A stretch of 37,449 nt of DNA from Alphaproteobacteria bacterium. GTDB lineage: Bacteria; Pseudomonadota; Alphaproteobacteria; Micropepsales; Micropepsaceae. Positions 1 to 37,449 of the stretch are shown piece after piece. Numbering within the stretch: the first letter of the stretch is position 1; each line of letters starts with the position of its first letter. The DNA lies in assembly GCA_013697055.1 (NCBI GenBank), contig JACCXK010000129.1:1-37449 (forward strand), written 5' to 3'. A program made the translations under genes and the position numbers. The notes beneath the pieces are model-generated. The model made no database searches, had not been told where the DNA came from, and saw only the letters and a program-made list of their open reading frames with translations.

Positions 1-1
1 G

Positions 2-826
2 CTTTATGTCCTGGCGACCCCCATCGGCAACGCCCGCGACATTTCCTTGAGAGCGCTGGAAGTCCTGAAAGGTTGCGACGTCATCGCCGCCGAGGATACC
101 CGCGTCACCAGCAAGCTGCTGGCCATCCATGGCATCTCCCGGCCGCTGATCCCTTACAACGACCATAACGGCCAACAGATGCGGCCCCAGATCCTGTCTC
201 AGCTGGAGCGGGGCGGGGTGGTGGTGGTGGTGTCCGATGCCGGCACGCCGCTGGTGTCCGACCCCGGCTACAAGCTGGTGCGCGAGGCCATCGCGGCGGG
301 GGCGAATGTGGTGGCGATACCCGGTCCTTCGGCGGTGCTGGCGGGCCTGACCCTCAGCGGCTTGCCGTCCGATCGCTTCCTGTTCGCAGGGTTCCTGCCA
401 TCGCGGTCAGGCGAGCGCAAAAGCGCGCTGGAGGAATTGAAGGCCGTGCGCGCCACCCTGGTGTTTTTTGAATCGGCCCAGCGACTGGCGGAATCCCTGG
501 AGGCGATGGCCGATGTGCTGGGCGACCGGCCCGCCGCCATGACCCGCGAACTGACCAAGCTGCATGAGGAAGTGCGCCGCGGTCCCTTGCGCGAGCTGGC
601 GGCGCATTACCAGAAGGCCGGTGCGCCCAAGGGCGAGGTGACTTTGCTGGTGGGTCCGCCGCTGGAGGCGGCGACCGATGACACCAAGATCGACGCCGCC
701 CTGAAGGCGGCGCTGGCCTTCATGCCGGTCAAGGCCGCCGCCGAAATGATTGCCGGGCTGACCGATACCCCGCGCAAACAGATTTATGCCCGCGCCCTGG
801 AACTGAAAGATGGCGCCAAAAATTAA
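2..826 (+). CDS. rsmI: 16S rRNA (cytidine-1402-2'-O)-methyltransferase RsmI, 5' end cut by window
   Basis: RsmI uses S-adenosylmethionine to 2'-O-methylate C1402 in the decoding centre of 16S rRNA. The frame is open from base 2, reading LYVLATPIGNARDISLRALE, the typical N-terminus of the family, so only the first few codons are missing. Visible family blocks are AAEDTR, YNDHN, SDAGTPLVSDPGY, IPGPSAVLAGLTLSGL, FLPSR and the C-terminal KGEVTLLVG, all typical of tetrapyrrole-methylase-fold enzymes. The stop TAA at 824-826 overlaps the start of the next gene (yraN) by 17 bases; this rsmI-yraN pairing is common in proteobacteria and suggests cotranscription. A TTG at 47 is an internal codon, not the start. 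Confidence 0.95.
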   Translation, partial: LYVLATPIGNARDISLRALEVLKGCDVIAAEDTRVTSKLLAIHGISRPLIPYNDHNGQQMRPQILSQLERGGVVVVVSDAGTPLVSDPGYKLVREAIAAGANVVAIPGPSAVLAGLTLSGLPSDRFLFAGFLPSRSGERKSALEELKAVRATLVFFESAQRLAESLEAMADVLGDRPAAMTRELTKLHEEVRRGPLRELAAHYQKAGAPKGEVTLLVGPPLEAATDDTKIDAALKAALAFMPVKAAAEMIAGLTDTPRKQIYARALELKDGAKN

Positions 827-1190
827 AGAGGGCCGCCAGGCGGCACATCAGCGTGGTCACGCCAGCGAAAACCTGGCGGCTTGGTGGCTGCGGCTGAAGG
901 GTTACCGCATTTTGGCGCGGCGGCTGAAAACCCGCGCCGGGGAGATCGACCTGGTGGCCGCCGCCCCCTTCGGTCCGGTCTGCTTTGTCGAGGTCAAAGC
1001 GCGAAACATGGCGCGAACCGCCGCGGAATCGGTGGGGCCGGGGCAGCAGACTCGCATTGCCCGCGCCGCCTCCTTATATCTCGCCAGCCGTCCGGGCCTG
1101 GCCCGGCGCGGCAGCCGTTTTGATATCGTCGCCATCGCGCCTGGAGCGCTACCGGTTCATTACCGGGATGTCTGGCGTCCGGATTTTTGA
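810..1190 (+). CDS. yraN: YraN family protein (UPF0102), nuclease-like fold
   Basis: 126 aa, the usual length for UPF0102/YraN. The core GEIDLVA ... VCFVEVKAR is the endonuclease-like motif (E, D, E-x-K) of the PD-(D/E)XK fold; the biological role of the family is not settled. Further support is the N-terminal RGHASENLAAWWLRLKGYRILARR block and the C-terminal FDIVAI segment. It starts inside the 3' end of rsmI and is followed 18 bases later by gshB, so it lies in a compact rsmI-yraN-gshB cluster. The ATG at 810 is favoured by a purine-rich stretch just upstream. Confidence 0.92.
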   Translation: MAPKIKEGRQAAHQRGHASENLAAWWLRLKGYRILARRLKTRAGEIDLVAAAPFGPVCFVEVKARNMARTAAESVGPGQQTRIARAASLYLASRPGLARRGSRFDIVAIAPGALPVHYRDVWRPDF

Positions 1191-1208
1191 CGTTGGTAAA
1201 GGTGTGAC

Positions 1209-2150
1209 ATGGCATTGACTGTCGCGATCCAGATGGACCCGGTCGAGAAGATCGATATCGGCGGCAGTTCCGATTTTGCCCTGGCGCTGGAAGCGCAAAA
1301 TCGCGGTCATGGCCTGCTCTATTACGGCCCGCGCGATCTCACCTTCCGCGACGGCAAGGTCACGGCGCATGTGCGCCCGCTGAACCTGCGCGCCGTGAAA
1401 GGCGATCATTTCGCGCTGGGCGATCCGTTCGTCTATGACCTGTCGTCTGCGGATGTGGTGTTGATGCGCCAGGACCCGCCTTTCGACATGGCCTATATCA
1501 CCGCCACCCATATCCTGGAGCGCATCCACCCCAAGACCCTGGTGGTGAACAATCCGGCCGAAGTGCGCAACGCACCGGAAAAACTGTTCGTCACCGAGTT
1601 CGCCGATTTCATTCCGCCGACCCTGATCACCTCGGACCTGCGTGAAATCCGCTCATTCCGCGACGAGCATAAGGACATCATCCTCAAGCCGCTTTACGGC
1701 AATGGCGGCGCCGGCGTGTTCCGGGTCAAGCAGGACGACGAGAATTTCGGCTCCATCATGGAGATGTTCACCCAATTCTATCGCGAGCCCGTGATCGTGC
1801 AGCGCTATCTTCCCGAGGTGCGCAAGGGCGACAAGCGCATCATCCTGGTGGACGGCGAATTCGTGGGCGCCATCAACCGGGTCCCGGCGAGCGGAGAGGC
1901 CCGCTCCAACATGCATGTCGGTGGCCGCCCGGAGGCCACGGACCTGACGGCGCGGGAAAAGGCGATATGCGCCGCCATCGGGCCAGAGTTGAAAAAACGG
2001 GGGCTCATCTTCACTGGCATCGACGTGATCGGTGACTATATGACCGAGATCAACGTTACCTCCCCGACCGGCATCCAGGAAGTGAAGCGCTTCGGCGGCG
2101 CCGACATCGCCGCCCTGGTCTGGGACGCCATTGAAAGCAAACGCAAATGA
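1209..2150 (+). CDS. gshB: Glutathione synthase
   Basis: ATP-grasp enzyme that joins gamma-glutamylcysteine and glycine to make glutathione in the cytoplasm. 313 aa, the normal size. Visible landmarks: N-terminal [68 protein letters not shown] (ATP-binding loop), [25 protein letters not shown], and the metal-binding tail [23 protein letters not shown]. An AAGGTG ribosome-binding site lies just upstream of the ATG. Its last codon overlaps the pirin gene by 4 bases (ATGA), so the two are probably translationally coupled. Confidence 0.97.
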
Positions 2151-2845
2151 TCACAGTTCGCAAATCCGAAGATCGCGGCAAGGGCAAGATCGACTGGCTG
2201 GATTCGCGCTTCACCTTCTCGTTCGGCGATTATTATGACCCGGCCTTTGAAAGCTTCGGGCCGCTTCGGGTCATCAACGAGGACTGGATCAAGGGCGGCG
2301 CGGGCTTTCCGCCCCATCCGCATCGCGACATGGAGATCGTCACGTACATCCTGGACGGCGCTATCGCCCACAAGGATTCCACTGGCGGCGGCGGCACCAT
2401 CCGCCCCGGCGAAATCCAGCGCATGAGCGCGGGCAGCGGCATCGTCCATGCCGAGTTCAATGCCAGCGCCACCGAGACCTGCCATCTTCTTCAAATCTGG
2501 ATCATGCCATCGAAGACTGGCATTGCGCCCGGCTATGAGCAGAAGGCCATCGATGCGGACGCGGTGCGCAACCATTTCGGCCGCATCGCCGCGCCCGAAC
2601 CGCGCGAGAACGAGGTGCGGCTGGTGCAGGACGCTGAAATCTGGGTGGCCAAGCTGGACAGCGATGTCGAGGCGATCCATCCCCTGGCGCCGGGCCGCAA
2701 GGCCTGGCTGCAGGTGGCCAAGGGCGAAGTCGCGCTGGATGGTCAGTTGCTGAAGGCTGGCGACGCCGCCGCCATCACCGACCAGAATCAGATTGCCGTT
2801 CGGTCCAAGGAAGCCAGCGAAGTCTTGCTCTTCGATCTGGCTTAA
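2147..2845 (+). CDS. Pirin family protein (bicupin)
   Basis: 232-aa bicupin of the pirin/YhaK-YhhW type. The N-terminal cupin carries the iron-binding [11 protein letters not shown] motif (about residues 57-67) and IVHAEFN (about 100-106), giving the expected His, His, His and Glu ligands. Some pirins act as quercetin 2,3-dioxygenases; others modulate transcription or redox enzymes. The substrate here cannot be told. The start overlaps the gshB stop (ATGA). It ends only 3 bases from the convergent M20 peptidase gene, with no terminator between. Confidence 0.9.
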
Positions 2846-2848
2846 GCG

Positions 2849-4357
2849 CTACCAGTCCAGCTGCGCCATCATGGCGGCGTAGAGGGCGATCCCGTCCCAC
2901 AGGTTGCGCAGCCGCATATTCTCGTTGGCGGCGTGCTGGTTGTTGTCGTGATTGCCGATGGGCAGTCCGATGATCGGCACGTGGAACAGCTCGTCGAACG
3001 TGTTGATCGGCACGCTGCCGCCCATCATGGGAAGGATCGCAATGGGCCCGCCGGCGGCGCTTTGCGCGGCGGCGATCACGCCCTTGGCAGCGGGGCTTGT
3101 CATGTCGCTGCGCAAAGCGGGATAGCCGCCGCCCCAATTGAGCTTGATGATGCGCGGATGCGCCAGCCGCGTCACCGTGTCGGGCGTCTCGCGCACCACG
3201 GTCCAGCCTTTGGCTTTCAGGAAGGCTTCGACCTTGTCCTGCAGGCCCGGCGTCGTCTGGCCGGGCACCAGCCGGAAATCCACCGACAGCACCGCGTCCA
3301 CCGGAATGGCGTTGTTGGCTTCGGCGCCAACCTGGCCGGAGCGAATGCCGCGAATGTTGATCGACGGGCGCATGGTGCTTGCGGTCAGGCTTTCGCCGCC
3401 TTCGGTGCGGGCAATGCCGAATTCCTTTTTCAAACCGCCTTCGACCGGCGGCAATCGCGCGATGGCGCTTCTTTCCGCGTCTGTCAGCGGCCGCACATCA
3501 TCGGCAAAATCGGGAATGATGATGCGCCCCTCGCCGTCGCGCATCTGGGTGATCAGTTCGGCGGCCATGGCGGCCGGGTTGGGCACCCAGTTGCCGTAAT
3601 GCCCGTCATGCAAGGCGCGCAGCGGGCCATAGATGGTGGCGTCCAGTCCCAGGCTGCCACGCGCGCCGAAGTAAATGGTTGGCGTGCGCGACTGATGCAC
3701 CGGCCCGTCGCCGATCAGCCAGACATCGGACTGAAGCTCTGCCGCATGAGTCTTGAGAATGCCGTCCAGATGGGCGGAACTGGCTTCCTCCTCGCCTTCC
3801 CATACCACCTTGATGTTGACGGATGGTTTGCGATGCAGCGCCTTCAGCGCATCGAAAGCCGCGAGGAATGAAATGATAGCGCTCTTGTCGTCGGCAGCGC
3901 CGCGGCCGAACAACCGCCATTCGGGATTGAAGGGCGGCTTGGCGGCCTTCCAGCCCAGGTCCTTGCCCGCAAGCCCATCGCGCATCACCGGCACAAAGGG
4001 ATCGGACGACCATTGCGCGCGTGTGATCGGCTGGCCGTCATAATGGGCATAGAAAATCGCGGTGCGTTTGGCGCCCGGACTTTTGAGCAGGCCATAGACG
4101 ATGGGCGGCGATCCTCCCACCGACCAGGACGCGGTGTCAAAACCGCGCGTCTTGAGCTGGCTTTCCAGATACGCACCGGTCGCGGCCAGGCCTTGGCTGT
4201 CGGCCGCGATGCTTTTCAGGCGTACCAACTCGTCCAACTGGCCGATAATGGCGGCTTCATGGGCGGCGCGATAATCGTTGACCTGCGCGCGCAGATCGGC
4301 GGCCGAGGCAGGGCCGGCGATCAGCACCGCCAAACACGCTGCGGCAAGGCGGTTCAC
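2849..4357 (-). CDS. Exported M20-family metallopeptidase
   Basis: 502 aa with a clear signal peptide (MNRLAAACLAVLIAGPASA), so periplasmic. Dinuclear zinc ligands and catalytic residues of the M20 family are visible: AHYDGQP (His and catalytic Asp), AADDKS (bridging Asp), EGEEEASS (catalytic and ligand Glu), IGDG (Asp), and the late HAANEN (His). A central dimerisation-type insert lies between. The family includes di/tripeptidases, carnosinases and N-acyl amino acid hydrolases; the substrate is not evident. The start is GTG at 4357, overlapping the stop of the RidA-like gene by 4 bases, so it is coupled to that gene and lies downstream of the OlsB-like gene in one minus-strand unit. Confidence 0.92.
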   Translation of the reverse strand: MNRLAAACLAVLIAGPASAADLRAQVNDYRAAHEAAIIGQLDELVRLKSIAADSQGLAATGAYLESQLKTRGFDTASWSVGGSPPIVYGLLKSPGAKRTAIFYAHYDGQPITRAQWSSDPFVPVMRDGLAGKDLGWKAAKPPFNPEWRLFGRGAADDKSAIISFLAAFDALKALHRKPSVNIKVVWEGEEEASSAHLDGILKTHAAELQSDVWLIGDGPVHQSRTPTIYFGARGSLGLDATIYGPLRALHDGHYGNWVPNPAAMAAELITQMRDGEGRIIIPDFADDVRPLTDAERSAIARLPPVEGGLKKEFGIARTEGGESLTASTMRPSINIRGIRSGQVGAEANNAIPVDAVLSVDFRLVPGQTTPGLQDKVEAFLKAKGWTVVRETPDTVTRLAHPRIIKLNWGGGYPALRSDMTSPAAKGVIAAAQSAAGGPIAILPMMGGSVPINTFDELFHVPIIGLPIGNHDNNQHAANENMRLRNLWDGIALYAAMMAQLDW

Positions 4358-4797
4358 TTCTTGGCCGCGATGACGCTGATTTCCACCTTGGCGCCGCGCA
4401 GCAGCTTGGCGACCTGGACAAAGGCCCGCGCCGGATAGGGCGGGTGGAAGTAGCCGGCATAGACCGTGTTCACGGCCGGGAAGTCGTCCACGTCGGTGAC
4501 ATAGACGGTGGCCGACACCACATCGTCCAACGTCAAGTTCGCGGCTTTCAGTTCCAGGGCGATATTGTCGATCACTCGCCTGGTCTGGGCGCTGACGTCC
4601 TGCTTGCTGTAGTCGATCTTGCCGGCGGAATCGAAGGGCAGGGAGCCGGAGACGAACACCAGCTTGCCGCTCTGGATCGCCTGGGAATAAGGACCGATGG
4701 CCTTGGGCGCGTCGGGCGATTCAATCAGGGTCTTCTCGGCAAGAGCGGGCGTGGCGCAGGCAAGCGCCAAGGCCAGCGCGATTTTGAATTTGCGCAT
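4354..4797 (-). CDS. Exported RidA/YjgF family protein
   Basis: 147 aa. The start at 4797 is chosen because GGGAGA lies just upstream and because it begins a signal peptide (MRKFKIALALALACATPALA). The mature part is a complete RidA domain: IGPYSQAIQSGKLVFVSGSLP, a central VTDVDDFPAVNTVYAGYF and the conserved YPARAFVQV block containing the Arg that binds the carboxylate in imine deaminases. Cytoplasmic RidA hydrolyses reactive 2-aminoacrylate; an exported version must act on something else or outside the cytosol. Longer in-frame openings upstream run into the neighbouring gene and lack a ribosome-binding site. Coupled to the downstream M20 peptidase (GTGA overlap). Confidence 0.88.
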   Translation of the reverse strand: MRKFKIALALALACATPALAEKTLIESPDAPKAIGPYSQAIQSGKLVFVSGSLPFDSAGKIDYSKQDVSAQTRRVIDNIALELKAANLTLDDVVSATVYVTDVDDFPAVNTVYAGYFHPPYPARAFVQVAKLLRGAKVEISVIAAKK

Positions 4798-4822
4798 TGT
4801 GATCTCCCAAAATGAAAAGTGA

Positions 4823-5665
4823 TTACTTGGCCAACCCGAACCGGCTCTTGTAACGGGCATCCATGTCCGACAGCGGGAAATAGATGAAGACGTCGGTGGT
4901 GCCGAACTGGCGATCGACCACGGCGCCATCGCCGATCATGCAGCCGGCGCGGACATAGCCCTTGAGCAGCGGCGGCAGGGTGCGCAGGCCCTCGCGCGTA
5001 TCGACGGAGTCGGCCGGCAGACGGTTCATGTCCACGAACAGTTCTGGCCGCGCCTTGATCCGCACCTTCTCGGGCATGGGATGATGATGATGCAGATAGG
5101 ACAGCGGCAGCGCCATCTCGGTCACATCGGTGCCGGGCAGTGAGGCGCAGCCGAACATCACGTCGATGTCGAAACGCGCGACATAGGCCATCAGGCCCTT
5201 CCACAACAGCTGCAGGGTGCCGGGACGCGAGCGATAGCTTTTCACCACGCAGGAGCGGCCCAGTTCCAGATACTTGGTGCCCGGCGCCATGCCGTTCAGC
5301 ATTCCCGACAAATCATATTCGCTGGCGGTATAGAATCCGCCGGCGCGCATGGCGTCCTTTTCGCGCGTCAGCCGATAAGTGCCGACCACCAGAGGCTGGC
5401 CATCTTCGTCATGGGCGTCACGGTCCACCACCAGCAGGTGGTCGCAGACATCGTCATACTTGTCGAAGTCGCGGCGCTCTTCGCGCATGCGCGGCGAGGG
5501 GATGGCGCTCATCTCTTCGTAGAAAACGGTGTAGCGCAGGCGCTGGGCCTGTTCGATCTCGTGCTCGGTCTCGGCCAGGCGCACTTCCAGCGCGCCGGAG
5601 ATGGCCAGTACCGGCCACTGCTCCAGGCGACCCTCGAAAGGTCCGGCTTCGTAGATATTGACCAC
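4823..5665 (-). CDS. OlsB-like GNAT acyltransferase (L-ornithine N-alpha-acyltransferase type)
   Basis: 280 aa, matching the OlsB/hemolysin-like acyltransferase family (GNAT fold, Acetyltransf_5). Landmarks: RLRYTVFYEEM near residue 43, DHLLVVD, VVGTYRL, ELGRSCV, a long Leu/Trp-rich helix LLWKGLMAYV, FGCASLPG and a C-terminal LLKGYVRAGCMIGDGAVVD. OlsB transfers a 3-hydroxyacyl chain from ACP to ornithine, the first step in ornithine-lipid synthesis; the partner OlsA is not in the window, so the lipid product is inferred. Start is GTG at 5665 with AGGA upstream. It is the first gene of the minus-strand unit with the RidA-like and M20 genes. Confidence 0.8.
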   Translation of the reverse strand: MVNIYEAGPFEGRLEQWPVLAISGALEVRLAETEHEIEQAQRLRYTVFYEEMSAIPSPRMREERRDFDKYDDVCDHLLVVDRDAHDEDGQPLVVGTYRLTREKDAMRAGGFYTASEYDLSGMLNGMAPGTKYLELGRSCVVKSYRSRPGTLQLLWKGLMAYVARFDIDVMFGCASLPGTDVTEMALPLSYLHHHHPMPEKVRIKARPELFVDMNRLPADSVDTREGLRTLPPLLKGYVRAGCMIGDGAVVDRQFGTTDVFIYFPLSDMDARYKSRFGLAK

Positions 5666-5802
5666 AGTCGTTCCTGTTCGATGCGGTCGAGCCCCCCACG
5701 ACTCACAGCACCTTGGCTCCTGTCAGGGGATAGACCCCAAATGCGACAGTTTGACAATTTTACCCCATCCGCGGGGCGGCGGGCAATGGATTGTGACAGT
5801 GA

Positions 5803-7131
5803 TTAAGCCGGGTTAATGGCGGCTTTTCTATGTTGCCGCTCCAACAGGCCGAGCATCACCAGGGCGGGAACCCCGATGGCCCCGCAACCGATGAAAAAGA
5901 AGGCATAGGCATTCATCAGTCCGACATGGGCGGTCAGGCTCTCGACCACGGCGCCGGAAAAGCCCTTGAGGAATTTTCCCGCCAGGGCATAGGCCGAGGA
6001 CAGAAGCGCATATTGCGTCGCGGTATAGCCCAGGCTGGTCAGGCTGGACATGTAGGCGACCAGGGTCACGCCCGCCACGCTGATGGCGAAGTCGTCGAAC
6101 GCCATGACGGCGGAAAAGGCGGTCACGTCCGATCCGGTCACGGTCATCAGGGCGAAGGACATGATGCCCAGCGCCTGAAGGATGCCGCCCAGGATAAGCG
6201 CGCGCATATAGCCCAGCCGCAGGGACAGGACTCCGCCCGCCGCCACGCCGGCGAAGATCGAAGCGATGCCGATGGTCGCCCGCACGGCCCCGATCACGTC
6301 CTTGCTGAGGCCGACGTCATGGTAAAAGGGATTGAGCATCGGGCCGCGCACGAAGTCGGGCAGGCGGTAAAGGCTGATCGCCAGCAGCATCAGCAAGGCT
6401 GCCGCGCCATGGGTCTTGAAAAAGATGATGAAGGGACCGGCCACGGCATCGAAAAAGCCGCGCGGCGACCATAGCGGCTTTTCCTTCTCCTTGCGCGCCA
6501 TCACCGCTTCGGCGTTTTCAGGCTCGCGGGCGATCAGGCTGGCCAGCAACCCTATCCCCATCGCCACGCCGCAGATGGTGTAGGACACCGGCCAGCCCAG
6601 ATGCTGCGCCGAAACCAGGATCAGGGAGTCGGTGCACAGAAGCGCGATGCGATAGCCGATGGTATTGGCGGAGGTCAGCAGCCCCAGCTCATCCGGGCTC
6701 TTGGCGATCTCGATTCGCCAGGCCGAAATCGCGATGTCCTGGGTGGCGGAGGAAAAAGCCACCAGCAAGGCGCAGGCGCCCAGCACAGTCAGGCCATGGC
6801 TTGTGCCCACCATGGCCATGGCGAAAAGCCCCAGCGCCGTGAAGATCTGGGACAGCACCATCCAGCCGCGGCGCTGGCCGAGAAACTTGAGGGTCGGAAC
6901 GCGATCCAGCAGCGGCGCCCAGGCGAACTGGAGCGAATAGGCGATCCCCACCCAGGATATGAATCCGATGGCCTTGAGGGCGGTGCCTTCGTCACGCAGC
7001 CAGAAGCCGAAGGTATTGCCGACCAGCAGGAACGGCAGGCCCGACGAGAAACCCAGCGCCAGCATCACCAGCACGCGGGGACTCAAGTAATCCTGGAAGG
7101 AATAGCGCTTGCGCACCCCCGAAGCGGTCAT
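5803..7131 (-). CDS. ampG: AmpG-like MFS muropeptide permease
   Basis: 442 aa, about 12 hydrophobic segments, major facilitator superfamily. The N-terminal block LGFSSGLPFLLVGNTFGFWLRDEG followed by GFISWVGIAYSLQFAWAPLLDR is characteristic of AmpG, which imports anhydro-muropeptides for cell-wall recycling. Its ATG overlaps the stop codon of the upstream hybrid histidine kinase (ATGA at 7128-7131), so the two are cotranscribed. This raises the idea that the kinase senses envelope or wall status (inference). 137 bases separate it from the divergently oriented start of no other gene; the upstream neighbour on the same strand is the kinase. Confidence 0.85.
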   Translation of the reverse strand: MTASGVRKRYSFQDYLSPRVLVMLALGFSSGLPFLLVGNTFGFWLRDEGTALKAIGFISWVGIAYSLQFAWAPLLDRVPTLKFLGQRRGWMVLSQIFTALGLFAMAMVGTSHGLTVLGACALLVAFSSATQDIAISAWRIEIAKSPDELGLLTSANTIGYRIALLCTDSLILVSAQHLGWPVSYTICGVAMGIGLLASLIAREPENAEAVMARKEKEKPLWSPRGFFDAVAGPFIIFFKTHGAAALLMLLAISLYRLPDFVRGPMLNPFYHDVGLSKDVIGAVRATIGIASIFAGVAAGGVLSLRLGYMRALILGGILQALGIMSFALMTVTGSDVTAFSAVMAFDDFAISVAGVTLVAYMSSLTSLGYTATQYALLSSAYALAGKFLKGFSGAVVESLTAHVGLMNAYAFFFIGCGAIGVPALVMLGLLERQHRKAAINPA

Positions 7132-9473
7132 GCCGCGACGATATGCGAACGCTCCTCGCTAGGGAACAGCATCAGGAACATTTCCTCCAGCTCGGCGGGG
7201 TCCACCGGCTTGGTGAGGAAGCCGTCCATGCCCGCCTCCCGGCAGGCGCGCTTGCCGACGTCCAACGCGTCGGCGGTCAGCGCCACGATGGGCGTGCGCG
7301 GTTTGCCGCTGCGCTCTTCACCGGCGCGGATGGCGCGGGCGGCCTCGATGCCGTCCATGCCGGGCATGTGGATGTCGGTGAGCAGCAGATCGTACTGGCC
7401 ATTGGCCATCGCCTGCACCGCGTCCGTGCCGGTGGTGACTTCGGTGACGCTGTGGCCGCGGCGGCGGACCAGCTCGCGGATCAGCATCATGTTGATGGGA
7501 TTGTCCTCGGCCAGGAGGATGCGCAGGCCCTCTTCGACGGATGGCGTGTGAACGCCGGCGGGACCCGCGCTGCGCGCTTCCGGCGGATGGTCTTCCATGA
7601 AGGGCGCGGGGATGGCGGGCGGATCGAAGTCGGGCGTCTCGATATTGCCGGGTTCCCGCGCGGTCACCAGCGGCGGCAGGTTGTCAAAGGCGGGAGTCAT
7701 TTCAACCGGCGCTTCTTCCGGGAAATAAGCCACCGGAAGCTCGCGCGGGACTTCTGCCGGCGCGTCGCGGCGGCTCAGAATCAGGCGCGTCACCAGCGAC
7801 GCCATGCGCACCGGCTTCACCAGGTAGCCGGCAAAACCAAGGCTGCGCATTTCCGGCAGGCTGCCGCGCGCGTTGGGCGTCAACAACACCAGCGCCGGAA
7901 TCGCCGGATCGGGCTGCACCGTCAGTTCGGGCACATTGGTGGTGCCCGCATCGATCAGCACTGCGTCGGTGGCGCCGCTGGGATCGGCGGGAATACCGCC
8001 GGCCGCGGCGATCTGCAGATACATGCCTTCGCGCAGCGCCCGGTTCTTGCTCATCACCGCAACGCGCATGCCGGCGAGCGGCGCGGCCGGTTGCGCATGG
8101 GTGACGGTCTTGGTGGGCAGGGTGAACCAGAAGCAGGAGCCCCCTGAACCACCGAAAGAGTCCGGCGCGGCATCCACGGCGATCTCGCCGCCCATCGTGT
8201 CCACCAGGCGCTTGGAAATAGCCAGCCCAAGCCCGGTGCCGCCGAACTTGCGGGCATGGCTGGAATCGGCCTGGACGAATTCCTGGAAGATTTCCTGCCG
8301 CTTGGCGGGCGGCACGCCCACGCCGGTGTCGCGCACTTCAAAGCGCAGCATCTCGCCCATCTGCTTGACCTCGACACAGACGCCGCCGCGTTCGGTGAAT
8401 TTGACGGCATTGCCCATCAGGTTGGTGATGACCTGACGCAGGCGGCCTTCGTCGGCCAGAATGACTCGCGGCACATCGGGGGCGACGATGACGGTGACTT
8501 CCACGCCCTTGGCATGGCCGCGCGGGCAAAGCAGTTCAGAGACGTTGGACAGCATGGTGCGCAGGTCCACCTCGTCCTCGTCCAGCTCCAGCATGCCCGC
8601 TTCGATCTTGGAGAAGTCCAGGATATCGCCGATCAGGGTCAGCAGCGCTTCGCCCGATTGGGTGATGGCCTCGGCATAGGTGCGCTGTTCGGGGCGCAGT
8701 TCGGTTTCCAGGAGCAGGCGGCCCATGCCCAGCACGCCGTTCATGGGGGTGCGGATCTCGTGACTCATGGTGGCCAGGAAGCCGGACTTGGCGCGGCTGG
8801 CTTCCTCGGCATTGTCGCGCGCCTCGGTCAGCGCGTCTTCCAACACCTTGCGGTCGGTGATATCGCGGCCGACGCTCTGCACTTCCACCAGCCGGCCATG
8901 GGAATCGCGCACCGCGAAATCTTCCCAGGCGATCCAGCGAAAGCCCTCGGCAGTCTTCACATGCTGGTCATAGCGGGCGCGGTTGCGGCCCGATTGCAAA
9001 AAGCTGCCGAACAAGGGCGCGCGGCTTTCCGGATGCGGCTCGGGCGCGAAGGGATAGCCGATAGCGCGCGCCGGACTGATGCCGAACAGCTTGAAGAAAG
9101 CATCATTGCCATAGGTGAGGCGGCTGGCGCCGTCGCGGCGGAAGATGGCGTCGCCCTGCGCGTCCACCAGGCCCTTGTAGCGTGCCTCGCTCTGGTTGAG
9201 GCGCGCATTGATGGTAGCGGCATTCTTCAACGAGGCTTCCAGGCGGCCGGCGATGGTCTTGAGCTGGGCAGCCTGGGCCGACAGGATCTCGCCGCGCTCA
9301 CGCGCGGTCAGAATATTGTTGAGCACAAAGGCCAGTGCCACGGCCAGAAGGGCGCCGAAACTGAAGGGCGAGATCAGGGTGAGCTGGCCCGTCAGCACGA
9401 CATTGGCCAGCGCCGCCACCAGCATGACGCCGGCCACGCTGCCGAAAACGATGCGAACAATCCGTGCCAACAC
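7128..9473 (-). CDS. Hybrid sensor histidine kinase (2 TM, PAS, HisKA, HATPase, two REC)
   Basis: 781 aa. Two N-terminal membrane helices (about residues 10-55) are followed by a PAS domain (about 95-210), a dimerisation/phosphoacceptor domain with MSHEIRTPMNG (His about 238), a HATPase with NLMGNAVKF (N box), RDTGVGVP (G1) and GGTGLGLAISKRLV (G2), then two receiver domains. REC2 (about 655-775) is complete: AEDN, TDIHMPGMDG, ALTADA, FLTKP. REC1 (about 465-570) keeps VLIDAG, an LLTP and a VKP lysine but lacks the acidic pair, so it may be a pseudo-receiver. No HPt domain is present. The start is GTG at 9473; ribosome-binding site is weak. Coupled to ampG. Confidence 0.92.
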   Translation of the reverse strand: MLARIVRIVFGSVAGVMLVAALANVVLTGQLTLISPFSFGALLAVALAFVLNNILTARERGEILSAQAAQLKTIAGRLEASLKNAATINARLNQSEARYKGLVDAQGDAIFRRDGASRLTYGNDAFFKLFGISPARAIGYPFAPEPHPESRAPLFGSFLQSGRNRARYDQHVKTAEGFRWIAWEDFAVRDSHGRLVEVQSVGRDITDRKVLEDALTEARDNAEEASRAKSGFLATMSHEIRTPMNGVLGMGRLLLETELRPEQRTYAEAITQSGEALLTLIGDILDFSKIEAGMLELDEDEVDLRTMLSNVSELLCPRGHAKGVEVTVIVAPDVPRVILADEGRLRQVITNLMGNAVKFTERGGVCVEVKQMGEMLRFEVRDTGVGVPPAKRQEIFQEFVQADSSHARKFGGTGLGLAISKRLVDTMGGEIAVDAAPDSFGGSGGSCFWFTLPTKTVTHAQPAAPLAGMRVAVMSKNRALREGMYLQIAAAGGIPADPSGATDAVLIDAGTTNVPELTVQPDPAIPALVLLTPNARGSLPEMRSLGFAGYLVKPVRMASLVTRLILSRRDAPAEVPRELPVAYFPEEAPVEMTPAFDNLPPLVTAREPGNIETPDFDPPAIPAPFMEDHPPEARSAGPAGVHTPSVEEGLRILLAEDNPINMMLIRELVRRRGHSVTEVTTGTDAVQAMANGQYDLLLTDIHMPGMDGIEAARAIRAGEERSGKPRTPIVALTADALDVGKRACREAGMDGFLTKPVDPAELEEMFLMLFPSEERSHIVAA

Positions 9474-9560
9474 CTTGGAATGCGGCCTTTTGCTGGGTTT
9501 CTCGAAGGGTGATTGTGCCCTCAGGTACCTTCAGAAACGCTTAAAGTTCCGGCTGCCTTG

Positions 9561-9587
9561 TTAACCCGGCCTCTTTTCCTGGGTTAA
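9561..9587. promoter_or_regulatory. Inverted repeat upstream of the kinase gene
   Basis: TTAACCC (9561-9567) and GGGTTAA (9581-9587) form a 7-bp inverted repeat with a 13-base AT/CT-rich gap in the 257-base divergent region between the kinase and pstC. It could be an operator. The spacing does not fit a CtrA site (TTAA-N7-TTAAC). Function unproven. Confidence 0.25.
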
Positions 9588-9643
9588 TACTTGGGAACGT
9601 AAAAACACCAAATATAACAATGGTATAAGCCAAAGTTCCGCCG

Positions 9644-9672
9644 CCGTCACAAAAGCTTTGCAAGACTGTGAT
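9644..9672 (+). promoter_or_regulatory. Possible degenerate PHO box upstream of pstC
   Basis: CCGTCAC (9644-9650) and CTGTGAT (9666-9672) resemble the PhoB half-site CTGTCAT and lie exactly 22 bases (two 11-base helical units) apart; the unit between them (9655-9661) is a poor match, and the first spacer is AAAA as in classic PHO boxes. The position 60-90 bases upstream of the preferred pstC start fits PhoB control of phosphate uptake. The match is partial. Confidence 0.35.
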
Positions 9673-9730
9673 GTTCGTGGCGTGGACGGGGTGTGAATTC
9701 TCGCCCGCACGACATTCCCGGGGCCGTCTT

Positions 9731-10720
9731 TTGTCAGATATCAGCTTGAGCGAACCTGCCGCCTTGACCGCCAGAGTCCAGACCGCCCGCAAGGCCGGCG
9801 CGGGCGACACGCGGTTCCGCATCCTCACCCTGCTGGCGGCGCTGGCGGTGCTGGGCATCTTCAGCGGCGTGATCCTCTCGCTTGTGATCGGCGCCATGCC
9901 CTCCTTCAAGGCATTCGGCTTCGGCTTCATCACCACCGAGGCCTGGAGCCCGACCCGCGAACGCTTCGGCGCGCTGGCGCCCATTTACGGCACCCTGGTC
10001 ACCAGCCTGATCGCCATGCTGATCGCCGTGCCGGTGGGCATCGGCATCGCCATCTTCCTCACCGATCTTTGCCCGCGGCTGCTGCGCCGCCCCATCGGTA
10101 TCGCCATCGAGCTTCTGGCCGGCATTCCCTCCATCATCTACGGCATCTGGGGCCTGTTTGTGTTCGCGCCCTGGTTCCAGCTGCATGTGCAGGAGCCGAT
10201 CTCCAACGCCGTGGGCGACTCGGCATTTTTCGGCACCCTGTTCGGCGGCGCCACCTTCGGAATCGGGACCTTCACCGCCGGCCTGATCCTGTCGATCATG
10301 ATCCTGCCCTTTATCTCGGCGGTGACCCGCGACGTGCTGGAGACCGTACCCAGCGTGCTGAAGGAAGCCTCCTACGGGTTGGGCGCCACCAGCTGGGAAG
10401 TGATGTGGAAAGTCTGCCTGCCCTTCTGCCAGACCGGCGTGGTGGGCGGCGCGATGCTGGCGCTGGGCCGCGCCCTGGGCGAAACCATGGCCGTCACCTT
10501 CGTGATCGGCAATGCGCACAAGATTTCACCTTCGCTGTTTGCGCCCGGTACATCCATCTCGGCCACCATTGCCAATGAATTCACCGAGGCCACCAGCGAG
10601 CTCTACACCTCGTCGCTGATCGAGCTGGGCCTGCTGCTGTTCGTCATCACCTTCATCGTGCTGGCCTGCGCCCAGTTGATGCTGCGCCAGATGGAAAAGA
10701 GCAAGGGGAAGGTCACATGA
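9731..10720 (+). CDS. pstC: Phosphate ABC transporter permease PstC
   Basis: Inner-membrane permease of the high-affinity phosphate importer. Six or so membrane helices; the permease loop is [24 protein letters not shown], and the ending [23 protein letters not shown] is typical of PstC. I prefer the TTG start at 9731 (protein begins [12 protein letters not shown], about 329 aa), because the upstream extension to GTG 9668 reads as non-family sequence and would cover the PHO-box-like site. It overlaps pstA by 4 bases. No pstS (phosphate-binding protein) precedes it. Confidence 0.93.
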
Positions 10721-11568
10721 TGACCATGAACCGCGCCCTCTATTTCCGCCGCCGCCTGACAAATTATGTGTTCGTCGGCCTGTCGCTGGCCATGGCCCTG
10801 TTCGGCCTGGTGTGGCTGGCCTTCATCCTGGGCGCGCTGCTCAAGAACGGCATCTCAGCCCTGTCGTTCAGCATGTTCACCGAAGCCACGCCGCCGCCCG
10901 GCAGCGCCGGCGGCCTTTCCAACGCGATCTTCGGCAGTGTGGTAATGAGCCTGGGCGCGGTGCTGCTGGGCACGCCCATCGGCCTGTTCGCCGGCACCTA
11001 CCTGGCCGAGTATGCCCGGTTTGGAAAGCTCGCCTTCGTAGTGCGCTTCGTCAACGACATCCTGTTGTCGGCGCCGTCCATCGTCACCGGCCTGTTCATC
11101 TACGAATTGGTTGTGACCCATATGGGCCATTTTTCGGCCATTGCCGGTTCGCTGTCGCTCACGGTGATCGTGATCCCGGTGGTGGTGCGCACCACCGAGA
11201 ACATGCTGCTGCTGGTTCCCAACGGCTTGCGCGAAGCCGCCAGCGCGCTGGGCGCGCCGCGCAGCATGGTGATCAAGCTTGTCACCTGGAAGGCAGCCAA
11301 GGCCGGCATCATGACCGGCGTGCTCCTGGCGGTGGCCCGCATATCCGGCGAGACCGCGCCGCTCTTGTTCACCGCCCTGAACAACAGCTTCATGTCCACC
11401 GACATCACCCACCCGATGGCCTCGCTGCCGGTGGTGATTTTCTTGTACGCCCTGTCGCCCTATGACGACTGGCACACCCTGGCCTGGGGCGGCGCGCTGC
11501 TGGTCACCGCCACCGTGCTGACGCTTTCCATTATCGCCCGCCTCCTTGAAGGCAAGAAACGGACCTGA
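10717..11568 (+). CDS. pstA: Phosphate ABC transporter permease PstA
   Basis: 283 aa, second permease of the PstSCAB importer, pairing with PstC. Landmarks: [54 protein letters not shown], the EAA-like loop [31 protein letters not shown], and [13 protein letters not shown]. Start ATG overlaps the pstC stop (ATGA). It stops 3 bases before pstB, so the three genes form one transcript. Confidence 0.95.
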
Positions 11569-11571
11569 CCC

Positions 11572-12378
11572 ATGGATACCGCTGTTCATCTGACCCCGGA
11601 GCACCACGCCACCAATGGCGCGGGCGACAAGGCCAAGATCGACATCAAGGACCTGAGCTTCTTCTATGGCGCCAGCAAGTCGCTGAAGAACATCAGCCTG
11701 CCGTTGATGGAGCGCAAAGTGACCGCTTTCATCGGCCCGTCGGGCTGCGGCAAGTCCACGCTCCTGCGCGCCATCAACCGGATTTTCGAGCTTTACCCCG
11801 CCCAGCGGGCCGAAGGCGAAATCCTGATGGACGGCGAGAACCTGCTGAAGGTCAAGGATCTCAACCTGCTGCGGGCCCGCATCGGCATGGTGTTCCAGAA
11901 GCCGACGCCGTTCCCGATGTCGATCTATGACAACATCGCCTTCGGCATCAAACTCTATGAACGCATCCCGAAGTCGGAAATGGATGGCCGTGTCGAATCC
12001 GCTTTGACCCGCGCCGCCTTGTGGGGCGAGGTGAAGGACAAGCTGAACGCCTCCGGCCTGTCGCTGTCGGGCGGCCAGCAGCAGCGCCTGTGCATCGCGC
12101 GCAGCGTGGCGACCCGTCCCGAAGTGATCCTGATGGACGAGCCCTGCTCGGCGCTGGATCCGATTTCCACTGCCAAGGTCGAGGAACTGATCGAGGAACT
12201 GGCGGCCGACTACACCATCGTGATTGTCACCCACAACATGCAGCAGGCCAGCCGCGCCAGCGACTTCACCGCTTTCATGTATCTGGGCGAGTTGATCGAA
12301 TACGGACCGACGGAAAAGATCTTCACCGCGCCCGACAACAAGCGGACTGAGCAGTACATCACCGGCCGCTTCGGTTAG
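11572..12378 (+). CDS. pstB: Phosphate ABC transporter ATP-binding protein PstB
   Basis: 268 aa ATPase of the phosphate importer. Walker [11 protein letters not shown]-loop [21 protein letters not shown] (diagnostic for PstB), signature [14 protein letters not shown], Walker [14 protein letters not shown] and switch His in VTHNM are all intact. The gene ends the pstCAB unit; the next gene is convergent, so phoU, which often follows pstB, is absent here. Confidence 0.96.
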
Positions 12379-12384
12379 GCGCGG

Positions 12385-12470
12385 TTCTTTCGCGCCCTGA
12401 GTGCGTCGCGCGTCGCTCATGGGCTAAGTGCCCACTTCGCTCCTTGCTCCTGCTCAGGTCACGAAATCCC
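12385..12470. repeat. GC-rich intergenic element, possible distant copy of repeat family 1
   Basis: The 112 bases between pstB and the convergent symporter gene contain short imperfect palindromes, among them TGGGC (12420-12424) and GCCCA (12430-12434), embedded in GCGTCGCGCGTCGCTC-like runs. On the minus strand it shows AGTGGGC followed by a GAGCGACGCGCGACG stretch, resembling the two clearer copies at 32271-32358 and 32696-32783. The similarity is weak, and the stretch may simply act as a transcription stop between convergent genes. Confidence 0.35.
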
Positions 12471-12490
12471 TCGCGCCTAAAGCGCAGGGT

Positions 12491-14035
12491 TTAAAGATAA
12501 TCTGCCGCAACCGTCTCGTCACGCAGGTCCCCGCCGACCGTGGCGCGCAGCAGCAGCGTTCCCAGCCCGCTTACCACCAGGTTGACCAAAAGCGCGCTCA
12601 GCGCCGCGTAACAAGGCACCGTCCATCCGAAGAGATGGAGCGGATAGACCGAAGCCTTGAAACTCAGTTCCGCCACCATCCAGGTGCCGAGCCCCACACC
12701 TGCTGCCCATCCCGCCAGCAATGCCCTGGGATCAAGCCGCACATACAGCGCCAGGAGAACGGCGGGCACCGTCTGGCAGATCCAGATGCCGCCCAGCAGT
12801 TGCAGCTGGATGGCGTAGGTGGTCTGCATTTCCAGCACAAAGAACAGCGCGCCCAGCTTGGCGGTGAAGGCCACCAGCTTGGCGACCTTGGCCTCGGTCT
12901 GGGGCGTGCAATCCGGCGCAATGAAATCCTTGAAGATGTTGCGGGTGAACATGTTGCCGCAGGCGATGGCCATGATGGAGGCGGGCATCAGCGCGCCGAT
13001 GGCGATGGCGGCGAAGGCAAAGCCTGCAAACCAGCCGGGGAACATGTGCAGGAACAGCGCCGGCACCGCGAAATTGTTGCCGAAGCTTTTGAAGCCCGCA
13101 GCATATTCCGGCATCTCCTTCACGCCCGATGCGATGGCCATGTAGCCGAGCAGCGCGATCAGCGCCAGCGCCACCGAATAGGCCGGCAGCACGATGGCGT
13201 TGCGGCGGATGACATGGCGGCTGGACGACGACAACAGCCCCGTCACCGAATGCGGATAGAGAAACAGCGCCAGCAGCGAGCCGACCGCGAGCGACATATA
13301 GGCAAAGCCCGCGCCCAGGCTGCCTTCCGGCGCGGGCGGCAACAGCAGCTGCTTGGACGGCACCGCGGCGAAGATCTTGGCGTAACCGCCCAGCTCGGAC
13401 GGGATGATGATAATCGCCGCCAGCACGGTGATATAGACCAGCAGATCCTTGACCACCGCGATCAGCGCGGTGCCGCGCAGGCCGGATGTATAAGTGAAGG
13501 CCGCCAGCACGCAGAAGGCCGCGATCAGCGGTACCGAAACGGTGCCCAGCACGGGCACGGTCACCGCATAATCCAGCCCCAGCGCCGCGATCACCACCTG
13601 CATGCCCACAAGCTGCAGCGCGATATAGGGCATCACCGCCACAAGGCCGGTCACTGCCACCGCCAGCGCCAATCCGCGATGGCCGAAGCGGCCGCGCACG
13701 AAATCGGCCGCGGTGATGTAGCCGCGTTTGTTCGACACCGACCACAGGCGCGGGAAGGCCATGAACAGCACCGGATACATCAGCGCGGCATAAGGCACGG
13801 CGAAGAAACCGTTGGCGCCAGCGCCGAACATCAGGGCAGGCACGGCGATGAAGGTATAGGCGGTGTAGAGATCCCCGCCCAAGAGGAACCAAGTGATCAA
13901 GGTGCCGAAGCTGCGGCCGCCCAGGCCCCATTCATGCAACTGGGACAGATCACCGGCGCGCCAGCGCGAACCGAACAGGCCCAGCAGCGCCACGAACACA
14001 AACAGCGCCAGGAAGACGATGACGGTGATGGTCAT
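12491..14035 (-). CDS. Sodium:solute symporter (SSF family, MctP-like)
   Basis: About 514 aa with about 13 membrane helices, solute:sodium symporter family. Motifs: GGRSFGTLITWFLLGGDLYTAYTF near the N-terminus, RLWSVSNKRGYITAADFVRGRFG, and SSSRHVIRRNAIVLPAYSVALALIALLGY. MctP-type members carry monocarboxylates such as lactate, pyruvate or propionate; the actual substrate is not readable. The start at 14035 (MTITVIVFLALF) overlaps the stop of the DUF3311 gene by 4 bases; upstream in-frame codons lie within that gene. The DUF3311-SSF pair is a recurrent unit. Confidence 0.88.
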   Translation of the reverse strand: MTITVIVFLALFVFVALLGLFGSRWRAGDLSQLHEWGLGGRSFGTLITWFLLGGDLYTAYTFIAVPALMFGAGANGFFAVPYAALMYPVLFMAFPRLWSVSNKRGYITAADFVRGRFGHRGLALAVAVTGLVAVMPYIALQLVGMQVVIAALGLDYAVTVPVLGTVSVPLIAAFCVLAAFTYTSGLRGTALIAVVKDLLVYITVLAAIIIIPSELGGYAKIFAAVPSKQLLLPPAPEGSLGAGFAYMSLAVGSLLALFLYPHSVTGLLSSSSRHVIRRNAIVLPAYSVALALIALLGYMAIASGVKEMPEYAAGFKSFGNNFAVPALFLHMFPGWFAGFAFAAIAIGALMPASIMAIACGNMFTRNIFKDFIAPDCTPQTEAKVAKLVAFTAKLGALFFVLEMQTTYAIQLQLLGGIWICQTVPAVLLALYVRLDPRALLAGWAAGVGLGTWMVAELSFKASVYPLHLFGWTVPCYAALSALLVNLVVSGLGTLLLRATVGGDLRDETVAADYL

Positions 14036-14235
14036 TTCTGCGGGTCCGGCTTTTGGCTTTGCTGCCAGAAATAGACCGGCACGATGCACAGCGATGTCAG
14101 GACGATACCGAAAATCTGCCACCAGTAGAAAAAGGGGATGCCCAGCAGCTGCGGCTCGAGGCGGTTGTAGAACGGTACCCAGAGGAACGCGGCATAGGGC
14201 ACCGCCAAAAACAGATAGACCGGATGGAATTTCAA
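14032..14235 (-). CDS. DUF3311 small membrane protein, symporter partner
   Basis: 67 aa with two membrane helices (FHPVYLFLAVPYAAFLWVPF and FFYWWQIFGIVLTSLCIVPVYF) joined by a short NRLEPQLLGIP loop, typical of DUF3311. I chose the TTG start at 14235 because a GGGGGA ribosome-binding site lies 7 bases upstream; longer in-frame openings would read through the repeat copy at 14255-14315. DUF3311 genes sit directly upstream of MctP-type symporters and probably code for a small accessory subunit (inference from conserved neighbourhood). Confidence 0.8.
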   Translation of the reverse strand: MKFHPVYLFLAVPYAAFLWVPFYNRLEPQLLGIPFFYWWQIFGIVLTSLCIVPVYFWQQSQKPDPQK

Positions 14236-14254
14236 ACTCTGTCCCCCATTTTGT

Positions 14255-14315
14255 TTGGTCGCGCGCCGCACGACGCTGTCGCTAACGACCCCTGCGGGTC
14301 GCCGGACGCTCCCGG
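14255..14315. repeat. Dispersed intergenic repeat, family 2, copy 1
   Basis: Shares with 15483-15550 and 26745-26799 the blocks TGGTCGCG, CGCTGTCGCTA and CGGGTCGCCGG-CGCT. It contains CGACCC-CTGC-GGGTCG, a 6-bp stem, and is followed by the hairpin AATGCA-ATA-TGCATT (14317-14331). It lies 3' of the cupin gene and 5' of the DUF3311 gene. Confidence 0.6.
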
Positions 14316-14330
14316 AATGCAATATGCATT

Positions 14331-14864
14331 TTATTGCGGAGGCACGAAATCCTGGCCTTCGGGCGCCTTGCTCGGATCCTTGGGCACATAGCGCACGCTT
14401 TGCACCGGGCCTTCACCCACCAGCATGAGAACGACCGGGCCGGTTTCGGTTTTGGCCCCGTCCCAATGGATGGTGTTCGGCACGTCGTTGACATAAGTGC
14501 CGGCCGGCACCGGATACATCTGGCTGGGATCGTAGTGGGTGCTGGATGACACCCACCAGGTGCCCGACACGACATAGGCGTAGCGCGGGGTGGAATGGGA
14601 ATGGGGCGTGGAATTGTGACCCGGCATCCAACGGATCAGCACGCCATAGAGGCCCGGCTTGTTGGGATCGCCGAACAGCGTTGCGCTCTGCGAACCTTCG
14701 CCGCCTTTCCAGGGAATATCCTTGCCGAACACCAGCGGAATATGGCCGGGGTCCGGCAGGGGCATTTTGCTTGTCGGCCCCTGGGTCAGGAGCTGCTGTT
14801 GCGTCTCGGCCGAAGCCGGAAGCGCCAGCAGTCCCAACACAGCGGCGGTCACCAGGTTGCGCAT
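14331..14864 (-). CDS. Exported cupin-domain protein (downstream copy of a tandem pair)
   Basis: 177 aa with signal peptide MRNLVTAAVLGLLALPASA. The start at 14864 is fixed by the signal peptide and an AGAG upstream. The single cupin barrel shows PHSHSTPRYAYVVSGTWW (metal-binding His pair), a Y/F-rich strand, and NTIHWDGAK (third His). It shares the pattern ..YAYVVSGTWW..YPV-AGT....HWDGA..G with the next gene upstream, so the pair arose by tandem duplication and then diverged. Ten bases separate the two. Cupins of this kind often bind or convert small carbonyl or sugar compounds; the substrate is unknown. Confidence 0.85.
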   Translation of the reverse strand: MRNLVTAAVLGLLALPASAETQQQLLTQGPTSKMPLPDPGHIPLVFGKDIPWKGGEGSQSATLFGDPNKPGLYGVLIRWMPGHNSTPHSHSTPRYAYVVSGTWWVSSSTHYDPSQMYPVPAGTYVNDVPNTIHWDGAKTETGPVVLMLVGEGPVQSVRYVPKDPSKAPEGQDFVPPQ

Positions 14865-14874
14865 GCGCGATCTC

Positions 14875-15414
14875 TTAGCGTGGCGGGCCCATGTCCTTGC
14901 CGTTTTCATCCACGCCTTGGGTGGTGTTGGGGCCGGTACCCGCCAGGACCAGCACGGCCGGCTCCTTCTCGCCGGTGCGCGCGCCATCCCAATGGACGCC
15001 CCTCAGTATGTCGACCGCCACGGTGCCGGCATGCACCGGATAGGTGGTGCGCTCGTCATAGACCTTGCTGGTGGACGTCCACCAGGTGCCGGACACGACA
15101 TAGGCGAAGCGTTCATTGTTGTGATAGTGCGGCTTGGAGAAATTGCCCGGATACCAGATGTACTTCACCATGTACGGACCCGGCTTGGCCGGATCGCCGT
15201 ACAGGTAGCACATCTGCATCTTGCCGACTTCGCCGGTGCACTTTTGGTCCTTGGGCAAGGTCGCGGTGACGCTGGTGGGATCGGGCGCCGGGCCGACGGG
15301 ATCATTGACGGTGACGCCGACCTTGGGGTCCTTCTGGGCCATGGCGGCGAATCCCGTCACGCCGACGCCGGCACCCACACACGCGGCCAAGGCAAGCTTG
15401 ATGATTGAACGCAT
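14875..15414 (-). CDS. Exported cupin-domain protein (upstream copy of a tandem pair)
   Basis: 179 aa with signal peptide MRSIIKLALAACVGAGVGVTGFAAMA. The start at 15414 has a strong GGGGAGAG ribosome-binding site. Cupin motif PHYHNNERFAYVVSGTWW (two His) and GVHWDGAR (third His) match the neighbouring cupin protein. The mature N-terminus has a conserved CTGEVGKMQMCYLYGDP segment with two Cys that could form a disulphide in the periplasm (inference). In one transcript with the other cupin, and perhaps with the symporter pair further downstream. Confidence 0.86.
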   Translation of the reverse strand: MRSIIKLALAACVGAGVGVTGFAAMAQKDPKVGVTVNDPVGPAPDPTSVTATLPKDQKCTGEVGKMQMCYLYGDPAKPGPYMVKYIWYPGNFSKPHYHNNERFAYVVSGTWWTSTSKVYDERTTYPVHAGTVAVDILRGVHWDGARTGEKEPAVLVLAGTGPNTTQGVDENGKDMGPPR

Positions 15415-15482
15415 TTTTCTCTCCCCATTGGAATTAGGGAAAGATGATAGGCGGGAACTGTGACGGCCCGCAAACTTATTGG

Positions 15483-15550
15483 ATGGTCGCGCCGGCAGGC
15501 CCGTCCGTACGCTGTCGCTACGGACCGCTCGGGTTGCCGGTCGCTTCGCG
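15483..15550. repeat. Dispersed intergenic repeat, family 2, copy 2
   Basis: ATGGTCGCGCCGG at the left and CGGGTTGCCGGTCGCT at the right match the copies at 14255-14315 and 26745-26799. The centre holds GTCCGTA and TACGGAC, a 7-bp stem around CGCTGTCGC. A further hairpin ACTTCGC/GCGAAGT follows at about 15554-15574. Sits 3' of the small membrane protein gene. Confidence 0.6.
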
Positions 15551-15579
15551 TTACTTCGCAAGCGCAGCGAAGTTATCTC

Positions 15580-15801
15580 TTAGGCGGCGCGTTTGCCCGC
15601 AAACACCAGTCCCAGCCCGGCCAGCACCGTGATCACACCGGCGGCGGTGGGAATCCAGACGGTATGGTCTTCCTGGGAATTGACCTCCAGCGGGCCCACC
15701 TTCACCACCGGCTTGGTCTCGGTCCAAGTGACGCGGCTGAGAAACAGCCCGCCAATGCCTAGAACAATCAGAACCACACCCAAAATCGCGATCGGCTTCA
15801 T
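15580..15801 (-). CDS. Small two-helix membrane protein of unknown function
   Basis: 73 aa. Start at 15801 is supported by a GGAGGT ribosome-binding site 5 bases upstream; a longer reading frame to 15861 has none. Helix 1 is PIAILGVVLIVLGIGGLFLS, helix 2 is IPTAAGVITVLAGLGLVFAG, with an exposed loop TWTETKPVVKVGPLEVNSQ between. Similar short inner-membrane proteins are common in proteobacteria and have no known role. It is cotranscribable with the cupin genes. Confidence 0.72.
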   Translation of the reverse strand: MKPIAILGVVLIVLGIGGLFLSRVTWTETKPVVKVGPLEVNSQEDHTVWIPTAAGVITVLAGLGLVFAGKRAA

Positions 15802-15875
15802 GAGTACCTCCAAATATGACAATGCAACGGCCGATGGGAACCAAAAGTTCCCGTTTGTCATACGCGACCCGTAAA

Positions 15876-15909
15876 ATGGAAAACGGCGCCCCGCCCCGGA
15901 GCGCCGTTT
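15876..15909 (-). terminator. Rho-independent terminator of the PEP-CTERM gene
   Basis: Stem AAACGGCGC (15881-15889) and GCGCCGTTT (15901-15909), read on the minus strand it is followed by TTTTCCATTTT. It lies 20 bases after the stop of the PEP-CTERM gene at 15931. Confidence 0.75.
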
Positions 15910-15930
15910 CGCAGTGAGGGGAATGCCGTT

Positions 15931-16539
15931 TTAGACGACCGAAGCTTTCTTGCGGCGGCGGAGGGCAGCCATACCGGTCAAGCCTGCCGCAAACAGCGAC
16001 AGGGTCAGCGGCTCGGGCACGTCAACAGCCCCGATACGCTCGCTGGCGATAATCGGCGTGTTGATCTGCGACTCAAAGCCGTAGCCGACCAGCGTCGAAC
16101 CCAAGGTTTCGGCAAAACCGAAATGGTCGCCATCAGCCAGCGTGAACTTCAGGCCGATGAAATCCTCCGCGATGGAATAGGGAATTGGAGCGGCGGTCGG
16201 GAAGGCCTTGAACGGATAGCCGGTCGCGCCGATATTGGAATCGATTTGGAACCCGACCACCATATCCTGACCGAAGAAGCTGAAATAATTCACCTGCGCC
16301 GTGCCACCTGTCGCCACAGCATCGATGTCGTTGGTGTTGCCGCCGAGATAGCTGAAGGTGTAGCTGGCTTGACCGCCGCCAAAACTGATGGTGGTGGGTG
16401 AATTGGTGAAATCGGTATTGGAATTCACATAAACGGGCGCAGCGCTTGCGAGCGTTACTGTACCCATCAACGCCGCACCCGTGATCAGAACGCGCATCGC
16501 GGACATTATCATTTGTCTGCCGACTCTACTGGAACTCAT
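15931..16539 (-). CDS. PEP-CTERM sorting domain protein 1
   Basis: 202 aa. Signal peptide near the N-terminus (MRVLITGAALMGTVTLASAA) and a C-terminal sorting signal VPEPLTLSLFAAGLTGMAAL ending in RRRKKASVV: the PEP motif, a membrane helix, then an Arg/Lys cluster. Such proteins are exported, recognised by an exosortase, cleaved and released or attached to the surface/exopolysaccharide matrix. The central part is a beta-rich domain without recognisable catalytic motifs. The start at 16539 has GAGGTAAC upstream; an internal Met 10 codons later is possible. Upstream lie a sigma-54-type promoter and a shared palindrome (see those entries). Confidence 0.9.
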   Translation of the reverse strand: MSSSRVGRQMIMSAMRVLITGAALMGTVTLASAAPVYVNSNTDFTNSPTTISFGGGQASYTFSYLGGNTNDIDAVATGGTAQVNYFSFFGQDMVVGFQIDSNIGATGYPFKAFPTAAPIPYSIAEDFIGLKFTLADGDHFGFAETLGSTLVGYGFESQINTPIIASERIGAVDVPEPLTLSLFAAGLTGMAALRRRKKASVV

Positions 16540-16597
16540 ACTGTTACCTCAGTGTTCAAAAAGCCCCTTCAAAAGCTTTCGCGAACATCAGAGTTAA

Positions 16598-16613
16598 TGC
16601 AGGAAATAGGCCC
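16598..16613 (-). promoter_or_regulatory. Sigma-54-type -24/-12 promoter of PEP-CTERM gene 1
   Basis: GGGCCT-N5-CTGCA on the minus strand keeps the GG and GC pairs at the correct spacing for RpoN (consensus TGGCAC-N5-TTGCW). The -12 GC falls at 16600-16599, placing the start of transcription near 16587, about 48 bases before the ATG. Confidence 0.5.
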
Positions 16614-16655
16614 TTCGGGCCGCGCCTCGCTTTTTTGAATCCGGAACTGCCGGTT

Positions 16656-16672
16656 TGTAATTGCGCGTTACA
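16656..16672. promoter_or_regulatory. 17-bp palindrome TGTAA-N7-TTACA (predicted enhancer-binding site)
   Basis: TGTAATTGCGCGTTACA. The same YGTAA-N7-TTACR form occurs at 24332-24348 and 27040-27056, each upstream of a PEP-CTERM gene with a sigma-54-type promoter. Here the centre is about 77 bases upstream of the predicted transcription start. Likely the binding site of an RpoN activator such as PrsR (inference). Confidence 0.55.
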
Positions 16673-16808
16673 GAATCGCATGTGCGAAAACGCGCGAATG
16701 AACTTTCACATTATCCGTGTTCGGAGAATCAAAAAATTTGTTCCCGGAACTTCGGATTTTTTAGCGGCGTGTGCCATCTGTGAATCGCAGCAAATGTTAT
16801 TATCACAA

Positions 16809-17345
16809 TCAACGATAACTTTTGTCATCGATCCTGCTCAGATCGGTATTGTTCATCACGCCGATGGTGACGATGGCATAGGTGAAGACCTCGGTTCCCG
16901 GCTCCAGGTGGCCGTTGATGGCTTTCTCGCCTGTGCCCAGCATCATGTGGGCGTGGACCACACCATTCACGACATAGCCGTTCATGCCCACCAGGTCGCA
17001 GGGCGTGGTCAGCGCCTTGGTGAAGACGTTGCGGGTGGGAAAGTCACGATTGTTGATCTGGTGGACGTGATAGCCGCGCAAGGACCCGATGCCCGCCAGG
17101 ATGACGCCGTTCTTGATCCCCTGCGCTTTCACCATCTCTTCGATGCCGCGCAGCAGATCCACTTTGTTCTTCATCCGCAGCACCACGATGCGGTCGAATT
17201 GGCCCGTCAGGGCATAGGCGTCGGGCACGGACGGATCATTGGGTTTGGCGTCCGCCGGGGTCATCGGATTCTGGATCACTTCGACTTGGGCATATGCGGG
17301 GGCCGCGGCGAGAAGAAGAAGGGCAAGCGCGATGGACAGCTTCAT
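16809..17345 (-). CDS. Exported PCC (DUF296) domain protein
   Basis: 178 aa with signal peptide MKLSIALALLLLAAAPAYA; the start at 17345 is set by it. The mature protein is a PCC/DUF296 domain: VLRMKNKVDLLRGIEEMVKAQGIKNGVILAGIGSL, then GVVHAHMMLGTGEKAINGHLEPGTEVFTYAIVTIG, with the usual VHAHM metal-site-like His cluster. In plants the domain is fused to AT-hooks; in bacteria stand-alone copies are cytoplasmic and of uncertain role. An exported version is unusual and implies a periplasmic ligand or metal function. Divergent from the TPR/oxygenase gene across 96 bases. Confidence 0.82.
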   Translation of the reverse strand: MKLSIALALLLLAAAPAYAQVEVIQNPMTPADAKPNDPSVPDAYALTGQFDRIVVLRMKNKVDLLRGIEEMVKAQGIKNGVILAGIGSLRGYHVHQINNRDFPTRNVFTKALTTPCDLVGMNGYVVNGVVHAHMMLGTGEKAINGHLEPGTEVFTYAIVTIGVMNNTDLSRIDDKSYR

Positions 17346-17441
17346 GGGGTTCGCCTCTTTGGTGGGGCCAGTATGACGCGGCGGCGCGCGCGCGCGAATA
17401 GGGCTTGCATCGCCGGGGCCGTCCGTGACGGAATCGGCGCC

Positions 17442-18908
17442 ATGGCGCATGATTCCGTTGCCCTGGCTCAAGTCCTGCTGCGGAGCGGGCGCGTATTGGA
17501 AGCACGCGACGCACTGGTGCAGGCAATTGCCGCAGGCCAGGACGGCGCGCCGGTTCGCAGCCTGTTGGGCCTGGTCCTGCACCAGCTGGGCGATTTGCCG
17601 GGCTGCCAGCGCGAACTGCGCCAGGCGGTGACCTTGGCGCCCCAGGACGGGGCGGCGCAATTTGCCCTGGCCTCGATCGCGCTGCGGTTAGGGGATGAAG
17701 AAGAAGCGGAAGCTGCCGCACGCCGCGCCGTCACGCTGGGCATGGATGACATCCACTCCTATGTCCTTCTGGGGCGGCTGTTCAACAAGCAGGGCCGGCT
17801 GGAGGAAGCCGAGACCGCCTGGCGCAAGGCGGTGCGCAAGGATCCCTCCTCGCCGCAGGCCCAGCGCGAACTGGCCGGGCTGGTGTGGATGCGGACCGGC
17901 GATCTGAGCCGCGCGCGCGCCGAACTGGATGCGGCGCCCCAGACGCCCGACATTGTCGCGGTCACGGTGCGGTTGTTGCAGGATGCCGGCGACGAGGCCG
18001 GCGCCTACACTTTGGCGGCGGCGCGGGCGGATCGCGATGCGAGCCTGAATGTGCTGGCGGCGCGCGCAGGGTTGAAGTTCGATCCGCAAGACTCCGACCG
18101 GCGCCTGTCCGACGCCGCGCCGGGCATCACGCCGCAGCTGCGGGCCAAGGCCGAGATTGAAGTGGACCTGGCATTGGGCCGCATTGAACAGGCGGTGAAG
18201 CGCGCCGAGGCGTTGCATGCCGCCCGGCCCACCGACCAGCACGCCACCGCGCTGTTGGCAGTGGCGTGGCGGCTGGCGGGCGATCCCCGCTACGCGTCGC
18301 TGTATGACTATGGCCGGCTGGTCAAGGCTTATCGCATTGAAGCGCCGCAAGGCTGGAGCAGCCTGGACGACTACCTGCGCGATCTGGGTGACGCGCTGGA
18401 TGCCATCCACGGGCCGCTGACCCATCCGGTAGGCCAATCGCTGCGCCATGGCAGCCAGACCATGCGGGCGCTGTCCGATTATCCCGATCCGGCGATCCGC
18501 GCGCTGTTTGACGCCATCGACGAGCCGATCCGCGCGCATATCGCCGCGCTTGGCGAACCCAATCAGGACTATGGCTTCGGCGGCGCCTGGTCGGTGCGAT
18601 TGAACGCGAGCGGCTTTCACATCAATCACATCCATCCCGAAGGCTGGCTGTCGTCGGCCTTTTATGTGCGACTGCCGGAAAAGATGGAGGGCCGGGAAGG
18701 CTGGCTGAAATTCGGCGAGCCAGGTCCGCCGACAGTGCCGCCGCTGGCCCCCGATCATCTGGTCAAGCCCGAGCCTGGCCTGTTGGTGCTGTTTCCATCC
18801 TATATGTGGCACGGCACCGTGCCGTTTGCGTCAGACGACAAGCGTCTCTCCTGCGCCTTCGACATCGTGCGGCGGAGCTTCAAAGATCCAGGTGCAGGAA
18901 CTGGTTGA
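17442..18908 (+). CDS. TPR-repeat protein with C-terminal 2OG-Fe(II) oxygenase domain
   Basis: 488 aa. Residues about 1-150 are tetratricopeptide-like helical repeats (LLGLVLHQLGDLPGCQRELRQAVTLAP, LLGRLFNKQGRLEEAETAWRKAV). The last ~200 residues are a putative 2-oxoglutarate/Fe(II) oxygenase (PF13759 type): FHINHIHPEGWLSSAFYVRLP supplies the first His ligand, GLLVLFPSYMWHGTVPF the second, followed by an Arg for 2-oxoglutarate. TPRs may present a protein or peptide substrate. Start ATG at 17442 is the first Met of the family-like part; upstream in-frame sequence is antisense to the PCC gene. Overlaps the convergent GNAT gene by 29 bases. Confidence 0.85.
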   Translation: MAHDSVALAQVLLRSGRVLEARDALVQAIAAGQDGAPVRSLLGLVLHQLGDLPGCQRELRQAVTLAPQDGAAQFALASIALRLGDEEEAEAAARRAVTLGMDDIHSYVLLGRLFNKQGRLEEAETAWRKAVRKDPSSPQAQRELAGLVWMRTGDLSRARAELDAAPQTPDIVAVTVRLLQDAGDEAGAYTLAAARADRDASLNVLAARAGLKFDPQDSDRRLSDAAPGITPQLRAKAEIEVDLALGRIEQAVKRAEALHAARPTDQHATALLAVAWRLAGDPRYASLYDYGRLVKAYRIEAPQGWSSLDDYLRDLGDALDAIHGPLTHPVGQSLRHGSQTMRALSDYPDPAIRALFDAIDEPIRAHIAALGEPNQDYGFGGAWSVRLNASGFHINHIHPEGWLSSAFYVRLPEKMEGREGWLKFGEPGPPTVPPLAPDHLVKPEPGLLVLFPSYMWHGTVPFASDDKRLSCAFDIVRRSFKDPGAGTG

Positions 18909-19335
18909 ATGGGCTGCGCGTGTAATCGGCAAAGGCTTCGCCATCGCTGAAGCCGTGGCTGCGATAAAGCCGCAGCGCCGGCTCGAATGCGGGGCCGGAG
19001 CCTGTCTCCAGGCTGAGCCGCCGCAGGCCCCGCGCACGCGCCTGCTCAATGATATGGTTGAGCAAAAGCCGGCCCACGCCCTGGCGCAGGAAACCCGGAT
19101 GGGTCCGCATGGATTTGATTTCGCCGGTCCTGGCGTCCAGCCGTTTCAAGGCGCCGATGCTGCAGAAGGCATCGCCCCGCCAAACGCTCCAGACAGTGAC
19201 CTCCGGGACTTTGAGGCCCGACAGGTCCAGCGCGAAGACATGACCGGGCGGCGAGTTGGAATGCATGCCGGCAAGATGCAGCCGCAGCAGATCCTGTGTT
19301 TCCCGGCTCGACAGGTCGTCTATCTGTATGTTCAT
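18880..19335 (-). CDS. GNAT family N-acetyltransferase
   Basis: 151 aa GNAT. The acetyl-CoA-binding motif A is IKSMRTHPGFLRQGVGRLLLNHIIEQARARG (R/Q-x-x-G-x-G/A type) and motif B is LRLYRSHGF. It fits the YsnE/YjaB-like small acetyltransferases with LSLETGSGPAF before the last strands. The substrate is unknown. Its 3' end overlaps the convergent TPR/oxygenase gene by 29 bases, so these two genes cannot both have long 3' untranslated regions without antisense pairing. Confidence 0.9.
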   Translation of the reverse strand: MNIQIDDLSSRETQDLLRLHLAGMHSNSPPGHVFALDLSGLKVPEVTVWSVWRGDAFCSIGALKRLDARTGEIKSMRTHPGFLRQGVGRLLLNHIIEQARARGLRRLSLETGSGPAFEPALRLYRSHGFSDGEAFADYTRSPFNQFLHLDL

Positions 19336-19366
19336 CGACGCCCCCTTGTGCCGGTTTGATCTTCCG

Positions 19367-20527
19367 TTACTGATCGAGGGCTGAAAAGCGAAATTCCGTC
19401 ACTTCGTGAAAGGCTTTTCCGGGAACCAGTTCGGTCGACGGAAAGTTCGGGTGATTGGGCGAATCCGGATAGTGCTGCGTCTGGAATGATATCGCGCTGT
19501 GCGGCACATATCCCTTGGCATGGGCGACCTGCGGGCGCACGGAATTGGCGGTATAGACCTGCACGCCGGGTTGCGTCGTCCAGACTTCCAGCTGCCGTCC
19601 CGCCTCGACATCGCGCAGCCGCGCGGCGATCCGCAGCTTTCCCGGCACGCCGTCAATGACGAAATTGTGATCGATACCTTTCTTGCTGGCGATCTGCAAA
19701 TCGCTTGAACCCAATCTGGGGCCAAGCACGGCAGGCGCCGTGAAATCGAAATCCGTTCCCGTCACATCGCGTATTTCCCCCGTGGGGATGCTGCCGGCGT
19801 CAATCGGCGTGTAGTGGTGTGCGAACAGCTGCAGCGTTTCATGATCGATGGTGGCGGACGGATTGCCCGACAGGCTGAAATAGGAGTGATTGATCAGGTT
19901 GATGACGGTTTTCTTGTCCGTCGTGGCGCGATAATCGATCCGCAGCCTGTTATGCCGGGTCAGGGTGTAAGTGACCGTCACCTCGACGGTGCCCGGAAAT
20001 CCCATATAGCCGTCGGGGTCGGTCCTTTTCAGGATCAGCTGCGGTTCGGCGCCATCGCGGATGGTTGCGGTAAAGACCTGGCGGAAATAGGCCATCACGC
20101 CACCCTGGTCCAGATCGCCGTTCTTGTCGGGATCGAGGGCATAGCTCTGTCCGTCAATGGTCAGCCTGGCGCCTTTGATGCGATTGGCGAAGCGGCCGAC
20201 GATGGCGCCGTAATGTCCGTTGGCGCGGATATAATCCTCGCTGGTATAATCCGTCAGCGTGTCGAAGCCCTGCACGACATTTGCGAATGCGCCGCCCTTC
20301 CCCGGCGCATGGATGGAAACCACCACCCCGCCATAGTTGGAAATGCGCACCTGCATTCCCGCGGCGTTGGTCAGGGTGTAGAGATTGGCCGGGCGGTGGT
20401 CGTCGGCGGTCGCGCCCCAATCCTGCGTGGTGATCGCGGCCTGGACGGGCGCGCAAACGGCCAGGACGGCCAACATCACCAGGGGCATCAAGCAGTTGGT
20501 GTTGTACTTTTTAAGTTCCATGGCCAT
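19367..20527 (-). CDS. Exported aldose 1-epimerase (GalM-like) with altered catalytic residues
   Basis: About 386 aa with an N-terminal signal (LMPLVMLAVLAVCAPVQA). The galactose mutarotase fold is clear: NYGGVVVSIHAPG, GAIVGRFANRIKGARL (conserved Arg), NHSYFSLSG (conserved His), GIDHNFVI (conserved Asp), and QHYPDSPNHPNFPST. Two key positions differ. The LHGG motif with its catalytic-site His reads LDQGG (codon 20105-20107, CAG), and the catalytic base Glu in the usual LETQ block reads FQTQ (codon 19481-19483, CAG). A normal mutarotase is therefore doubtful; sugar binding may remain. Start codon uncertain between 20527 and 20521. Confidence 0.85.
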   Translation of the reverse strand: MAMELKKYNTNCLMPLVMLAVLAVCAPVQAAITTQDWGATADDHRPANLYTLTNAAGMQVRISNYGGVVVSIHAPGKGGAFANVVQGFDTLTDYTSEDYIRANGHYGAIVGRFANRIKGARLTIDGQSYALDPDKNGDLDQGGVMAYFRQVFTATIRDGAEPQLILKRTDPDGYMGFPGTVEVTVTYTLTRHNRLRIDYRATTDKKTVINLINHSYFSLSGNPSATIDHETLQLFAHHYTPIDAGSIPTGEIRDVTGTDFDFTAPAVLGPRLGSSDLQIASKKGIDHNFVIDGVPGKLRIAARLRDVEAGRQLEVWTTQPGVQVYTANSVRPQVAHAKGYVPHSAISFQTQHYPDSPNHPNFPSTELVPGKAFHEVTEFRFSALDQ

Positions 20528-20642
20528 CGCGCAAGCTAGCCGTGATCCTGTCCGAAAGCGATCCAAACTTATGCAGCGTCACGGGGCGGTTACAAACCTG
20601 CGCCAAGGTGTCCGCCATGCAATGTTTTTAGGGATCATGTTC

Positions 20643-21350
20643 ATGAAATCGCTCGTCAAAACGGCCGCCATCGCCGCATTTTTTGTCTCCGCGGCCCTAT
20701 CGTCCGCGCAGGCACTGGTGGTCGGCGTCACCGACACCAACCCGAACCACAGCAATTCCGCGCCGTTCGGAAGCGCCCAGGCCGCCTATGTCTATCAGCA
20801 GGTGTTTGATGATAGCGCTTTCAGCGGCCCGCTGACCATCAACCAGCTCACCTTCTACGACACGATCCTCAAGGGCGGCTCGCCGAATCCGGGCAGCAAC
20901 TTCCAGATCTATCTGGCAGCCACCACCACACAGCAAGTGAATGCCATTACCGACAATTTTCCTGTCGCCCTTATCAACAGCGCCACGCTGGTCTTCAATG
21001 GCGCCATTCCGGCGCTTGCCAATGGGCGGCTCGACTTCACCCTGTCCCAGTCTTTTGCCTATGACCCAAGCGGGGGCACCAACCTGTTGTTGATCGTCAA
21101 GAATTTCGACCTGTCCGGATCGGCGACGCCGTTGTTCCTGGACTCCGACACGCGGGGCACCGTCACCAGCTCGCGCCAGTATAGCGGCCCGAATGGTCCG
21201 GCCGGCAATCTCAAGACCGGGCTTGTCACCGGCTTCAACGATGTTGTCGCCGTGCCGGAACCGGCGACCTGGGGCAGCATGCTGGCCGGACTGGCGCTGA
21301 TCGGCTTCATGGCCACCCGCCGCCGCCAAAGGTCGCCGGCAATCGGCTGA
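20643..21350 (+). CDS. PEP-CTERM sorting domain protein 2
   Basis: 235 aa. Signal peptide MKSLVKTAAIAAFFVSAALSSAQA; the ATG at 20643 is chosen for the AGGGA 8 bases upstream, though in-frame ATGs at 20622 and 20637 exist. The C-terminus is VPEPATWGSMLAGLALIGFM followed by TRRRQRSP, the PEPxTW variant of the exosortase signal. The body is a beta-sandwich-like choice-of-anchor domain, with no catalytic motif. A weak -24/-12-like sequence (CGG-N11-TGC around 20587-20602) precedes it, but the shared palindrome is absent. Strong terminator follows. Confidence 0.88.
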   Translation: MKSLVKTAAIAAFFVSAALSSAQALVVGVTDTNPNHSNSAPFGSAQAAYVYQQVFDDSAFSGPLTINQLTFYDTILKGGSPNPGSNFQIYLAATTTQQVNAITDNFPVALINSATLVFNGAIPALANGRLDFTLSQSFAYDPSGGTNLLLIVKNFDLSGSATPLFLDSDTRGTVTSSRQYSGPNGPAGNLKTGLVTGFNDVVAVPEPATWGSMLAGLALIGFMATRRRQRSPAIG

Positions 21351-21370
21351 CGCCACGCGCACAAAGAAAA

Positions 21371-21401
21371 ACGGGCACCCGATTGGGTGCCCGTTTTTTT
21401 T
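21371..21401. terminator. Bidirectional rho-independent terminator between convergent PEP-CTERM genes
   Basis: ACGGGCACCC (21371-21380), GATT loop, GGGTGCCCGT (21385-21394) and a run of T to 21401; A-rich on the other side, so it can serve the plus-strand gene ending at 21350 and the minus-strand gene ending at 21419. Confidence 0.92.
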
Positions 21402-21418
21402 GCGCCTGGAGATCCGGC

Positions 21419-23545
21419 CTATCCGGCGACGGCCTGCACGCGGCGGCGGCGCACAAAGCCGCCCAACAAACCCAGCCCGGACAGGAACAGGATCCAGGTC
21501 ATCGGCTCCGGCACGTCGGCCACCAACTGTCCGCCGCCTGCCAGCGCATAGGTCAGACCGCCGAGATAGGCGTTATCGGTTTGGTAGGCGTCGTAATAGA
21601 CGGTCAGGCCGTTAAAGCCGGTGATGTTAGCGATCGAACTTCCCGAGATCAGCGCGCCGATCAGGTCCGCGACATACCAGCCCCGGTTGCAGAGCGCCGT
21701 TCCATTCTTGAACGTGATCAGATTGCCGCCGTCGATGTTCAGCTCGCCCCAGCTGAAATCCTGGTTGCGGGCGGTTTTGCCGTTGTCGGCGCCCAGCACG
21801 TCGATCCAATGATTGGTCTGGTCGGCGCCGATGAGTTCGAGGGTCGCCTCCCGCGTGTACCAAAGCTGGTTCTTGGTGCTGGCATTGGTGAAATTACCGC
21901 CCACCTTGAAAACATCGCCCGCGCCCGCCTGGATATAGCCGTTGGCGCCGACCGAGAGATTGTTGAACGTCTGGGTCGAAGGGTCGGAAATATAGGCGCC
22001 GTTGTTCTGGAAGGTGCCGGTAAAGCTGACGGTCGCATTGTCGACCCTGACCGTGCCGTTGTTGACGACATCGCCGCCCAGGGCGCCGTTCACCAGCATG
22101 GTGGCGCCGGTGGCCACCGTCACGCCCGAGGCATAGGTCTGGTTGCCATTGACCGCCCAGCGGCCGCTATCGACCTTCAGGACCTCGACACCGGAGACGT
22201 TCGCCAGGGTGCCGTTGCCGCTGCCCAGCAGATGGATGGTGTCGGAGCCCCCGCCGCCATTCAGAGCGCCGTTCAGGGCAGAGCCGCCATAAAGGTTGAT
22301 CGTATCGACACCGTTGCCCATCACCACGCTGCCATTGATCACGCCGCCGGCGCGATTGGTCAGGGTGTCGCCGGAAATGCTGGTGATGGCGATGGCCTGG
22401 CCGTTCGTGCCGGTGATGGTGCCGGCATTGTCTATGCTGGTGGCGCCAAAGGCGTTGCCGTGATCGCTGTCGTCCACGGTGATGGCGCGTTCGTCGGAGA
22501 TGATCAGGCCGCCCGCATTGTTGGTGACCGTGCCGCCGCCGATCGCCAACGCTTCGTTGAGCGAAGCCGCCGCCACCGGATCGATGCCCACGGCCCGGAT
22601 GGTGCCCGCGTTGGTGATATTCACGAGATAGTCGACATCGATGGCGTCGCCATCGGCATGGACCGCGTTGCCGGTGATCACGCCGCCGGCATTGTTGACC
22701 ACAACGGTGATGCCGCTGGCCGTGGTGGTGTCGATGTTCAGGCCCGAACCGTCCACGCCCGTGATGGTGCCGGAATTGTTGACGATGATGGCGTCCTTGC
22801 CGGTGATGGCATTGCGCGCGCCTGTGATGGACCCGGTCGAGAAATTGTTGATCGTGCCGCCCTTGCCGACATCCTGGAAATCGATGGCGTCATTGTTGCT
22901 GTCATTGCCATTCGCGCCGGTCACCCAATTGGCGATGATCTGGCCGGAATTGTTGATGGTGGCGCGGTTGCCGGGCCGTATGCCGTCGGCATCGGCGGCC
23001 TGGATCACGCCGCCAACCTGGTTGGTGATGGTGACGGTGCCGGTGGTGGTGGTGATGGCGTTGAAATCCAGCGCCTGGCCATTGCTGCCGCCGGTGCCGG
23101 TGGCCTTGATGGTGCCGAAATTGTTGACGTTGATGGCGCCGGTGCCGATATCGTTGTTGATCTGGAACGCGTCATTGCCCGCCGAGGCGAGCACGGATGT
23201 GGCGGTCAGGTTGTCGAAATTGAAGCTGCGCGCCGCGCCGGCGGCATTGCTGGATGTGCCGATGCCGCGCGAGGAGCCCGAGCCCTGGATCGTTCCGGAA
23301 TTGTTGATGGTGACGGCAGCGGTGGTGTTGGTGTTCAGGCTCCAGGTGATGGCGACCGTCCCGGCCGCCGGCGTCAGCTTGCCGCCGGCGCCGATGGTCC
23401 CCAGGTTGGGACCGAACACCGTCTTGCCGCCGGTATCGGTGGCGCCCGGATTGACCGTGAAGTCGGCCGCGAAAGCCTGGGGCGTCAGCAAAACAACCGC
23501 GGCGCCCGCCAGCAAGGACGCGCGAAATCCAGCAAAACCAATCAT
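21419..23545 (-). CDS. PEP-CTERM beta-solenoid surface protein 3
   Basis: 708 aa. Signal peptide MIGFAGFRASLLAGAAVVLLTPQAFAA (start 23545; a TTG start 9 codons upstream is less likely). The body is a long series of degenerate repeats such as INNSGTI..G, VNNFGTIKATG, VNNSGTITGVDGSG, ITNAGTIRAVG, IDNAGTITGTNG, as in autotransporter passenger beta-helices. A hemolysin-type-like GNGVDTINLYGG ... GGSDTIHLLGSG segment follows (about 430-475). Instead of a beta-barrel translocator, it ends in VPEPMTWILFLSGLGLLGGF with RRRRVQ, an exosortase signal. So an adhesin-like fibre probably sorted by exosortase. Upstream there is a perfect TGGCACG (23617-23623 on the minus strand), but the -12 element is mis-spaced. 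Confidence 0.88.
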   Translation of the reverse strand: MIGFAGFRASLLAGAAVVLLTPQAFAADFTVNPGATDTGGKTVFGPNLGTIGAGGKLTPAAGTVAITWSLNTNTTAAVTINNSGTIQGSGSSRGIGTSSNAAGAARSFNFDNLTATSVLASAGNDAFQINNDIGTGAINVNNFGTIKATGTGGSNGQALDFNAITTTTGTVTITNQVGGVIQAADADGIRPGNRATINNSGQIIANWVTGANGNDSNNDAIDFQDVGKGGTINNFSTGSITGARNAITGKDAIIVNNSGTITGVDGSGLNIDTTTASGITVVVNNAGGVITGNAVHADGDAIDVDYLVNITNAGTIRAVGIDPVAAASLNEALAIGGGTVTNNAGGLIISDERAITVDDSDHGNAFGATSIDNAGTITGTNGQAIAITSISGDTLTNRAGGVINGSVVMGNGVDTINLYGGSALNGALNGGGGSDTIHLLGSGNGTLANVSGVEVLKVDSGRWAVNGNQTYASGVTVATGATMLVNGALGGDVVNNGTVRVDNATVSFTGTFQNNGAYISDPSTQTFNNLSVGANGYIQAGAGDVFKVGGNFTNASTKNQLWYTREATLELIGADQTNHWIDVLGADNGKTARNQDFSWGELNIDGGNLITFKNGTALCNRGWYVADLIGALISGSSIANITGFNGLTVYYDAYQTDNAYLGGLTYALAGGGQLVADVPEPMTWILFLSGLGLLGGFVRRRRVQAVAG

Positions 23546-23682
23546 TACCCGTACCCCTTTGTGTTTGCCCAAAGGGTAGGGTTGCGGGGTGACACATCCG
23601 TGACAAACAGGCGGAACGTGCCAATTTGGCGCGGCTTTTCGTTAGCGCGGGCAACTGCAAACCGGCGCGCACAAACAAAAAC

Positions 23683-23705
23683 GGCGCCCTCGAGGGCGCC
23701 GCGTT
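23683..23705 (-). terminator. Rho-independent terminator of PEP-CTERM gene 4
   Basis: Perfect 18-base palindrome GGCGCCCTCGAGGGCGCC (23683-23700). Read on the minus strand it is followed by GTTTTTGTTTG. It lies just after the stop of the gene at 23724. Confidence 0.8.
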
Positions 23706-23723
23706 TGCTGCAAAGTTTGCATC

Positions 23724-24239
23724 TTACGCTTTCCTTGTTTTCTTGCGGCGGCGCAGCGCCGCGGCGCCGGCCAGACCGGCGCCGAACAAGGAGAGGGTGA
23801 CGGGCTCGGGAACGGCAGCGGCGGGTGCTGGCGCCGCCGAGATCGTGCCGAAAGCCTGCTGCTGCAGGTTGCCGTAATAATACACATACCCGCTGGTCGT
23901 CCCCAGGGAGAATCGATTCGGATTTGAGCCGATCTGCTGGCTGAAGGATGCGTTCCAGAATCCGCCATTCAAGAACTGCACGGAGCTGGCCGTGCCGGAG
24001 AAGCTGTGGCCATCGATCAGGAAGGTCACGGCTGCGGTGCCCAAATTGGCCAGGCCGCTGGCGGGAGGCGCGAACGCGAGATCGATGGTGCCCGTGCCGT
24101 TGTACGTGGAAAGCGGCGCGCCAGTGCTATTGCCGGTGGAGGTCAGGGTCAGCGTGTACAGGACGCCGGCGTTCGCGGCCCCGGCCGACGCGCCGAGCGC
24201 GAGCAGGACGGCCAACACGAGCTTCTTGAAACGCATCAT
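23724..24239 (-). CDS. PEP-CTERM sorting domain protein 4
   Basis: 171 aa. Signal peptide FKKLVLAVLLALGASAGAANA; C-terminus VPEPVTLSLFGAGLAGAAAL with RRRKKTRKA, the PEPxTL variant almost identical to those of genes 1 and 5. The central domain is small, Gly/Ser/Thr rich, with an Ala/Pro linker (SAAPAPAAA) before the sorting signal. Start could be 24239 or the next codon. It carries the best-supported sigma-54-type promoter on this strand, with a YGTAA-N7-TTACR palindrome upstream in the divergent region shared with PEP-CTERM gene 5. Confidence 0.88.
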   Translation of the reverse strand: MMRFKKLVLAVLLALGASAGAANAGVLYTLTLTSTGNSTGAPLSTYNGTGTIDLAFAPPASGLANLGTAAVTFLIDGHSFSGTASSVQFLNGGFWNASFSQQIGSNPNRFSLGTTSGYVYYYGNLQQQAFGTISAAPAPAAAVPEPVTLSLFGAGLAGAAALRRRKKTRKA

Positions 24240-24276
24240 CGGATTTCCCAGCGCCGGAGGTTATCCGCCGGTGTTA

Positions 24277-24292
24277 CGCAAAGTTCGTGCCG
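24277..24292 (-). promoter_or_regulatory. Sigma-54-type -24/-12 promoter of PEP-CTERM gene 4
   Basis: CGGCAC-GAACT-TTGCG on the minus strand, nearly the full RpoN consensus (TGGCAC-N5-TTGCW). The -12 C is at 24278, giving a start near 24266, about 27 bases before the ATG at 24239. Confidence 0.65.
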
Positions 24293-24331
24293 GTAGAAAC
24301 GCGGCGGAAAAGCAGAGTTTTTTTAGGCGCG

Positions 24332-24348
24332 TGTAAAAGATATTTACA
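24332..24348. promoter_or_regulatory. 17-bp palindrome TGTAA-N7-TTACA (predicted enhancer-binding site)
   Basis: TGTAAAAGATATTTACA, centred about 74 bases upstream of the predicted start of PEP-CTERM gene 4. It lies between divergent PEP-CTERM genes 4 and 5 and could in principle serve both, though no good -24/-12 was found on the gene 5 side. Confidence 0.6.
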
Positions 24349-24518
24349 AAACTGTCATTTTTGCAGCCACCCGTGACGACGCTGTTCATCCCAGCTGTAT
24401 CGATGGTGGTGCCATCAGACCTCATTCTCAGGTCGCAGCCATGTGGGCGACGCTCTCATTCGAACTGTCGCAAACCGGCGATACGGTCACCCGGCAATTC
24501 ATCCGACCGGGGACCATC

Positions 24519-25199
24519 ATGTCATTCAAGTTTGGCTTCATCTGCGCCGCGGCGCTTGCCTTCTTCACCACTGTCGCCGAGGCGGCGACCTATCAATTCA
24601 ACATCAATACCAGCAGCCTGGCGGGTACCAGCGGCTACCTGGATTTCCAGTTCGGCAATTCGAGCTTTGGTCCTTTCCAGGAGGTGACCGCCACCATTTC
24701 CACCTTCCAGGGCGGTGGCGGCACCCTGGCGAATATCGATCCCTATACCTCAACCGATCAGTTCGGCTTTCCCGATGTGCTGGGCAAGGTTTTCGGCACC
24801 TTGCCCGCGGCCGTGACGCTTGACGATAACGGCAGCGTGTCGGTCACGGAATATTTTCACCCCTTCACCTTCGGCAACTCGATTTCCTTTTTGCTGACCC
24901 TGGGCGGGCCTGCGGTCGATGCTCCCCTGTGCGCCGGCTTCGGCGGCTGCGACCTGCATGCCTTTGGCATTGGCATCCTGGACGGCGGCGAAAATTATCT
25001 GTTCACCACCGATCCCAACGCATTTTTGCTGGGCGGCGTGCAGGTGAACCGCAACGGCACTCTCACGTCCTATCTCAATCCCGGCGCCGCCTCCGCGCTG
25101 GCGATTACCGCGGTGCCCGAGCCTGTGACGCTGACCCTGTTCAGCGCGGGCCTGATCGGTGTTGGCGCCCTTCGCCGCAAGAAGGCCGCGCGCGCGTAA
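24519..25199 (+). CDS. PEP-CTERM sorting domain protein 5
   Basis: 226 aa, resembling the NF038129-type PEP-CTERM family. Signal peptide MSFKFGFICAAALAFFTTVAEAA; start at 24519 preceded by GGGGA. C-terminus VPEPVTLTLFSAGLIGVGAL with RRKKAARA. The beta-rich body has DLHAFGIGILDGGENYLFTTDP near its end and a CAGFGGCD segment with two Cys. The upstream 280 bases are shared with the divergent gene 4. It ends 8 bases from the convergent RlpA-like gene. Confidence 0.87.
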   Translation: MSFKFGFICAAALAFFTTVAEAATYQFNINTSSLAGTSGYLDFQFGNSSFGPFQEVTATISTFQGGGGTLANIDPYTSTDQFGFPDVLGKVFGTLPAAVTLDDNGSVSVTEYFHPFTFGNSISFLLTLGGPAVDAPLCAGFGGCDLHAFGIGILDGGENYLFTTDPNAFLLGGVQVNRNGTLTSYLNPGAASALAITAVPEPVTLTLFSAGLIGVGALRRKKAARA

Positions 25200-25207
25200 A
25201 CCGTCCT

Positions 25208-25681
25208 TCAGGGATGTCCGTCCGGCTTTGCATCATCGCCTGGTGCGCCCTCGGCTAGCGGACTGTCCTGGTCTTCGTGAAACGCCTTGACGCTCCCCCG
25301 GGCCACGCCGCGCCGGAACATCCCCAATTCTCGTGCCGCGGCGGCGGAAACGTCGATGACGCGGCTTTTGGTGTGCGGACCGCGGTCTGTGACGCGCACC
25401 TTCACCCAGCGCCGATTGCGCAGATTGGTGACCCGCACGATGGTACCGAAGGGCAGCCAAGGATGCGCCGCCGTGAAATCGCGCCAATCGAAGCTCGTCC
25501 CGCTGGCGGTGATTTTGCCGCCGTGTTTTTCGCCATAGTACGAGGCTGATCCGCTCTGGATGAAATAAGCCTGCGGGTTTTGGACATCTGCAGTGTGCTC
25601 ATGATGACGGACTGCCGGATGTGCGGTGGCGGGGACAATTGCCGCCATGGTTGCGATCAGGACGATCACCGCAGGCCGCAT
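25208..25681 (-). CDS. RlpA-like double-psi beta-barrel protein
   Basis: 157 aa with a signal peptide ([20 protein letters not shown]). The RlpA-type domain is complete: [73 protein letters not shown]. RlpA proteins are septal-ring lytic transglycosylases acting on denuded glycan; this one has no SPOR domain, so its septal targeting is uncertain. The ATG sits inside the reading frame of the truncated comM remnant (its frame ends at 25666), so the gene may have been brought here by the deletion that removed most of comM and may depend on comM transcription. Confidence 0.85.
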
Positions 25682-25927
25682 GTCGCCGCCAGCAATCCCA
25701 GCGCGATGGGCAGGTCGTAATGCGAACCTTCCTTGGGCAGGTCGGCGGGGGCGAGATTGACGGTGATGCGCTTGAAGGGCAGCGCCAGGCCGATGGCGCT
25801 CAGCGCCGCCCGCACCCGCTCCTTGCTTTCCCCCACCGCCTTGTCGGCCAGGCCGACAATGTTGAACAGCCCGTTGCCGCCATCACCGACATGGACCTGG
25901 ACATCGACTTCACGCGCCTCGATGCCC

Positions 25928-25951
25928 CGGTATTAGGTAGCAAGCTTCCAA
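25928..25951 (+). repeat. Left terminal inverted repeat of the 753-bp element
   Basis: 24 bases beginning CGGTATTAGGTAGC and ending TTCCAA; perfect inverse of 26657-26680. Preceded by the target duplication CGATGCCC at 25920-25927. Confidence 0.92.
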
Positions 25952-26101
25952 GCCTAGCGGCTTGAAATCGAGCGCCTAATTCCGAAGCCTCGGAATTATG
26001 GAGAAGAAACAACCCTTTGTTGGAATTTGGCCGACAGCGCACGGTGCGTTGCGGGCTTCTGTGTGTCTGGCACCTTTTGCCCGACATGATAGGAGTCCGA
26101 C

Positions 26102-26836
26102 ATGGGGCCTAAATTACTCAAGCATCTGCGCACCTTCGCGCTCTATCTGGTCGGCACCGTCTTCGCTATTTGGCTTGGCGCGCTCGCCCAAGACCTACAT
26201 TGGCTCGATCATCCTCGGGCGCAGGTCCAAGCCCTCATGAATGTCTTAGCGGCGGTAGCGCATTCAGAGGCGTTTCACTGGGCTGGCGGCGTGGCGATTG
26301 GCTTTGCGCTAGGGGTGTGGCTGGACACCATGTTGCGACGTAAAGAGGCGGTACTGCCGTCAGCGCCACCCGAAAAGACGTTGCAGCAGCGCGCTGAGGA
26401 AAACCGGGCACGGCTTCAGACATCGCCGCCGCCGCTGCCTTTGAGGGACCTTCCTAAGCTTCCACCTACAGCCAAGGAAAAGCTTGGAAGCTGGACCATT
26501 ACAGACAAGTTCAGCGTGGCCGAGGCTTCATTCCTTTGGGCCGGGTACTTAGCTGTCTATGGCGGCGGCAATAGCATCACGCTTATTGCGGAGGATCACG
26601 ACGGTTTGGGACTCGGCCATAATCGACCAAATACCCCCGGACCCCCAAGGAAGTCTTTGGAAGCTTGCTACCTAATACCGCGATGCCCTGGAAGGCCACT
26701 GTATAGACGTGGGCAACGGTCATCGAAGCCCGCTCAGTTTTTTAATGGTCGCGCCGGACGGGCCCTCGCTGCGCTCGGGTCGCCAGTCGCTCTGGCGGGC
26801 TTCGATCCCCTGAAACGCTACAGTGTAGGCGTGTGA
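26102..26836 (+). CDS. Passenger membrane protein of the 753-bp element, running out through its right end
   Basis: Not a family I can name. ATG at 26102 has an AGGAG 6-7 bases upstream. 193 codons lie inside the element; the frame then continues through the right terminal repeat (reading LEACYLIP) and antisense to the comM debris to a stop at 26836 (244 codons total). Two membrane helices are visible (about residues 10-30, FALYLVGTVFAIWLGALAQ; and about 58-78, AGGVAIGFALGVWLD), then a Pro-rich linker and a soluble block TDKFSVAEASFLWAGYLAVYGGG. The lack of a stop inside the element suggests the gene is 3'-truncated, probably by the internal deletion that created this small element. Confidence 0.55.
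   Translation: MGPKLLKHLRTFALYLVGTVFAIWLGALAQDLHWLDHPRAQVQALMNVLAAVAHSEAFHWAGGVAIGFALGVWLDTMLRRKEAVLPSAPPEKTLQQRAEENRARLQTSPPPLPLRDLPKLPPTAKEKLGSWTITDKFSVAEASFLWAGYLAVYGGGNSITLIAEDHDGLGLGHNRPNTPGPPRKSLEACYLIPRCPGRPLYRRGQRSSKPAQFFNGRAGRALAALGSPVALAGFDPLKRYSVGV
26657..26680 (-). repeat. Right terminal inverted repeat of the 753-bp element
   Basis: Perfect 24-base inverse of the left end, ending CCTAATACCG, followed by the target duplication CGATGCCC at 26681-26688. Confidence 0.92.
26722..26806. repeat. Dispersed intergenic repeat, family 2, copy 3, bounded by 12-bp inverted repeats
   Basis: The core 26745-26799 (ATGGTCGCGCCGG ... CGGGTCGCCAGTCGCT) matches the copies at 14255 and 15483. It is bracketed by ATCGAAGCCCGC (26722-26733) and GCGGGCTTCGAT (26795-26806), an exact inverted repeat. 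The right arm is also the codons for IEAR in the outer comM start copy, so the repeat lies exactly where that copy breaks off. Confidence 0.6.
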
Positions 26837-26845
26837 AACGGTCAT
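26807..26845 (-). pseudogene. Second, diverged copy of the comM start region
   Basis: Minus-strand ATG at 26845 opens MTVSHAYTVAFQG and, into the adjoining repeat arm, IEAR: nearly the same peptide as the comM start at 26723 (MTVAHVYTVAFQGIEAR), but with many synonymous base differences. It is then broken by the family 2 repeat and soon reaches a stop. Either an ancient partial duplication of comM or the relic of a second comM allele acquired by recombination. Confidence 0.65.
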
Positions 26846-27039
26846 TGAGCCCCCGGAAAGACGGGCGGGCCTAGCCGTTTTTGCGAAGCGGTAAAGCCGG
26901 ATAGCCGGCACATCATGTCATCGCATCCAGGCGATGGCGGAACGCAAAACGCCCGTATGCTGCCCATCCGCACGCATCATGGAATCTCGCTTTCCGATGT
27001 CATCGCACGTCACGCCCCAACACATAAGATCACGGTTAA
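26846..27039. other. Intergenic stretch with no recognisable gene
   Basis: Between the comM debris and the regulatory region of PEP-CTERM gene 6 I see no coding pattern, RNA gene or strong hairpin. Weak inverted repeats such as CATCGC..GCGATG (about 26920-26936) occur. The region becomes more AT-rich towards 27040. Confidence 0.5.
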
Positions 27040-27056
27040 CGTAAAAGTCATTTACG
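27040..27056. promoter_or_regulatory. 17-bp palindrome CGTAA-N7-TTACG (predicted enhancer-binding site)
   Basis: CGTAAAAGTCATTTACG, third member of the YGTAA-N7-TTACR set. Its centre is about 87 bases upstream of the predicted sigma-54 start for PEP-CTERM gene 6. The inner bases AAG-N2-AT are also shared with the copy at 24332. Confidence 0.6.
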
Positions 27057-27108
27057 AACTCTTTTTTTGGGAGCGATGCAACCGGTTGAATCGTCACGAT
27101 TCCCATTT

Positions 27109-27124
27109 TGGCATACCGATTGCT
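27109..27124 (+). promoter_or_regulatory. Sigma-54-type -24/-12 promoter of PEP-CTERM gene 6
   Basis: TGGCAT-ACCGA-TTGCT, an almost exact RpoN site with correct GG to GC spacing. Predicted start near 27135, about 46 bases before the ATG at 27182. Confidence 0.7.
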
Positions 27125-27181
27125 TTGGATAATTCTGTCTGTACGCGTTCGCCCACGCCTTTCCATGGCCCGGAGATTTCC

Positions 27182-27901
27182 ATGCTGCGTTCTCGTCTCA
27201 CGATCTTGGCAGGTGCCATGACCGCACTCTGCGCCCTGGCGACCTCCGCCAATGCAGCCGTGGTGTTCTCCAACGGGTTTGAAACACCGGTGGTCGTCGG
27301 GTCGGGCAATACCGGCAACGGCTATGACAATTACGGCACCGGTGCGAGCATCGGTCCCTGGACCGTGGTGGGCCCGCCCGGGGCCACCGATGCGGTTTCC
27401 GTGGTCAAGACGACGTTCACACAAAACGGTATCAGCTTCCCGGCGCAATCCGGAAACCAATGGGCGGATCTGGCGGGCCAAGCCTCGAACGGTCTGGAAG
27501 GTGTTGAAACCACCGTGACGGGTTTGGCGGGGCAGCTCTATACGGTGAGTTTTTGGGTCGGCAACGTGGTCGATCCACGCGGCGTCTTTGGCACCACCAC
27601 GACCGTGAACCTCTATATCAACAACCAGTTCGCCTATCAGGCGGTGAATTCCCAAGGGGCCGGACAATCCACTCAGGTTTGGCAACAGTTTTCGTATCAG
27701 GCTTTGGCGACAACCAATGCCACAATCTTCAAGTTTCTCAGCGGCGATCCGTCCGACGATTACAGTTCGGGCTTTGACAATGTGGTCATCACCACCGCCG
27801 ATGTGACCCAGGTCCCCGAGCCCGCGACATGGAGCATGTTGCTGCTCGGATTGCTGGGCATGGGCTTTTCGGCCGCGCGCCGTCTGCCCAAATCGCGATA
27901 G
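27182..27901 (+). CDS. PEP-CTERM sorting domain protein 6
   Basis: 239 aa. Signal peptide MLRSRLTILAGAMTALCALATSANAA; start at 27182 with CGGAGA upstream. The body resembles a carbohydrate-binding-like jelly-roll (FSNGFETPVV, GPWTVVG, GNQWADLAG, LYTVSFWVGN, GFDNVVITT), the pattern seen in many choice-of-anchor domains. The C-terminus is VPEPATWSMLLLGLLGMGFS followed by ARRLPKSR, the PEPxTW exosortase signal. It has the clearest sigma-54 promoter of the set. Confidence 0.9.
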   Translation: MLRSRLTILAGAMTALCALATSANAAVVFSNGFETPVVVGSGNTGNGYDNYGTGASIGPWTVVGPPGATDAVSVVKTTFTQNGISFPAQSGNQWADLAGQASNGLEGVETTVTGLAGQLYTVSFWVGNVVDPRGVFGTTTTVNLYINNQFAYQAVNSQGAGQSTQVWQQFSYQALATTNATIFKFLSGDPSDDYSSGFDNVVITTADVTQVPEPATWSMLLLGLLGMGFSAARRLPKSR

Positions 27902-27996
27902 CGGCGTCGGGCCGGCGCGGCAGTCTCAACTGAGGGCCGATTTTGCCGGAGGCGCCAGTCGGTGTAATATCGGCCCCGGTTTGAGGGGGTTGCGGC

Positions 27997-28932
27997 ATGA
28001 ACACCCGCGTCATCACACCTGCTATTCTGGCATTCTTTCTGATCCTGTCCGCCTCCGCGCAGGAGCCCGCGCCGGGCGCGTCGCCTGCCGCAGCACCGGG
28101 CAACGGTGTCGAAAACATCATCGTCACCGCGCCCAAACAACGGCCTGAAAAGGCGCTTACCGAATTCATCATTGGCCACACCGCGCCCTCGCCATTGCTG
28201 GGCAAGATCGCCCGATGGAAGACGGGCATCTGCCCCCTGACCATCGGCCTGCCCGCAAAATTCGATTTCTACATTAACCAGCGCATTCTTCGGGTCGCGA
28301 CGACAGCGGGCGCCCCGCTGGCTTCCAGTGAACCTTGCCGGCCCAATGTCCTGGTGCTTGCCACGCCCGAGCCGCAGAAGTTGCTGGATTTCATCCGCGA
28401 AAAGCGCAAGGCCTTGCTGGGCTTTCACTATCGCCCGCAAACCCAGCGTATCGCCACCATGACTCTGCCGGTTCAGGCCTGGTACAGCACCGCGACCGAA
28501 GACTTCAGAGGTTTCGTTTCAGCGGATCTGCCAAGCGGGAGTCTCGGTTATGGCGTGATGAGCGCGAACGGTGAAATCGCTGGTTATAACACCAGCGGCT
28601 CGCGGACCGGCGACGGGCTGAAAAGCGAGTTCACCACCGCCATCATCATCGTGGACACGGGCAAGATCGGCGGCCAGCAGATCGGTACGCTCGCCGACTA
28701 TATCGCCATGCTCGCGCTGTCCCAGGGCCAGTATTACGATACCTGCCAGGAGATACCGACCATCGCCAATCTGATGGCGCCGGGGTGCAGCGGCGACAGC
28801 AAGCCGGCGGGTCTTACCGATATCGATGCCGCCTATCTGCGCGGCCTCTACAAGATGAACGCCGGAACGTCATTCCTGGGGCAACGCGGCTCGATCGCTT
28901 TCGAAATGAAAAAGGATCTCGGCGGCTATTAA
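27997..28932 (+). CDS. Exported protein of unknown function
   Basis: 311 aa with signal peptide MNTRVITPAILAFFLILSASAQ and a Pro/Ala-rich linker. A start-proximal GGGGG lies upstream. The mature part has a motif order (ENIIVTAPKQRPEKALTEFI, W..G.CPLTIGLP, CRPNVLVLATPEPQKLLDFI, LPVQAWYST) that I have seen in uncharacterised alphaproteobacterial secreted proteins, with a conserved Cys pair (about 88 and 117). No enzyme motif is visible. Its C-terminal third contains IGTLADYIAMLALSQ and a second Cys pair (CQE, CSG). Role unknown. Confidence 0.75.
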   Translation: MNTRVITPAILAFFLILSASAQEPAPGASPAAAPGNGVENIIVTAPKQRPEKALTEFIIGHTAPSPLLGKIARWKTGICPLTIGLPAKFDFYINQRILRVATTAGAPLASSEPCRPNVLVLATPEPQKLLDFIREKRKALLGFHYRPQTQRIATMTLPVQAWYSTATEDFRGFVSADLPSGSLGYGVMSANGEIAGYNTSGSRTGDGLKSEFTTAIIIVDTGKIGGQQIGTLADYIAMLALSQGQYYDTCQEIPTIANLMAPGCSGDSKPAGLTDIDAAYLRGLYKMNAGTSFLGQRGSIAFEMKKDLGGY

Positions 28933-29002
28933 ACCGCCGCCAGTTAGCAGACGAACACCCTAGCCTTGGACACAGGCCATCTGCATGCGAGGTCTATGAA
29001 AC

Positions 29003-29716
29003 ATGAAAGCCGCCTGTCTCTTGCTCATGACGGCGGTTTTGACTTCTACAGCGATGCGTGCCGACGCCGGGGAAATCCGGCCGCCGTCGCCTGAACAGGC
29101 CGCAGCAACCAAGCTCCATAACCAGAATATTGTCGCCCAGGCACCCGGTGCTGACGGCGTTTTTGCGGTGAGGGACGACGGCACGATAAAGCATATGCAA
29201 AGCGGTCTGATCTGCCCTTCTGGCTTCCCGAGTGTGGATTTTTCTCAAGCCATGGTTTTTCCATCGAACGTCAAGGGAATGGATGTGGGATGCGATTATC
29301 GTCGCCCCGGTAAATTGGGCGGAGCCGACGCAAAGCTTTCAATATTTGCCACCAAAGCCGCAGAAGGCATGACGCTCGAGACCGCCTTTGCAAACTACAA
29401 GCAGGAGATCATGCAGGTTCAGCACAATGTCAGGCCATTGGGCCCCGCGCTCAAAGTGCACGATATGGGCTCAACGCCTCCGGATTTTCTGTCTGAAGAA
29501 TACCTCGTTACCTTGAACGATCAGGACTATACTTCAGATCTGATTGTTGCGATCAGCGGGGGATGGGTCGTCGAAGTGCGCGCAACCTATATCGGCCAGC
29601 CTAACGAAATTAAGATCGACAAGGATGCTGATGTAAGCGCGGCTGGAGCCGGCTTGGGGGACAGAACCATGTCCGCGCTCGCTTTCATCATGGCAACAAA
29701 GACAATTGGCAAATAA
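29003..29716 (+). CDS. Exported protein of unknown function
   Basis: 237 aa with signal peptide MKAACLLLMTAVLTSTAMRADA; GAGGTC lies upstream of the ATG. The mature protein has CPSGFPS ... VGCDYRRPG (a possible disulphide pair), a helix LETAFANYKQEI, and a late strand-rich part LVTLNDQDYTSDLIVAISGGWVVEVRATY. Base composition is somewhat more AT-rich than the neighbours. I do not recognise a family. It ends 25 bases from the convergent DUF4188 gene. Confidence 0.72.
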   Translation: MKAACLLLMTAVLTSTAMRADAGEIRPPSPEQAAATKLHNQNIVAQAPGADGVFAVRDDGTIKHMQSGLICPSGFPSVDFSQAMVFPSNVKGMDVGCDYRRPGKLGGADAKLSIFATKAAEGMTLETAFANYKQEIMQVQHNVRPLGPALKVHDMGSTPPDFLSEEYLVTLNDQDYTSDLIVAISGGWVVEVRATYIGQPNEIKIDKDADVSAAGAGLGDRTMSALAFIMATKTIGK

Positions 29717-29741
29717 TGGATTTTGCCATTTGGGCGTTACA

Positions 29742-30221
29742 TCAGGTCTTGCGCCTAGCAAACGGATCGCGCAACCCGCCCATCCGCGCCATCGCCGGCG
29801 CTATGCCGATCGCGCCGCCCAGCCCGAAGGCCGGCATGTTGGAATAGATGTTTTCCGCCTCTCCGGGTGTGACGGTGTAGGTTTCGTGCCAGATGCCCAC
29901 AGCGCGATTGTTCTTCAGTTTGCGGTTGAACGCGGCCCAGGCGGGAAAATGCCGGCCCTCGCGGTCATGGGCATAGGCAAAAAGTTTTTCCGTGCTTTCC
30001 CAATATTGCAGGCTCATCACATTGCGGCCGGAGATGAAATTCCGTTGCCACAACAGGCCCGCTTCGGGCTTTTGCGCCAATTCGGCCTGCATGCGCGGCA
30101 TGGCCATCGCCACCGGCCCCCAGCGGTTCACGGCCAACAGATTGTTGATGCGCATGCCGATCAGGAACAGCGCCAAGGGCTTTTGCGGATAGGCCTGTTG
30201 ACGGCCGGGGATGATCGCCAT
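29742..30221 (-). CDS. DUF4188 family protein (monooxygenase-like)
   Basis: 159 aa. LFLIGMRINNLLAVNRWGPVAMAMPRMQAEL, followed by NVMSLQYWESTEKLFAYAHDREGRHFPAWAAFNRKL and GIWHETYTV, fits DUF4188, a dimeric alpha/beta-barrel family sometimes annotated as putative monooxygenase or aldoxime dehydratase-like. The conserved His residues in HDREGRH and WHE could form a heme or substrate site. Reaction unknown. Confidence 0.8.
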   Translation of the reverse strand: MAIIPGRQQAYPQKPLALFLIGMRINNLLAVNRWGPVAMAMPRMQAELAQKPEAGLLWQRNFISGRNVMSLQYWESTEKLFAYAHDREGRHFPAWAAFNRKLKNNRAVGIWHETYTVTPGEAENIYSNMPAFGLGGAIGIAPAMARMGGLRDPFARRKT

Positions 30222-30268
30222 GCGGCAATCATGCCCTACTCAAGCGCGACCGTCACCTTTGATACCGC

Positions 30269-31543
30269 TCAGGCGCGCAAGGGAAAATCGGGAATGGGGT
30301 CCTTGCCGCTGAAAATGCGGCCCGCCTGGATGGCGCGGCCCGAGCCGAAGCGGACATGGCTATTGAGGGCGGTGTCCAGAGCCGCGTCATTGTCCAGGCC
30401 GTGCAGGAAGGCAAAGCCCTTCTGTTCGGTGGCGCGGCGCACCAGTTTCTGGGCGATGGTGCCGGCGGTGGCGGTGTCGCAATTGTAGGGCATCACCCCG
30501 CCGATGCCGATGGCGCCCAGCCGGATGCCCAATTCGGGCAGGGCGCGCAAGGATTCGAACTGCACCATGATGCGGACATTGGGCATGGCCAGCATGGCGA
30601 CGATTTCCGCCAGCCGTCCCACAGGCGTGCCGTCCGGTACCTGGTCGATGCAAAGCAGCAGCGGACAATCCGCCGGAACCTGGATGGATTTCAACGCCCC
30701 GATATAGGCGATGCGCGAATGAAAACCGGACAGGGTTTCGTAACTCACGCTCACACAAAGGGCACAGTGTTTCTGTGCGGCATGCACGCCTTGGGCATAT
30801 TCGGCGGCGGCGGCAAGCAGGGTGGTTTCGAAATTGACGATGCGCGGCATCTCCATGCCGCGCAACGCGCTGCGCGAACTGATGGGGCTTTCGCTGGTGC
30901 GGTTGAACGCTGACAGGAACAAAGTGCTGCTTTTGCGCGCCGCCAGTTCCCACACCGGAAAATAGCCGGCTTTCACGCCGGCCTGCTCGGCCAGCAGAAG
31001 GGCCCTGTCATTCCAGGCGCCGGCCGATACCGCCGTCGCAGGCACGGAAGCTTTTTCCCAGATGATTTTCGGATTCTGGTGCGGGGTGACGAGGATTTCG
31101 CCGCCGATCCGTTCCAGAAGTTCGGTGATCTGCGCGCCACTGGCGGTGGCGCTTTCCAGCAGGGCAGCCGGCACCGGCCCGATCAGGCCCCGGATCGAGA
31201 TGTCGTCCACATCGGCGCCGAACAGCATGTCGCAGACTTCCTGGGCCACCGACGCGCAGGCCACGCTGGCCTCTTCCAGCGACAGCTCGTGGAACGTCAC
31301 GACATAGGACATTTCATCGACCAGCAGGAAATGATCGGCCGGTCCTTGCGCGCGGCGCAGCGACTTCTCGAACAGGGTATGGACCAGCGTCGACAGCTTG
31401 TCCCACTTGGCGCCCAGCTTGGCCTTGATCGGATCGAGATGGAGCACATGCAGCTTGGCGGCCGCCACCTCGCGCGAGGCCGCGGCGCTTTCCGTCAGGG
31501 GGCCATCCAAACGCGCGCCCGTTGCATCCATATCTTCACGCAT
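30269..31543 (-). CDS. Hypothetical protein with a degenerate EAL-like C-terminal domain
   Basis: 424 aa, no signal peptide. The C-terminal ~220 residues follow the layout of an EAL TIM barrel: GYFPVWELAARKSSTLFLSAFNR in place of the first strand and EALLR, then LCVSVSYETLSG, PLLLCIDQVPDG, VRIMVQFESLRALPELG, GIGGVMPYN, FAFLHGLDND and RFGSGRAIQAG. The EAL triad and metal-binding acids are missing, so no phosphodiesterase activity is expected. The N-terminal half (LDPIKAKLG..W, FLLVDEMSYVVTFHELS) might be a diverged GGDEF/PAS-like domain. Function may be c-di-GMP-independent regulation; this is inference. Divergent from the 2OG oxygenase gene. Confidence 0.6.
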   Translation of the reverse strand: MREDMDATGARLDGPLTESAAASREVAAAKLHVLHLDPIKAKLGAKWDKLSTLVHTLFEKSLRRAQGPADHFLLVDEMSYVVTFHELSLEEASVACASVAQEVCDMLFGADVDDISIRGLIGPVPAALLESATASGAQITELLERIGGEILVTPHQNPKIIWEKASVPATAVSAGAWNDRALLLAEQAGVKAGYFPVWELAARKSSTLFLSAFNRTSESPISSRSALRGMEMPRIVNFETTLLAAAAEYAQGVHAAQKHCALCVSVSYETLSGFHSRIAYIGALKSIQVPADCPLLLCIDQVPDGTPVGRLAEIVAMLAMPNVRIMVQFESLRALPELGIRLGAIGIGGVMPYNCDTATAGTIAQKLVRRATEQKGFAFLHGLDNDAALDTALNSHVRFGSGRAIQAGRIFSGKDPIPDFPLRA

Positions 31544-31682
31544 AAATTTAAGATTAGAGGCTACAGTTTAACGTTCGTTGAACGGTTTGGCAGCAAGGGC
31601 GGAAATCTCCCTGGCGGCCAACGGGCATGGACTAAGGTTCCGGCAAACCCTATTTTCGCGGGCCTTCCCGCGAAAGCTGCCC

Positions 31683-32252
31683 ATGCCCGAGCCCGTCGCT
31701 GACCCCTCCGCCACCTGCGTGGTTTGCGAGAATGTCTTCACGGCTGCTGAACTGGACGCGATCGAACGCTATGGCGACGGCCTGCAGCAGCAACAGGCGC
31801 TGCTAGGTTCCGGCGACGTCACCGCGCAGGTCCGCATAACCCGGACGGCTGCCCTGGCATTCAAGCCGGAGATAAAATGGCTCTATGACCGCATGCAGGG
31901 CATCATCCGCAAGGTGAACCAAGAGGTCTATCATTTCAATCTGGAAGGCTTTGCCGAGGCGTTCCAATACACGGTCTATCACGGCGCCGAGGGCGGTCAT
32001 TATGACTGGCACATCGACTGGGGCCCCAACCCGGTGCAGCGCAAACTGTCCGCCTCGGTGCAATTGACCGATCCCGGCGCGTATGAGGGTTGCGATCTTG
32101 AGTTTCACGGCGCGCGGGGCCTTGAAGTGGCGCCGCGGGACAAGGGCGCGGTGATCGTGTTTCCGTCCTTCATCCAGCATCGCGTGACACAATGCACCCG
32201 GGGCACGCGCAAGGCCATCGTGGTCTGGGCCACGGGCCCGCAATTTAGGTAA
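31683..32252 (+). CDS. 2OG-Fe(II) oxygenase (PKHD-type prolyl 4-hydroxylase-like)
   Basis: 189 aa. The double-stranded beta-helix core is complete: HYDWHIDWG (HxD ligands), KLSASVQLTDPGAYEGCDLEF, DKGAVIVFPSFIQHRVTQCTRGTRKAIVVWATGP (distal His, and Arg for 2-oxoglutarate). This fits the PiuC/P4H-like oxygenases that hydroxylate peptides or small molecules. The start at 31683 is preferred; an in-frame codon at 31578 would add 35 non-family residues. Convergent with the ferredoxin gene, with a repeat copy in between. Confidence 0.86.
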   Translation: MPEPVADPSATCVVCENVFTAAELDAIERYGDGLQQQQALLGSGDVTAQVRITRTAALAFKPEIKWLYDRMQGIIRKVNQEVYHFNLEGFAEAFQYTVYHGAEGGHYDWHIDWGPNPVQRKLSASVQLTDPGAYEGCDLEFHGARGLEVAPRDKGAVIVFPSFIQHRVTQCTRGTRKAIVVWATGPQFR

Positions 32253-32270
32253 CTCGGAAAGACTATTCGC

Positions 32271-32358
32271 ACGCCGCGGGCGCTCGCCCAAGCTCGCGGC
32301 GCTCGCCCACTTTTGCAGGTCCGCTGGACCTGCTCACGCGCTGCGCGCGCCGTGGGCT
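32271..32358. repeat. Hairpin-bearing intergenic repeat, family 1, copy 1
   Basis: Lies directly after the ferredoxin stop codon. Core hairpin GCAGGTCC (32315-32322), loop GCT, GGACCTGC (32326-32333). The left flank GCTCGCGGCGCTCGCCCAC and the right GC-rich flank match the copy at 32696-32783, but the outer stem bases differ and are still paired. Confidence 0.6.
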
Positions 32359-32359
32359 C

Positions 32360-32668
32360 TCACTCGGGCGCGACGGTGACTTTTATGCCGTCAGTGGCGT
32401 CGCTGCAGATCACCTGGCATGACAGGCGCGAATTGGGCTCGACCGCCAGCGCCATGTCCAGCATGTCGATCTCCGCTTCCGAAGGGGTGGGCAGCTTCTC
32501 GAACCAGCCGTCGTTGATATAGACGTGGCAGGTGGCGCAGGCGCAGGCGCCGCCGCATTCCGCCGCGATGTCCAGGCCGCCGTCGCGCAGGATTTCCATC
32601 ACGCTCCAGCCGTCACGGCCTTCCAGCGTGTGTTCCTTGCCCTGGCGGTCAACGGCGTGGATCTTCAT
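32360..32668 (-). CDS. 2Fe-2S ferredoxin (adrenodoxin/FdVI type)
   Basis: 102 aa. Cluster ligands C38-x5-C44-x2-C47 (in ECGGACACATC) and C84 (RLSCQV) are present, with the usual acidic helix PTPSEAEIDMLD that binds redox partners. Such ferredoxins feed P450s or Fe-S assembly in alphaproteobacteria. The gene lies downstream of a ferredoxin reductase on the same strand (115-base gap holding a repeat), so the two probably form an NADPH-FNR-ferredoxin electron chain. Confidence 0.93.
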   Translation of the reverse strand: MKIHAVDRQGKEHTLEGRDGWSVMEILRDGGLDIAAECGGACACATCHVYINDGWFEKLPTPSEAEIDMLDMALAVEPNSRLSCQVICSDATDGIKVTVAPE

Positions 32669-32695
32669 GATTTGACCATTCCTTCTAGAGTCTTA

Positions 32696-32783
32696 CGTGC
32701 CGCTCGCTTGTGCTCGCGGCGTTCGCCACTCGAAATGGTCCCCCGGACCATTTCGTTCGCGCGCCGCGCGAACCGCGCCTCAC
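32696..32783. repeat. Hairpin-bearing intergenic repeat, family 1, copy 2
   Basis: Begins right after the ferredoxin-reductase stop codon. Core hairpin CGAAATGGTCC (32731-32741), loop CCC, GGACCATTTCG (32745-32755), an 11-bp perfect stem. A second stem GTTCGCGC/GCGCGAAC lies at about 32754-32772. Flank GCTCGCGGCGTTCGCCAC matches the copy at 32271-32358. Confidence 0.6.
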
Positions 32784-33872
<1,089 letters not shown>

Positions 33873-33958
33873 CTAACTTCATGTATTGGCTGGGAAAACA
33901 TCGGTCTTATAGTGTAAAAATAGCCAAGCCAACAACCCCTGCTTTTAACAGTGCTGCG

Positions 33959-34270
33959 ATGCAAAACGACGCCCCCCCAAAGCCCGCGGAAAGCTGCGGT
34001 TCCATGGCCGAATTGCGGGTGGCCATCGATTCCCTGGACGCACGGCTGGTGGCGTTGCTGGCGGTGCGCCAAGCCTATATCGAACGGGCGGCCCAGCTCA
34101 AAACCGGCCGCGACCAGGTGCGTGACCCGACGCGGATCGAGGATGTGGTGGCCAAGGTGATCGCTGAAGGGCGCAAGGCGGGCTTAAGCCCGGACATCGC
34201 CGAACCGGTGTGGCGCACCTTGATCGAAGCCAGCATCGCACATGAGTTCGAAAGGTTTGACAAGAAGTAA
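33959..34270 (+). CDS. Chorismate mutase, AroQ type
   Basis: 103 aa all-alpha chorismate mutase. LRVAIDSLDARLVALLAVRQAYIERAAQLKTG carries the first active-site Arg and helix 1; VRDPTRIEDVVAKV and the final WRTLIEASIAHEF complete the three-helix fold. It converts chorismate to prephenate. The ATG at 33959 is preferred; an upstream ATG at 33881 would add 26 residues without family similarity. Divergent from the ferredoxin reductase gene. Confidence 0.88.
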   Translation: MQNDAPPKPAESCGSMAELRVAIDSLDARLVALLAVRQAYIERAAQLKTGRDQVRDPTRIEDVVAKVIAEGRKAGLSPDIAEPVWRTLIEASIAHEFERFDKK

Positions 34271-34371
34271 GGGGCCGGCGCTGAGCATGACTGGGGTGCT
34301 GCAGGAAGCGGCTCCCATCTTCTCAATAATCTTGTTTATTTACAGGTGCTTAACCATATTCGAATCAGGTT

Positions 34372-34400
34372 CTTGATATTTTCTCAAGTCCGAATAGGAT
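34372..34400 (+). promoter_or_regulatory. Promoter with overlapping inverted repeat of the toxin-antitoxin module
   Basis: -35 TTGATA (34373-34378), 16-base spacer, -10 TAGGAT (34395-34400). The inverted repeat CTTGA (34372-34376) and TCAAG (34384-34388) with a 7-base gap overlaps the -35, a layout expected for autorepression by the HTH antitoxin. It lies about 43 bases before the toxin ATG. Confidence 0.45.
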
Positions 34401-34442
34401 CGTGCGCATCAGGGGAGCGTTATTGAGAAAACGGAGAGTTTA

Positions 34443-34751
34443 ATGCCTGCCAATTTATCCCCCGAAGTCCTTCAAGCTGCTAGTGAGCGCATTCGCATCC
34501 TCTCAATCGATCCGAAGGCCAACTACATATTTTGGCCAGCGGTGCGTGTCGTGTTGGACCAAAACGGGTGGGACAAGGCAGACGTGATGGACTGCCTTCG
34601 CGAATGTACCGCTGTCGAGTTTGAGCTTTTCGCAACGAACCAGCGTTACCGCGTCACAGGACAGCTTACCGAAGACTACGGTTGCGAAATCGTGATTTCG
34701 GTTTTCGAACTCGAGATGACCATTGAAGTCATCCATTTAAACGCCACTTAG
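34443..34751 (+). CDS. DUF4258-like / RelE-fold putative toxin
   Basis: 102 aa, first gene of a two-gene unit with a YgiT/MqsA-type antitoxin. The pattern YIFWPAVRVVLDQNGWDKADVMDCLREC ... FELFATNQRYRVTGQLTEDYGCEIVISVFELEMTIEVIHL resembles DUF4258/MqsR-like small toxins, with the final strand pair and YRV.G core. An ACGGAGAG ribosome-binding site precedes the ATG. Base use is more AT-rich than the flanking genes, consistent with acquisition. Expected activity would be RNA cleavage, not shown by sequence. Confidence 0.65.
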   Translation: MPANLSPEVLQAASERIRILSIDPKANYIFWPAVRVVLDQNGWDKADVMDCLRECTAVEFELFATNQRYRVTGQLTEDYGCEIVISVFELEMTIEVIHLNAT

Positions 34752-34770
34752 GAAGGACACGGAGTAAGAC

Positions 34771-35343
34771 ATGTCTAAAACTGCCACGAGGACGATGACA
34801 TCGTGCAGCGCCTGCGGTAGCCCGAAGTTTAACCGTACGCGCATCCTCGAACATGAGGATACAGTCTTGGGATACCCCGTCATGCTTCATGATGGAGTGG
34901 ATCTTATAGATTGTTTAAATTGCGATCATATCGCGATTTTTATCCCAGATATGCCGGGGCTTATAGCTACCGTCGCGGCGTCCAGATTGATGATGGGGGA
35001 AAAACTCAACGGCAGAGAATTGCAGCTAATCAGGAAGTCTACTGGTCTTAAAGCAGTTGATCTTGCTCAAAAGCTAGACGTTACTCCTGAGACGGTCTCG
35101 CGCTGGGAAAACAATAAAGAACCAATGCGTCACGAGGCAGAAAGGTCACTTCGCCTCAAAGTATTGAACATCCTTTCTACGAGAACCCATGTATTCCGCG
35201 AGGATTACGAGGCGTTGATTGCATTGGATATCAATCCAATCCGGCCAGGGAAGTGGCCTTTGATGCATTTTCATCGTGTTAAAGTGCGCGATGTTGATAA
35301 ACGTAATGTAGAACCTCAGTGGGAAACGGCCTTAGCGGCCTGA
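34771..35343 (+). CDS. MqsA/YgiT-type antitoxin with zinc finger and HTH-Xre domain
   Basis: 190 aa. N-terminal CxxC pairs (CSAC near residue 12 and CLNC near 48) form a YgiT-type zinc finger, followed by a HTH (ELQLIRKSTGLKAVDLAQKLDVTPETVSRWENNKEPM), the arrangement of MqsA. A C-terminal extension of about 55 residues after the HTH (ILSTRTHVFREDYEALIALDINP...) is longer than in E. coli MqsA. It follows the toxin by 19 bases, with GGAAGGACACGGAG upstream. Expected to bind the toxin and repress the shared promoter. Confidence 0.8.
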   Translation: MSKTATRTMTSCSACGSPKFNRTRILEHEDTVLGYPVMLHDGVDLIDCLNCDHIAIFIPDMPGLIATVAASRLMMGEKLNGRELQLIRKSTGLKAVDLAQKLDVTPETVSRWENNKEPMRHEAERSLRLKVLNILSTRTHVFREDYEALIALDINPIRPGKWPLMHFHRVKVRDVDKRNVEPQWETALAA

Positions 35344-35345
35344 CC

Positions 35346-35373
35346 AAAAAGGGAGGCCAAAAGCCTCCCTTTT
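35346..35373. terminator. Bidirectional terminator after the toxin-antitoxin module
   Basis: AAAGGGAGGC (35348-35357), loop CAAAA, GCCTCCCTTT (35363-35372), T-rich on one side and A-rich on the other; serves the antitoxin gene and may also stop the minus-strand serine hydrolase transcript ending at 35403. Confidence 0.88.
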
Positions 35374-35402
35374 AATTTGCCTAAAATCCTAAACTCACCA
35401 AG

Positions 35403-36887
35403 TCAGGGTGTGGCAGCGGTGTAGGTCAGCCGCTGGATCGCCATTTGCGGCACGGGTGCACGCTGGACGCGCCCCTCCACGCGACCGTGGGCACAGCGCC
35501 AGCTGAATCTTCCTTCCATGGCGGACACCGGCTGGACCGGTTCGGTGGCGGGGCAGTCTCCAACTTCGGTCTTCACATCACCGATCAGCTTTTTCCAGGC
35601 GGCCGCGTCATGGTCCATCAGCATATTGTTGGCCAGCGGCGCCGCTGTGATGTCCACGGCGCGCCACACCGCTTTTGCCGCGCTGTAAGCGGCGGCGAGG
35701 CCGGCACTGACGGCCATCTCGCGATCCGGTAAAGCGTCCGCTGCTTTCAGCGCCAGCGCCGCGCGCAGCACCGGCACTTCGGGAGAGCCATAGGTCCGGC
35801 TGGACAATGCGAAAAGGCCGACGCCCTTGCTAGGCATCAGCATCACATAGGAGCCATAACCGGGATAGCCGCCGGAATGGGTGACGAACAAGCCCAGGTC
35901 GCAATCGTCCACCGAAAACCATCCCATGGCATAGCCGCGCGCCTGGCGGCAGGGCGCGGGATCGATCGCTGGGTTGCGCATTCCGGCCTGGACGAAATTG
36001 GCGCCTGAGACGATCTCGCGCACGGTGGCGCGGCGCACCGGGCCGCTCTCCGCGCCATCGCGGGCGGGCCAGGCCGCCAGCAAGAAGCTCACCCATCTGG
36101 CATAATCATTGGCGCTGGTTTCAACCCCGCCCATCGCGCCAAAGGCGCCGTCCTTCATGTCCGGTTCGCGCACCCAGCCATTGTCCTGCCAGCGATAGCC
36201 GATACTGCGCTTTGCGGCCGGCGAAGCCAGCACGTCATAGGTCGTGGAGGTCATGCCCAGCGGAACCATGATCTGCTGCTTGATATAATCCTGATAGCGG
36301 ATACCGGAAACGTTGCCGACGATGCGTCCCAGCATGGCGAAGCCCAGGTTGGAATATTCCATCGCCATTCCCGGCGGACGCGCCAGCGGCACGCCGGCGC
36401 GTAGAAACTTTGTGAAGTCTTCCTCCGGCATCACCTGCTGGCGGTCGCCCCAGGGATTGTCTTCGACAAAGCCGGCGCTGTGGGTCAAGAGATTGCGCAC
36501 GGTGATTTTTGGGCTGTCGCTGGTGGGGTAGGACCAGCTCTTGAGTTCTGGAATATAAGTTTCGGCCGGCGCGTCCAGCGCGAGCTTGCCGCCATCGCGC
36601 AGCTTCAGGATGGCCAATGCGGTAAAGGCCTTGGACATGGAGGCGATGCGAAACAGGCTGTCGGCCGTGACCGGTGATGCGGACTTCACGTCCTGCACGC
36701 CAAGGCCCTCAACCGCGACCAGCTTGCCGTCCATCACGATGCCGTAGACGACGCCTGGCGCATGGGCGGTGAGCCGCCAATCGTCGAAAATCTTGTGCAC
36801 CTTGGCAAGGAGCGCCGCACCCGGCGGCGCGGCAGCCGCGGGTGTACAGGCAAGCGCGAGAAGGAATGCAATGCTTCGCAATTTCAT
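35403..36887 (-). CDS. Exported serine hydrolase, beta-lactamase class C family
   Basis: 494 aa with signal peptide MKLRSIAFLLALACTPAAAA. Catalytic SxxK is SMSK (in FRIASMSKAFTALAILKL), the YxN motif is YSN (MEYSNLGFAMLGRI), and a late HSGGYPG replaces KTG, typical of the EstB/PBP4*-like branch. Such proteins are esterases, D-aminopeptidases or D-Ala carboxypeptidases rather than true lactamases. The C-terminal ~120 residues form an extra domain with two Cys (CPATEP and CAHGRV), possibly a lipocalin-like cap. Substrate unknown. Confidence 0.88.
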   Translation of the reverse strand: MKLRSIAFLLALACTPAAAAPPGAALLAKVHKIFDDWRLTAHAPGVVYGIVMDGKLVAVEGLGVQDVKSASPVTADSLFRIASMSKAFTALAILKLRDGGKLALDAPAETYIPELKSWSYPTSDSPKITVRNLLTHSAGFVEDNPWGDRQQVMPEEDFTKFLRAGVPLARPPGMAMEYSNLGFAMLGRIVGNVSGIRYQDYIKQQIMVPLGMTSTTYDVLASPAAKRSIGYRWQDNGWVREPDMKDGAFGAMGGVETSANDYARWVSFLLAAWPARDGAESGPVRRATVREIVSGANFVQAGMRNPAIDPAPCRQARGYAMGWFSVDDCDLGLFVTHSGGYPGYGSYVMLMPSKGVGLFALSSRTYGSPEVPVLRAALALKAADALPDREMAVSAGLAAAYSAAKAVWRAVDITAAPLANNMLMDHDAAAWKKLIGDVKTEVGDCPATEPVQPVSAMEGRFSWRCAHGRVEGRVQRAPVPQMAIQRLTYTAATP

Positions 36888-36948
36888 GATCAGCCCCCGC
36901 AGGATCGCCGGAAGGATGGGTCAGAATAAGGCTGGAAGCAATTCGGCT

Positions 36949-37293
36949 TTATGCGGCGAGATACTCGGCAATGAACGTCTGCACCGCATCGCCTTCCACG
37001 CGCAGCGCCTCGATCACTTCGATGGCGCGGTCGGGATTGCTGACGGGATCCACCGGTTCGGCATCGGCCGCGGCTTCGCCCATGGCAAAGGCGCCGACGC
37101 CGCGCGCCGCGCCCTTGATAGTGTGGGTGACTTCGCGCCAGCGGCGGGCATCGCCCTGCTGCAACACGCCCAGCAACTGGCTCACCATCTCGCTCACCTG
37201 GCCGTCAAACAACCGCAGGATTTCGGCATTCAGGCTTTTGTCCCCGCCGGTGTAACGGGCGAGGTGGGACAGATCGATGGGCGCATCGGCCAT
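36949..37293 (-). CDS. Stand-alone HPt (histidine phosphotransfer) protein
   Basis: 114 aa single-domain HPt. The phosphoacceptor is His57 in VTHTIKGAARGVGA, the canonical HPt motif, set in a four-helix bundle with the preceding FDGQVSEMVSQL helix. A CCGGA upstream favours the ATG at 37293 over 37302. It has no kinase or receiver neighbour in the window on its own strand; the hybrid kinase at 7128-9473 lacks an HPt and is a candidate donor (inference). In other alphaproteobacteria such small HPts (ChpT-like or orphan) link hybrid kinases to response regulators. Confidence 0.85.
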   Translation of the reverse strand: MADAPIDLSHLARYTGGDKSLNAEILRLFDGQVSEMVSQLLGVLQQGDARRWREVTHTIKGAARGVGAFAMGEAAADAEPVDPVSNPDRAIEVIEALRVEGDAVQTFIAEYLAA

Positions 37294-37433
37294 GACGGAC
37301 ATCCGGAGATTGGCGGCGATATCCTGCCCCGCCCCCCGCTAAGGCCAAGTTAATGCGGATGTTTCAGTGTGGAACCCTCGCCAGCGCGCCAAAATGATGC
37401 TTAAAATTAAGGGTAAAGTCGCAAGGGTACACC

Positions 37434-37449
37434 ATGGCCAGATCATTTG
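37434..37449 (+). CDS. Possible start of a gene cut by the window end
   Basis: ATGGCCAGATCATTTG follows AAGGGTACACC, a reasonable ribosome-binding site, and the preceding 130 bases look like an AT-richer promoter region divergent from the HPt gene. Only five codons (MARSF) are visible, so no product can be named. Confidence 0.3.

Follow-up and report, generated by a model that had tools for sequence, protein, structure and literature searches.

What does a signal-bearing galactose mutarotase (GalM) homologue do once both the histidine of its LHGG motif and its catalytic glutamate have become glutamine? The question is raised by a gene at positions 19367-20527 (minus strand) of a 37,449-nucleotide stretch of contig JACCXK010000129.1 (assembly GCA_013697055.1, an alphaproteobacterium of the Micropepsaceae), the whole of which is referred to below as the window.

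A GalM-fold protein with glutamine at two catalytic positions

A 386-residue reading frame starting from ATG fills 19367-20527 of the minus strand exactly, as the first-pass annotation of this DNA had it, with an upstream TTG at 20566 as an alternative start that would add 13 residues. Read by eye, residues 1-30 (20438-20527, minus strand) resemble a signal peptide with the boundary APVQA/A; in an AlphaFold2 model built from a 53-row alignment (mean pLDDT 91.6, pTM 0.89), pLDDT falls below 50 at residues 1-5 and 8-15, and the first strand starts at residue 31. From the sequence we infer that the protein is periplasmic. Nearly the whole of the aldose 1-epimerase profile PF01263 (positions 2-298 of 299) matches residues 49-379 with an E-value of 2.6e-74 and 250.8 bits, against a gathering cut-off of 27.

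Among solved structures, the best match to the model is human GalM (1snz_B; Z 51.1, rmsd 1.5, 340 residues), followed by 4rnl (Z 50.1) and Lactococcus lactis GalM (1l7k_A, Z 48.2; the L. lactis set as a whole at about 48), such that GalM superpositions overall lie at Z 48-51. Judged from the predicted structure, the GalM fold and descent of the protein are ordinary. The model also superposes (Z about 48, rmsd 1.6) on L. lactis mutants altered at the very same positions, i.e., E304Q, crystallised according to the entry titles with galactose (1ns0) and with glucose (1ns4), and H96N, likewise with galactose (1nsu); these sugar complexes imply that sugar can still be accommodated when only one of the two positions is altered.

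The GalM active-site set is given in the accessible text of PMC5622589 as Arg71, His96, His170, Asp243, and Glu304. By alignment, three of these are retained in the window protein as Arg116, His214 (codon 19886-19888, minus strand), and Asp286, within the NRI, NHSYF, and DHNF motifs, respectively, in agreement with the first reading of the sequence. The other two are replaced: the His96 position is occupied by Gln141 (CAG, 20105-20107, minus strand) and the Glu304 position, i.e., that of the LETQ motif, by Gln349 (CAG, 19481-19483, minus strand), both codons being exactly where the first-pass annotation had put them. Its description of the first change as LHGG becoming LDQGG holds for the replacement of histidine by glutamine, though not for the inserted residue that this spelling implies; Gln141 aligns with the histidine and Asp140 with the preceding leucine, and the motif is therefore really DQGG.

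Both glutamines are a trait of a three-species clade

A contig scan of genomes returned 265 confirmed relatives, of which the best 80 loci were retained. Among these 80, only L009 (74% identity) and L010 (72%) are close to the window protein; the other 78 reach at most 44%. Both glutamines are present in each of the two, which together account for 2 of the 97 GalM reading frames in the 80 loci, the remaining 95 having His and Glu. The proteins of L009 and L118 are identical, and so are those of L010 and L119; three species are accordingly known to belong to the Gln/Gln clade. The two nearest relatives come from separate assemblies and are about 72-75% identical to the window protein, with 72-78% identity among the three proteins (hereafter the trio). 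His96 and Glu304 are Gln, and Arg71, His170, and Asp243 are unchanged, in 3 of 3. The double replacement is therefore a clade trait; the first-pass annotation had left open whether close homologues would share both glutamines or have the normal His and Glu, and none of the latter kind occurred. An isolated substitution or a sequencing error is ruled out by the presence of both glutamines in three separate assemblies.

GalM matches are found in 37 of the 96 genomes of the family; an order-level search covered the same 96 and added nothing. The genome of the window has eight such matches, two of them partial; four GalM copies in it (L123, L124, L125, and L126) are complete and carry the full five-residue active site, making mutarotation itself redundant. 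For a wider census, 138 GalM-like reading-frame hits from the family loci and twelve named loci outside the family were reduced to 114 rows by excluding duplicates and frames spanning too little of the query. Glu304 is Glu in 111 of the 114, with only the trio lacking it. Across the 104 family rows, the canonical residue is found 101 times at position 304 (Glu, with Gln in the three trio members), 103 times at 170 (His, with Arg in L120), 84 times at 96 (His), 103 times at 71 (Arg), and 99 times at 243 (Asp).

His96 is also absent from 17 further relatives of the same genus, which group with the trio. One is L120, the fourth member, with His96 changed to Gln and His170 to Arg and with Arg71, Asp243, and Glu304 kept; at L120:8781-12330, this homologue follows a same-strand GH92 gene. 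The other sixteen keep His170 and Glu304 and have a loop motif without GG. All 94 rows outside this 20-row group have both His96 and Glu304, although, the group having been recognised partly by its loss of His96, only the Glu304 count is independent; moreover, a few of the 94 differ at Arg71 or Asp243 and thus depart from the fully canonical set.

Pattern searches extended the survey beyond the family. FQTQH[YF]P matched 1 of 385 genomes of the class, namely that of the window, and none of the four other genomes of its genus in that sample (to which G053 and G059 do not belong). A wider Gln pattern matched 8 of 249 genomes of the phylum, the window match being real and the seven others (L196-L202) having no GalM-like reading frame of at least 40 aa at an E-value of 1e-3; the same pattern with Glu matched 10 of 249, with two new loci of which L203 is GalM-like and L204 is not. 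Being both narrow and not specific, these patterns say little about rarer forms. Titles and abstract openings among the literature matches listed included none on a GalM relative without these residues.

Order of the losses

In a quick tree of all 114 rows, the trio, L120, and the sixteen His96-less paralogues form one 20-row group (SH-aLRT 98). A careful tree of 54 of these rows, from which the catalytic stretches were excluded, supports the trio (100/99), the trio with L120 (100/99), the sixteen (100/99), and the 20-row group (90/93), and on it a single change each suffices for the loss of His96 and of Glu304. This topology indicates a stepwise course in which His96 was lost first, at the base of the 20-member group, and Glu304 then in the trio, with the next relative (L120) having lost His170 rather than Glu304. 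That His96 was lost only once, at that base, is probable and moderately supported, the alternative being two separate losses. Placing the trio and L120 with the canonical partner clade gives a p-AU of 0.029, and placing the sixteen there instead gives 0.082, which is not rejected and leaves room for a double loss; the groups were named after inspection of the quick tree and these values are hence indicative. A single loss of His96 is accordingly the better reading, albeit unproven.

Purifying selection on the altered proteins

The first-pass annotation took the fold to be otherwise under selection, and this is borne out. Nei-Gojobori dN/dS is 0.18, 0.22, and 0.29 for the trio pairs and 0.20 to 0.35 for pairs with L120, indicating purifying selection. 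These ratios were calculated from dN and dS as printed and are rough owing to codon bias; those of the trio fall inside the range of about 0.09-0.38 obtained when 8 of the 16 canonical partner-clade rows are paired (28 pairs), and 7 of the 16 His96-less rows give about 0.21-0.38 (21 pairs). Of 40 columns at least 95% conserved in the 94 rows, the trio retains 34, including R116, H214, and D286. Changes are fixed in the trio at four of the 40, i.e., H141Q and E349Q at the catalytic residues, T212I two residues before His214, and S170D, which is fixed in 20 of 20 rows of the group. Asp140 is found in the four nearest members (the trio and L120), and L86 and N134 are altered in most of the sixteen His96-less rows.

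It is thus scarcely credible that the window gene is decaying and without function. Two otherwise conserved catalytic residues are indeed gone, but dN/dS values of 0.18-0.29 speak against decay, as do genes intact in three species, a signal-like N-terminus by eye in 3 of 3, and the retention of most of the best-conserved columns.

Genomic surroundings

The neighbourhoods of the window gene (14 genes, 14032-27901), L118, L119, and L120 were subjected to an all-against-all comparison at an E-value of 1e-4. No conserved partner gene was found among the four, only the GalM genes matching, save for one weak neighbour match (26% over 100 residues) between a PF13759 oxygenase close to the window gene and another close to L118. 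The surroundings differ throughout: a GNAT acetyltransferase gene (PF00583; 18880-19335, minus strand) lies 31 bp downstream of the window gene on the same strand, an overlapping PF13759 oxygenase gene accompanies L118, a SET-domain gene L119, and a GH92 gene lies upstream of L120. The GNAT gene is unmatched among the genes compared around the orthologues and is thus probably not part of a system. Quinoprotein-like genes near L118 and L119 do not match each other at 1e-4, a TonB receptor lies near L118, and none of the quinoprotein-like, TonB receptor, or GH92 genes recurs among the window genes compared. With neighbours not conserved, context gives no ligand.

Elsewhere in the window, a 698-residue protein (21419-23515, minus strand) has many NNSGTI-like repeats and a C-terminal PEP-CTERM motif, and further PEP-CTERM-like frames were seen by eye at 15931-16539, 20637-21350, 23724-24239, 24519-25199, and 27218-27901. 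A short frame at 25666-25932 (minus strand; 88 residues from stop to stop) resembles what we take to be the N-terminal part of ComM/YifB, adjoining a presumably RlpA-like frame within 25208-25882.

The trio gene lies outside a cluster in which many of its paralogues are found. At 12 loci (L123:6229-10595, L121, L122, L129-L134, and L139-L141), a signal-bearing HpcH/HpaI-type aldolase (PF03328; one scanned) is sandwiched between a canonical GalM and a His96-less one, and at a thirteenth, L143, the contig end truncates the second GalM. It is unusual for an exported aldolase to be placed between two mutarotase homologues. By eye, the cluster adjoins RecA- and AlaS-like reading frames in several loci, and at L129:2021-3303 (G046) the aldolase is split over two overlapping frames, possibly through a frameshift or an assembly error.

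Discussion

We propose, with slightly better than even confidence, that the window protein and its two orthologues are pseudo-mutarotases kept as stand-alone sugar-binding proteins of the periplasm. Their ancestry would lie among exported aldose-1-epimerases that were duplicated within the genus; this lineage would have lost the LHGG histidine first, after which the ancestor of the three species would have swapped the catalytic glutamate for glutamine. With the Glu304 carboxylate gone and the GalM fold and the Arg71, His170, and Asp243 positions retained, an aldose or the reducing end of a glycan would be expected to bind in the periplasm with little or no interconversion of anomers. The loss of ordinary mutarotation is likely, and catalytic residues have gone from an otherwise retained enzyme fold, as is the mark of a pseudoenzyme; the sugar-binding role itself we infer from the positions that were kept.

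Glutamine has no base function but is still able to hydrogen-bond a sugar, and in L. lactis GalM His170 is reportedly the acid and Glu304 the base, by which assignment the trio would lack the base. In the accessible portion of PMC5902678, the role of general acid in GalM is assigned to the His92-equivalent (the LHGG-type histidine) and that of general base to the Glu254-equivalent (the glutamate), with the NHSYF-type histidine binding substrate, which would leave the trio without acid as well as base; a later passage of the same source reverses the acid and base labels. L120 lacks His170 and retains Arg71, Asp243, and Glu304, whereas the trio lacks Glu304, such that the binding positions persist in all four nearest members and the catalytic residues lost differ. 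The double amide in the trio, the different loss in L120, and the persistence of Arg71 and Asp243 in all four would fit a pocket kept for binding and released from turnover.

The main rival, which we consider unlikely yet the most serious of the alternatives, is a changed enzyme, in which His170 and Asp243, perhaps with the new Asp140 or Asp170, would catalyse another reaction on periplasmic sugars, e.g., another epimerisation or lactone or keto-sugar chemistry. The trio does keep His170, Asp243, and Arg71, and the acids newly acquired at positions 140 and 170, present in the four nearest members and across the group, respectively, could replace the lost bases; in addition, the sixteen paralogues, twelve of them in aldolase loci, keep His170 and Glu304. 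On the other hand, the trio gene has no conserved enzyme neighbour and is not in the aldolase cluster, and no classical acid/base pair is common to the four nearest members. A slow mutarotase, in which glutamine and the remaining histidine would give a reduced but useful exchange of anomers, is distinctly improbable. Arg71, His170, Asp243, and the fold are all in place, and the window protein passes the cut-off of the galactose-1-epimerase subfamily profile NF008277 (248.6 vs 240 bits), as do L119 (246.8) and L120 (252.5), with L118 (239.5) narrowly failing. Against this stand the Glu at position 304 of every other census row, the absence of both general acid and general base by the assignment in the accessible portion of PMC5902678, and the canonical GalM copies in the same genome; the TIGR02636 equivalog cut-off is also missed (267 vs 397.65 bits for the window protein, and likewise by L118, L119, and L120), which is weak evidence because the canonical paralogues were left unscored. 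That the protein is instead an inactive paralogue pairing with or regulating canonical GalM or a glycan uptake system is very unlikely: canonical copies do co-occur in G000, G053, and G059, yet linkage is not conserved among the window gene, L118, L119, and L120.

More broadly, the twenty His96-less proteins might constitute a new class of periplasmic sugar proteins that have moved off mutarotation in a genus-level radiation of exported GalM homologues, with the trio at its far end, some acting with the exported HpcH/HpaI-type aldolase and canonical GalM in a new extracytoplasmic sugar pathway and the trio serving as a stand-alone binding or sensing component; taken as a whole, this scenario is speculative and we would not expect it to hold. 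For annotation, the NF008277 match would lead to a call of galactose-1-epimerase, which is probably an error in the case of the trio and open to doubt in that of the sixteen His96-less paralogues. Should the binding reading be true, the clade would offer a natural example of an enzyme that became a binding protein, its intermediates (His/Glu, no His/Glu, Gln/Gln, and Gln with His170 lost) still alive in relatives, rendering the order of catalytic loss directly testable.

Among known systems, a GalM-like fold within a protein complex is seen in a chain of the plant NDH-PSI supercomplex (9grx_2, 7wff_b), which we take to be the non-catalytic PnsB2; this, however, is a plant subunit that matches only at Z of about 20 and 11% identity. 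Sulfoquinovose mutarotase, as described in the accessible part of PMC5902678, belongs to the GalM superfamily and has an altered substrate range but keeps both His and Glu, and NbAELP, a plant aldose 1-epimerase-like protein, is a GalM relative with a signal sequence, though with all five active-site residues intact in the corresponding text of PMC5622589. Nearer to the trio are the His96-less paralogues of the same genus (16 rows, e.g., L123 6229-7335), which share S170D and a probable common loss of His96 and differ in keeping Glu304, in lacking the loop GG, and, for twelve, in their conserved cluster. GalM proper (EC 5.1.3.3; L. lactis 1l7k, human 1snz) has the same whole-length fold with Arg71, His170, and Asp243, whereas the window protein bears a signal and has Gln at both His96 and Glu304. 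In each of the L. lactis mutants crystallised with sugar (E304Q in 1ns0 and 1ns4, H96N in 1nsu), only one of the two positions is altered, through a single engineered substitution, whereas in the trio both changes occur naturally and are fixed across the clade. A double replacement that arose in nature, is shared by a whole clade, and has intermediates among living relatives makes for an unusual GalM variant.
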